The translations under genes and the position numbers were made by a program. Positions 1 through 64,000 of a stretch of DNA of 64,000 nucleotides are shown piece after piece. The notes under the pieces were generated by a model, which did not search any database, was not told where the DNA came from, and saw only the letters and a program-made list of their open reading frames with translations. The DNA lies in contig OZ020516.1 of NCBI GenBank assembly GCA_963971425.1, forward strand, positions 19,847,332-19,911,331, in the 5' to 3' direction. This DNA comes from Bryoerythrophyllum caledonicum. Lineage: Eukaryota > Streptophyta > Bryopsida > Pottiales > Pottiaceae. The first letter of the stretch is position 1; each line of letters opens with the position of its first letter.

Positions 1-76
1 AGTTGTATTTGGTTTTGTATTAGTATTCATATGTGTGTTTGTATTAATATGCGGCTCAATATTCGTCTTGGTATTC
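1..76 (-). mobile_element. Left-hand continuation of LINE copy D, interrupted by copy A
   Basis: T/G-rich sequence with GTATTAGTATTC-like words that match the sequence just right of copy A (15207 onward). I read it as the other side of the inter-ORF region of minus-strand copy D, split by insertion of copy A. Only 76 bases are visible, so the assignment rests on the shared word composition and the direct repeat at the A boundaries. Confidence 0.45.
66..76. repeat. Target-site duplication of LINE copy A, left copy
   Basis: The 11 bases TCTTGGTATTC recur exactly at 15206-15216, directly after the TTC tail of copy A. The tail itself ends in TTCTTC, so the true length may be 9 to 11 bases. Confidence 0.6.
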
Positions 77-80
77 CCCC

Positions 81-124
81 TTGTGTTGTATGGCCTTGTG
101 TTGTATGGCCTTGTGTTGTATGGC
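81..124. repeat. Three tandem 15-bp units at the 5' end of copy A
   Basis: TTGTGTTGTATGGCC occurs three times head to tail (the last lacks its final base) starting four bases inside the inferred 5' end of copy A. Tandem units at the extreme 5' end are common in LINEs and can hold the internal promoter; no promoter element is recognisable here. Confidence 0.7.
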
Positions 125-2876
125 AAGAGGGGGATTTTCAAGTTTTGTTTACATACTAGGCTCAAGGTCAAGGGTTGAAGATTGATACGGTTGAATCGGA
201 TCGTGTTGATGGAGAACTAAGGAGCTCCGTGTTTTCTGGTGAGGGACGTTTGGGAGTTAGTCGCAGATCTAGAGTAGAGGGCAACAAGGGGTGCTGGGCT
301 TGTTGGAAACCCCACCTTTACTCCAGATCTAGAAGTGTATGAGCTTGGGAGGGACGTGAAGTGTTGGAAGAGGGGTTATGCTAGACAGATCTACCCGTGC
401 AATCCTTCTGGATGTGAGAGTCTGCTTTGTTGCAAGATCTTGTTGCAAGTCATCTGTAGAGCTGGAACTTTAAGTGTTGGGCAATTCGGTCTTAACCTCA
501 CCCAGATCGGAAGAGCAAGTGGTAGATCTGACAGCGTTGAAGGATACACGTACATAGCTCATACACAAACTTCCAAGGCAGCCCAGATCCAGACACATCA
601 ACCTAACAAAGCTGGAGCAAGAAGATCAACACGAGCTACTATCAGAGCCTACACCGCCTCCCCTTGAGCTACGCACCTCCCTCAACCCTCTCTCTTATTA
701 TTGCATAGTTTTTTTCTTGCTTTTTGTTGGTTTTTTCCATGCTGCCACTAGATACCCCACGATAAGCACACAGTTTCAATTAGGTTTCACCACTAGACCT
801 GATTCACAGAACTCTAACAACCCCCCTAGTCCTAATAGCTTCAAATCTAATCAATATCACCAACAAAAAAATTGCAAATATTTCACGAATTGTAAAAGTT
901 GTGCACAGGTCAGACAGAAACAAGCTCCGAGGCAACCAGGACTACACACGAACTGCAACAGGGGATGCGCAAGAATTGGAACAGGCAACACAGCAGACCA
1001 GGATCAGAAAAAAGAACACCAAGGCTGGAAGCAAACACGAACTGCAACAGTAAGTACACAAGCAAACGACTCGAACCAGCAAGACCAGCCCCAAGTCTCG
1101 GCACATCACACAACACAAGGGCGACGAAACTCGTATAACACACAAAGAAAATCGACACCACAGGTTCCCCTACCCTACCCTCCCTTAATTCTTCCCTCCT
1201 ATATTGACCGAAGTGAATGTGGGTTAGCTGCAACAGGTAGTACAAATGAAGATGACCAAGAACCGCAAATCCAGCACCAAACTTTGAGACAACACACAGC
1301 ACAAGGGCGACCAAAATCACGCGACACACGAAGATCCATACTACAGGTTCCCTTCCCATACCCTCCACTAACTCTTTCCTCTTACATCGATCACAGTAAA
1401 TGTGTGTTAGCAGCAATAGGGAATACGCAGGAACATGACCAAGAACCGCCAACCCAACACCTAGACCTGAGACAACATACAGCACAAGAGCGACCAAAAC
1501 CACGCGCCACACGAAGAAGATCCATACCACAGGTCCCCCTCCTCTACCCTCCATTCACTCTTCTCTCTTACACCATCTGCAGTGAATGTGTGTCAGCAGC
1601 AATTCAAAGACTACCAAGCAGGAAGCCACAACGATCACACGAGAGGAGGGCGAAGGAAGTTATAACGCCCACACAGAACCAGCGACCACCTCGAACCACA
1701 AACAGGTTACGTCCTTCCAACTTCAGTACACATTCACTTCATGATTATCCTAACACCCTCTCTTGGTATACTCACTATCTGTACAAGCTAAACAAAAAAT
1801 ATATCTACGTACTAACCCTAAAAAATCTCACACAATATACGAAAAGCAGTTGTATACAAGCTAAAACCTATAGTAAACAACGCCCTGTTAGATCTGGTCT
1901 TGCGTATACATTGCAGAAGTATTGTCTATCTTCTCACAGATCTGAAGAAATCGTCCCGAAACCTGCATCAAGATTACCACCCTGCAGACCAGATCAACTA
2001 CATCAGCAACATGCAACTTCCACAATAACTAACGACTACAGATCCAAAGCAACATACTCACCAGAGATCGTTAAAAGGTACGTCGCAAGACCCTCTCCTC
2101 TCCATGCAGATCAGGTAGAAGAAAACCAGCATCAAGGTACAGATCATCCCAACTTCACGCTACCCGAAACAAAGACATCAACAGCAGTAGAAGGCCTGTC
2201 ACAAAAAAGAAGAAAACGCGGCAGCAGAAGAGAAAGACCTGGAGCTACACTACTGAAGCGTGGAACCGGGAACGAAGAACTCAACAGTCATACACCCAGT
2301 ACATCCCCGAACACCTACGACCCAACATATACACGAACTTTGCAAGATACTGAAGGACGAGCACAAGTACAACAACAGATACACATCACAAGACGCACAA
2401 CAAGTGAAGACACACGCAAGTGCAGCAAGAAGGGACACAAGGCGAAATACAGCCAAAGCACTGGAGACGTACAAGAGCGCAGCAAGAAGAGACCCCAGGT
2501 AAGACACAGCCCACGCGTCGAAAGACGTACAACGCAAGAACATAACGCAGGGCTGAACAAGAATACCCGAGCACAAGAGAGGCAGTCCGCCTGCAATCTA
2601 GAAGCCCGCTTCCAACGAACACCTGGTACTGCACAGCGACCCGACGCACAGCACCAGGGACCTACCAATCCCCTCCAGCGACCTACTCAACCCCCCCAGC
2701 GACTTTCTGAATCCCCCCAGCGACCCACTAAAGCCCTCCAGCGACCTGCTACAACCTCCCAGCAACCCTGTAAGCTTCAACAACCCTCCAGCGACCCTCT
2801 CAAGGTAAGTAATTCTACCCTTCCTCTGACTAACCAGTGCACATTAGGAGCTGTAGTAAATTGGGGCGGGGCAGAT
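125..2876 (+). other. 5' leader of copy A, T-poor and open in one frame
   Basis: From 717 the frame stays open into ORF1 (720 codons before M at 2877). The predicted peptide is Q/R/P/T-rich with no recognisable domain. The strand is A/C-rich and poor in T, so stop codons are rare by composition; I do not claim a long N-terminal protein. Internal near-repeats begin around 1150, 1325 and 1525 (unit starting CCACAGGTTCCCCT-like). Good splice-donor consensus words occur at 2498 (CAGGTAAGA) and 2802 (AAGGTAAGT), and an acceptor-like GGGGCAG ends at 2874, two bases before the ORF1 ATG. A spliced leader is therefore possible. AGATCT words are frequent, as in other leaders of this window. Confidence 0.5.
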
Positions 2877-4547
2877 ATGGATACGCGAAGTGTGAAGAAA
2901 GCCCTCAACTATGAAGACCACATGGAGATTGAGTCCCCTAGCGAAAGCCTGAAGAGGCTTCAAGGAAAGCAAATGGAGAAACAACAACATGAAGAAGCAT
3001 CAGCCAGCAAGAAACAAAAGCCCATTCGGGAAGAGGAGAAGGGGAAAGAAGGTACGGCTCTCATCACTATCCCCGAAATTAGTTGCTTCAAATTTTGGCT
3101 CGGTTTCCATGTGATGGAGGAGCTAGCACTGGAGGAGGGATTAGATGAACTCCTCAATGAGGAAACAATTGAAGACATGGTGACCAGAGGCCTTAAGGAA
3201 AGCGAAGCTCAAGAAGTCAAAAACGCAAGGACAGCCTTCCCACGCATTCCACAAATTCACTATCCACAGTCGCGGGGGGCAGGAGGCCTAGGAGGACAAC
3301 ACTATAATCTTACCCAAGTGCCCACCAACATCCCCGTGGACGAAGGTACGGGCTTGGCTCTTGACTTTCAAATTGCTATCCACTTTGAACTACCTACTAA
3401 TCCTATATTGCATGACGAAGTCAAGATGATGGTTACCAAGCGCCTCAAAGACATGGACATCCCTCTTGGTAAGAAGCTCATTGAACCTATTTCTATTCAT
3501 TGTCTAAGTATCAAACAAGGAGGAGGGAAGAAAGGTGTATGGTCTGGACTTATCAAATTGCATCTTACTAAACCCGAAATTGATGGTTTACTCCTCCTCA
3601 AGGGGATTAGACCCTTCATCCTCAAAATTGATGCAACTAACGTGGTGGGAAAGGTATGTAAAACCTATCATGGCATTGCTCATCATTCTAGCCTTTCAGT
3701 TAAAATACAAAGTCCCTCATTGCATAACATTACCGCTAACCACCTCTTCAAAGAGGTCCTTGAGTCTAGCTTCAAACGTGGGCATGATTTCGAAGTTACT
3801 AACGTGCAGAAGGCAAAAGGAGATAGATTTGCCTTCATTTTGACCACCACACCGCAACAAGCCAAGAAAATCCAAGAACTACAAGTAACCGCACGCCAAG
3901 AAATCATGGAAACCAAGAAGCCCCTTGGGGGAACTCACATTTCCAAGGAAATGAAGGCTAAGAAAGATGCCCTTACCCTCACTCTCACCCACCTTCCCAT
4001 ACTAATGAATGTTAATGAGACTACTAATGCTATCTCTAAGATTATAGGAGACTCTAACATTTGTTCCATTTGGTTTCACAAAGACAATGGTGTGTGCCAT
4101 AATGGAAGTGCAAATGTTGCATGTGCTAACCCAATTGTATATAGGATGTTTGTGGGGAAAACCATTCCCATAGATGGCCACTTTGTGGAGTTTGCCCCTC
4201 ATAGGAGGAGCATTGATGGAATCGAGCCTCCCACCCAAGCTCAACTCATAGAGTTTGGCTTTGAAGACATCAACAAAGCCATCATCAACACAGTGGAGAC
4301 CTTCAATCTTCACACCCCGTCTCAAGCCATCACCAAGAAGGACCTAGTGGAGGCATTTGAAGCAAACAACAAAATATTGCGACAAGAAGTCAATGAACAA
4401 GCGGAGGCAAAAGCTAAGGAGCTCCAAGAAATCAAAAACCAAATGTTGAAGATCCAAGAATGTGTTGGCACTACCTTTGCAATGTTGCAAAACATCACGG
4501 GGTCCAAACCATCCATATTGATTGAAGAAGACTCGTCAAAAATGTGA
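2877..4547 (+). CDS. ORF1 protein of LINE copy A
   Basis: About 556 residues from the chosen M (2877), within a frame open since 717. That ATG is chosen because similarity to the ORF1 of copies D and B begins near it. The N-terminus is charged (K/E-rich). The core begins with an ISCFKFWLGF block and contains GGQHYNLTQVP and DFQIAIHFELP, both kept in copy B. A later block (SIWFHKDNGVCHNGSANV, then EFAPHRRSIDG) is followed by a C-terminal heptad-like helix rich in E, K, Q and L that probably forms a coiled coil. There is no CCHC knuckle. By analogy with other LINE ORF1 proteins it should bind element RNA and multimerise, but its fold is not recognised. It appears intact in this copy. Confidence 0.7.
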   Translation: MDTRSVKKALNYEDHMEIESPSESLKRLQGKQMEKQQHEEASASKKQKPIREEEKGKEGTALITIPEISCFKFWLGFHVMEELALEEGLDELLNEETIEDMVTRGLKESEAQEVKNARTAFPRIPQIHYPQSRGAGGLGGQHYNLTQVPTNIPVDEGTGLALDFQIAIHFELPTNPILHDEVKMMVTKRLKDMDIPLGKKLIEPISIHCLSIKQGGGKKGVWSGLIKLHLTKPEIDGLLLLKGIRPFILKIDATNVVGKVCKTYHGIAHHSSLSVKIQSPSLHNITANHLFKEVLESSFKRGHDFEVTNVQKAKGDRFAFILTTTPQQAKKIQELQVTARQEIMETKKPLGGTHISKEMKAKKDALTLTLTHLPILMNVNETTNAISKIIGDSNICSIWFHKDNGVCHNGSANVACANPIVYRMFVGKTIPIDGHFVEFAPHRRSIDGIEPPTQAQLIEFGFEDINKAIINTVETFNLHTPSQAITKKDLVEAFEANNKILRQEVNEQAEAKAKELQEIKNQMLKIQECVGTTFAMLQNITGSKPSILIEEDSSKM

Positions 4548-4690
4548 AGAACAACAACCTCAAGGCCAACACCTCAATATTCCACCCGTATTTCAAAAAA
4601 TACGACCATGGTAGAATACAGTTAGTTACTACCTATACACACTACAAAATAGTATCAAAACTAGACATCCGAAACTTATACTATACCTCC
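4548..4690 (+). other. Start of the copy A inter-ORF region, shared with copy D
   Basis: The sequence after the ORF1 stop (from CCTCAAGGCCAACACC) has a clear counterpart in copy D (minus strand, about 15955 down to 15800). Copy B has no obvious counterpart. Confidence 0.5.
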
Positions 4691-5160
4691 TTTGATCATA
4701 AATACAAATACATACACATATATTGTTGTATAAATACAAGTACTGGTACATACGCCGCTACATATACTAATACATCTAGTGATGCATCTACCAATACACA
4801 CACTGATATGTACATTAATACGTATACTGACACGTACATTAAAGCGTATACTGATATGTACAGTAATACGTATATTGATACGTACACCAGGGAATATACT
4901 AATACGTATACCAGCAAGTACACTGATATATATATACTCCTATGATTAAAGATAAATACACTATAACATATACTGATACCGATATAAATACTGATACATA
5001 TACGGAGACATATACAAATACAGATAAGAATACAGAGACGAATACATCTACAAGTACAGATACGAATACAAGCATAAACACATATACGGGAAAAAATACT
5101 GATGTAAATACAAATACAAGTAAGGATATGGACACGGATATAGATATAAGTATAAATACT
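4691..5160 (+). repeat. Degenerate hexamer array (ACN-NAY), inter-ORF region of copy A
   Basis: About 470 bases of six-base periodic sequence of the kind GATACGTATACTAATACG. On the plus strand it reads as T-x dipeptides with x = Y, D, N or S; on the minus strand as V-x dipeptides. Frames on both strands stay open as a consequence. It spans the end of one frame (4544-4945) and the start of another (4942-6465). Coding function is unproven. Confidence 0.75.
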
Positions 5161-6465
5161 CAAACAACAACTTATCAACCACCGAAAAAATCAATACACA
5201 AAATTGAAAAAATGATAATAATAATATACTCTTTCGCACACAAACTAAGTAAAAATTCCAAAAAGAAAAGTATCAAAACCAAAATAAAAAATAAAAGGAA
5301 TAAGAGAAAAGATGGAATTAAAATAAATAATACAAGGAAGAAGAAAATAAGTATCATAACTACATATAACAAAATAGGGAACAATGTAAATGAAAACGAT
5401 CATAAACTTATTGTAATAAAGATACATAAGGGTAGAAGGGATTCTAAACCCAAAAACCATCAAAAGACAAGGAATACTAAAATGGCTAAAAATAGGAAAA
5501 TCAAGGAGAGTAAAAAGAGATATAATAAATTAAATAGGAAGAAAATAGATATTTATAAAATTTCAAAGGTTTTAATTAGAGCAAGTAATATTAAAAATAA
5601 AATAAAAAAAATGGAGAGGATATGTAAGAAGAAAATAAAGGGTAAAGTAGAAAACCATTATCATAAGAAAAGTAATAATAAGAACATAACAATAAAAAGT
5701 AGTACTAAAAATAGAATATGCTCCCTAAGATATTCAAAAACAAGGGATGGAAAATTCACCAAATTAATAATGGGATTTAATTATAATAAGAATACAAATA
5801 TGAAGAACATAGCTATAAACAGCAGTAATAAAAATAGAATATGCTTCCTAAGAAAATCAAAAATAAAAGATGGGAAATGCACCAAATTAGTAATGGGAAT
5901 AAAAAATAATAAGAATACAAATAGGAAGAATATAGCTATAAACCGCAGTACTAAAAATAGAATATGCTTCCTAAGAAATTCAAGAATAAGGGATGAAAAA
6001 TACAGCAAAACAGTAATGCAAATCAAATATAATAAGAATACGAATAGGAAGACTATAGCTATAAACAGCAATACTAAAAATGGAATATGCTTCCTAAGAA
6101 ATTCAAAAATAAGGGATGGAAAATGCACCAAATTAGTAAAGGGAATAAAAAATAATATGAATAAAAATAGGAAGACTATAGCTATAAACAGCAGTACTAA
6201 AAATAGAATATGCTTCCTAAGAAATTCAAAAATAAGGGATGGAAAATGCACCAAATTAGTAAAGGGAATAAAAAGTAATATGAATAAAAATAGGAAGACT
6301 ATAGCTATAAACAGCAGTACTAAAAATAGAATATGCTTCCTAAGAAATTCAAAAATAAGGGATGGAAAATGCAACAAATTAGTAAAGGGAATAAAAAATA
6401 ATAAGAATAAAAATAGGAAGACTATAGCTACAAAAGCAGTACTAAAAATAGAATATGCTTCCTAA
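4942..6465 (+). CDS. Lys/Asn-rich inter-ORF frame of copy A with 41-residue repeats
   Basis: A 507-codon frame: first T-x dipeptides, then a K/N/I-rich basic stretch, then repeated 41-residue units with the core NRICFLRNSKIRDGKC. It overlaps the preceding frame by four bases (ATGA at 4942). The repeat length is a multiple of three, so the frame survives expansion; it is lost only where the last unit is one base short (122 instead of 123). No known domain is recognised. It could be a basic RNA-binding product, a remnant of the inter-ORF part, or chance openness in A-rich sequence. Confidence 0.35.
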   Translation: MIKDKYTITYTDTDINTDTYTETYTNTDKNTETNTSTSTDTNTSINTYTGKNTDVNTNTSKDMDTDIDISINTQTTTYQPPKKSIHKIEKMIIIIYSFAHKLSKNSKKKSIKTKIKNKRNKRKDGIKINNTRKKKISIITTYNKIGNNVNENDHKLIVIKIHKGRRDSKPKNHQKTRNTKMAKNRKIKESKKRYNKLNRKKIDIYKISKVLIRASNIKNKIKKMERICKKKIKGKVENHYHKKSNNKNITIKSSTKNRICSLRYSKTRDGKFTKLIMGFNYNKNTNMKNIAINSSNKNRICFLRKSKIKDGKCTKLVMGIKNNKNTNRKNIAINRSTKNRICFLRNSRIRDEKYSKTVMQIKYNKNTNRKTIAINSNTKNGICFLRNSKIRDGKCTKLVKGIKNNMNKNRKTIAINSSTKNRICFLRNSKIRDGKCTKLVKGIKSNMNKNRKTIAINSSTKNRICFLRNSKIRDGKCNKLVKGIKNNKNKNRKTIATKAVLKIEYAS

Positions 6466-6520
6466 GGAATTCAAAAACAAGGGATGGAAAATTAACCAAA
6501 CTTGTAATGAGAAACAAAAA
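5695..6520 (+). repeat. 123-bp tandem repeat, about seven units
   Basis: The word ATAGAATATG and its variants recur at 5711, 5834, 5957, 6080, 6203, 6326 and 6448. Spacings are 123, 123, 123, 123, 123 and 122. Later units (6080 on) are more alike than early ones, suggesting recent expansion at the right side. A faint eighth unit lies near 6571. Confidence 0.9.
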
Positions 6521-7610
6521 TCTCAGAGTAAAAATAAATAGAGAAGATAGTGATAATATAAGAGTGCAGTCTAAAAATAGAAGTTGGAATATAAAATACA
6601 TGGATAAATGGAAAGTAAATAGTAATAATAAAATTGTTATATATAAAAATGAGGAGAGTTTACGATTAAATAGTAGAAATTTGTTGAGAGTATGTAGAAA
6701 TATTAAAATAGGAAGGGGGATTTTTGTTTCGTTGGCCGGTAGGGCGCCGGAGGCGCCAAAAATAGACTTACTAAAAATAGAAATTCTTATAAAAGTAAGA
6801 ATATATACGAATCTGATTAAAATATATATCAATCTGTTTTTAGAAATCATAGTTTTAGACAAAATATGTTTAGACAGAAATCTTTTAGAAAACTCATTAT
6901 TTCAATATACGGGTACATATATTGATACGTATACTGATACCTATACTAATACATACACCGGTGAGTATACTTATAAATATACTGATACAAATACTGGTAC
7001 ATATTCTGATACACATACTGGTATGTGTATAAATACAAATACAAATACTTATACAAATGCAAATACCAATACAAATAGTGGTACGTGTACTCATACGAAT
7101 ACTAACACAAATACTAACAAAGATACTGATACAAATACCAAGACAAAAACCGTGACATACACTAATACAAACATGCAAAAGAATACTAATATAATACCAC
7201 ATAAAACTACATACACACACACAAAGACAGCCACACACCATCAACGAAACACATACATATACATACACACATACAAAGACAAACACATACAATCAAAAAA
7301 CCACAAATACCAAAGCCACATTCAAAAACAAAAAATTCTAAAACAAAACAAAGAACCCATCTACTACAAACTACTAATATTAATTGGAGGAGACATGGAG
7401 ACTAACCCAAGACCCATGCCGAACATATTAAAAAGACACCCCACTTTGCACAAAAAGAATGCCAAAACATATTTCATACCAAATACTAATACAAACACCA
7501 AAACAAACAATTGTACAAACCACAAAGTATATAATAACACCGCATATGAAAAAAAAAAAGGAGGACTTAAAAGCCACTTTAAAAACCAACATAAACCCAC
7601 ATACAAATAG
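6521..7610 (+). other. Inter-ORF frame of copy A carrying a second hexamer array and a degenerate 2A
   Basis: Part of an open frame (6507-7610). It starts with diverged repeat sequence, continues from about 6900 to 7200 with another T-x hexamer array, then A/C-rich sequence with a 2A-like motif near 7387. A short GC-richer block (GGCCGGTAGGGCGCCGG, about 6733) stands out from its AT-rich surroundings and may be a small foreign insertion. Confidence 0.4.
7363..7425 (+). other. Degenerate 2A-type motif, first copy
   Basis: Encodes YYKLLILIGGDMETNPRP followed by MPNILKRHPT, the same context as the intact motif about 520 bases downstream. The essential Gly of NPGP is Arg (AGA) here, so ribosome skipping is predicted to fail. 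This is a tandem duplication of the 2A plus the first codons of ORF2; the upstream copy has decayed. Confidence 0.75.
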
Positions 7611-10600
7611 TCTTAAACATAATAGTTACATATGCACACGGACAAAAACAACCAAGATAAAATACAACCAATCATACATACATCCATACACTACTAAAAC
7701 AAAAACAACCATAAAAAACACATGGACAAAAAATAAACTAAAGACGAAAACAACTACAACTATTATAAAAATAAATAAACCCACAACTCACACACAAAAT
7801 ACAAACATCCACCTACCCCCAAACCAACAAGTCATTAATAACACAACAAAGCCTTTAAAATACACCACTAAACATATATACCACAAACTTCTACTACTTC
7901 TAGGAGGAGACATTGAAACCAACCCGGGACCCATGCCCAATATACTAAAAAGACATCCTACATCACATAAAAAAAATGCCAAAATCTATTTTATACCTAA
8001 TACCATAAAACTCCAACCAGAATATGAACACATTGCAAAACCCTTTGCACCATTTCTAAAAAACACACATACATTACACCACATACAAAACACTTCCCAC
8101 CCAAACATTGCCCAATACATACAACAACAAAAAACGCATCCACCACCCCACATCTTATATGCACTAATAATCACTACTCATCCAAGCATAGATGAATGTA
8201 ACCAACTTCTAAATCCACAAAATTTAAACACAATTACATGGACTAATACACTCCTACAAACCTTACTAACCTTACAAAACCCACCAGAACGACACATTTA
8301 CACTCCACACCCCTATACTGAATTCCTAATAGACAACCAAAATATTATAAACCATGAGAACTCAATACATAAAAGACTATATGACTTCTTACATAGTCAA
8401 GACATACCACCCTCAAATGATATAATAAAACTAAAATTCCCTTACCTCCCTAACAACCTCATAAGCGAATCACTAAAATGTCTAGATCCTATATCAGAAT
8501 ACATCCACCCACCCCCACCTCTTTCCTACATCCCTCCCCAAAACCAAAATCAAAACATTAGACCAAACCAAGAAAATACATACATAATCACATGGAATGC
8601 CTCCTCACTAAACACTGCCCTTCCTAGCTTACAAACTCTAGTCGCAAACACAGACACACCACCGGCTCTTATAGTTATACAAGAAACAAAACTAACCGCC
8701 ACAAAATCTACAAAATATATACAAAATATATTTCAAGACTATAAACTCATCTTAACAATACACATGCACTTACAAGATGCATGCAACAAAGGAGACCATA
8801 CACACCGGGCCGCGGTGGCCTCCTTACATTAATACACAAAAAATATACATTCCCCGGCAACATCAACAAAATCCCTACCCCAATGCATATATCACCATAC
8901 ATTCAAATAATTAAAATCACTAATCACCCACTACAATCGTGGTTAATCTTTCACATGTATATGCCATCCCATCCCGAAGATACTAGATTTCTCTTAGATA
9001 TTCAAAACACTATTACAACCCATATTAATAATCATCCCAATCATACATACCTATTATATGGAGACTTCAATAGAGACATAGCGCTAATTGGCCGCCAAAA
9101 TGGGAACCATCACACCCCCCCTCAAAACATTGATTACCAATGGCGCCGCTTCACAGAAAACTTAAACTTCACTTACATCAATACCGATACACAATTCTCT
9201 AGACAAGGTGGCTACAATTATAGTGATTGGAGTCTAATAGATGGTTTCTATATAAATACAAACAACAACACACAATATACCTCCACAACAAACAAAGATA
9301 TTATTCTCAATTCGGACCACTCACCCGTACAACTGCACATTCCAAATAACACACCAATTAGTAGAATTCCTACAATCCCAAACAAAGACACTATACGCAT
9401 ACTCAACCCCATCCCAAAAACCAACATAGAAAAATTCAACACAAAATTCTTCGAAGAAAACTCCGTACAAATAGACTCCCTCATGAATACTCTTGAAAAC
9501 AATAGTCAATTAACACAAGCACAATGGCAAGAAGCATGCCACTCTCTAGACAAACTCATCAATAAAATCTCCGATACACTAGAACAAACTTGTAGAGCAC
9601 ACCCAATACCCCAAATGACAAACAGAACCTCTCAACAAGGCGGGTATCTACCCCGCAAACTTTCTAAAACTTGGAAACAACACTTAACCACATACCATAC
9701 CATACGTAAAACCATTAGAATTGTAAAAAACAACCCTCAATGGCGTAACCACCCCATACACAACGAACTACTAAATATACAACACATCCAAATCCCTACC
9801 CCGCCGCCTCCGGACCTTCCCCACGATACATGGATAAAAAATATCGCGATAATTGCAAAAAATGCCAACATACAAGCCCCGAAAATAATCACAAAATACA
9901 CAAAAGAAAACATTAAAAAAGCCATCTCAAAATACAGACAACTATACGAAATCAGCCCCAAAAAAATTAACAAAAAAGTCTTTAAAAACCTTGAATCCCC
10001 ACCAATGGATTGTATCAAAGATCAATATAATAATATTCTAACTAGCCCCGAAGACATTGCGAATGAAATATTTAACCAACAAACAAAAACCAATAGACCA
10101 ACAGTACTAACATGTAATTACCAGCCACAACATACAATAGAATGCACATGTGCAATACGCCAATACCCTTGGCACGACCTGGACGGATATACCCTTGACA
10201 AACGGGGCGAACCAGAAATTCCACTACATAAATACCTCAACATAGCCACATACGACACATGCCTCCAAAATCTTGGAAATAATAAAGCCCCAGGCCCAGA
10301 CCGCATACCAAACTCAATACTCAAAAACATGCCTCCAAGATTTCATAAACTATTATTCCTATTCTTTTCTCACTGCTATAAACAAAAACAAATACCAAAT
10401 TCATGGAAAACAAGTGCAACAATTCTACTATACAAAAAAGGCGATCCATCCATGCTACCCAATCATAGACCAATTGCACTAGCTAACTCAATATATAAGC
10501 TTTTTACCAGTACACTCACCCACATACTATCCTCGTACGGCGAAAAATTCAAAATCCTACATGATAGTCAAGAAGGATTTAGAGCGGAGAGAAGTACCGC

Positions 10601-13600
10601 ACGGCAAATACAAACTATAATAGCCGCATTAGAAGACGCCAAATTTACTAACCAAGATATATACATACTATACGTGGACTTCAAAAATGCCTTTGGCTCA
10701 ATTGATCATGCCAGACTTCTAGCAATAATGTCAGACCTTGGCTACCCAAAAGAGGCAACTGCACTTGTTGGAAACATCTATTCCCAATCATCTACTTGCT
10801 ATATCGGCGAACACTTTGGGAAAACAAAACCTATACCCATCCAAAGAGGAACTATACAAGGGGACACCCTCAGCCCATACCTATTTATTATATTTTTAGA
10901 ACCACTACTTAGATGGCTAGAAAGAGGCAATAATGGATATACTTTCGGCACATCACAAGTCACAATAAACTCTGCCGCATACGCAGATGACCTAGCCACC
11001 ATAACTAACAAAATCAAATCAATCCAAATACAACTCCATAAAATTGATAGATATTGTAAATGGGCTGGCATGGATGTGGGAGTTCCAAAATGTGCCGCTA
11101 CCGGATGCCCAAACAAATCTAAATTGAACCCTACCACTTTCAAAGCCCTAATGCAAACCTCCAACATCAACTACCGCAACCAACCAATCCCTATACTACA
11201 CCAAAACGAACCATACATATACCTAGGTACAAATCTTGTTCCCTCACTAAAATGGAAAATCCAAATCCACACTACAACCACAAAGCTCATCAAACAATGC
11301 AAAGAACTAACAACATGCCCAGCCACCATGAAACAAAAAATAAAAATGGTTGATACCGTACTACGCCCAGGTGTGGCATACAGTTTCTACGGTGTACCAT
11401 ACTCTATGCCAGCTATCAAAAAACTTGATAAAAAAATAATAGCCATACAAAAAACCATATGTGGATTACCAAAATGTATGTCAAATGCAATAACCCAACT
11501 ACCACATAATCTATTTGGACTTGAAGCTTTCTCCCTAAAAAACGCATACCTCCGATGTATAGGCGAACAACTGCAAAATGCTTTAAACGATAAAGGAAGA
11601 CTTGGGAAAATATATAATGGATTAACTCACTATGTCCTTGCCCAATATGGTGGCGCTGAAAACATACCGAGAATTAAAAAAAGTGATTGCATAAGATCAC
11701 CAATAACACGAACATTCTTCTTATTAAAACATATAGCTAAAGCCCACCTTAAAAGTACGCTCCCGAATTTCCTCACTAATCCTACAACACTAGAAATACT
11801 ATGGCGCCAAGAAACATTAAATCATAACACACTCAATGCCCAACTCTCCCAAAAGCTTCTACAAAAACTCCTCTCAAAAAATATTTTTGAACTAAACCAA
11901 ATTACCTTACCTAACGGTACACACATCATGAACAATGAGGACTTCAAAACCTACCACTTCACCCCATCTAAACTAATAAAGAGTGCCCTAAGTGTTGCTA
12001 AACAACTATTTTGCCACATAACATGCCCCACTATATGTCATATTCCTTGCAACATACACCCATACTCTCATACACTTAAAGATCCATTCATCACCCTCAA
12101 CAATAACATCATCCCAAGAAATATTCCCACACCAACCAATCCCCCTAACCCTCCACATACATACCACCCCCGCCCCCCAACATACATCCCCAAAAACCCT
12201 ACCACATATCCCATTAATAATATCATAAACCATAAACATATCCAACACACAGATACAAATAACATACAAAATACCTACACAAAATATCTATGCCAATGGC
12301 AACACAATGATAATACATACAATAAATGGCTCCCCCAAAGAGACCTTTTTCCACGGCATGACACCAATACCTCCACACATAACACTGAAAAATTAAAACA
12401 ATACTACCAAAAGATCCAAAACAAAATATACTCAGATATCATCCTTGCCCACTATCCACAAGAACAATCCTCAGACTCAAGGTCCGTAACGCCACCCATA
12501 ATTATCCCACTCTTAAACATCTACACAACAGAATGCAACCCCGAAAATGATATCCTTACATCCTCAAACACAATTCAAATAGATAACAATCAAGCACATC
12601 TATACGAAGAAAACGGCCGACATTTACACACCATACCCATTACCCGGCTCCAATGGTTATGGAACCAATATCATACAAAATTACAATCCCCTACAAACAT
12701 TGAACCAACAACCCAACCCTTTGAAACCGAACTAATATGGCTTTACCAAAGATATAAATATCGAATACCAAAAACTGACCCCCTCAAAAATGCGCAATAC
12801 ACAATACCCACCCCCATTTTAGACTCACTAATATCATCCTTTAACATCGAACACTCATACTTTTCCTCTCCGATTACATGTCCTACCAAACTAAATAAAT
12901 TCTACTCACCGTACGAAAGAGACAAAATATTTGGATCCCTAGGCAAGGCCTTTGAACACAAATGGATCGGAAATGGAATAGCTCACCCCCACAACGAGAA
13001 AGACATAGAACAAGCCATACATTGGGCTAGACTTGCCACCAAACACGATCCAAATAACACAAAAACAATCATCGTCACACCGAACAACAATTGGTACCAA
13101 AACAACAACCAACATTCAAACCCATTCCCAGATTCCCACATCATTGCATTATTCGAACCAGACACAATACCATACGAAGAACCTAATATCCCACCCGAGC
13201 TAAAAAAACCCCGAATAGAGCCATCTACATTACAAATACTATGCGTCCATCATCAAAATCAAAACCTGGGCTCCCTAGAACAACTTGCGGAACTTACCTC
13301 CATAACAAACAATCTAAACATACAACGACCATACACAAAACCGGCCCCACCAACACCCATACAAACCCCCGTAAACAAAAGTAAAAAATGGTCAAAATTA
13401 AACTATGACAACAACACATTAAACTACTCCGTCATACCTCCCCCTCTCCCAGACTACCCAACTCATACCACACCAAAATTTAACCCCGCATATAGTTATT
13501 ACACCGACGGCTCCTTTAAACCACCGGAACAAATTAGCCCGGGCTCTGGCGAAGAGAAAAAGCTGGCTATGGCATATACAATTCTACCAAAGAAATTAAA

Positions 13601-14957
13601 CTAGCCAAAAGACTCCATGGACTACAAAATATCCTGAGAGCAGAACTCATGGCCATTCACAAAACACTACAAATCATCACAACAAAATACAAAAATGAAC
13701 CTGCACATATATTCACCGATTGTATAAATGCACTTTACCTACTAAACACTCAAATAACACACCCAACCCTTCACAACAGTCACCCCGACCAAACCATACT
13801 AACATCAATGGTACAAATGTTACAAAAACGTACACAAATCACAACCCTTCACAAAGTCAGAGCCCATGCCAACATTGATGGCAACGAACAAGCAGACAAA
13901 CTTGCAAAAGAAGGCCGAGAAAAAACACACAAAAACGCCAAAGACCCTCACGAACATGCTCATGCCACCCCATACTACTTTCAAAAAGAAGATTGGCCTT
14001 CCAATGAAGATACCTCCGACAAAGGCCCAGTTAGATTTTTGGGCAAATATCTCAAAAAACAAGACCTCTACAACAACCTGGATACAATCTCAGAAAATAT
14101 TCCTAACATAGAAAAATGGACTAACAATAACGACATAGACAATGAACTTTCTACAAACTTTTGGAAAAATCCCATCATCTCAGACTCACAAATAACGTGC
14201 CTCATCAAATTCCGTACTGGTCAGTACATGGGAAACGCTCGCAAACAACTCTTTTTTGGAATAGAAAGATTCCCATCCATAACATGCCCCATATGCCCCT
14301 CAACGGACCCCGACACATGGCTTCATGTGCTACTCAAATGCCAAAACCACCACATTCACTCTCTAATCATCAAAAGACATAATGAAGCGGTATGGGAAAT
14401 TTGAAACCTAATCACCTCCTACAAAAAATCGAGATGTTTCATACTTATGAACGCCGGCACTTTTAATAGCAATCCACAAGAAAACACGGTCCCCCCATGA
14501 CTACTTCCATGCTCATGTATGACCCAAAGATGTCATTGCAACGCTAGGCTCAAACCGGACATTCTTTGTGTCAAAGGTTTACCATACAACGACCCACCAC
14601 CCGAGAACATCAACCAAGACTACACCATTCAATTCATCGAATTTACATATTGCAACGATAGATTCTCCCCGAAACAATACAAAACAAAATAGATAAATAC
14701 CAACCCCTCATAGACGACATCATTGCCCTCGGCTGGAATGTGGACCCCCTTATTGTTATCACATCCGGCGCTCGTGCCACCACCTTTATCCCATCTATGA
14801 AAACTCTCGAAGATACCTTCAAGATACCCATTGATACAATTAAAACTACCTTTAAAAATATCAACACCATCGCTATTCAACATGCCATGTCTATTTCACT
14901 GCATAAACGTAAAATCGAAAACAACCAAGTCCTCCGTGATAGACAAGACCCCCCTTA
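7459..14957 (+). pseudogene. ORF2 polyprotein of copy A: 2A, APE, RT, RNase H, CCHC, PD-(D/E)XK-like (frameshifted)
   Basis: The frame opens at 7459 and the 2A lies at 7888. After about 210 residues of unknown N-terminal domain comes an APE-type endonuclease (TWNASSL, QETKLT, GDFNRD, DWSLIDGF, NSDHSP; about 8590-9330). The reverse transcriptase follows (NNKAPGPDRIP near 10280, LYVDFKNAFGSIDHA near 10670, QGDTLSPYLF, YADD at 10980-10991). An RNase H (YYTDGS near 13497) precedes the CCHC motif (from 14285) and a C-terminal KPDIL / IEFT / KIDKY module. Compared with copies B and C, one T is lost near 8757, one T near 13547 and one G near 14672. Stops TGA lie at 14402 and 14498. The copy is therefore inactive, but the ancestral protein was one frame of about 2,350 residues after the 2A. 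The family is known to nick DNA and reverse-transcribe its own RNA at the nick. Confidence 0.85.
7888..7932 (+). other. 2A ribosome-skipping motif at the start of ORF2, copy A
   Basis: The codons read LLLLLGGDIETNPGP and are followed by M-P-N-I-L-K. This matches the 2A consensus D-(V/I)-E-x-N-P-G-P with the usual hydrophobic Leu run upstream. In known 2A peptides the ribosome fails to make the Gly-Pro bond, releasing the upstream product and continuing with Pro. Here that would separate a T/K/N-rich leader peptide from the ORF2 protein. 2A sequences are known in some non-LTR retrotransposons (trypanosome L1Tc, sea-urchin elements). The same motif is kept in copy B. Confidence 0.88.
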
Positions 14958-15205
14958 GGAACTTCGCCACTTTGTCTCTTCCTGATTGGCTGCCTGTTTG
15001 GTTTTGCTTTTTGTTGTTTAGTTAGTTTGGTCGTGGTTGGTCGTTGTTGGTTGGTTTCTGGCTACTCGTTACATAGTGTCTACCCTCGAAAGGGGGAAGT
15101 AGTTCCAGTTCGCTAATTCCTTGTCCGGTGGGCATGGTCTTAGCAATGGAACGAACAGACACTTTATTCACGCCGGTTCCCTTCGGGAACCGGCGTTCTT
15201 CTTCT
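14958..15205 (+). other. 3' UTR of copy A
   Basis: The last about 150 bases (from TTACATAGTGTCTACCCTCGA near 15070) are shared with copies B (about 45762), C (about 22338) and E (about 51560). They end in the hairpin and a short TTC run. This shared end is probably what the element's reverse transcriptase recognises. Confidence 0.75.
15171..15195 (+). other. Perfect 3'-terminal RNA hairpin of copy A
   Basis: CGCCGGTTCCC, loop TTC, then GGGAACCGGCG: an 11-bp perfect stem immediately before the TTC tail. In copy C (22439-22463) the stem has a few mismatches; in copies B and E it is more decayed. Conserved 3' stem-loops are template-recognition signals in several LINE clades. Confidence 0.85.
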
Positions 15206-15216
15206 TCTTGGTATTC
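15206..15216. repeat. Target-site duplication of LINE copy A, right copy
   Basis: TCTTGGTATTC, identical to 66-76. Confidence 0.6.
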
Positions 15217-15955
15217 GTATTAGTATTCGTATTAGTGGGTGTTTTTAACTTTTTATGTGGCCATGTGTTTATGTGCCTAGTTGTTTTTGTTTCGGCATTG
15301 TGTATATGTGTGTGTGTATGTGTGTATGTGTGTGTATGTTATTATTATTATTATCATTATTATTATTATTATTTTCTTTGTATTTGTCCCCATGTGTATG
15401 TGATTGTTATGTTTGAGAGTATATTTATGTGGGTTTATGTTGGTATGTGAGGGGGTATGTAGGTTATTATTTTTATATGTGGTGTTAGTGTTATATGTTT
15501 TGGAGTTTATATAGTGTTTTATGTTTGTATTAGTATGTATTTGGGTATTTATACTGATGTTTATATTCGTATAGGTATTTGTACAAATGTTAGTATTTTG
15601 TTTTGTATAATACATGTATATGTATATGCATTTGTATTTGAATTGTGTACACAATATTTCTTATAGTATTTGTTTTTGTTTTTATTTTTATTCTTTGTTT
15701 TGATACAATGTATGTATACCGTATTGTATATCGTATAGTTTGTGGTGTATATGTCTTTGTATGTATTTATGTATTCTACCATGTATACTGATGTATAAAT
15801 CTTCGTATATATGGTGGAAAATACTACATAGGTGCTACCAAGTATTAGTATAAATTTATAGTATGTATGGATAGTGGCTAGATGTATTCTATTGCGGTCG
15901 TATTCTATAAAATATGGGTGAGGTGTTGAGTCTTTGGCTTTGAGGTTGTCTTTCT
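15217..15955 (-). other. Inter-ORF region of copy D with simple repeats
   Basis: On the minus strand it is A/T-rich with ATACA-type periodicity, like 4560-5160 of copy A. It includes a CA/TG-rich stretch near 15300-15335 and an ATT trinucleotide run at about 15338-15373. No gene is seen. Confidence 0.6.
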
Positions 15956-17420
15956 TCACATTTTTGACGAGTCTTCTTCAATTGAGGTGTGAGGTTTGGA
16001 CCCTGTGATGTTTTGCAACATTGCAAAGGTGGTACCAACACATTCTTGGATCTTCAACATTTGGTCCTTGATTTCTTGGAGTTCTTTGGCTTTTGCTTCC
16101 GCTTGTTCTTTGACTTCTTGCCTCAAAATCTTGTTATTTGCTTCGAATGCCTCTGCTAGGTCCTTCTTGGTGATTGCTTGGGATGGGTTGTGAAGTTTGA
16201 AGGTCTCCACCGTATTAATGATGGCTTTGTTGATGTCTTCAAAGCCAAACTCTATGAATTGGGCTTGGGTGGGAGGCTCAATTCCATCTATGCTCCTTCT
16301 ATGAGGAGCAAACTCCACGAAGTGGCCACCTATGGGAATGGTTTTCTCCGTGAATGCTCTATACACGATTGGGTTAGCACACACCACATTTGCACTTCCA
16401 TTATGGCAAACTCCATTGTCTTTGTGAAACCAAATAGAGCAAACATTGGAGTTTCTCACAATTGTATGAATAGCATTAGTGGTCTCAATAACATTCATAA
16501 GTATAGGGAGGTGGGAGAGTGTTAGGGTGAGAGCGTCTTTCTTAGCTTTTATTTCTTTGGTGATGCGGGTTCCTCCAAGGGGCTTCTTTGTTTGCATGAC
16601 TTCTTGACGTGCGGTTACTTGTAGCTCTTGGATTTTCTTGTAGCTCTTGGACTTCTTGACGTGCGGGTACTTGTAGCTCTTGGATTTTCTTGAAGGGTCT
16701 AATCCCTTTGAGGAGGAGTAAGCCATCAATCTCCGGTTTAGCACGGTGTAGTTTGATTAGTCCTAACCAAACACCTTTTTTCCCTCCTCCTTGTTTAATG
16801 CTTAAGCAATGAATTGAAATGGGTTCAATGAGCTTCTTACCAAGAGGGATGTCCATGTCTTTGAGGCGGTTAGTAACCATCTCTTTGACTTCATCATGCA
16901 ACATGGGATTAGTGGGTAGTTCAAAATGGATAGCTACTTGGAAATCTAAAGCTAAATCCGTACCTTCATCTACAGGAATGTTGGTTGGTACTTGTGTGAG
17001 GTTGTAGTGTTGCCCTCCTAGGCCACCTGCCTCTCTCGAGTGTGGATAGAGAATCTGTGGGATGTGTGGGAAGGCCATTTGAGCTTGCTTGACTTCTCGG
17101 GCTTCATTATCTTTGAGCCTTCTCGTCACCATGTCATCGGTTGTTTCTTCGTAAAGAAGCTCATCTAATCCCTCTTCCACAGCTAGGTCTTCCATCACTT
17201 GGAAACCTAGCCAAAATTTGAAGCAACTAATGTCAGGGGTGGTGATGAGTGCCATACCTTTTTTTCCCATGTCATCTTGGGCGTTTCTGCTCTTCTTGCT
17301 GCTCCCTGGTTCTTCTTCGTTTTGTCTGGAGCCTTTCTCTTTTGGAGCAGTGACTTTTTGTACAATCAACTCGTCAACTTCCATCTCCTCATTGAACATG
17401 ATGCTCCTCCTACTACTCAT
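15956..17420 (-). pseudogene. ORF1 of copy D, deleted and frameshifted
   Basis: Frames 17420-16542 and 16744-15956 together carry the same ORF1 as copy A (ISCFKFWLGF, GGQHYNLTQVP, SIWFHKDNGVC, coiled-coil end). The part equivalent to about 3615-3855 of copy A is deleted (RPF joins directly to KKIQELQV). A short tandem duplication of the KKIQELQV-coding segment at the join shifts the frame. It is much closer to ORF1 of A than to ORF1 of B. Confidence 0.8.
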
Positions 17421-19470
17421 TTCAAGGCAACCCTTATGATGTAAATTTTTTTGAAAGAAAGGTTTGAGGGGACTTACCTAGACTTGATGGGAGGCGTTGA
17501 TGATGGCTGATGGTGACTTGTGGTGGTCTTCACCTGCTGTAGTCACTTCTTCCCTGGCGGTTGAGTGTCGTGGGAGGCTTGATTTGGTGGGAGCTTTCTG
17601 AAGGAGCCGTTCGCTCCTACAACGTGCGTGGCGCGCTTCCCTGTTTGCGTGGGCTACCTCCTCGCTCTTGTTCCAGTCCCCTGTCCTTGCTCCACTGCTA
17701 GGCTTCTTGAGAGCCCTGGCTCTCGCTCCTCTTCTTGTCTTCTTCTTCGGCCTGTCTTCTTGTTCTGTGTCCACTTCGTTTCGTCTTGCTCTCTCTTCTT
17801 CCGCTCGTTCCTTTCTCGCTCGTCCGCTTCTAATCCTGATTTCTTCCCTGGGCTTCACCCGTAGTCTATGTTTGCCTGTCGCACTTCTCCGCTTCGTCCC
17901 CCACCTGCTTTTCTTCGCGCTCCTCTCGAGCTTGGGCTCCCTTCCTGATGTTGTAAGTGCCTTGGCGGCGCTTTTCTCCGCTGGTTCCTTAGAGGTCTTG
18001 TGTTCGGGGAGGGCTTTGTGCTTGTGTTCCATGTCCTCGGCTGAGGTTAATCTCCTGCTTTGGCTCTTCCTCCGTTTTGTTTTGGTTGAGTCGATCTACA
18101 CATTCAAAATTTGTGAGTGAGTTGTGTGGGTCGAGAACTTACCTTTGGGGTTGTGGTAGTCGTGATCGTGTCTGTGGGCGTCTTGTTTTGCTGTTTTCCT
18201 CTCCTATGTACGTTGGGTCGTCTTGTGTGGCGTCGTTTGTCTGGAGCGGTGCTTGAAGCGGAGACTGCAGTAGCTGTCTCGTTTTGGCGTTGATGGCGGA
18301 GGTTGGTAGTAACTCTCTAGAGCTGTGTCCTTAGCCGGTGTTGTTGTCGGGGGATTAGGGGAGTCCGTCTGTGTGTTGTAGGTCCTGGTCCTTGGTGAGG
18401 AGCAATAGTGTGTTCGAGGAGCAAGGGCTGTCCAGGGTCGGTGTTGATGTTAAGGGGTTGGGGGAATCTGTTTGTATGTTGAGGGTCTTGGGCCTTGGTG
18501 ATGAGCGACCCTTTGTTCGCGGAGCGATGTCTATCCAGGGTCAGGTTGGATCTTGATCCGGGTTGAGGGAGGCCAGCAGTGTGCTTGGGGGAGGAGGTCT
18601 ATCCAGCTTCTGTTCCTGTGAGGGGAATGTACTCGGGGGTCGAGGGATGTCCACCTTTTGTGCTTGTGGGGTTCAATCCGAGTTTGTGCAGGACCTTGGT
18701 GTATTCGGGAGGTTGGGGCAAGCCGGCGTTGGTTTCGAGGAGTGAGGGTTGTCCACTGCTGGGCGGTCCGGATTCGATTGCGGGAAGCAAGGGCTGTCCA
18801 CTTCTGGTGCCTGGAGGGGTGGGTCTCGAGCTCAGGAGGTTTGTGTCTTCGGCTGTTTTCCGGGGCGGGTCGTTTTGGATATGTCTGTGTTCCCACTGTT
18901 GTTTGCTTCTCTTGTATCAGTCTTGTGTGTGTGTGCGCGGGTCCTTCCTGTCGGGCGTCTTGTGTCCAGATCTTGTGGTCTTGGTATCTAGGTCTCGTCA
19001 GGTCGGGGAGGGTCTGTGTTTTCTTGGTTCCTGTGGTGTGTCGATCCTCAAGTTCCAGTCTTGTTTGCTCCTGTGTAATACCTCTGCCTACATTAATCTT
19101 GTAGTCGTGCCTTTCGGGGTTGTTGATATAGTTGGTTCTACCTGCATTTCTCCAGCGCTTCCGCGCGCAGTGTAATATTGCCAAGAATTTTAACCTAAGC
19201 CTATATGCTGTGCATCTATTGTGTGTGTTTTGTTGCCTAAGCAAACTACTGGGCAAATGATTTCTAGCTGATGGTTGCAAATAAGGACAAAAGATTATAA
19301 TGCACGGAGTATGATTGAATCTAGTGCAAGTAATGGGAGGGAAAGAGATGCTTATCGCTGTTGTTGTTGGAGCAAAGGTGTCGCATCTGCCATAGGGCAG
19401 CTCGATCTTGGGTGCAAGTCGTGGATCTTCAATGTTGAGTAGCGTATGTGGGTTGGGGAGGTAGAGCAAC
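17421..19470 (-). other. 5' leader of copy D
   Basis: On the minus strand it is A/C/G-rich with open frames of K/R/E/P-rich low-complexity peptide (18032-17478 and 19469-18531), as in the leaders of A and B. Donor-like GTAAGT words lie near 17475 and 18140 (minus strand). No recognisable domain; openness is mainly compositional. Confidence 0.45.
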
Positions 19471-19900
19471 TATTGGATAAGTGCAGATCTAGTTTGTGGA
19501 GATCAGATCTGGGGGAAGAATACGCCACTTAGAGGAGTAGTTAGTAGCTTAGATCTAAGCTCCAACATTGGTATCCCTGCTTTCAGCTCTTACCACCTCA
19601 GATCTAGCACAACTATCACTCTTTGTAACGTATCTGCCCCAATCTTAATAAGAGCCCTTTCCAACTTCTCCAAATTCTCTCACAACTTTGCAAAAAATCC
19701 AGTCCAATCTCAGTTCCACTGCAAACGAGGGCTCCGCAGCAACTCCAGCCACCTGTTGCTGCGCGAATGCTTCGTTTCTGAGACTGAGTCCCCTGCTCCC
19801 CTCACCACAAATCTCGGAGCTCTACTCAATCCTCATTTTTCTCCAACCCTATAACAGTGGCTCCAACCAACACATCAAGGCAACATATATTCGTTAGGCC
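19471..19900. other. No gene seen; leader-like sequence
   Basis: Contains several AGATCT words and GTGCAGATCTAGTTT, which recurs in similar form near 52514 in the LINE F leader. It may be the far 5' end of copy D or an unrelated repeat. Confidence 0.3.
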
Positions 19901-19980
19901 TTAACCCTTAAATGTCAAAAGGTGCCAATGGTGGCCACAATATTCTACATGTATGGTGTTGTATTTGAACATGATAAGGT

Positions 19981-19994
19981 TCATATATTGAAAT
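19981..19994. repeat. Target-site duplication of LINE copy C, left copy
   Basis: TCATATATTGAAAT, repeated exactly at 22472-22485; one more T may belong to it (15 bp). Confidence 0.85.
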
Positions 19995-20244
19995 ATAAAT
20001 ACCGAATACCAAAAACTGACCCCCTAAAAAATGCGCAATACACAATACCCACTCCCATCTTAGACTCATTAATCACATCCTTCAACATTGAATAAGCATA
20101 CTTTTCTCCCCGGTCACATGCTCTACCAAACTAAAAAAATTCTACTCACCCTACGAAAGAGATAAAATATTCGGATCCCTAGGAAAGGCCTTTGACTATA
20201 AATGGATCGGTAAAGGTATAACTCACCCCCACAACGAGAAAGAT

Positions 20245-22200
20245 ATGGAACAAGTAATACATTGGGCTCGACTTGCCGCCAAACACGATCCAAAAAACAC
20301 AAATACAATAATCATCACACCGAACAACAATTGGTATCAAAACAACAACCAACATTTAAACCCATTTTCAGATTCCCATATCATTGCAGTATTTGAGGCA
20401 GACACAATACCATACGAAGAACCTACTATCCCACCCGAACTAAAAAAACCCCGAATCGAGCCATCAACATTACAAATACTATGCGTCCATCATCAACCTC
20501 AAACCTTAGGTTCCCTAGAACAACTTGCCGAACTTACCACCATAACAAACAATTTAAACATACACCGAATATACACAAAATTGGCCCCACCAACACCCAT
20601 ACAAACCCCCGTAAATAAAAGTAAAAAACGGTTAAAACTAAACTATGTCAACAACACATTAAACTACTCCCTCACACCTCCCCCTCTCCCTGACTACTCA
20701 ACTCACACCACACCAAAATTTAACCCCACACACAGTTATTACACCGATGGCTCCTTTAAACCACCCGAACAAATTAGCCCGGGATCTTGGCGCAGAGAAA
20801 AAGCTGGCTATGGCATATATAATTCTACCAAGGAAATTAAACTAGCCAAAAGACTCCATGGACTACAAAATATCCTTAGAGCAGAACTCATGGCCATTCA
20901 CAAAACACTACAAATCATCACAACAAAATACAACAATGAACCCGCACATATATTCACCGACTGTATAAATGCACTTTACCTACTAAACACTCAAATAACA
21001 CACCCTACCCTTCACAATAGCCACCCCGACCAAACAATACTAACATCAATGGTACAAATGTTACAAAACCGTACACAAATCACAACCCTTCACAAAGTAA
21101 GAGCCCATGCCAACATTGATGGCAACGAACAAGCAGACAAACTTGCAAAAGAAGGCCGAGAAAAAACACACAAAAATGCCAAAGACCCGCACGAACATGC
21201 CCATGCCACCCCATACTACTTTCAAAAAGAAGATTGGCCTTCCAAAGAAGATACCCCCGACAAAGGCCCAATTAGATTTTTGGGCAAATATCTCAAAAAA
21301 CAAGACCTCTACAACAACCTCGACACAATCTCAGAAAATATTCCTAACATAGAAAAATGGACTAACAATAACGACATAGACAATGAACTTTCTACAAACT
21401 TTTGGAAAAATCCCATCATTTCAGACTCACAAATAACATGCCTCATAAAATTCCGTACTGGTCAGTATATGGGAAACGCTCGCAAACAACTCTTCTTTGG
21501 AATAGAAAGATTCCCATCCATAACATGCCCCATATGCCCCTCAACGGACCCCGACACATGGCTCCATGTTCTACTCAAATGCCAAAACCACCACATACAC
21601 TCTCTAATTGTTAAAAGACATAATAAAGCGGTATGGGAAGTCCGCAAACTAATCACCTCCTACAATAACTCGAGATGTTTCATACTAATGAACGCCGGCA
21701 CTTTTAATAACAATCCACAAGAAAATACGGTCCCCCCTTGGCTACTCCCATGCTCATGTATGACCCAAAGATGTCATTGCAACGCTAGGCTCAAACCGGA
21801 CATCCTTTGTGTTAAAGGTCTACCATATAATGACCCACCACCCGATAACATCGACCTAGAATACACCATTCAATTCATTGAGTTCACATATTGCAATGAT
21901 AGATTTTCCCCGGAAACAATCCAAAATAAAATAGATAAATACCAACCCCTTATTGACGACATCACCGCCCTCAGATGGAATGTCGACCCCCTTATTGTAA
22001 TCACATCCGGCGCTCGTGCCACCACCTTTATCCCTTCTATGAAATCTCTTGAAGATACCTTCAAGATACCCATTGAAACAATTAAAACCTCCTTTAAAAA
22101 CATTAACACCATTGCTACTCAATATGCCATGTCCATTCTCCTACATAAACGCAATATCGAAAACAATCAAGCCCTCCCCGATACACAAGACCCCCCTTAA
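20245..22200 (+). CDS. ORF2 C-terminal fragment of copy C: RNase H, CCHC, PD-(D/E)XK-like
   Basis: 651 codons open without interruption; upstream (19995-20244) the homologous frame is broken by a TAA near 20093, so M1 is only the first in-frame ATG. RNase H has the DEDD set: D168 (YTDGS), E214 (RAELMAI), D239 (FTDCINA) and D298 (NEQADKLA), with His near 288. A zinc motif C428-x2-C431-x9-H441-x4-C446 follows. Then comes a restriction-like module: P518-D519, E546-x-T548 and K562-x2-K565-Y566, with GARA further on. CCHC followed by PD...E-x-T...K-x2-KY is the layout of the R2/Dualen endonuclease (established for those families; assignment here is by motif). Truncated, so not functional alone. 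Confidence 0.85.
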   Translation: MEQVIHWARLAAKHDPKNTNTIIITPNNNWYQNNNQHLNPFSDSHIIAVFEADTIPYEEPTIPPELKKPRIEPSTLQILCVHHQPQTLGSLEQLAELTTITNNLNIHRIYTKLAPPTPIQTPVNKSKKRLKLNYVNNTLNYSLTPPPLPDYSTHTTPKFNPTHSYYTDGSFKPPEQISPGSWRREKAGYGIYNSTKEIKLAKRLHGLQNILRAELMAIHKTLQIITTKYNNEPAHIFTDCINALYLLNTQITHPTLHNSHPDQTILTSMVQMLQNRTQITTLHKVRAHANIDGNEQADKLAKEGREKTHKNAKDPHEHAHATPYYFQKEDWPSKEDTPDKGPIRFLGKYLKKQDLYNNLDTISENIPNIEKWTNNNDIDNELSTNFWKNPIISDSQITCLIKFRTGQYMGNARKQLFFGIERFPSITCPICPSTDPDTWLHVLLKCQNHHIHSLIVKRHNKAVWEVRKLITSYNNSRCFILMNAGTFNNNPQENTVPPWLLPCSCMTQRCHCNARLKPDILCVKGLPYNDPPPDNIDLEYTIQFIEFTYCNDRFSPETIQNKIDKYQPLIDDITALRWNVDPLIVITSGARATTFIPSMKSLEDTFKIPIETIKTSFKNINTIATQYAMSILLHKRNIENNQALPDTQDPP

Positions 22201-22471
22201 ATTTTTCCCCCGCCTTGATTTATCATGACTAGTTGGTTTTGAGGTTTCTTGATGAATTGCTTGATTTGTGGTTGGTTCGTTGCCTTGTTGATTAGTTAGT
22301 GGCTCGTGGGTTGGTTTGTGGTTCCTTGGCTACTTGTTACATAGTGTCTACCCTCGAGAGAGGGAAGTAGTTCCTGTTTACTTATTCCTTGTCCTGTGGG
22401 CATGGTCTTAGTAGTAGAACGAACAAACACTTTATTCACGCCGGTCCCCTTCGGAAACCGGCGTTCTTCTT
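22201..22471 (+). other. 3' UTR and hairpin of copy C
   Basis: Shares TTACATAGTGTCTACCCTCG and the hairpin region (22439-22463) with copy A. Ends in GTTCTTCT directly before the target duplication. Confidence 0.8.
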
Positions 22472-22485
22472 TCATATATTGAAAT
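22472..22485. repeat. Target-site duplication of LINE copy C, right copy
   Basis: TCATATATTGAAAT, identical to 19981-19994. Confidence 0.85.
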
Positions 22486-22691
22486 GACCTCCAAATGAAA
22501 GATGTTACTTAAAGAATCTTCAACCCCGAGGTGTATGTCTTGCTAAATTTAGATGCAACTTTCGTACTCTACAGAGTAAAATACGTACTTGTACATACGG
22601 TTCTCGACTGACGTTTAATGTCAAGCGAGTAAAAGACGTACTTGTACAGTACATACGGTTCCCGACTGACGTTTAAGGTTTAAAGGGTTAA

Positions 22692-22964
22692 AATGGATAG
22701 AATTCGTCGAAGAGTGTAACGACATCCACGCGCATTTCATCCAAAGCCTGCTCGCGAGTGAGCTCGACCTAGAACGAGGAAGACGACGAGCAGCGCGCTC
22801 AGTTTGCGAGGTCGGCCTTTCGACGGGGCGTTGTTTGGTTTTCGCGCACTTGCGCTTTACGACGTGCCGGATTGTCGCGCTCGCGCCTTCGAGGCTTTAC
22901 GGTATTGCACCTTTGAAGCCGCCGAAGTATCTCTTTTTGGGAAGCCTTCTGACGGCCAGCCACC
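22692..22964 (+). promoter_or_regulatory. 5' flank and 5' UTR of SmD1
   Basis: GC-rich, CpG-containing sequence between the TTAA-flanked element and the SmD1 ATG. No clear TATA box. The transposon ends about 270 bases before the start codon, so it lies within the probable promoter. Confidence 0.4.
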
Positions 22965-24117
22965 ATGAAGCTCGTCAGGTATGGTTCACTCTCTGGATTC
23001 CTTCTCTAGGGTTTTGGCGAGTGTCTGGATGGCGTGCGGGGGGTATTGGTTCGTGTGCGTTTTTTCTCCCCCCTTCTTGGTGTTTTTGGTTTTGAGACGG
23101 TGGCATTGGTTGGCTTCAGGTTTTTGATGAAATTGAACAATGAGACGGTGTCGATAGAGCTGAAGAATGGAACTATCGTGCACGGCACTATTACAGGTAT
23201 GCTGTGTTCTACCACTTCGGCTGAGTGTCGTAACCCTGAAAATTCGCTAGGGTGAGAGCTGTATTCGTGTTTACTCTTGATTTTGGAGGTTGTCGTGAAA
23301 AAAATTCGTGTTTTTGTGCGTGTCGCTGTCAGAACTGGCATTTTGATTTCACAGGGTTTTAGATTTAGCAGTTATGAGTCATATAGTCATGGTTAGAAGT
23401 TTGTTTCGGACAAACCTTGTGGTTTCGCCAGCCTAGGGTTTTGAGTTTAAAGGTTCTGGCCGTCAGGTTTCATCATTCCGCAGGTGTTTGTTGTATTAAT
23501 CCTATTTGTTATAGCTTGAGGTTTTGCTGGTATCATATCGCTTATAAGCATTATTATTCTCGTGATCATTTGTAGCATGATTTGGGAATGGTGGTTTTTA
23601 AACCAGAAAATGGGAGCTCTTGAAGAAATGTTAGTATCCGTGGGTACGGTGAAGTTTATCTGAGCTAGACTTGATCTTGTGATCACTTGTGCAGGTGTGG
23701 ACATCAGTATGAACACGCATTTGAAGACCGTGAAGCTCACTCTGAAGGGAAAGGTTCCTGTGACTCTCGATCACCTGAGCATCCGTGGCAACAACATCCG
23801 GTATTACATCTTGCCTGACAGCTTGAATCTCGACACACTTCTGGTCGACGACACACCCCGCGTGAAAGCGAAGAAACCCGTTGCTGGTACGTTTATTGAA
23901 ATTCTCTCGATTGTGATTTCAGTGATCCGTCTTTTTTTGTACCTTCATGTTGAGAGGGATCTATTTTAGAGTAATAGAATTCTCTAGTTGGATCAGATTG
24001 TTCCTAGAATGCTTTCGTTTTTAGCCGGTGTGTCATCGGTGGGCGTCTCTTGCAGGAAAACCAGTGGGGAGGGGAAGAGGGCGCGGTCGGGGCAGGGGAC
24101 GTGGACGTGGGCGGTAA
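22965..24117 (+). CDS. SMD1: Small nuclear ribonucleoprotein SmD1 (four exons)
   Basis: Exons 22965-22978, 23120-23196, 23695-23886 and 24056-24117, all GT-AG, give 114 residues. The first exon encodes only MKLVR before the split codon. The protein shows the Sm fold motifs in order: [34 protein letters not shown] and [16 protein letters not shown]. It ends in a GR-dipeptide tail ([10 protein letters not shown]...), the segment that is symmetrically dimethylated on arginine and bound by SMN in other eukaryotes. SmD1 is a subunit of the heptameric Sm ring on U1, U2, U4 and U5 snRNAs and acts in pre-mRNA splicing in the nucleus. Length and sequence match the family closely and the frame is intact, so the gene should be functional. 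Confidence 0.96.
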
Positions 24118-25371
24118 CTCGTATATTATAGCTCTCTGTGTTTCAGGTGTAGTACTCTGAGTTTCAGGTGCCAGAAGGGAATTTGATGACGTGTTTTTTT
24201 TCAGTATGTAGTTGACCGCTGCACTTTGTCTCAATTTTGAGTAGGACTAGGCACTGGCAGGCGACAGCAATGAGTCAGAAGCGTTCGAGAGTATGTAATG
24301 GCCTATGATGGTGGATTAAGGAGGTGCCTAGCAATGCCACTCTAGGTTAAAGTAGTCACAGATGCTGGAGCTGGTCTTTATATCCATTTTAGCTTTTGTG
24401 ACCACACAATGTAGCTGGAAATTGACACTTGTACTGATTTTCCTTCCAATTGTTACTATGTTACTATGTGCGGCATGCTAGGTACACTGTTGACTTATTG
24501 TGGGAGAACCCGGTGGTGAACTGGATGCTATAAATTGTGTTTCAGGAACTCGAACACATGAACAGAAATGCAGTTAGTTTCCTGCGCTGAGTTTCCAGTG
24601 TTGCGTGGAAGGATGAAATTATATTATTACTCGCATGCTTAATTAGAAGACAACTACCATGACAGGGTCAGGAGATTTAGACTTTCTGTGCCAAGCGTGG
24701 CACTCGGAGCAGAAAAGATCGCGAAGCTTTTCTTCAAATGGGGGTGCCACACCTCAATGACGATAGTCGGTGTGTAGAAAGTGAACCAAAGGTAGTAAGT
24801 GATGCCAATCTCGCAACGGAGGGGTCCGAAAACCACACCTCAGTATCTCATTTCTTCTGCGAATGAACCATGTGGCTAGAGACGCGACCCAACACCTGTA
24901 AGCTGCAAGGAGGTTGTCAGACCTTATGACTCGTAAAGACATAATTTGACCCACTAAACATTTTTTAGAAATGAGATTTCTAAATTCAAATTGCAGGCCA
25001 TTATCACTCCATCTACTCAGTGCCGTACTTTGCAGGTACCAATTTTCAGAAAAGTTCACCAATTTTGCATGGATTGGTAATGCACGGCTCAGGTCAATCG
25101 CGGTGTAAAGAATGAGCCATGTGGGTCACTGCCAAGTAACTATAGAAAATGCCAACCTCTCAGCCTTTTTCGCCAAGTGGAGAGACCAAGGTACGTTGCC
25201 ACATGGGCCGCTTCAGTGAGTTCATTAGACCGCCACAAAGATGCTCCCAGGCGGTCTGATTAGTGTCGAAGCTGTGCAAATATTCACATATATGCTCATG
25301 GCAGTTCTTCCATTCTGAACAGGTTGTGCATTGAAGACGTTTTATTTCAAGTATACTAGCCCTCGTTAGCT
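24118..25371. other. SmD1 3' region and intergenic sequence
   Basis: No supported gene. The first few hundred bases are probably SmD1 3' UTR. From about 24650 to 25260 the sequence contains no frame with recognisable domains. A TATA-like ATATATG lies near 25289, about 80 bases before the next gene's ATG. Confidence 0.4.
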
Positions 25372-26224
25372 ATGTCTATGGCAGTCTCAGGATCTGTGGT
25401 GGTCACTCTCTCGTCGAGTGCCGCCTTCGGATCATCATGTGGAGCTCAGCAACTGGGAACTCAGCACTTGGGAGCTCTGCGATCCTCAGCTACGAGCTTG
25501 AATGGGTCACGAGTCGTTGCAATCAAAGCCAGCCACACCTCTGAGGTGAGAATCTGGAGACCATGACTTTCTTGTCCTCGCTCTCAGTTCCTCATCTGTT
25601 GGTTTTTATTAAGGTTGTGTTGGTTGACAGAGTCACGTAGTGAGGTCGAAGGCTCTCGTAGCGCTGGTCGCTGCTGGAGCAGCTTTGGTATTGAATGTCA
25701 CGCCCACTCCTCCCTCTGCCGCAGCGCTGGACCTGAACAGCCTGATCGACAACGTCAAGGAGCTCTCCAACAACATCTCAAGCGAGGAGGGCCAGAGCAC
25801 CGCCGGTCAGCTCGCCAAGCAAGCCGCGCAGCAGGCTGCGCGAGACTTCGCCTCCGGGGACGCAGACACCAAGTCCAACAGGATTCTGGACACCGTCAAG
25901 AAGCTCGCGGGCAACGTGCCCAACTTGGAGGGCAACGAGGAGGCGAAAAACGCCGCTATTGACATCGCCAAGAAAGCAGCTCAAGGCGCTCAAGATTCCA
26001 ATAATGGCAACACGGCTGGCCAGATATTCGACGCTGTGAAGACGCTCTCGGGGAAGATTCCCGGGTTCGATGGCGACAAGGTGGTGCAGAACGCTGCTGG
26101 CGACGTTGCCAAGGGCGCGGCGTCAAATGCTGCTCGAGGTTTTGTGGATAATGCGAAGAACAGGATTGGAATGGAGGCTGGCAAGGCGCTCTTGAACAAG
26201 TTCACGGGAGGGAATGATGAATAG
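25372..26224 (+). CDS. Putative chloroplast thylakoid-lumen protein (two exons)
   Basis: Exons 25372-25545 and 25631-26224 (GT-AG, phase 0) give 255 residues. Residues 1 to about 55 are S/A/G/T-rich and poor in acids, like a chloroplast transit peptide. A hydrophobic stretch follows (ALVALVAAGAALVLNV) with a PPSAAA end that fits a thylakoid processing peptidase site, so a bipartite lumen signal is likely. The mature part is acidic-basic, Ala/Lys/Asp/Asn-rich and mostly helical, with two related blocks: a LDLNSLIDNVKELSNNI-like start and repeated D-x-V-K-x-L-x-G-x-(V/I)-P segments. No enzymatic motif or cysteine is seen. Family not recognised; location is inferred from the signal alone. It is convergent with the AtuA-like gene. 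Confidence 0.75.
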
Positions 26225-26730
26225 ACGACAGTTGAGTTTTCTCGGCCAGAATATGTACATGGTACAGTTGTGATCTTCCTCAGGTTTTGTACAAGTAAGT
26301 TTTTGTAAGTTAATTAGGAGAGATCGTTTTAAGGTAGGGCGGCGCTCCACATTGGGAGCTCTTCTTGTAGCTGGTTGGTTACTACTCCAATAAAATCTGA
26401 TGATTGAATCTTACCAAGGAGCTTGACGATGTGAAATTCTGAAGGTTCTTAGTCTATTTGCTGTTGTAACCTGTACATTCATGAGTAGACGGAAACCCAA
26501 ATGTATGAGTTGGGCAAGTTGTCTGCTTCAAAATTTATCGGAAGTTAAAACCATATGACAGTGTCGGATCAGTATAGTTGAGGTGATAAACTCTAATGAC
26601 ATTGGATTCCACAGATTTAGGAAGGCAAACAAGAGCACTAACTAAACAGTTTTATCCATTATGTACCTGAAGTAACGCGCAACATATATTCAAATAACGC
26701 ACACTCAGAACATCAAATTTGCGAAGATCA
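26225..26730. other. Shared 3' intergenic region of two convergent genes
   Basis: About 500 bases between the stops of the lumen-protein gene (+) and the AtuA-like gene (-). AATAAA occurs near 26389 on the plus strand, a plausible poly(A) signal. No gene is seen. Confidence 0.5.
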
Positions 26731-29700
26731 TTACTCTAGCAGGGTGACAACCTGGCTTAAAATCAGGTCTGACAAGGATTTGCCGTGGCGATCCAGCCGT
26801 CGAGAGCAAGTCACGCCGCCGTCGAGTACATCCTTCACCACGATATTCAGCGCGGCTACTCCTGGCACTTCGTACACATCCACCACCGACTCCAGCATCA
26901 TCGAAGACCCTGAACCGTCGTCGCGCTTCCGCAGCTTGCTTGAACGCAGTTCCTGCATCATGTGGGTGCTGACACGAGGATAGCCAGTGAGGAGATGTTT
27001 CATTACTTCTTCAACCCAGCCTGGGGTGATGATGTGCTGCAGTCGAGCCAGGTCTTCCCGGCAATGCGGAATGATGCTCACATTCAGTTGGTTGCCTTTG
27101 TCACCTGTTCTTCCGTGAGCCACTTTGTACAGGGGTAGCTCCACACCTGTGGGTGCTGGTGGTGCCAGGTTCTGGGTGGGCATACTACTTGGAGCGCTCA
27201 TGCCTGATAAGAGTTTTCTCATTATCATCATCACCGTACAGGATCGAAAAGACAGCAAAATGATGGTCGTGGGGATTACCTGCTATGCTGTGTGTTTTCA
27301 GAGCAGGTGGCTGCTTGATGATTCGAGGACCCTCCCTGGAATATGTCTTCCACTGAACTCGCTCACGTGGGACCTGCAACATTCGTGGGACCCTATCAAT
27401 TGGAGGATGTTCCTTACCAAGTCCAGGTAACACGCACGCGAAAAACGATCAGATGAAAAGGATGGCACGAGATCATGAAAATGATGGAACTAGGAGGATG
27501 TACATTGAAGGTGGGAATCTAGTCAATACCAGGGATTTATGAAGAAGTAGCTCGTGGTTAAGCCCTGTTCTGTCGTTGCAAGCCAACATGCAAAGGTCAG
27601 AGTTCATGTCAATCACTAACGCTTTCAAGGAAACAACTGAAGATGGCGGGAACGTTAAATCAGATTTGTGAAACTCAAAACAATCAAAAGTCCTATAAAT
27701 GCTCCACTGACCTTATTCCACCACCACCTGCAGGACCGTTGGTGTAGAGAGCTTCGAACTCTTGTATAAATCTCGATGCCTGCTCTTGCATCTCGAACAG
27801 CCCGTCCATACGTAACCGTACCTCAGTTGCAACCGGCTTAGCCGAAGGTGGCTCATGTGAGTCAATTATCTGGAGGCTATCTTGGCCGACATGATAGGAA
27901 AGGATGCAGGAACTAAGTCCAAGAAATGTCTCCTCCAGCCATGCTCGCACCTGTACCACGTCGGTCATGGTTTGAGCTCACCCATGTGCAACAGTATTCT
28001 CTACCCAAGATACTGGGGTAAGAAAGGAGTTGATATAGATTATCTGAAATTGTACCTCTCGAACTAAATTAATTTTCCATCTGTTGTCCAGCATCATAAT
28101 CAATAGCCCGGGCGCTCATTAAAATCTCGATATTCTGAGTTCGAAACACTTGCCAGGTAATCAGCAGCAGCTGCCCGTTCCATGCAAGAGCGACCTCCGT
28201 AGGAAACCTCTCCCCACCCCTTCCACCCACAATGCTGCAACCCCACAGATATATCTCAAACCATGTCCCTCAAATTACGCTTCTACTTGTGGCAGAAAAT
28301 ACTAGACATTCTGCACGTCCATCAGCTAACTCACCTTGGGAACTAGCCGAAGGAGCTCTTGAGGTGCGGAACGGGCTGCAGCTTGTGCACCCTTGGCCAA
28401 CATCCTATCCGCAGAAACGGGCTCGAAGCTGACATTGCTGAAGTTCACAATCTGGCGAGCAGGAGAGTCTGGATCGTGAATTTTTTACTATCTGGAAGGT
28501 TCTAAGTGAATATCATAAACCTGGTATTTGCATCAACTCAGAGTGCACGTTTGCACACCATACGTACCACATCAGGAGTAATGTAGCTCGCAGGGTCCCC
28601 AATTTCATAGAGAAGCTGTTGAGCGCATGTGGCAACACTGAGCTCCCCTCCACTATTCTCCTCCTTGCCCAGTGTAACTCCGCCATCCCATGTCACATCG
28701 GCATACGGTAGCGAGGCGTGGTAAAGTTGTTCAGCGGAAAAAGATCGCTGAGGATCGGCTAGGCACCAGAACAACCAAGAGTAGCAAGTCAGATTCAAAG
28801 AGACACTAGCACCATGGCCAGCTAACAAGAAATGCTCTCTAAATTCTGAAAGCCAATGCGCGTTAAAGAATTCAACAAGGACGAGAGGATCCGAATGCTT
28901 GAGAAGTACATATGGCGTGCTTACCCGGGTGCATGAAGTATCCGCCGGTCAACTGACACCCGCATTCAAGGAGATGGCCTGCAAGTGTTCCTTGGGCTAG
29001 ATACTCCCAATCTTCCCACTTCCAACCAAGCTCATATATCTGTAAGGATAATCGACCCAGCACTCAACATAAATTCCATGCTCTTCCCTTCCCCGAGTGT
29101 CAAAATCCAAATCAACTGTTCTGATCAACCAGGCCTTCTGATCACTAGACAGCCTGATATATTCAATTTCCACATTTCTTAGACAGTGATTGAAACAAAT
29201 TACCATAGGTGCAAGGAACAGAGCTGCATCAGCTACGCGAGACGTGATGAGTACGTCTGGTTTCGACGTCTTCAATGCATGCACCAATGGTGCTGCTCCA
29301 AGGTATGTGCTATGTCCCTAAGGACAACACAAGAACACACACGAAAACTCATAATTCACAACTCAGAAGCGCATGTAACCATAGAAACCATGCAGCACTC
29401 GTGTGATAATTCAAAGCTGCAACCTTCAGAAACTTACCCCAACCCAAGGCTTGGAATCAGACCGTGCTGCAAATCACAAAAAACACAACCAGATCAATAA
29501 CCATCCAATAGTTTCAAAAAGAGAGTCTAGGTTAGAGCGAAAGACCTGTGTCCACGTCAAGAACCTCAAAAGCCACCGCAACGGTAATTGAAAGGCCCAA
29601 CTCCGCAGCCAGCTCCATAACTTCTTCCTGAGCACCCAACGGATCCACTGCACGCTAGCAATACACCCACCCCCACCTTCAGCTCCCACATAAAGCCTAC

Positions 29701-30279
29701 ACCCTAAACCTAAACCATTCATGAGAATCAATCGCCTGTAATAGCAACGCACCAGCGCCCATGTTCGTGATCAAGCGGACTCCTAACCTCACCGCGTCAG
29801 GGAGCAGCACACGCATCCAATCTGAAACTGCACAAAAAATTCCCATCTGAGCAAGATATACCAAAAAATAGGGTTAAGAGTTTCACTGTGAATGAGGTTT
29901 TCGGATGTTCAAGGAATCTGGCACGTTATTTCCAAAGAAAAACCTACTTGTAACGCTTGTCGCTTCCATGAGCATGATGTGAAGGAAAATTCAACACAAA
30001 ATCAGGATTTAGGGCGAATGAGATGGTCTGATGTTCCACTGAAGTTCCAATGAGAATGTTATTCAAATGGCACTTACTGCGAGGATCGTAACCCTTGCCG
30101 CCAGCGACCATGGCCTGATACCGAGTGGAGAGCGTTCGCTCCGCCAGGCACTCCAGCACCAGGTAGTGCATGTCCGGGACTTCCACGAGAAGGCGACGGG
30201 CGGCATTTGGCCTGTCTCCAGCGAACCCGGCGCCACACCCTACGCGCACCACGTCCCGGAGCCGCAAGGTCGACGCCAT
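26731..30279 (-). CDS. AtuA/DUF1446-family protein (about 12 exons)
   Basis: Minus-strand exons by eye: 30279-30078, 29821-29753, 29647-29546, 29466-29438, 29309-29204, 29039-28925, 28758-28568, 28451-28335, about 28230-28150, 27950-27711, about 27424-27280 and 27203-26731. Diagnostic stretches are VRVGCGAGFAGDRP (start), LGVRLITNMGA, TYLGAAPLVHALKT, DVLITSRVADAALFLAPM, AQGTLAGHLLECGCQLTGG, LLYEIGDPASYITPDVV, LYTNGPAGGGG, then VAHGRTGDKGNQLNVSIIP in the C-terminal AtuA-like domain. The bacterial family acts in acyclic terpene and related branched acyl-CoA catabolism; the plant role is not established here. Phase at the junctions near 29546/29466 and around exons 9-11 did not resolve cleanly, so those edges may be a few bases off. 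Start MASTLRLR is preferred over an upstream in-frame ATG at 30330. Confidence 0.85.
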
Positions 30280-31095
30280 TGCTAGAAAATTGGATTTCTT
30301 CTCAAGAGATCCACTGGTACTACGCAACAAGTCGAATTGCCATTTCTTCTAGCTCATATCTGGAATTCTAGTGAGACTCGAAGTTCTAGCCATGATATTC
30401 ACAAGCTATGTTGAGTTTCCTGGCATGATTACCTGCTGCACCATGTCAAGCTCTATGGCCACCACTTTGGCTTCACACAATCTGCTCACCCCCAAGGATC
30501 CTCTCAGCGTGGAGGGTTTCGTAGACTACAGTAGGATTTTTTTTTTTTCTTTAAAACTCATAATTTTCTTTTCACACACAAGAAGAAGAACTGCGGTCTC
30601 CGAAGGCGACTGACGTGAATATAGCGACTGTTCATTCCACCGCTACTACCATGTAGCAAGTAGCAAGAGAATAAGGGCCGCTTCACACTACGCCCAAGTC
30701 TAGTGACAGTCCGTCAAAATGAGTGACCAAACTATGGCGAGAGGCCAAACTTTTTTGCCAAAAAAATACATTAAATAATACAGATTGAAGGTTTGGCCGG
30801 TCGTGGTGTGAAGCCCCAAAGCCCAAGTCCAAAGTCCAAACCCCATATCATTACGCCAAAAAAATCAGCTTAAGAAAATGAGCCGATGAAAAAATCCATT
30901 GTGTTGGTGTGTATAAGGATGTATGTTTTGGGATTACATTTGGTTGTGAAAATATTAATTAAGGGGATGATTGTGGGTGGAGTGATGAATCTTGTGTCAC
31001 GTAGTTGTTATGATTAGAATTTGTTTTGGATTTTCTGTAATATTGATGAAGGATTGTGGTATTATGAAGAGATGTTTTGATTGAAGCCAAGGGAG
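30280..31095. other. Intergenic, upstream of the AtuA-like gene
   Basis: Contains the AtuA-like 5' UTR and promoter and a possible small inverted-repeat element at 30675-30815. The rest is AT-rich with no supported gene; a frame at 30371-30613 has no recognisable features. Confidence 0.4.
30675..30815. mobile_element. Possible MITE with imperfect terminal inverted repeats
   Basis: The left end GGGCCGCTTCACACTACG and the reverse complement of the right end, GGGGCTTCACACCACGACC, agree at most positions. Length is about 140 bp. No clear flanking duplication was found, so the class is uncertain (hAT-like by terminus). Confidence 0.35.
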
Positions 31096-31318
31096 CTATT
31101 TGTTATAGGTGTTGGTATTGTGTTGCCATAAGTAAAGGTATGATGTATCATTTTTACTAATTTTGTTAGAACCTATGTATTTTCTATGTTTGTGGTTGGT
31201 AATGGCGTGTATAGGGTATGTAGCTGGGTTTAGGAGGATGTGTGGCAGCGAAGTAGGGGAAGGGAAGTGTGGATGTGATGGGTGTGTGGGATATGATAGT
31301 GTATCGGTGTTGAGTTGG

Positions 31319-31359
<41 letters not shown>

Positions 31360-31475
31360 GCTAATATTGATGTAGGGTTCTTTGAGTGTGTAGGATGGTA
31401 GATGCATATTGCATAAGGAGGTGCATGTGGAGGGGCATGGAAGGTGGCAAAAGATGCACAACAACAATACAATCA
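31096..31475 (-). mobile_element. Inverted 5' piece of old LINE copy E
   Basis: On the minus strand the reading CIFCHLPCPSTCTSLC...HLPSYTLKEPYI through LWQHNTNTYNK matches ORF2 of copy A between about 12005 and 12326. It is directly followed on the plus strand by ORF2 sequence from about 13060 onward. Order (inverted b to a, then direct c onward) fits a 5' inversion by twin priming. A GTT run inside (31318-31360) adds a poly-Asn stretch absent from other copies. Confidence 0.7.
31318..31360. repeat. (GTT)n microsatellite
   Basis: About 14 uninterrupted GTT units, reading as poly-Asn on the minus strand within the ORF2 remnant. Confidence 0.95.
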
Positions 31476-31499
31476 GAATTCATGAGGTCCATGCACATA

Positions 31500-31955
31500 T
31501 ATACAAAGACAATGGGAGAATAGATAATAACTACTACCAAAACTTTAACCCACACTCATGCCCATTTCCAGATTCTCACATCATTGCGGTATACAAGCCA
31601 AACTCAATACCATATGAATAATCCACTATCCTACCCAAATTAAAAAAACAAACCTAGCCTCAAGCCATCCACCATACAAATACTATGCATACACCATCAA
31701 TATAAAAAATATCGGCACCATGGAACAACTTGCCACACTTGTCTCCATAACAAATATCCTAAACATATGCCGTTAATATACAAAAATAGCCGCACCTAGA
31801 CCTTCCCAAACCACGATGAATCGCAACAAAAAATGGTTCCAACTTAAATATGCAAACACAACACAAATCCACCTCACTACACCAACCCCCTCCCCACATA
31901 TCATGACCGTATCCCCTTAAAATTTGAACTTGCACACACTTACTATATAAGGTAG
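31500..31955 (+). pseudogene. ORF2 remnant of old LINE copy E, first segment
   Basis: Matches copy A from about 13085 to 13500 (for example CCATTTCCAGATTCTCACATC; CAACTTGCC...CTT with ACAAAT following) with many substitutions and stops. It ends just before the RNase H YYTDGS region; the downstream continuation is found at 46335. Confidence 0.7.
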
Positions 31956-32113
31956 AAGCATCCAATTCCGATCGGCCACCCAATTCCGATCAGTAGAGTA
32001 TGCATGACATGGCGCATGAAAATGACAATTGCTTGAAATGGTGCATGAAGTGACCCAAAACCGATAACTCAAAATCTAAAAACACGAGTCATTATTAGCA
32101 TTGGGTCATGATG
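31956..32113. other. Unassigned sequence between copy E and copy B
   Basis: Contains two near-identical CCAATTCCGATC words about 20 bases apart (31959 and 31980). No gene. Confidence 0.3.
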
Positions 32114-32126
32114 TGCACAATTTTGG
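32114..32126. repeat. Target-site duplication of LINE copy B, left copy
   Basis: TGCACAATTTTGG; the right copy at 45905-45917 differs at one base (TGCACTATTTTGG). Confidence 0.6.
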
Positions 32127-34719
32127 GAAGCTTGAGGGAAATGGATAGCTAAAACGCTCCACGTTTTCAGGTGAGGGGGAGTAAGGAGTTAGTCACAGAA
32201 ACATGCATTAGAGTTGCCAAGAGGTGTTGGGCTTGGCAAATGTCCTCTCTTTTGTAACGTTTCTGTGTATGTGGAGATGCTGGGACGCTCATGTGTTGAA
32301 TGGACAAAAAAGATTTAGATCTGAATGAGTTATGCGCTAAGTGATCACATTGTGTGTAGATCTTTAGAGGTACACTGAAAGGCAGAGAACCTATGTGTTG
32401 GCTAACCAGATCCTTCACCATTGTACTTACTATGCACACATACTAGTCAGATCCGATCTCAGGAGTTGGATTAAGGCGACACAGATCTACCCACTCCTAT
32501 CTCCCCTACTCCTTGAAAACATTAGAAAACATCAGAGTGGCAGTCCGAAGAAACCCTGCGCAACTGCGCTATACTAGTAGACTGATAGAAAAAACAAAAA
32601 TAGAAGTAGCCACAGATCTAGATCCCCCACGCACAATCACGTACAACACTTATGCACAGGTAAACACAACTGGCACTACAAACAAGATGCCGAACGCAGC
32701 TGGGAATGCCTAAGATCTGGTGAGGCGGACTACTCCGCAGAAGCCAGCTCGCGACTTCGTAGACCCGCTCCGAAGAACTGCCCCTCTGCACCAAACTGCC
32801 CCGCCGGAACCAGGGCGACCCCCACCAGACCAGCTACAACAACCTCGCCAACCTCTGCCACATGGACCAGATGAAAAGACACCAGGAGCTTACATATCAA
32901 GCACGCCACAACAACAAGGACACACCCCCGAAACACTGTTGAAGGACAAGGATACCTTCAAAATCCTGCTCACTCTAAACTTAATCACTTTTCTCCATCT
33001 CATTTCGTTTTCTCTCTACACTTGCTACTGTTTTCACCACCACTCACAAGTTCCACACATTTTGCGCCACCTCTATGCACGAACTAGTGAAAATACCCTA
33101 CAACACACGAAATCCAAAAGCAGAATTAAAAAATCGTAAAGTATCACTTAACCAACACACACATTGCACTAAAAGTGAAAAATCTCATACCTCGTGGAAG
33201 TGTTGTGTGTCCCTTGCAGAAACCGAAACAAGGATTGAGGAAACCCCCGTCAGGAGACGAATCCCTGCACACAATTTTACAAAAAAACAGCTTCAGGATA
33301 ACACCTATCACACGCAAGTAACTACAGAAGGAGCTAAACAAGGACAAAGGACCGGGGCCAACACGCTCCACACGAAGACCATCTACCAGGCTTGCTCCTC
33401 TCCCAAAACTCGTCCTGTTTTAATACATTGCATTTCCACTCTTAATAACTAGTTAAAAAATCAGATAGATAGCACACATAAAGCTACAAAAAATCAAACT
33501 AACAAATGCAGTGAGGGCATAGCAAAATTACCAGGTGCATGCTACCCACCAGTGCGGAAGCGCTAGAGAAATCATCATAGGATTTATGAAGACATAATCG
33601 TGTGGAGCGGCACTCACAACTCCAACAAGAGAAGAACACAAAAGAGGGACCTATAGCAAGGAGATACAACCCAATACCATCAACCAGAAGCGAGACGCCC
33701 CTCCCGAGCGATACCCTCCACCGACCACGACCAACACGCTCTCGGCACCAAACAGCGGCCCGTTATCCAATAAGAGCTCGCCTACACCCCCAGTAGGGTA
33801 CCCCAAGGCGTGCAGAACAGGAACACGCGGAACCAGCACCCACTCTGAGAGCCGCCCACCCTTGTAAGAGCACCGCTCGGAGCAGGTAGAGAAGCCAGAG
33901 GAGGAGTGTACCTCCCCAAAAAGAAAGAACACCACATGAGGAAGATACAACCTGGAGCAAACGCCGCAAGGAGTCAGACCACACCAACACCGACCTGTTA
34001 CTCCCCCTACCTAATCCCACTTGCCCGACAACACACAGGAAGAAACCAACTCATACAGGACGGACCCTAGAACGCACGCATGAGACTGGAACCTGAGCAG
34101 ACTCTCACGGCAAAGAAGAAAGACTTCAAGACAAACCCTGGGACTTTCCCAACAAACCCGGAGCCTCCCAGAAGACGAACAAGCCCAACAACGAAACACC
34201 ACCAAGTTACCACAACAAGAACAAGCAGAAGACTTACAAAACAGAGGATAACAAGGCGAGTAGAGAACCCCCCGGAAAGCCCACCAACACAGCCAACCGA
34301 TCAACAAACGAAGCACCCCAGGCCGAAGAAGAAGACCTAGCTCCCCAACTCAGCACAGACGCACAGCCGACACCAACTTTCGCCCTTCCTCGCGCCTCAA
34401 GACAAGAAGATTGCCGCTCCCCGCCTACTTTGCTCAAAGTAGACGACCTCCCAAGAACACCAGCCATTGCCCCCCCCCGGAACCTCACACCAAAAGTGCC
34501 GCCCTCCCCAGCCGACTTGGACGGGAAGAAAACACTCCGCCATCGCCCCTTCCCAAGCCCGATAGCAAGCACGCGGCTCCCCACTGCCCACTCCGACGGC
34601 TGAGGAGGACACACACACGACCCCGGCCATCGCCCCCTCCCGAACCTCGCAGCAAGGACACTGCCTCTCCCAGCCCACGCGGCCGAAGAGAAAGGCGCAG
34701 CCCGCACCTTAGGCTTCAC
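32127..34719 (+). other. 5' leader of copy B
   Basis: A/C-rich, T-poor leader like that of copy A, with several open but low-complexity frames (for example 32720-33139 and 34411 onward, P/R/T/K-rich). Donor-like GTAAAC after CAG occurs near 32659. No recognisable domain. Confidence 0.5.
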
Positions 34720-34722
34720 CCC
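34720..34722. repeat. 3-bp target duplication of the CACTA element (CCC), left
   Basis: CCC on the left and CCC at 36104-36106 on the right. Both lie in C-runs, so the duplication is consistent but not proven. Confidence 0.5.
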
Positions 34723-36103
34723 CACTATAAGAAACCCATGTTTTTTGTGACAGGGCAACTAACGTGCAATTATGTTTTGTGCAGCATCCGGCACGTCAAC
34801 GTTGACGTCCAAAAAATCCGTTATAATTGACATGCGAAAAACATGCCAAAATCTCAAAAAACAGGCCCACGTTTTTTAAAACGTCACAAAAACTTGGGGG
34901 TTGAAGGTGTTAAAAATCTGCCATGTGGCTGCCACGTCGCGTCCACGTCATCGCCACATGGACGGGCAGTGTCACATCCCCAATTTTTTCATCCGGGCCC
35001 TTGGTAATGTGGCCCATGATGAGGCGCATGACGTGGCATACGATTGTGACTAGGCTTGCATACGTGGACCCGCCATTTTATGACGTGGCACCTTTAAAAT
35101 ATGATGTGTCACTTTTTAAAATATGACGTGGCATGTCCAATCAGCATAGTTTAATGCAATAATTAATTCTGGACAGTGTAAATTGGGACGTCATTTCTAA
35201 CACGGTATGTTTTCTGTGACGTTCGTTATGACGTTTTCTGTGACGTTTGTTGAGATGGAGGTCACCAAAAGCAAGCACCAAGTCAGCAAAAGCAAGTGCC
35301 ATGTCACCAAAAAGAAGCGCCACGTCACCAAAAAGAATCGCCATGTCATCAAAAAGTACCGTATCACTTTAAGTTTCAAGGGTAATTCAAATTCATCCAA
35401 ATAGATGGATGAAAGTGAATCACTCTTGATTCAAGTGTGATGAGATAGGAGAGAAGGCCTTACATATATATACAATGGGATGCACAAGTGGTGACAATCC
35501 ATATGGGATTTTTGGATTTGTCATGGTGTTAGCATAAACATTCAAATGTCACAGTAGACGTCCATCCAGACGTCTGTTCCAACATCCTCTTTGCCTACGT
35601 GGCAGCTAATTTCAACCTTGCCTACGTGGCACAAACATTTTAAAAAGAATCCAATTTCTACCTTGCATACGTGGCTCAAACATATTTTTTGTGATGTCAG
35701 TAAGGACATCCACGTTTTTTGTGATGTCAGTAACGACATCCACGTTTTTATTTTTGTAGGGGTCAGCCCATCTCCACTGTGTTTTAACCGTTGGGTAGTG
35801 TTTTACGGGAGGTTGCAGTAACAATCTCGAAGTTACTCACACTGAAACTGAAACCCCCCTGCCGACGTGGCATTGTCACCTTTCTGAGGACGTTGTCTAA
35901 AACATGACTATGTTCACTAGGACGTCGTGCAAAACAAATACGTTTATGCTAACATCTCTGCGTTTTTCCGCCAATTTTTCCATGTTTGGTGCAACATCCA
36001 CCAGAATCCGAGAGCCCAAGGCTCGGCCCGTTCGCAAAAACATGTTTTGAAAAACACACTTGATCACATCTAACGTCACAAAAATCATGGGTTTCTTATA
36101 GTG
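34723..36103. mobile_element. CACTA-type DNA transposon, non-autonomous, inserted in copy B
   Basis: 1,381 bp. The left end is CACTATAAGAAACCCATG followed by TTTTTTGTGAC; the right end is its inverted copy, 28 of 29 bases matching. Termini of the form CACTA-x-AAGAAA and a 3-bp duplication are typical of plant CACTA (CMC/EnSpm) elements. Subterminal regions carry many TGACGTGGC/GCCACGTCA-type words in both orientations, the expected transposase-binding arrays. A 21-bp tandem motif (GCCACGTCACCAAAAAGAA-like) lies at about 35265-35360. No transposase frame, so it depends on a partner elsewhere. Confidence 0.9.
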
Positions 36104-36399
36104 CCCCCTCCAAGCTCCACAAGAAAAACGTTGCCCCGCCTCGTCGGCTCTTCATACAGCAGAGCTCTGACTTTGACTTGGAGATACCCCCCACTGGTTA
36201 TATCAGACGTGAGGGGACAGGCACCGACTCTAACCCGCAGCTGGCCCTCTCTGGTCACTTCAGAAGTGAGGGAAGAGATACTACAGGCACTACAACACTC
36301 GAGAAGATGGAACACAACGCACCCCAAGCATCATAGGCAACCAACAGAGACTTCTCCAACTACCAAATCAAGCTTATCCACGAATCTAGAGCAGAAGAT
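36104..36399 (+). other. Leader of copy B resumed after the CACTA element
   Basis: About 300 bases between the CACTA right end and the ORF1 start; open in one frame (36101-36409) but without recognisable features. Confidence 0.4.
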
Positions 36400-38024
36400 A
36401 TGGAGGTAGAGAGTATATCAGAAACTTCCAAGAGGTCCACAAAAGCAAAGAAGGACAGTCCATCCATTGGAGAAGCCCCAACCCCCACGAAGAAAGCCAA
36501 AGGTAACTCCACACCCCCCCTTCAAGTCTCTATTCCAGACTTCTCCTCCTTTCGTTTTTGGCTAGGTTTCTCCACCATGGAGAAATTAGCAATTGATGAG
36601 AGACAAGAGCCCTTGTTTAGTGGAGAAAGCGTTATGGACATGGTTACTCAAAGAATGCCCAAGGAAGAAGCAGAGGAGGCTATTGGTGCCAACGTGGCGT
36701 ACCTAAGAGTCCCACAACTCTTATACTCTCCTATACGGAGTGACAACATCAAGGGACAACATTACAATTTGACACAGGTACCTTTTGACATCCCCACCTC
36801 CCCTGAGACTGGTCTCTCCTTTGATTTTCAAATTGCAATACATTTTGAACTACCACAACACCCTTTATATCATGAGGATGTAAGGAAGCTCACCATTGCT
36901 AGACTAGAATACATGGAGATACCCCTTGGCAAGAGATTGATAGACCCAGTTGCAATCCTATGTAAGGGAGTCAAAAAACATGGTAAAAGCATATGGTCAG
37001 GAATTATCAAGCTCCACGTCCTCAGGCCAAAGGTGGATGCTATTGCATTACTCAGGGGCACGAGATTTTTCATCTTACACTTAGACCCATTAGGACCAGC
37101 CTCCAGGGGGAAGGTATGCAAGACTTTTCACACAGTAGCTAGGAAGAACCTCTCCGTAAAAATCAAGAGTGACAATCTTAAGGGGGTGAGTGCACACTCC
37201 CTCTTTCAAGATATAGTTACCAATGGTTTTTCAAGGAAGCTAGAGTTTGAGGTTACAGACGTACAGAAAAACCCAAGCGACTCCCATGCCTTTATCGTGG
37301 CGACGTGGCCTCTACTCCACAACAGGCCAAGAAGTTTGAAGTTCATAGCATCACCACACACTAGGAGATACTGTCAGCAAAAGCTTCAAGCTCTGACACC
37401 CTATCAACTACCAATAGAGCAAAGGACGCCCTCACGGTCACACTCTCTCACCTCCCCATATTAACTAGCGTGGCAGAAACCACGGAAGCCATACAGAAAG
37501 TATTTGAGGAGAAAATGGTGTCACTATGGTTCCATAAGCAGGAAGGGGGGAAACATAACGGAGGAGCCAACGTACAACTTCTAAACCCCATCACTTATAG
37601 GCAATTCTTGAACAAAACCTTCATCATAGGAAGGCACCAAGTTGAAATCTCACCCCATCGTCGTAGTCTGAATGGCATGGACCCCCCATCCCCCACCATG
37701 GTGGAGCAATGGGGCTTTAATGACATTAACAAGGCCCTTGTGAACACGGTGGCCTCCATCCAAGCCACCCCCGCCCCCTCTAGCATCACGAGATCAAAGA
37801 TGGCCTCCATTATGGAAGCAGGAAACCAGAGATTAAGAGAGGAGCTCACCACCTTACGTGAAGACATCATCAGAGAAACTAGAGCCTACACCGACAACAA
37901 CACTCATGAACTCCAAGACAAGCTTGCCAACGTAGAAAGCTTGATGACCTCCACACTACTTGCAATGCAAGACATCACTAGATCCAAAGCCCCAGCACTT
38001 GGAGATTCGTCAAACGTGGATTGA
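36400..38024 (+). pseudogene. ORF1 of copy B, divergent and frameshifted
   Basis: Starts MEVESISETSKRSTKAKK. The blocks FRFWLGFSTMEKLAID, GQHYNLTQVPFDIPTS, DFQIAIHFELPQHPLY and GKVCKTFHTVA line up with ORF1 of copy A, but overall identity looks only around half, by eye, against near-identity of ORF2. The frame shifts near 37305 (the alternative frame continues STPQQAKKFEVHS) and again before 37450, then runs 37470-38024. It ends with MEAGNQRLREELTTLRED, a likely coiled coil, and ITRSKAPALGDSS, matching the C-terminus of A. It represents a distinct ORF1 subtype. Confidence 0.8.
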
Positions 38025-39151
38025 CCACAAAATATAGACAAACCTCTCAAAGCCATGGAGATCCATGGATGAGTAACGATGATTACCATATCTCAAATAG
38101 GATTACTTTAACTACACTACATCATCACTAGAGTATAGATGCACCTCCTACTCTCATAGTACACCTCGCCCATCCTCCCATCTCTTTTTGTTTTCTCCCC
38201 AATCTCCTAGTATACCTCCTACCCACACTAACGTACTCACTTCCACTCACCCCACACTACCACAATACTATAGTAGAGACCTCATATAGTATAGTAAATT
38301 TTGTTCACCTACCATCCTACATTTGTTATTATCTCAAGTTTATACTACCCTATTCACTTAGATACATATTGTCAAATATTTCTACTACTATACCAATATC
38401 TATCTACTCCCACACATATTGCACTACCTCATCCTATACTTTATTAAACATCTATTGCCTAAATACCTTGAATAGAATAGATATATTCCTCTCATCTCTA
38501 AAAATTGCTTATAGACACTTTACTAACTACTTATTTGATACAAACACATTTAGAAACGAACTAAGAGATACACATATTACTCACAATCTATGGATTAATG
38601 TACACCTCCACTGTTTAGTGTATTACAAAACAATCACGTACACGAATGTCTATTACAAAAACTCTTGGAACACACACTTCCTTCGGGAGAATACATACCA
38701 ACCACATAAACCACAGACCAATACAAAACAAACACATAGAATCTGGAAAGATATCTCTACACCAAACAAATACAATATAAACAAAAAATCATACCACTCC
38801 ACATTTACAAACAACATACAACCACTTACATCTCCTTTGCTACAAAAAATCCCCCTACAAACAAAAGCCAAAAAATATATATACACAATAACATACAAGA
38901 ACCCACCAATCCAAAAAACCACGCACACAAATACACCACAGACACATACAAAAATAAAGACAATAGCACCATAACCACAAAAACAAAAATAAATATAACT
39001 AATAACAAAAAATTCACTATCCACATACAAAACACATACACCCACCCCCCCCCCCCCAAACAAAAAAGAAGACAATAACACAATAAAACCCCCCAAAAAT
39101 ACACAAATAACAAACACTTTAAAATACAGCAATAAATACACTTATCACAAA
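38025..39151 (+). other. Inter-ORF region of copy B
   Basis: About 1.1 kb, A/C-rich, with no hexamer array and no 123-bp repeat, so unlike copy A. A frame at 38369-38974 (T/N/Y/K-rich) is in phase with the 2A and ORF2 but is cut by TAA at 38972 and further stops. A run of 13 or more C near 39045-39057 is likely unstable. If the stops are secondary, this frame encoded the peptide upstream of the 2A. Confidence 0.45.
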
Positions 39152-39199
39152 CTACTACTACTACTCCTAGGAGGAGACATCGAAACTAACCCAGGACCC
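39152..39199 (+). other. 2A ribosome-skipping motif at the start of ORF2, copy B
   Basis: Encodes LLLLLLGGDIETNPGP, then MPNILKRHPTAHKK. Residues of the 2A consensus are identical to copy A, although synonymous sites differ (for example ATC for ATT, ACT for ACC, CCA for CCG). That pattern indicates past selection on the peptide. The hydrophobic run has one Leu more than in A. Confidence 0.88.
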
Positions 39200-42100
39200 A
39201 TGCCTAATATTTTAAAAAGACACCCCACAGCACATAAGAAAAATGCCAAAATATACTTCATACCGAATACCATAAAACTCCAACCGGAGTACACACACAT
39301 TACAAAATCTTTTGCACCTCTCCTCAAAAACACACATACACTACACCATATACAAAACACTAAATACCCAAACATTGCCCAATACATACAACAACAAAAT
39401 ATGCACCCACCATCTCACATCCTATATGCCCTAATAATCAATACTCATCCACACATAAATAAATGCAACCACCTCCTAAACCCACAAAACGTAGACACAA
39501 TCACATGGACAAATACACTACTACAAACCCTACTAAACTTACAAAATCCACCAGAAAGACACATCCACACTACGCACCCTTATATACAGTTCATAGAAGA
39601 CAACCAAAACATTATAAACCATGAGAACTCAATACACAAAACCCTATATGACTTTTTACATAGTCAACCCACACCTCCCTCTAATGAAACAATAAAACTC
39701 AAATTCCCTTACCTCCCCAACAACCTCATAAATGAAGCACTAAAATATCTAGACCCTATACCAGAATACACCCACCCACCCCCACCTATTCCCTACATCC
39801 CTCCTCAAAATCAAAACATTAGATCAAACCAAGAAAAAACATACATAATCACATGGAATGCCTCCTCACTAAACACTGCCCTTTCTAGATTACAAACTTT
39901 AGTCACAAACATAGACACACCACCGGCCCTAATAGTTATACAAGAAACAAAACTAACCGCCACAAAATCTACAAAATATATACAAAATATATTTCAAAAC
40001 TATAAACTCATCTTTAACAATACACATACACTTACAAGATGCATGTAACAATGGAGACCATACACTCCGGGCCGAGGTGGCCTCCTTACATTAATACACA
40101 AAAAATATACATTCCCAGGCAACATTAATAAAATCCCTACCCCAATGCACATATCACCATACATTCAAATAATTAAAATCACTAACCACCCACTACAACC
40201 GTGGTTAATCTTTCACATGTATATGCCATCTCATCCCGAAGATACTAGATTTCTCTTAGGTATACAAAACACTATTATATCCCAAATTAATAATAATTCC
40301 AACCATACATACCTATTATGCGGAGACTTCAACAGAGACATAGCGTTAATTGGCCGCCAAAATGGAAACCACCAGACCCCCCCCCCCCAAAACATTGATT
40401 ACCAATGGCGTCGCTTCATAGAAAGCTTAAACCTCTCTTATATCAATACCAATACACAATTCTCTAGACAAGGTGGCTATAATTATAGTGACTGGAGTCT
40501 AATAGATGGATTCTATATAAATACAAACAACAATACACAATGCACCTCCACAACAAACAAAGACATTATTGTCAACTCGGACCACTCACCAATACAATTG
40601 TACATCCCAAATAACACACTAATCAGTAGAACTCCTATAATCCTAAACAAAGACACTATACGCATACTCAACCCCATCCCAAAAACCAACATAGAAAAAT
40701 TCAACACAAAATTCTTCGAAGAAAACTCCGTACAAATAGACTCCCTCATGAATACTCTTGAAAATAATAGTCAATTAACACAAGCACAATGGCAAGAAGC
40801 ATGCCACACCCTAGACAAACTCATCAATAAAATCTCTGATACAATAGAACAAACTTGTAGAGCACACCCAATACCTCAAATGACAAACAAAACTTCTCAA
40901 CAAGGCGGGTACCTACCCCGCAAACTTTCTAAAACTTGGAAACAACATTTAGCCACATACCATACCATACCATACCATACGTAAAACCATTAGAATTGTA
41001 AAAAACAACCCTCAATGGCGTAACCACCCCATATACAATGAACTACTAACTCTACAACACATCCAAATCCCTACCCCGCCGCCTCCGCGCCTTCCCCACG
41101 ATACATGGATAAAAGATATTGCAATAATTGCAAAAAATGCCAACATACAAGCCCAGAAAATAATCACAAAATACACCAAAGAAAACATTAAAAAAACCAT
41201 CTCAAAATATAGACAACTATACGAAATCAGCCCCAAAAAAATTAACAAAAAAGTCTTTAAAAACCTTAAATCCCCGCCAATGGATTGTATCACACATCAA
41301 TATAATAATATTCTAACATGCCCCGAAGACATTGCGAATGAAATATTTAACCAACAAACAAAAACCAACAGACCAACAGTACCAACATGTAATTACCAGC
41401 CACAACATACAATAGAATGCACATGTGCAGTACGCCAATACCCATGGCATGACCTGGACGGATATATCCTTGACAAACGGGGCGAACGAGAAATTCCACT
41501 ACATAAATACCTCAACAGAGCCACATATGATACATGCCTTCAAAATCTTGGAAATAATAAAGCCCCAGGCCCAGACCGCATACCAAACTCAATACTCAAA
41601 AACATGCCTCCAAGATTTCATAAACTATTATTCCTATTCTTCTCCCACTGCTATAAACAAAAACGAATACCAAACTCATGGAAATCAAGTACAATAATTT
41701 TACTCTACAAAAAAGGCAACCCGTCCATACTACCCAACCATAGGCCAATTGCACTAGCTAACACAATATACAAACTTTTTACCAGTACACTCACCTCCAT
41801 ACTATCCTCATACGGCAAAAAATTCAAAATCCTACATGAGAGTCAAGAAGGATTTAGAGCAGAGAGAAGTACCGCATGACAAATACAAACTATAATAGCC
41901 GCAATAGAAGACGCAAAATTTACTAACCAAGATATATACATAGTATACGTAGACTTCAAAAATGCCTTTGGCTCAATTGACCATGCCCGACTTCTAGCAA
42001 TAATGATGGACCTTGGTTACCCAAAAGATGCAACTACACTTGTTGGAAACATCTATTCTAAATCATCCACTTGTTATACCGGTGAACACTTTGGGAAAAC

Positions 42101-45100
42101 AAAACCTATACCCATCCAAAGAGGAACTATACAAGGGGACACCCTCAGTCCATATCTATTCATTATATTTCTAGAACCACTACTCAGATGGCTAGAAAGA
42201 GGCAATTACGGGTACACTTTTGGCACATCACCAGTCATAATAAACTCCGCCGTATACGCGGATGACCTAGCCACCATAACTAACAAAATCAAATCAACCC
42301 AAATACAACTAAACAAAATTGATAGATATTGCAAGTGGGCCGGTATGGACGTAGGTGTCCCAAAATGTGCCGCTACCGGATGCCCAAACAAATCCAAATT
42401 GAACCCTACAACTTTCAAAGCCCTAATGCAAGCCTTGAACATCAATTACCGCAATCAACCGATCCCCATACTACACCAAAATGAACCATACATATACTTA
42501 GGTACAAACCTTGTTCCCTCACTAAAATGGAAAATCCAAATCCACACCACAACCACGAAACTCATCAAACAATGCAAAGAACTAACAACATGCCCAGCCA
42601 CCATGAAACAAAAAATAAAAATGGTTGATACAGTACTACGCCCAGGCGTGGCATACAGTTTCTACGGTGTACCATACTGTATGCCAGCTATCAAAAAACT
42701 TGATAAAAAAATAATAGCCATACAAAAAACCATATGTGGATTACCAACATACACCCATACTCTCATACACTTAAAGATCCATTCATCACCCTCAACAATA
42801 ACATCACCCCAAGAAATATTCCCACACCAACCAATCCCCCTAACCCTCCACATACATACCACCCCTGCCTCCCATCATACATCCCCAAAAACCCTACCAC
42901 ATACCCCATTAATAATATCATTAAACATAAACATATCCAACACACAGACACAAATAACATACAAGCTACCTACACAAAATATCTATGCCAATGGCAACAC
43001 AATGATAATACATACAATAAATGGCTCCCCCAAAGAGACCTTTTTCCACGGCACGACACCAATACCTCCACACATAACATCGAAAAATTAAAACAATACT
43101 ACCAAAAGATCCAAAACAAAATATACTCAGATATCATCCTTGCCCACCACTCACAAGAACAATTCTCAGACTCAAGATCCGTAACACCACTCATAATAAT
43201 CCCACTCGTAAACATCTACACAACGGTATGCAACCCCGAAAATGATATCCTTACATCCTCAAACACAATTCAAATAGATAACAATCAAGCACATCTATAC
43301 GTAGAAAACGGCCGACATTTACACACCATCCCCGTTATCCGACTCCAATGGCTATGGAATCAATATAATACAAAATTACAAACTCCTACAAACATTGAAT
43401 CAACGACCCAACCCTTTGAAACCGAACTAATATGGCTCTACCAAAGGTATAAATACCGAATACCAAAAACTGACCCCCTCAAAAATGCCCAATACACAAT
43501 ACCCACTCTCATTTTAGACTCACTGATCTCATCCTTTAATATCGAGCACTCATACTTTTCTTCCCTGGTCATATGTTCTACCAAACTAAAAAAATTCTAT
43601 TCACCTTTTGAAAGAGACAAAATATTCGGATCCCTAGGAAAGGCCTTTGACTACAAATGGACGGGTAATGGTATAGCCCACCCCCACAACGAGAAGGACA
43701 TGGAACAAGCCATACATTGGGCTAGACTTGCCGCCGAACACGATCCAAATAACACAAAAACAATCATCATCACACTGAACAATAATTGGTACCAAAACAA
43801 CAACCAACATCCAAACCCATTCCCAGATTCCCATATTACTGCACTATTTGAAGCAGACACAATACCATATGAAGAACCTACTATTCCACCCGAGCTAAAA
43901 AAACCCCGTATAGAGCCATCTACATTACAAATACTATACGTCCAGCATCAAAATCAAACCCTTGGCTCCCTATAACAACTTGCGGAACTTACCTTCATAA
44001 CAAACAATCTAGGCATACACCGACTATACACAAAACTGGCCCCACCAACACCCATACAAACCCCCGTAAACAAAAGTAAAAATTGGTCAAAACTAAACTA
44101 TGTCAACAACACATTAAACTACTCCGTCATACCTCCCCCTCTTCCAGACTACCAAACCCATACCACACCGAAATTTAACCCCACATATAGTTATTACACC
44201 GATGGCTCCTTTAAACCACCAGAACAAATTAGCCCGGGCTCTTGGCGCAGAGAAAAAGCTGGCTATGGCATATATAATTCTACCAAAGAAATTAAACTAG
44301 CCAAAAGACTTCATGGACTACAAAATATCCTCGAAGCAGAACTCATGGCCATCCACAAAACACTACAAATCATCACAACAAAATACAATGATGAACCCGC
44401 ACATATATTCACCGATTGTATAAATGCACTCTACCTACTTAACACTCAAATAACACACCCTACCCTTTACAATAGCCACCTCGACCAAACCATATTAACA
44501 TCAATGGTCCAAATGTTACAAAACCGTATACAAATCACAACCCTCCACAAAGTGAGAGTCCATGCCAACATCGATGGCAACGAACAAGCAAACAAACTAG
44601 CAAAAGAAGGCCGAGAAAAAACACACAAAAATGCCAAAGACCCACACGAACATGCCCATGCTATCCCATACTACTTTCAAAAAGAAGATTGGCCTTCCAA
44701 AGAAGATACCCCCGACAAAGGCCCAATAGATTTTTGGGCAAATATCTCAAAAAACAAGACCTCTACAACAACCTTGACACAATTTCAGAAAATATTCCTA
44801 ACATAGAAAAATGGACTAACAATAACGACATAGACAATGAACTCTCTACAAACTTTTGGAAAAACCCCATCATCTCAGACTTGCAAATAACATGCCTCAT
44901 CAAATTCCGTACGGGTCAGTATATGGGAAACGCTCGCAAACAACTCTTCTTTGGAATAGAAAGATTCCCATCCATAACATGCCCCATATGCCCCTCAACG
45001 GACCCCGACACATGACTTCATGTTCTACTTAAATGCCAAAACCACCACATACACTCTCTAATTGGTAAAAGACATAATAAAGCGGTATGGGAAATCCGAA

Positions 45101-45654
45101 AACTAATCACCTCATACAATAAATCGAGATGTTTCATACTAATGAACGCTGGCACTTTTAACAATAACCCACAAGAAAATACGGTCCCCCCTTGGCTACT
45201 CCCATGCTCGTGTATGACCCAAAGATGTCATTGCAACGCTAGGCTCAAACCAGACATCCTTTGTGTTAAAGGATTACCATACAATGACCCACCACCCGAT
45301 AACATCAACCAAGACTACACCATTCAATTCATTGAATTCACATATTGCAACGATAGATTCTCCCCGGAAACAATCCAAAATAAAATAGATAAATACCAAC
45401 CCCTTATTGACGACATCATTGCCCTCGGATGGAATGTGAACCCTCTTGTTGTAATCACATTCGGCGCCCGGGCCACCACCTTTATCCCATCTATGAAGAC
45501 TCTTGAAGATACCTTCAAAATCCCCATTGATACAATTAAAAACACCTTTAAATACATTATCACCATCGCTACTCAATACGCCATGTCCATTTTACTGCAT
45601 AAACGCAAAATTGAAAACAACCAAGCCTTCCCCGATACACAAGACCCCCCTTGA
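39152..45654 (+). pseudogene. ORF2 polyprotein of copy B (stops, frameshifts, deletion)
   Basis: Same domains as copy A. The APE region is read through a TAA at 40046-40048 (CAA in A). A CATAC microsatellite near 40955-40980 has two extra units, shifting the frame. TGA at 41877 replaces CGG of A. The RT is otherwise intact to YADD (42255-42266). Near 42745 about 580 bp present in A (about 11472-12050) are missing, with CAA at both edges. TAA at 43973 replaces GAA. A one-base loss near 44728 shifts the frame within the region after RNase H, and TGA at 45013 replaces TGG. The C-terminal KPDIL...IEFTYCND...KIDKY module (45250-45400) is complete. Each lesion is absent from A or C, so the ancestral frame is well supported. 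Confidence 0.85.
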
Positions 45655-45904
45655 TTTTTTCTATGCTTCGATTTTTTCTTGATTGGTTGGTTTTGAGGTC
45701 CATGGCTACTTGCTAATTGGTTTGTGTTTTAGGCTACTTGATTGGTTTGTTGGATGTTTTTGTTACATAGTGTCTACCCTCGAAAGGGGGAAGTAGTTCC
45801 AACTTACTAATTCCTTGTCCGGTGGGCATGGTCTTAGTGGTGGAACGAACAGACACTTTATTCACGTCAGTCCCCTCCGGGAACCGGCGTTCTTCTTCTT
45901 CTTC
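45655..45904 (+). other. 3' UTR and decayed hairpin of copy B
   Basis: Has the shared TTACATAGTGTCTACCCTCG word and a hairpin region (about 45865-45890) with changes in the 5' arm. Ends in four TTC units. Confidence 0.7.
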
Positions 45905-45917
45905 TGCACTATTTTGG
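45905..45917. repeat. Target-site duplication of LINE copy B, right copy
   Basis: TGCACTATTTTGG, 12 of 13 matching 32114-32126. Confidence 0.6.
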
Positions 45918-46334
45918 CTTTCTCCACCTCAATTGAGCTCTCATTGGTGGCATTGCCTTGAAAGTTGAACAAGGCCAATCGGTATTGGGTACCCTCCATG
46001 AATTGGTTATCCATGGCATGTCTTCTCTCTTTTACTCATTCTCACTTATTGGCATTGGGTGAAGGAGGGCACCAAATCTCACCTATTCTAGAGTTTGATT
46101 ATGGGCTCCGGTAGTTTTTGGGCTTTTAAACTCTATATCAATTACAAGTCTTTGTGATTAAATTTGAAAAAATATTTGTTGAGTTTCATTCCTAATTCGA
46201 CATCTTTCTACATAAATGAGGTTGCATGCATCTTTAGGTATTGTATAAACTTATTGTATTTATAAAACACATAGTCGAACAAACAAACACTTTATTCACT
46301 TCGGAGACTGGAGTTCTTTATATATTATATATTA
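45918..46334. other. Unassigned sequence with a LINE 3'-end remnant
   Basis: From about 46272 to 46318 the words CGAACAAACAAACACTTTATTCAC and GGAGTTCTT resemble the end of the A/B/C 3' UTR, followed by an AT run (46318-46343). The rest has no recognisable feature. Confidence 0.4.
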
Positions 46335-46417
46335 TATATATTAAACACACAAATAACACACCTTGACTTCCACAATAGCCATCCCGACCAAGCCATACTC
46401 ACATTTATGGTGCAAAT
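46335..46417 (+). pseudogene. ORF2 remnant of old LINE copy E, RNase H part
   Basis: Matches A around 13745-13825 (ACACAAATAACACACC...CCACAATAGCCATCCCGACCA). It continues, after the inserted element, at 48226. Confidence 0.65.
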
Positions 46418-46427
46418 GCTACAAAAT
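46418..46427. repeat. Flanking direct repeat of the 46.4-48.2 kb element, left
   Basis: GCTACAAAAT, repeated at 48216-48225. Homologous LINE copies have a single GTTACAAAAC here, so the duplication came with the insertion. Confidence 0.7.
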
Positions 46428-47623
46428 CAACGACGCTAGAGTGCGAGCAGTGAGCGGTGAGCGGTGAGCAGTGAGGAGGGAGGATAAAAATGAACAGGAA
46501 TATTCTAATTTTAGGAATTTTCTATTGATGATACTTGGAATTCTCTTTTAAAAGTAGTTTTCGCAACCTATTGTAACCGTGGTTTACAAATGTCTTCTGA
46601 GATTTTTCACTCACAAATGGGCTATGAAATTGCTTCACATGAAAATAAATGTTGAATTCTAGGGACAAACCTAACCAAACTTTAATATGGAGTTGACTAT
46701 TTCTCGTCATTAAATGGATGACTAAATTTGGATGATATATTTCATGGATGGAGAGAGTTTATGGATGAATGAAATTTAGGGCATCCATTCAAAATCTCAT
46801 CCAGTTTTACAAAAAATTTCTCTATGAGCAACATGAAATTTAATGGGAAACAAAAACTATATTAGTTTACAGTGCTTCATAATTCATGCCACATTACAAA
46901 AAAATTACCTTTCAAGAGTGAAGTTAAATCACTGAACTACAAGATTTTAAAGAAGTCAAAAGAGGTTCTTCTGTACCAAAGAGCCTATTAGGCCCATTTA
47001 TTTCTTCTTTTTTTGTCTATATTTTTTTATTTTTTTCCCATTCCCAACAACGGGTAAAACATGTTTCAAAAAAAATTCCTCAACAAATTCTACTATTTGT
47101 ACAGGTGAAAATTGTTGAACTTCACAAGTTTTTTGTGAAGCCCAAAAGGGTTCTTCGGTACCAAGGAGCCATTTTGGCCCTCCAAAGTTTTGTGTAGTCT
47201 TTAAACTATAAAAGAGGCAATAACTTGCCATAACTACTATGACCAAAACAAAAAAAACTTAGAGATTACTCTTGTAGAGTAGGAGCTGTACTTCATTGAA
47301 ACTTAGACTTGGTGCATGTATATACTTGTAGTCCTCCAGGTTTGCCTTGCACAAGAATCTGTATACATAATACAAGTGTTTGCAGGTTTGCAAGAATTTT
47401 AGTGTTCAAAATTACATAAAAGTTTGGAGTGCCAAATGGGCACTTTGGTACCAAGGTGCCATTTTTCCCCTTACTCAAACTGTAGTGGAAGCAAGAACTG
47501 TAAAATTATGTAAAATTGTAGTGGAAGCAAAAAATTTTGTATTCAAATTTACACAGAATTTTGGAGTGCCAAATGGGCAATTTGGATAACCCCTTAGGGA
47601 ATTTTTTTCTGAATGGGTGACAA

Positions 47624-47657
<34 letters not shown>

Positions 47658-48215
47658 TTTTTTTTTGGTATTTTTTTTTTTTTTTTGGATTCCCTTAGTT
47701 TTGCCCTCAGGGCGCTCCTTGGTACCGAGGTGCCCCTCGGCATGTGGTTTTTTTTTTTTTTTTTTTTCTATTTTGTCCTCAAGGCGCTCCTCGGTATTGA
47801 GGTGCCCCATGGCGGGTGGTTTTTTTTTTTTTTGTCGTCCTCTGGACGCTCCTCGGTACCGAGGAGCCACTTGGCTGGTTTTTTTTTTCTTCTTTTTTTG
47901 ACTAATATTTTAGAAGTTGCTATATTTTTTAAAACTATAAGCTAAGCAATCATTCATCTACATTCATCTATCTATATTCATCCATCTATCTACATTCATC
48001 CAAATATCCTCCAAATAGTTTATTTCCGAGTTTTTAAATCCAATTTTCTCCCATTTTGAACTTTTTTCATACCACGGAAATAGGTCACAATGTAAAAAAA
48101 ATTCTTGTAAATCATCCCAAATCTGTGGTTATAGGGTGCCCAACTGAAAAAAATAAATTGCTTACGGCTCATTGCTCACCGCTCATTGCTCACTGCTCAC
48201 ATTCTAGCATTTGTG
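46428..48215. mobile_element. DNA transposon with about 35-bp terminal inverted repeats, inserted in copy E
   Basis: 1,788 bp. Left terminus CTAGAGTGCGAGCAGTGAGC and inverted right terminus CTAGAATGTGAGCAGTGAGC; both continue with GTGAGCGGTGAGC-type heptamer repeats. A 10-bp duplication favours a Mutator-like element, though the ends also resemble hAT. No transposase frame. Inside are several copies of a palindromic block centred on GGTACC and long T runs. Confidence 0.7.
46965..47890. repeat. Repeated palindromic block centred on GGTACC
   Basis: Sequences of the type GGCTCCTCGGTACCGAGGAGCC (perfect at about 47848-47868, up to flanking bases) recur in variant form near 46970, 47160, 47445, 47720 and 47795. 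The last three are spaced by T runs of 10-17 bases. Each could form a hairpin. Function unknown. Confidence 0.6.
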
Positions 48216-48225
48216 GCTACAAAAT

Positions 48226-48342
48226 TGCACACAAATAACAACCCTCCATAAAATTAGAGTACATGTTAATATAGAAGGAAACGAACAAGCGGATAAATTA
48301 GCTGAGGGTGGACTAAGTAAATTCCATAGAAATGTCAAACAC
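48226..48342 (+). pseudogene. ORF2 remnant of old LINE copy E, RNase H end
   Basis: Reads ACCCTCCATAAAATTAGAGT... with the RNase H end (GNEQADKLAEGG) preserved. Continues at 50437 after another insertion. Confidence 0.7.
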
Positions 48343-48439
48343 CTGTAACACGCAATTAAGCAAAAGATTTTGCCCCCAATTTTTTATTTTTAAAAAATGC
48401 TAAAATCTTACTAACTCTTTGGTATTAAATTTTTGTGTT

Positions 48440-48505
48440 TGTTGCGTTATATGTTGCGTTACATGTTGCGTTACATGTTGCGTTACATATTGCGTTAAAT
48501 ATATA
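48440..48505. repeat. Tandem 12-bp repeat
   Basis: ATGTTGCGTTAC repeated about five times with few changes, in the left part of the second element. Confidence 0.85.
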
Positions 48506-48842
48506 TACGTACTTGAATAATATGCAATATATATGATAACTATTGTTTTAAACTTAAGTAAAATATATGGTTATTAAATTGGTTTTTGTTTTTTTTGGAA
48601 ACAACATTGTTCAGTGTACTTAAAATCTACACACATCTTGAAACATAAGACAACATTAGTCGTGTATCACTTCCAATACTTTGGTGATTCATTTGTTTTC
48701 TTATGTGTTTGTACTATCATATAATGAAATACCATACTTTGATGTGAGTGCAACAAACCATTTGTGAAACGAAGCATTATGTGTAAAGATATTAACTTCC
48801 AAGCCTTGAACATCACCAAGGCTACTAGAAGCCGGTTGGAGG

Positions 48843-48915
48843 TGGTTGAGCAACCTTGAAGTTAAGCAAGATGGTGAAAGAATAGGACTTGGATGTGTGA
48901 CCAAGGGAACTAGGT
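48843..48915 (+). ncRNA. Possible 5S rRNA-derived segment
   Basis: GAAGTTAAGCAAGATGG...GGACTTGGATGTGTGACC resembles the 3' half of plant 5S rRNA (box A AGTTAAGC and box C GGATGGGTGACC) at roughly 60-65 percent by eye. The 5' part is not matched. It may be a pseudogene or a pol III promoter recruited by a short element; I do not consider it an active 5S gene. Confidence 0.35.
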
Positions 48916-49114
48916 TGAAATTTCCTAGCTCTTCATGGCTTCGCCTCGCGAAGCCCGCAAGGAACTCAGGGAACTTGAGGAAGTCGTGTAGCCTTTCGCC
49001 TACGAGCATTAATTTTATAATAATTTTTTTAAAATTAATTTATGCGGATATGTGCGTATGGGGTGTGCACGCGCACACCCTTGGAGGTTTGATTTAGGGC
49101 AGCATTGAGATGCA

Positions 49115-49540
49115 GCTCTCCTCTGCCACTTACACACTCTGCCTACGACCGCTCAATCCCTCTCCATACAGCCCCTCCTCTCCACACATCTCACAGCCCC
49201 TCCCCGCGGCTGCTCAAACCCTCTCCCACCACCGCCGTTCAAACCCTCTCCCCGCCACCGCCGCTCAAACCTTCTCCTATACCCTCTTCCCGAGTTGACA
49301 ACCTCTCCCGTCACTGCCGCTCAAATCCTCTCCCTACACCCTCTCCCCGCATTGACAACCTCTCCCAACCGCCGCTCAAACCCTCTCCCAACTGCCACTC
49401 AAACCCTCTCTCCCCGCTCACAACCTCTCTCCTCCGCCGTTCATAGCCTCTACCTTCCGCCGCTCAAGCCCTCCCCCCCACCTCAAATCCTATACAGCAG
49501 CTCACACCCCCTCCCCTCACACTCCCCTTTCGCCCCTCCC
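49115..49540. repeat. CT-rich tandem repeats
   Basis: Degenerate units of about 18-22 bp of the form GCCGCTCAAACCCTCTCCC. Frames here are P/S/T/L-rich by composition only. Flanked by palindromic GTGTGCACGCGCACACC-like words at about 49058, 49548 and 49661. Confidence 0.75.
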
Positions 49541-50430
49541 GTACGAGTGTGCGCACACACATCCATGGACTCCTAAACCTCGCCGCTACTCCACCCTTGT
49601 GGAACTCTAATCCGCCGCTGCCCACACCCCCTCCCTCACACTACCCTCTCACCTCCGTAGGGGTGTGCGCGCGTACACCTTTCTTCGCGACCAGCCAACC
49701 TCGAAATCAAGGACTGACTGAGAGAAGATCTGGCCGTCAATCTCCTGCACCTATTGTGGGCCGTTGATCTGGAGTCATGAACTCGATGCCGTTGCCAGAA
49801 ACCCGCACAACCTAATCCCCCAAAACCCTAAACCCGCGGCCATCCTCAACCTAACACCACCAAACCAAAACCCGGGGCCTCTTTCCTCTCCCGTACCCCT
49901 CCTCTCCTTTCCTACTCTCCTCTCGCTATATATACAAGGAGTGGAATTTTAGTATTACTTTAAATATCATGTATAGTGTAGGCACACAATGTAAATAATA
50001 AATGCTATAAGTTTTTACTATTGATTAATTACATCACCACGTGCATGTATAAATGCCTTTATTTTTTTGTCTTCTTCTTATGTATCATGTACCATGTGGA
50101 ATTTCTTCATATCAATTGGCAATTCTGTTTGGATGATTGCATCTTTTCTACATTACAATTCTTATAAGCTATTCACAAAATTTTGTGCAATGATATTAAA
50201 TAGACATTTATCAAAGTTCAACAACATTCCATTAAAAATTTGTTGAAAAAACAATTTAACATCTTGTTAAATTGACATTTAAAATTGCACACAATATCGA
50301 TCCAAAAACTCTAATTTTTTTTCAAAATTGACAAAAAAATTTCAAATGTGGGATTTTTGGTGCGCCATGGTTGTCGTGGTTCCTAAGTGCACTTTTAAAT
50401 GGCCAAGTGCATAATTGCTTAATTGCGTCT
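49541..50430. other. Right part of the second element
   Basis: Contains CTATATATACAAGG near 49926 (TATA-like) after a C/A-rich stretch with no supported gene, then AT-rich sequence to the right terminus. Confidence 0.35.
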
Positions 50431-50436
50431 TCTGTA

Positions 50437-51700
50437 TGAATATGCCCATGCTACTCGATACTACTTCTAAAGTGAAAGTTGGTCTTCTATGGAAGACACC
50501 CTCGACAAAGGCCCCATAAGATTTTTGAATAAATACCTCAAAAAACAAGATCTAATTAACAACTTGAATTTAATCTTGTGAAACTTTCCTAACATAGACA
50601 AGTGGATTGGTAACAACAACGTTGATAATGATCTCTCTACAAACTTTTGAAAAAATTCCACAATTATAGATTCATAAAAAACATGTTTTATCACATTTTG
50701 TACTCAACAATATATGGAAAATGCCCGCAAACAACTCTTCTTTGGGATAGAACAAATTTCATCCATAACATGCCCAATATGCTCTTCCATGGACCCGGAC
50801 ACATGGCTACACATACTTCTCAAATGCCGAAACCACTACATATTACACTCCCTAATTGTCAAAAGGCACAATAAAGCAGTATGGAAAATTTGTAAACTAA
50901 TCATATCCTCAAACAAGTTCCAATGCTTTATACTTATGAATGCTAGAACCTTCAACAACCACCCACAAGAAAACACAATCCCTCCTTGGCTACTTCCATG
51001 CACATGTGGAATCCAAAGATGTCATTACAATGCCAGATTTAAACCACACTTACTATGCGTCAAAAGGCTACCATATGAAGATCCTCCATCCGACCACATA
51101 AATACAAACCTTAATATCCTATTTATAGAATTCAAATATTATAATGATAGATTTTCTCCAAACTTAATGCAATTGAAAATAAAATTAATAAATACCAACC
51201 ACTTATTATTGACATTGCAACTCTTGGATGGAAAGTTGACCCCCTTGTTGTCATTACCACTAGAGCTAGAGCTACTACCTTTATCCCCTCTATGCAAAGT
51301 CTCGAATAAACATTCAATATTCCCATTAATCCAATCAAGAAGATATTCACAAAAATCAACACCATTGCTATCCAACATGCAATGTCCATACTTCTACACA
51401 AACAAAAACTTGAAAACAACCAACCTCTTTTAGAATGATATGATACTCATTTGAACCTCTCAGAAACACACATTTAACCTTAGATATCATCTCTTGGAAT
51501 TTGTGCCCTATGCCTCTGGTTGGTTTCTCGTTCCTGGTTCCTGGTTACTACTTATTGGTTGCATAGTGTCTACCTTCAAGAAGGGGGAGTAATTCCATAC
51601 TACTAAAACTATGTCCAATGGACATGGATTTAGTGGTGGAATGAACATACACTTTATTCACTCTGGCTCCCTTTTGAGACGGGAGTTCTTCTTCTTCTGC
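50437..51700 (+). pseudogene. ORF2 C-terminus and 3' end of old LINE copy E
   Basis: Matches A/B/C from just after RNase H to the 3' end: the CCHC region (CPICSSMDPDTWLHILLKC), a complete-looking endonuclease module (KPHLLCVK; IEFKYYND; K-rich), then the shared 3' UTR with GCATAGTGTCTACC and the TTCTTCTTC end. Stops at several places. The PD pair is PH (Asp lost) and E-x-T is E-x-K, so the nuclease residues have decayed. Frame 50714-51433 covers most of it. Confidence 0.8.
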
Positions 51701-51975
51701 ACAAATACCAAGAGTTCTGACTCTCTTTCTAGGTTTTAATTTTCAGGTCTAATACTATATTAATCAACATCAAATCTTTATATTCAATTTAACCCTTAAA
51801 TGATGATTTATCCCTTGGAGGACATTTGTCACATTTTGGATACGTTCCTACAAGGTTGAATACAGTTCCTACAAGTAAAAAATCTAATTTCTCTACAAAA
51901 ATATTGTTTTCCAAGTAGTTGTTTGGAAATTCTATGCTACTCCTTAAGTTGGTGGTTTCTTCAAGGCATGTCATG
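51701..51975. other. Unassigned; includes a TTAACCCTTAAA terminus
   Basis: TTAACCCTTAAATGATG at 51789 resembles the end of the TTAA-flanked element. CTAATACTATATTAATCAACAT at 51749-51770 recurs exactly at 60304-60325. Confidence 0.4.
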
Positions 51976-52230
51976 TTAACCCTTAAACGTCAAACGGTGC
52001 CATTCGTGGCCATAGTATTCTACATGTACGATGTTGTATTTGAACATAATAAGGTTCAATGATTAAAATCACCTCCAAATTAAAGATGTTAGTTGAAGAA
52101 TCTTCAATCCAAAGGTGTAAGTCTTGCTAAATTTTGATACCTTTTATGTACTCTAGAGAGTAAACTACGTGCCTATATATATGGTTCCCGAATGACGTCA
52201 TAATGTCGTCGCTTTTCACTCCAAAAATCC
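51976..52230. mobile_element. Second copy of the TTAA-flanked piggyBac-like element, uninterrupted but right-truncated
   Basis: Starts TTAACCCTTAAACGTCAAAC and aligns with both halves of the 19901-22691 element across the point where copy C inserted (TAAGGTTCA-ATGA-TTAAAATCACC here). It documents the pre-insertion site. The right TTAA terminus is not found. Confidence 0.65.
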
Positions 52231-52342
52231 AGCGTGATTTTAAGTTTTGAGAACAACTTCTACCATATAGTTAGAGCCTCTTTCCATGCACCACCCAACC
52301 GGTCATCTCTAACAGGGTTGGGTCATTTACATGCACACCCAA

Positions 52343-52355
52343 AATGAAGATTAGA
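52343..52355. repeat. Target-site duplication of LINE F, left copy
   Basis: AATGAAGATTAGA, exact match at 59823-59835. Confidence 0.85.
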
Positions 52356-53334
52356 GAATATTATCTTTATGCCCCCTCAAGTAACAACAAGCTGGGTGGG
52401 GGGGGCGATGGCTCCGCCTTTTACGGAATGGAGAAGTGGAACACTTTTGAAAGCGGAATCGACACAGATCGAGCATCTTGAACATTAGGCGAATAGATCC
52501 ACTTAGTACAAACGCAGATCTAGTTTCTTAAGAGTAGGGTGTAGTTACATTGTCTTGATCTGCCCGGATATAGGAACAATAAGAACTCTTCAGATCGGAT
52601 CTAACAATGGTTTTCTCTTAACTTGTTTTTAGTGTCACAAATTCAAGGATCCAAGTGATTAGGGAAGGATATGCATACACGTCTCTGAGCGAGTCTTTAA
52701 CCAAAAGGCGTAGTTTGTAGAAGATTGTCAACCGGTAGGACCAAATTTCTGGAGCTTTGCAGCTGATGCACGTTATTGGGAGCTGGGATGTCACACTTGC
52801 ACAGTTAACGAGGGACCCAACAACACAAGAGGCCCACGAGGTACTAGCGACTAACAGGCGAGATCACAGGCTTTAAGTGATTGGCGTAGAAGGGAAGACT
52901 ATATACACGACCCCAAGGCTAGGGTCAAACAAAAAGGAGTATTTTGTGGGTGAGCGCCACCTGGGAGAGCCAGTTCATTGGAGCTGACGTGCGCATTGGA
53001 AGCTGAGATGACGGATTTGCGCAGGAGGGTACGGTGCAGGAGGTGCTGGTGCTGCGACCAATCAGCAAAGCAAGAAGAGAGGTACGTGCAGTCTCCGTGA
53101 ACCTCCTAACTGGAACTAAGTGGCGCTCCTCGTCACAACAGTTGGAGCGCTCGGTCCCAGAACAAAGGCCGTGGCTTGATAGGCGCGGTCCTACGAGTAA
53201 CCCCAACCCACCCCTCCAACGTTAGAGCTAGATACGACTCACAGATAGGGCCGACAGAGACCGGATTGGAACAATACGGACATGGGACAAGTGATTCAAA
53301 ATTCACGGTTTCCACTACAAACCATACCGGCAAG
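52356..53334 (+). other. 5' UTR of LINE F
   Basis: Contains a G run near 52396 and ACGCAGATCTAGTTTCTT near 52513, which resembles GTGCAGATCTAGTTTGTG near 19482. No gene; an open frame from 53176 runs into ORF1. Confidence 0.5.
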
Positions 53335-55452
53335 ATGGCATCATATGTAGAAATCTTGAGGAAGGCCGCAGCGATGATTGAGGAGGCAGAGACAAGCCGC
53401 CAGGCACAACCAACAGCAATACCATCTAATATGCAACAGGTACTTAACGAACAAACAATCAGCGCCAACGGACTTCACCTTACCAAGGCTAAACCTGAAG
53501 AGGAGCTCCCACCAGGATACAAACGAAGTTATGTCGGCTACCTCATGAAAGACACGAAAAGAGAAATTAAAGTCAACCAAGAAGTTATCAAAAACGAGAC
53601 CCAGTTCCTGCAGCAATTCAACTCCATAGCGTTCTTCCTAGGAGGGAGGCCGCCAGAGTTCCGGCTGAAGCTATGGTGCGAGGCCCTCAAGAAAAAATCA
53701 GGTGGTAATTTGCATCTTCGTGGCCACCTTGGTAAAGGCTTCTTTCTGATCAAGGCAAACTCCATAGAACTCATCAGCAAGCTCCTACTACTTACTCCAT
53801 ACATGACCACAGAAGGCATTTGTATCTTCCAACGCTGGATTCCAAGATTCGACCCATACAACGAAGAGTTCAACCTCGCAGGAAACTCATGGGGGATCTC
53901 TAGTAAGATGAAACTACCAACCTGGATCACTTTGAGGCACATACCTGAAGGCTGTTTGGGAGTTTCCAGGGAGATCGCTGAAGGGCTTGGAGAAGTACTA
54001 GGAGAGGATAAAAATGGCTCCGATCACCATTATTATGATGCGATGGACTCCGGAGAAGCGTGAGAACCCTCCATCATCGTCACCAATGACGAAACAGGTA
54101 CCCGTCACACAATCCTCATTGACTATAACTTTCTCCCTATTAGGTGCAGGTACTGCATGGAAACAGATCACAGCCTTAAGGACTGCCCACAAAAGCCAGG
54201 AAACAGAACAAAAACAAGTAGCAATACAGGCAAGGAATAGGCGACCAGAGAGCGAAGATGAGAGCAAGTGGTAGTCACAAGAAAGGAGCTGCAAGCGGCA
54301 AGAATAGGGAAAGGACATGTGCAGGAAAATGACGAGGAAGGGTTTCAAACCCAGAAAGCACGAAACAAGCAGAGGCCTAGGGACTTACCTGCTCCTGGCA
54401 GAAGCACGCGACCCCAACAAGGCCGTTTCGACGTTCTGAGGGAGAAAGACGGCGACGACCAGATGGAAGAAGAGAATGGGCTGGAGGTGTCTCTGGAGTG
54501 GGAAAAGAGGCCCGAAGCAGAGCGCTGCTCGCCAGTCGCCGAAACGGGGGCAGAGGCTCGAAATAGGGTTGAGGCCGCAGGCGAAGCAGGCATAGCACAA
54601 GCGGAGGAAGAGGGAAGCGAGATGGAAACGCTCGAGCCAGGGAGGAACCACAACGAGTTCTTAGTAAACCCTGAGGGAGTGAAAATGGGAGGAGGCCCGC
54701 GCGCGGGGGGTTTCGTCAGCCTCGAGGAGGCGAGAACGGGAGGAGGCTTGTTCGTAGGGAGTCTTGTCAGCCTCGAGGAGGCGAGAGCGGGAGGAGGCCC
54801 ACACACCGGGGGTCTTGACAGCCTCGAAGAGGCGAGAGCGGGAGGAGGCCCGCTCGCTGTGAGTGCTGATAGGCTCGAGGAGGCAAGAGCGGAAGGAAGC
54901 CCGCCCGAGCCAGCAGGGGAGGACTCTAGAAGCGACGCGAGGAAGGACTAGGCACCACCTGAGCTAGAGGCCATGGAACTAGCAAGTGGCCAATATGACA
55001 CGAATATGACGGTTGGAGAAGAATCAGACCCTGAGCGAATTGAAAGCACCATCGATGCTGACAGGACTACTCGTTTGAGGGAAGCCCCAGACCTCAACGT
55101 CCCCCTATTGGAGACTAGTGATGATGGTAGAATTCAGGGGGCCTACATGAACGAAGAGGAGAGGGCAGCGCATTTCATGACCCTCAATTGGACTCCAGGC
55201 AGAGTAAGTGCTACACCAAACCCGGTAGAAAGGGACCAGAGAAGTGAAGAAGTCCCTCAATTGGAGCCTATGAGCTTGGCCCAGAGAACAAAGAGACAAA
55301 AATCTATTGATAGAAGGAAGACAAAGGAGGCACTCAAGGCGCAGGCTGGAGTCTCCAAAAACATGATTCTCAACAAAACTAGCACCATGAAACTCCAAAT
55401 ATGTGAGTCTCTCAATAACCCTAGCTCCCAATCTCCCTTACCGCAAGAATGA
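53335..55452 (+). pseudogene. ORF1 of LINE F: DUF4283-like domain, CCHC knuckle, repeat-bearing tail
   Basis: About 705 codons in one frame from MASYVEILRKAAAM, interrupted only by stops at 54061, 54238, 54259 and 54949 (TGA or TAG). Residues from about 85 to 235 look like the DUF4283 domain of plant LINE ORF1 (LHLRGHLGKGFFLIKA; FQRWIPRFDPYNEEF; LPTWITLRHIPEGC). A zinc knuckle C-x2-C-x4-H-x4-C (CRYCMETDHSLKDC) lies at 54145-54186. Then come an R/E-rich linker, four 17-residue repeats (SLEEAR core) and a charged tail. DUF4283/CCHC ORF1 proteins bind element RNA. The last codon overlaps the ORF2 ATG (ATGA). Confidence 0.8.
54685..54895 (+). repeat. 51-bp tandem repeat in LINE F ORF1
   Basis: Four 17-codon units of the form GGGPxxGGxxSLEEARx, G/A/E-rich. 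Units differ mostly in the second quarter; the frame is kept. Confidence 0.85.
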
Positions 55453-58400
55453 ACATACAACTCCTATCTCATAATGTCCAGGGTTTGAACAATCCTCGAA
55501 ATGTAGCTAGAGTTAGGAATTATTTAAAACCATTCACGAACACTTTAGATATTCTATGTATCCAAGAGCACAAGCTTAGGGGTCAAGGTCTTGAATCTTT
55601 AGACAAAATCTTATGGAGACAAGCCCACACTTTTCATTGTGAGGCATGAGAGGCAAATCAAACCAATGCAGGATGTGGGGGATTGAGTATGCTAGTCTCC
55701 CCCAAAATCAAACATCTTATTATCGACCAAAGACATTCGAGGGGACACTCAGCCCAATGGATTATACTAAAGGGTAACCCGGATAGAGACCTAGGCATAT
55801 TAAACATCTATGCCCCGCATTCCCCTTTTTAGAGAGGACTTCTATGGATAGAGCTCATGGAAGCTCTAAACCCCAACTACAACTAGATTTTGGGGGGTGA
55901 CTGGAACTTTGTGGAAAATACTAGGGATAAATGCTCTGCATCAGACATGATCATCTCATCTAGAGAAAGGTATGACTTTAGCCTCTTTAAAGACTTCCTT
56001 AGTGTGCAAGACTATTTTGACTTCAACCAACCTTTACTATTTACATGGGATAATCACCGAGTGGGCATAGAAAGGGTATTAGAGAGGCTTGATAGATTTT
56101 ATGTCTTCCCCTTCCCTATTGGTGAATCTAAGGCACATATCAAATCCTATAAGATCTTAGAGGATGGGAGCCACTCAGATCATCTTCTAGTATATTTATT
56201 GGTGGAACTAGAGGAAACACGACCAAAAGGGGCAAAGTATAAGATGAACACCTTCTACCTCAATGATGCACGAGTGGTCCAAGAGTTAAAAGAGAGGTGG
56301 TTAAATTGTCCCCCTACTCTAAAGTTTTTTGGAAAACTTAGGAGAGTAATTAGATGGTACAAAAATTTCTGTAAGGGGAAAGCCAAAGAGACAAGGATCA
56401 AGGAAGAGGATGCGAGAAGTAACTTAGAAAAAGAAAGATCTTTCCTCCAGGCAAATCCAAATGACGTAGAAGCTCAGAACAGAGAGACCAGAGCTAAGAA
56501 AATGCTAATCAAGTGCGAGGACTGGAAGCTAGCTAGTCAGCACATTAGGGGGAGAACAAAATGGAGAAAGATAGGAGATAAACCTACAAAAGAGTTCTTT
56601 CAAGCCTATAGACAGCGAGAAATCCAAAGTAACATCACAGAACTAGAAGATGAGTTTGGAGGTATCCACACTAGCTAACCAGCTTTAGAGTCTGTTAGCT
56701 TTAATTTTTACTGAGACCTTTACTCATGTAGGACAAGGTCAGGAAGCCACGAAGGAGCACAACAAGCCTCTCTAATAGGACCTATATCTAAACTCTCAAG
56801 CCAAATGCAAGAGATTTTAAAGGTTGAGCTCACCCTTAGAGAACTCTCTTATGCGGTTAATCAATTGGCCTCAGGTAAATCGCCAGGACCAGATGGCATA
56901 GCTTCACAGTTTTACAAAAAACTTTGGTTCACAATTGGAGCCGACTAGCTAGTGATGGTGAAAGAAGCTCTAGATAGAGGCAGCTTCTACAATGGGGTCA
57001 CAGAAGGATTAATTGCATTGATCCATAACGGTGGAACCCGTGGGAGCCTCAATAATTGGCGACCCATCACCTTACTCAACGCGGCATATAAAATCTACGC
57101 CAAAGCACTCCAAATAAGATTACAGCCAATCTTGATGGACTTGATAAGCCCTGACCAGTCAGCTTTCCTACCCACGAGATATATTTTGGACAACATCTTC
57201 CTAACGTATGAAACCATCCACCATGCCAAACTCTCCAACCAACCTCTACTCTTCTTAAAACTAGACTACTCTAAAGCCTACGACCGGGTTGACCTCAACT
57301 TCCTCTTTCGTGCCCTAGAAACCATGGATTTTCCAAAAGAATTCATCGATATGGTTACCCTACTCTTCAGAGGTGCCAAAGCTAGAGTTAGCATAAATGG
57401 AAGAGTAACGGAAGCCTTCTCCATAGAACAAGGAGTTCGTCAGGGATGCCCTTTGGCGCCTTATCTTTTCCTTATAGTAGGAGAAATCCTTAACAGTTGC
57501 ATTAGAAGAGAAGTGAACATAGGGAGGATCAAAGGCATAAACCTACCAGGAGCAAAAGAGCCACAGGTTCTCCTACAATATGGTGACGATACCTCGCTAA
57601 CGGTCTTAGCTGAGGAAGAAATTGTAGTTAATGTGATAGAGACCCTAGCGGAATTTGGGGAAGCCTGAGGCTTACTGATGAACAGAGACAAGTCGGCAGC
57701 ATATCACTGGGGCCAGAATGGGCAACCGCGACCTCAATGGATCCAAAGGCTAAATTTCAAATGGGCAGAAGAGGGTGAAATTCCCAAGCTTCTAGGTACG
57801 GCTTTTGGACTTGATCTCACCACAAGGAATATAGACCTTTTTCTATATGACAAAATTGACAAGAAACTAGATTACTGGACGATAGTTAGAGCAAACAGCA
57901 CGGCTAGAATTATAATTGGAAACAATATTCTTGTCTCTACAACTTTATTCTACCTCGCAATTTGGAGAGGAAGCAACACTCGGGTGAAGAAAGTCACCGC
58001 GAAGATCAGGAACTATATGTGGGGGGGCACTCCCCAACCCTCTAGAGCCAGAGTAGCATGGAGCTCAATCTATCAAAGGAAAGCCCTGGGAGGCCTCGGT
58101 GTGGTAGACCCCATGGAAGCTATGACTGCCCTTATGTGCAAATGGATAATAGCAGCATGTATGCCTAGCCAATCTAATTTTACATCCTTAATTCGATATA
58201 GACTCGAGCAATGCCAACCTGAACCATGCCCGAAGTGGCCACCAAATCTCTGGTGGTTTACAACCAAAGGTTTTCAAAGTCCAGGTGGGTCTAAGCTATG
58301 GAACAATGCTAAACGATCCTGGCGCAGTTTGGTCAAAGAAGCCACCATCAATCCACCTGACTCTCTTGACGAATGGCTTAGCTCACCACTATGGACTGCT

Positions 58401-59710
58401 AGAGGAGCACTAACTGAAGTAGTCCACCTTTCAAAACAACAAAAGGCAACTCTAGCTAGGAACGATTTGGTCTACACTAGAGACATTTGGATACAAGAAG
58501 AGAATTGATTTATCAGTGCTCAGGAAGCTGCAAAAAAAGTTTGGTCTGAGAGAAACATAATTTGTGGTATGGGGTGAGATTTTACAACGGCTTAACCCGG
58601 TGGGTAGGTACTGGCTCCAAATCCGTAACCATCCCCCAAAACAAAGTGAGTGGCTAGGAGTTTTTGAACTCAACAATGATATTTTACCAACTTGGGTTTT
58701 CTCTGGGCAATCCCTTCGAGGTAGAGGCGAACTCGGGAAAAACAGAGCTTGGCAAATCTCTGATAGTGATGGCCTCTACACTGTTGCTGGAAAGGCCAAT
58801 ATTCTCCTCAAGAGACCCACGACGGTGGGCAATAGTACTCTCATTGCTTGGGGAAAACTCGAAAGGGTGAGAGTGGTCCATTTCAAGAAGGAGAAGCAGG
58901 AGAAAGGAATTCTTCTTTACTATGGCAAAACCAGCTCTCTTATGTGGGATTCGGGTCGCATCATTTGGCATGACAAGAAAAAGCCAATCCCCTTCTTGAA
59001 CTACTCCACCAGACATGGGAGGATGTTACTTCGTGCTGGCCGCCCACCTCCGAATGTTGTTAAGAAGAAATGAAGTCAAATGCTCCCTCACAACTTCAAA
59101 CTCAGATGGCGTAATGTATGGAATAAAGACCGTAGTGGAAAAGAAGCGGGTCTCATTTGGCAATTGTGGCAGAAGGCAATTGCTGTGAATCAATGGAGGA
59201 AACGTGCTTCTCCTCACATTGATGACAGCTCCATTGTGTGTAGCACCGATGATCAGGAGAGCATCCTGTATAGATTCTGGAATTGTAGCCAAGCCAGAAG
59301 CACATGGGATTATGTGAACGAGATCCTTAGACGCCTCAGCAAATCCACTCACTCCCAATGGGGTAAGGCTAACTTCAAGCAAACTCTCTTTGGAAGTCGG
59401 CCCCCTCGTAAATTTGCGACCTTTAGCAGAATGTGGCTCTTTCTTAGAGGGACTACTCTGGACTCTCTGGCTTGCCAAAAATGACTGGGTGCTTAACCAG
59501 TGTAGGTGGAATCATTACAAGATTGAAAATGTCATTTGGCAAGGCCTCACGGACTACGGCAGGATTACTTGGGGCAGAATTCAGACTGCCAACATGGAGG
59601 CTAGCAGGAACAAGGCGGCGAACCTTTTCGACTCCACTTGGGGTTGTCATGAGTTGCTGTGTAGTGTTCAAGGCGACCACATTGCCTGGGTCAAAGTGTT
59701 TCATGTCTAG
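55449..59710 (+). pseudogene. ORF2 of LINE F: APE endonuclease and reverse transcriptase
   Basis: Starts MNIQLLSHNVQGLNN. The frame is continuous to 58508 apart from stops at 55647, 55830, 55884, 56676, 56712, 56946, 57666 and 58506; later parts lie in other frames (58564-59484, then 59390-59710). APE motifs: SHNVQGLN, IQEHKL, GGDWN, SDHLLV. RT motifs: SGKSPGPDG, NNWRPITLLNAAYKI, KLDYSKAYDRVD, QGCPLAPYLF, then YGDD (57579-57590) where related elements have YADD or FADD. The C-terminus has an IDDSSIVCSTDDQESILYRF block resembling zf-RVT. No RNase H and no PD-(D/E)XK module. Confidence 0.88.
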
Positions 59711-59822
59711 TTCGGGATATTGAGTCTTTGGCGTTGCCGGAATTGGCGTGCTTATCTGTACTGGTGACTTTTTGCAATCAAACCTGGTTTGTTTTGTTTC
59801 AAAAAGAAAAGAAACGAAAAAG
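59711..59822 (+). other. 3' UTR and A-rich tail of LINE F
   Basis: Short 3' UTR ending with an impure A-rich tail immediately before the target duplication, in contrast to the TTC tail of the A/B/C family. Confidence 0.75.
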
Positions 59823-59835
59823 AATGAAGATTAGA
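59823..59835. repeat. Target-site duplication of LINE F, right copy
   Basis: AATGAAGATTAGA, identical to 52343-52355. Confidence 0.85.
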
Positions 59836-60930
59836 ATTAGTAAGTCGGGTGTTTGAGAGGATGACGAGGTTGCGAGCCCCAATAGGCAAGCCCAACCTCT
59901 ATTTATATTTCCCTACATACTATTTCTCTCATGGTAGATTCTGTGAAGGTGACGTAAAGGTGTTCAACCTTTCCTGATTAGATGGAAGGGACTTACGTGG
60001 AAGGGACTTGGTGGCTTTCTATTCTTGAGTCTCCGCCGGGTTGGGTTGGGAAGTTACAGTGAACATATCGGGTCGGGGCTTACATGGAAACTCGCCTTTA
60101 CGCGGAGGCAAAAAGTTACAATAATGTAGGCAAGGTGCAGACAATGTAGGAACCTTCATGTGCATTCCAAACTTAGATAAGGGTACCATGTACAACCCGA
60201 CAACCTTACCATTTGCGACCCGGTTCCTTTTTATCTTGGCCTCCACTTGGTTGACAGGTTGGTTCTACAGTGTTGTTTTAATTGGCGTCCTTCCACTACA
60301 AACCTAATACTATATTAATCAACATTTCGGCGTTTGTGCCGTGGAATCCTTTACCATATTTTGTCTGCATAAGTCTGCACAACTTGTGTCTGCAAAAATT
60401 TATACAAATATCAACATCCCGCTAGATTTTCCCGAATCCGGTGCTCTCTCTCTAGTACCGCAAGTGGTGCTACTTGTCTCATCATCAAGCTCATTTTGGT
60501 CACCAGTGTAGATCAATCTCCGTGCTGACTTCAACATTGCCGATCTGCGCTGGAGCCAAGTTTTTTATTCTCGCAAGTTCTCAGAGTTGCAGCATTTCAG
60601 GATATCTTCCTAGCCAGGTGCGTAGAGTTGTTTGTTCATTTCTGTTCTGGGGATGTCACCAGAGGTTAGGTCATGTTTCAGAAGGTTGCATATGTCACCT
60701 GGTTTGGGATGATAAGTACTAGTCCTTCTTTGGATATGAAAACAGTGTCGTAAAAAGTGCTGAAGTGTGGAAAAATGTGTCGAAAACTTGTCCATAATGT
60801 CAGAGTTAGAGTGTTGAAAACACCCCCATTTACAATACTAACTTGCATGTACATTAAAACTTTGGCAGACTTGGTAGGTCTTTGTGATAGGAAGTCCACT
60901 TCATTCACGGCGGATCGGTAGCCAGAATCG
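59836..60930. other. Repeat-like intergenic region left of the second gene island
   Basis: No supported gene. It holds the right copy of the 22-bp repeat (60304-60325). A frame near 60600-60715 reads CHQRLGHVSEGC, which weakly resembles a zinc-knuckle remnant of another retroelement. The final 100 bases should include the promoter or 5' UTR of the following gene. Confidence 0.4.
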
Positions 60931-62128
60931 ATGGTTACACCGGGTGTCGGTGTGGAGGCACTTATCAAAGATGTTGACAAACTAGAGCTAGATTCATACG
61001 CAGGGCGTGTCAAGCTGCTGAGAGACGAACTCGACGACTTCGACTCAAGGCTGGAGAATGGGCAGCTGCGGACCGAGGACGAGAGGGAAGTCGTGAAGAA
61101 AAGGATTCTCGCAGTCGAGAAACTCGATCGAGTGAAGTTCGACAGCAAAGTCGTCACCTTCGAGTCTGGGCTAACCGAAGAAGTGGGGCTGGCCCACTCG
61201 TACACGCTGATCCGGAACTTGGTGCGGATTGACCAGCACCCCATCTACAAGAAGGCGCTGGAGGAGTGGGCGACGGAGGCGGCCCTGTTCGAGTCTCGCG
61301 TGGAGCGCAAGACGAAGCGGAGCGAGGGCTTGAAGGAGGAGATTTATAGCGTGATCGGGTTCTACAGCGTCTTCCAGGGCGTGCTCTTGACGGCCACCTC
61401 GCAGTCCAGCTACTTGCATTGCCTCAACGTCGGTGTCCCCATCGCGTTGTCTCTGTTCGCTTCCGTGGGCACTCTCGCGCATATCTGCAAGAAGTTCCAC
61501 GTTATTAAGGGGCTGCAGGATAACATTGACCTCGAAGGAGCGTGCCTGAAGGTGTGTACAAGTTTGCAATGTTAATAGTTTGGTGTTCTCGCATTCTTGT
61601 CATCATATTAGAGTTATTTGCAAACTGGAGTTGTGCATTAGGTATACTTGATGGATTAGGTAATGTGCAAGCACCTCTGATTATGAGAAATAACCTTGTC
61701 GAGTCATGGTAGTGGCTAGATAAGTTGTCTCTCAGAACCGGGGTTGCTTGCACATCACCAGGCCATATTGTCACTGCTTTGATCAGATTATAAAGCTTTC
61801 TCAATGGTGATCAATCAAGGGTCACAAAAGAAGGGAATCATAATCATGTCAAGGCAGGGATAATCTTATTTGAACGTTGTGTACTATTGATCAGGAAGTG
61901 AAAGCAAGAGCGGCGGCGCTGAAGGAGCAAGGTCCAGAGGGGTTTAGGTTCTACGACTTCGCGGAGGACAAGGAGAGAAGGCCAACTAACCGGCGCAGCA
62001 ATATCTGTGGGCTGGGGATCTCGTTCCTCGTGCCTGTGTCCATCCTGTTGTTCTCGCTGGTGTTTCTCATCGCGCATCCGCTGATACTGTGTCGTCCAGG
62101 GCCCGCGAATCTTGAAGAGCCCGCTTAA
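60931..62128 (+). CDS. Membrane protein with N-terminal coiled coil (two exons), unknown family
   Basis: Exons 60931-61551 and 61895-62128 (GT-AG, phase 0) give 284 residues. Residues 1 to about 140 are charged and helical (LELDSYAGRVKLLRDELDDF; repeated K/E/D heptads), probably a coiled coil. Two hydrophobic segments follow: around residues 146-190 (GFYSVFQGVLLTATSQ... then VPIALSLFASVGTLAHI) in exon 1, and around 247-272 (ISFLVPVSILLFSLVFLIA) in exon 2. No catalytic motif is seen and I do not recognise the family. Third-position G/C and clean splice sites, unlike the surrounding elements, support a host gene. The stop shares bases with the ATG of the next frame (TAATG). Confidence 0.8.
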
Positions 62129-62565
62129 TGACATCAGACATGAAGACACAGTTCACCAACTGCAGCGACACTGATGTCAGAATCTGGGAAGCCAATAGTG
62201 GAGTGAAAAGACTCTTGTTCACGCTGGGGAAGAAGGATGGGCCCATCACCTCCACCAAGGTGGTGAGTGTGGACACCAATGCTACGTATAAAGAGTATCA
62301 TATGCTTCAGATGCCTTCAGTCGGTGGGACGGTTACTGTGTCGTCCGATGACCTTCAAGAGTACCGGGAAATTGAAATCTCGGAAGTACGAGGGGCTCCA
62401 GGGGCGTTTATATGGAAAGGGATTGCAAGGAATTCAAAGAAACCTCCAGTACCTCATGCACCCAGCAGGAATCCAGGAGTCGCGCCAACTCCAACTCGTG
62501 CTCAGTCTGGAGTCTTAAGGTCGTGGAATTGTTGCATGAGCAGTGACCCCCGTTCTATTGATTAA
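62128..62565 (+). CDS. Small hypothetical protein overlapping the upstream stop codon
   Basis: 145 codons from the ATG of TAATG, starting MTSDMKTQFTNCSDTDVRIWEA. The first about 100 residues look beta-rich (alternating T/V/I; KVVSVDTNATYKEYHML; GGTVTVSSDDLQEYREIEI). The remainder is P/S/R-rich and may be less structured. It vaguely recalls short beta-rich proteins seen in mosses, but I do not assign a family. It could be translated from the same mRNA as the upstream frame or from its own transcript starting in the upstream exon. Coding-like codon use continues through it, so it does not look like a random 3' UTR frame. Confidence 0.55.
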   Translation: MTSDMKTQFTNCSDTDVRIWEANSGVKRLLFTLGKKDGPITSTKVVSVDTNATYKEYHMLQMPSVGGTVTVSSDDLQEYREIEISEVRGAPGAFIWKGIARNSKKPPVPHAPSRNPGVAPTPTRAQSGVLRSWNCCMSSDPRSID

Positions 62566-63803
62566 CTTGAGGGCGGCTCCATGTCATAATATTATATTCA
62601 GCCTGGTTACGTAGTGCCTAGATGTGTGAGGAACTAATGCGGTGATTCCTTTTTTTTTCCCGATGACTTAGAGATTATGTTGAGTTAATGCGTGCAATGT
62701 GTACTATTTTGGAACTATCCAATAATTTAAGAGATTGAGGTTTTTTTCTAGAATTACGCAGGGAGCCTCAAATTGGATGTTGTTGCTGCTGTCACCGTAC
62801 GTTTCGGTTACATTGGCAAATCCGGATTTAAAGTGCAGGAGAGGTTACATTAAATGGATGCAGAAACAGTATGCTATGAAAGTAGTCGCAAGCCAGACAT
62901 TATTTCCAGCGGCTAGCATAGTTCATTGAATGTATTGAAAATAATGTTGGCCTGAACAATGATTCATTCAAAGTTAATTTTGGTCTAGACAGTGATGGTA
63001 CGATATGCAGCTTCAAATGCCTAATTCAGTCGGTGAGACGATAATGTCACGATACCAGCTCCCTAGCTAGTCCCGTGTTGCGAGCCCTGACGCCTCCGAG
63101 AAGGTCGACACGGTTGATCAAGACTTACGGAACAAGTACACCTGAAATTGGAGGCAAACTTTCTCCGTCAGCGCCACTACGCCACAACCAGGGCCACTAG
63201 CGTCAACTAGCGGCACTAGACCGTCCCATTCTCAATGAGGCGGATACCTCATTGGCGTGATTGCTCCCTTCTTATTTCAGCCGAGTACCATGTGACGGTA
63301 CCATATGCTTCAGATAATCGTACATTCCTCTGGGGTACCGCACATCATGACCTTGTGCACACTTTCGTATGCAGGAATTACTTTGGCAGAATGGTTATTA
63401 TCCAACGATGCAGCATAAAGGGAGGTCTTCCTCTGTCGACGCCATAGCCGGGTCTCACACAGGCGATGTCGGGAAGACTTTATATACTATACGCCCGACT
63501 ACTCATTCTACAGTCGAGTGTAACATATGAACCACAATCAAATTTCGAGAATTAAACTAAATGCCGGGGAAGGCTAAGTTCGGATTGGATGTACAGATCA
63601 ATGACGCTGGGAATCGAGCATCCTACAAGAATAACTTGTGGGTCACCTGAATTAGCAGCCTCTACATCCAGAAATTGCAAGATTTGCGGTTAAGAGAAGA
63701 ACGTGAACTCGTTTCATTTCTTAGATATTGGAAGAAATGGTCGGGAGAATTGTTTGCACCATCGAATCCGTTAAACAATATACTACATGATGATCTGATT
63801 CAA
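62566..63803. other. Intergenic, with short diverged echoes of the preceding gene
   Basis: No intact gene. ATGCAGCTTCAAATGCC...TCAGTCGGTGAGACG near 63005-63040 resembles ATGCTTCAGATGCC...TCAGTCGGTGGGACG at 62300-62335, and CCATATGCTTCAGAT at 63300 repeats the same start. A short frame at 63561-63650 (MPGKAKFGLDVQINDAG) has a similar flavour. These suggest decayed duplicates of the 62128 gene. Confidence 0.4.
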
Positions 63804-64000
63804 TTAATGAACAATGACTGACTGTTCAACCGCATCGGTCATGTTCATGTACCGGAACCAAATATGACACAAATACAGCGACGTGTAGCGCGACTTCTTG
63901 ATGGCGCCCACCCGAGCCTGCGTCGAGCTGGAGGTGGGAGCGAGGCCGCCCTTGGTGTTGTACTGTTGCACCAGTGCCGCTTTGCCCAGGTACTTCGCGT
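63804..64000 (-). CDS. C-terminal end of a possible DUF3455-family protein (partial, runs off the window)
   Basis: On the minus strand the frame is open from the window edge to TAA at 63806-63804. It reads KYLGKAALVQQYNTKGGLAP, then SSSTQARVGAIKKSRYTSLYL, and a short tail. The QxxNTxGGxAP word followed by a V/K-x-x-YT-x-x-Y end is typical of DUF3455 proteins, secreted or surface proteins of unknown biochemical role in fungi and some plants. The last about 20 residues do not fit the family and may reflect an altered end or an unrecognised intron. The start lies right of the window. Confidence 0.45.
   Translation of the reverse strand, partial: AKYLGKAALVQQYNTKGGLAPTSSSTQARVGAIKKSRYTSLYLCHIWFRYMNMTDAVEQSVIVH

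Follow-up and report, generated by a model that had tools for sequence, protein, structure and literature searches.

The moss Bryoerythrophyllum caledonicum carries a non-LTR retrotransposon that is very probably of the Dualen/RandI type, an assignment made with no row labelled Dualen/RandI in the reverse transcriptase (RT) trees. We identified the element in a 64,000-nucleotide stretch of contig OZ020516.1, referred to here as the window. As read from sequence or structure prediction, the element consists of ORF1, followed by ORF2 and a folded 3′ UTR with a (TTC)n tail, and it is present in several copies. ORF2 encodes, in order, a 2A motif, an APE endonuclease, the RT, a chromodomain-like module, a PCIF1-type domain, RNase H, a CCHC knuckle and an R2-type restriction-like endonuclease. 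The PCIF1-type module seems to belong to the regular make-up of a LINE clade, and no description of such a module in a LINE was found in the literature searched, with most subscription papers lying outside that search.

Copies, domains and ends of the element

As shown in Table 1, copies A to D lie on the forward strand, and the same self-comparison located short diverged fragments of the family at 31526-31865, 46339-46426 and 48218-48297 (69-83% identical). The reading frame of copy A shifts near 8.8, 13.6 and 14.7 kb and meets in-frame stop codons near 14.40 and 14.50 kb. Copy C is interrupted in several places and is missing ~575 bp after the RT core, and copy B can be read without interruption between 20092 and 22197. 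A first-pass annotation had placed a single ORF2 at 7888 to 14957. Copy A is not one intact frame, and the element is larger than that interval, with ORF1 upstream and a structured 3′ end reaching ~15209. All of the motifs the annotation listed (2A, APE, YADD RT, RNase H, CCHC and PD / E-x-T / K-x2-KY) are present on open-frame reading. The 2A core is where Table 1 places it and not at 7888, and the remaining modules were joined by two that had been missed, the chromodomain-like and PCIF1-type domains.

Table 1. Positions of the element's copies and features in the window.
Feature	Position	Strand	Basis or detail
Copy A	7845-15209	+	Self-comparison of window
Copy B	19993-22471	+	Self-comparison; 90% identical; 5′-truncated
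Copy C	39109-45903	+	Self-comparison; 91% identical to A; internally deleted
Copy D	50438-51698	+	Self-comparison; ~71% identical; 3′ part only
ORF1, copy A	2601-4544	+	648-codon open frame; homologous stretches 2922-3893 and 4011-4520
ORF1, copy C	36400-38024	+	Two adjacent ORFs, 36400-37464 and 37470-38024
Third ORF1-like gene	15956-17420	-	Just past copy A 3′ end; without own ORF2
Degenerate 2A-core duplicate, GGDMETNPRP	7386-7415	+	Sequence
2A core GGDIETNPGP, copy A	7903-7932	+	ATG directly after
2A core, copy C	39170-39199	+	Same peptide as A
APE endonuclease, copy A	8584-9350 (limits approximate)	+	TWNASSLN, VIQETKL, GDFNRD, SDHSP read by eye; spans frame change near 8.8 kb
Reverse transcriptase, copy A	10158-11480	+	AAYADDLA; RVT_1 at 10443-11228, E 4.6e-26
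Chromodomain-like module, copy A	12186-12425	+	Between RT and PCIF1 region
PCIF1/CAPAM-type methyltransferase domain, copy A	12561-13310	+	NPPF position reads HPHN (12984-12995)
RNase H, copy B	20734-21180	+	PF00075 E 3.6e-13
CCHC knuckle and restriction-like endonuclease, copy B	21526-22164	+	KPD, FIEFT, K-x2-KY
CCHC and endonuclease, copy A	~14285 to 14955	+	Sequence
CCHC and endonuclease, copy C	~44980 to 45651	+	Sequence
Structured 3′ UTR, copy A	15060-15209	+	Ends in strong hairpin and (TTC)n tail
Structured 3′ UTR, copy B	22335-22471	+	Folding
Structured 3′ UTR, copy C	45755-45903	+	Folding
Structured 3′ UTR, copy D	51545-51698	+	Folding

The four peptide motifs tabulated for the first nuclease are ones we take to be APE motifs. 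Exo_endo_phos_2 matched copy A at E 4e-4, which falls short of Pfam's curated cut-off, and the APE domain reaches E values down to 4e-13 in relatives (P0029), while P0066 gave no Pfam match at all. RNase H lies between the RT and the C-terminal nuclease, and in copy A its match (E 9.1e-7) is split around 13.5-13.9 kb. At the C terminus, the PD-(D/E)XK and CCHC motifs occur together and the fold matches that of R2 (PDB 9nl2, 9nl3, 9dou, 8gh6), bearing out the nuclease proposed from the letters alone. A 38-row alignment of this region has C105, C108, C123, H136 and D196 invariant, with H118, P195 and E223 nearly so. Just outside the element's clade, P0084 combines a SET domain at the N terminus (E 3.5e-6) with a weak APE, an RT and an R2-type endonuclease, and no PCIF1 module is present.

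Copy B is flanked by an exact 15-bp target-site duplication, TTCATATATTGAAAT, at 19980-19994 and 22471-22485, and a related unoccupied site is found at 51976-52207. The 5′ truncation of this copy together with the duplication fits target-primed reverse transcription (TPRT). The 3′ UTRs fold with z of -5.75 in copy A, -2.70 in B, -3.30 in C and -3.82 in D; 3 of 200 shuffles folded as well as the native sequence for copy B, and 0 of 200 did so for each of A, C and D. The best fold of copy D on its own is unlike that of the other copies. In the consensus, pairing is kept with both sides changed in 4 of 42 pairs, a count that carries no significance test. Each copy ends in TTC repeats, short in B, and thus in a short repeat rather than poly(A). 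All eight RandI families tabulated in the available part of PMC3747384 end in non-A repeats, either (ATT)n or (CTATTT)n. An Rfam gathering scan returned no families, and a viral-contig scan with ORF2 gave four pattern stretches and no relatives.

The ORF1 proteins of copies A and C are 42% (E 2e-83) and 38% (E 5e-38) identical over two stretches, and neither the ORF1-related ORFs of copy C nor those of the minus-strand gene matched a Pfam family above cut-off. This third ORF1-like gene is 81-85% identical in DNA to the ORF1 of copy A. Since ORF1 of A and C is ~40% identical while their ORF2 DNA is 91% identical, the 5′ halves have separate histories, and the comparison suggests that they may have been exchanged between elements. 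The same low identity, along with a third ORF1-like gene that stands without an ORF2, could also mean that the ORF1-like genes are a separate transposon lying upstream by chance. We consider this unlikely, as both long ORF2 copies have a related ORF1 directly upstream in the same orientation, and we treat ORF1 as part of the element. Between ORF1 and ORF2 of copy A, a tandem array at 5692-6536 contains ~6.9 copies of a 123-bp unit, with shorter-unit arrays nearby.

Placement among LINE lineages

Dualen/RandI non-LTR retrotransposons were reportedly described by Kojima and Fujiwara in 2005 in Chlamydomonas and its relatives. The RT protein search returned 144 matches, 120 of which were listed, and all counts given here are based on these 120. 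A 107-row quick tree left out the 18 of 120 rows with fewer than 400 aligned RT-profile columns. A 54-row tree was built from 50 rows hand-picked from the 107 plus P0061, P0064, P0070 and P0074, which came from the 18 left out. In the 107-row tree the element shares one clade of 67 rows (SH-aLRT 100) with those of Parachlorella and Cymbomonas, and the 54-row tree puts the element in a 36-row clade (100/96) that also holds Pleodorina starrii; neither tree has a row labelled Dualen/RandI. The R2 chains 9nl2 and 9nl3, human L1 and the window's own L1 all lie outside the element's clade in the 54-row tree. That L1, a plant-L1-like LINE at 55890-59484 (RVT_1 E 3e-27), is nearest to zf-RVT rows in the 107-row tree. 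Elsewhere in the window, the product of 62128-62562 matches DUF7748 (E 1.5e-17) and has three relatives, one of them in the moss Ceratodon purpureus (65% identical, 67% of query).

Two other classifications were weighed against these trees. The element could be an ordinary plant L1 or RTE LINE whose C-terminal CCHC region has been over-read as a nuclease; the window does contain a plant-L1-like LINE (RVT_1 at 56952-57668), and L1 and RTE are the LINE families that the available part of PMC3747384 tabulates for flowering plants. For L1, both the tree and the fold speak against this, and we find the whole reading scarcely credible. An RT firmly within L1 had been named beforehand as one outcome that would count against a Dualen/RandI-like lineage, and the tree instead places the element outside the L1-type rows: holding the moss-type rows with them costs 55.8 log units (AU p 0.011), in a comparison where long branches are in play. 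It is also very improbable that this is an R2-group element that acquired an APE. The C terminus is R2-like, and a single-sequence PDB search scored R2 RTs higher than L1 (115.9 against 77.2 bits), but the RT groups with algal rows having APE and the same modules, and placing it inside the R2-type rows costs 44.5 log units (p 0.020, two-tree AU test, again with long branches in play). The proposal of a Dualen/RandI-like lineage in a land plant is supported. APE, the C-terminal nuclease and RNase H are present, and the RT clusters with algal rows.

The resemblance to Dualen/RandI includes the APE and PD-(D/E)XK nucleases, RNase H and a short 3′ repeat instead of poly(A), as well as an RT that groups with volvocine, trebouxiophyte and prasinophyte rows, none labelled Dualen/RandI. 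The element differs in its moss host and in the 2A at the start of ORF2. R2 shares the C-terminal CCHC/endonuclease fold but belongs to a different RT clade, and we know of no APE, RNase H or PCIF1-type domain in R2. Dualen/RandI elements are treated in PMC3636483, PMC4640811, PMC8226300 and PMC3747384, and Dualen has been reported in cryptophytes (PMC12747079). The available passages of this literature do not mention for Dualen the PCIF1-type and chromodomain-like modules seen here, the first of which is also found in the algal rows.

The PCIF1-type domain and the putative chromatin-reader slot

Against the PDB, the single window sequence reached PCIF1 at just E 0.48, so profiles were needed to recognize the domain. 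TPR matches in the window-sequence search (E 0.2 and 0.37) were ignored, and WD40 matches of profile A3 were dismissed because they consisted of many short stretches, none individually significant, and were gone without the leading part. The domain is predicted to adopt the helical and methyltransferase fold of PCIF1/CAPAM, a cap-specific adenosine N6-methyltransferase (PDB 6irv, 6irx), and shares conserved columns with both parts. Unlike that enzyme, it sits in a LINE ORF2 and reads HPHN for NPPF, with NPEY or HPPF in some relatives. All 39 clade rows of sufficient length have the module, and PF12237 fell below its cut-off in 4 of 13 scanned relatives that bear it (P0016, P0018, P0026, P0032).

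Catalytic motifs were counted in 40 aligned rows, comprising 39 of the 51 module matches (those >230 bits) and the window. The catalytic position reads NPEY in 13 rows (including Cymbomonas), HPPF in 3, SPPF in 1 and other letters in 23; the strict form [DNSH]PP[YFW] occurs in 4 of 40 and the relaxed form [DNSH]Px[YFW] in 17 of 40. The window's HPHN matches neither NPPF nor the strict form, and P0001 and P0002 read HPNN and HPHS. According to the available part of PMC7927073, m6A enzymes carry [DNSH]PP[YFW], and in METTL16 the motif's aromatic residue stacks on the acceptor adenine. HPHN is without the second proline and the aromatic residue, making methylation in the moss branch doubtful.

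A degenerate catalytic motif, found in the moss-type lineage as well as numerous other rows, is what one would see if the PCIF1-type domain were a dead relic, a passive passenger without function. We consider this quite improbable. Between copies, dN/dS in the region is 0.224 (A-C), 0.188 (A-B) and 0.242 (B-C), values that post-insertion decay raises and that lie close to the 0.116-0.214 of other regions (compared without a significance test). The region is also 67% and 55% identical over ~264 residues to the independent relatives P0001 and P0002, and the module recurs throughout the long-enough clade rows. The dN/dS values and these identities argue that the domain is being kept for some role.

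The neighboring module was judged from profiles. Pfam Chromo matched at E 0.36 in the whole ORF and at E 0.0042 on the isolated piece (17.4 bits against a cut-off of 25.1); it was absent in P0001, P0002, P0003, P0026 and P0027 and reached just E 0.13 in P0007. A five-row profile, A6, matched 23 PDB sequences up to E 5. By name, 21 of these are chromodomain or chromobox proteins (including two entries for E3 SUMO ligase CBX4), and one other is a viral polyprotein. Five of the 23 fell below E 0.01, and the best match (E 7e-4) has no telling name. Foldseek on a 410-residue model placed no chromodomain among the best 50 rows listed. Together these matches hint weakly at a chromodomain. In P0052 a PHD finger occupies the slot, and at the N terminus P0061 (Pleodorina) has a Josephin domain and P0027 a short Ulp1-like stretch.

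The 2A motif and a possible mode of action

The pattern D[VIM]ExNPGP did not occur in six frames of 100 single-base shuffles of the window. In copies A and C the core fits D[V/I]ExNPGP and is preceded, close to where ORF2 begins, by a hydrophobic run of leucines. P0066 has CGDIEPNPGP at the same place, with an N-terminal region 58% identical, and P0012 has SGDIQPNPGP, with Q for E and 33% identity; P0066 and P0001 come from contigs of equal length (13377) and are thus probably the same element. Among the 120 rows listed of 144 matches, a 2A-type motif was found only in P0066, P0012 and P0113, with NPGP in other contexts in P0039, P0077 and P0109. Such a motif is absent from all 16 clade rows examined that have 780 or more residues ahead of the RT. 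Unrelated LINEs can also have a 2A motif toward the N terminus, as P0113, an L1-like element with zf-RVT, does with AGDIELNPGP.

According to the available part of PMC4981915, which cites Heras 2006 and Odon 2013, 2A is known in the APE-type LINEs L1Tc and sea-urchin elements. The motif is shared with these, but they are APE-type elements of trypanosomes and animals, whereas the moss element has two nucleases and a plant host. The literature retrieved with 2A terms held no mention of Dualen. It is possible, though we lean against it, that the 2A is untranslated, with ORF2 starting at the following ATG and the motif being an RNA-level or fossil feature. In copies A and C and in P0066 the codons for NPGP run directly into an ATG (that of MPNILK in copy A), and upstream of the 2A in copy C there is no ATG in frame. 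Against this, the three differences in ten codons between the A and C cores are all synonymous, and the peptide is kept in P0066, and altered in P0012, despite the N-terminal divergence of both. If translation enters upstream, a working 2A would release a short leader and leave ORF2p with a free N terminus; otherwise ORF2 would begin at the ATG directly after it.

We hypothesize that the RT and the CCHC/endonuclease region would recognize the 3′ RNA structure, and that APE (or the second nuclease) would nick the target and thereby prime synthesis of the first strand at the TTC tail. Second-strand cleavage may fall to the other nuclease, removal of the RNA would be the task of RNase H, and the chromodomain-like module may bias the landing site. 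The PCIF1-type domain could engage the element's own RNA, at its capped 5′ end or in its body. It may methylate in relatives with NPEY (including the alga Cymbomonas) or HPPF, and in the moss-type lineage (HPHN, HPNN, HPHS) its role would probably be more binding than catalysis.

A joint reading can be offered as a tentative one, which we hold with less than even confidence. Here, a LINE clade spanning green algae to mosses would be built around a captured PCIF1/CAPAM cap-adenosine methyltransferase domain beside a swappable chromatin-reader module, either chromodomain-like or PHD. The captured domain would target the RNA of its own element at the capped 5′ end. Members that retain NPEY or HPPF would methylate this end, and in mosses the domain would hold it without modifying it; in this way the element would mark or select its own transcript. 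Where some other members have protease-like domains at the N terminus (Josephin, Ulp1), the moss branch would use 2A instead.

These observations extend dual-endonuclease LINEs to a moss, a land plant, in an element with a 2A motif. The weightier point is that the fold of a PCIF1-type mRNA-cap methyltransferase appears to have been retained by a LINE lineage as a regular component of its machinery. With defined domains, it would become possible to test how the proteins of a LINE recognize their own RNA, why an element would have two nucleases and whether it modifies its own cap.
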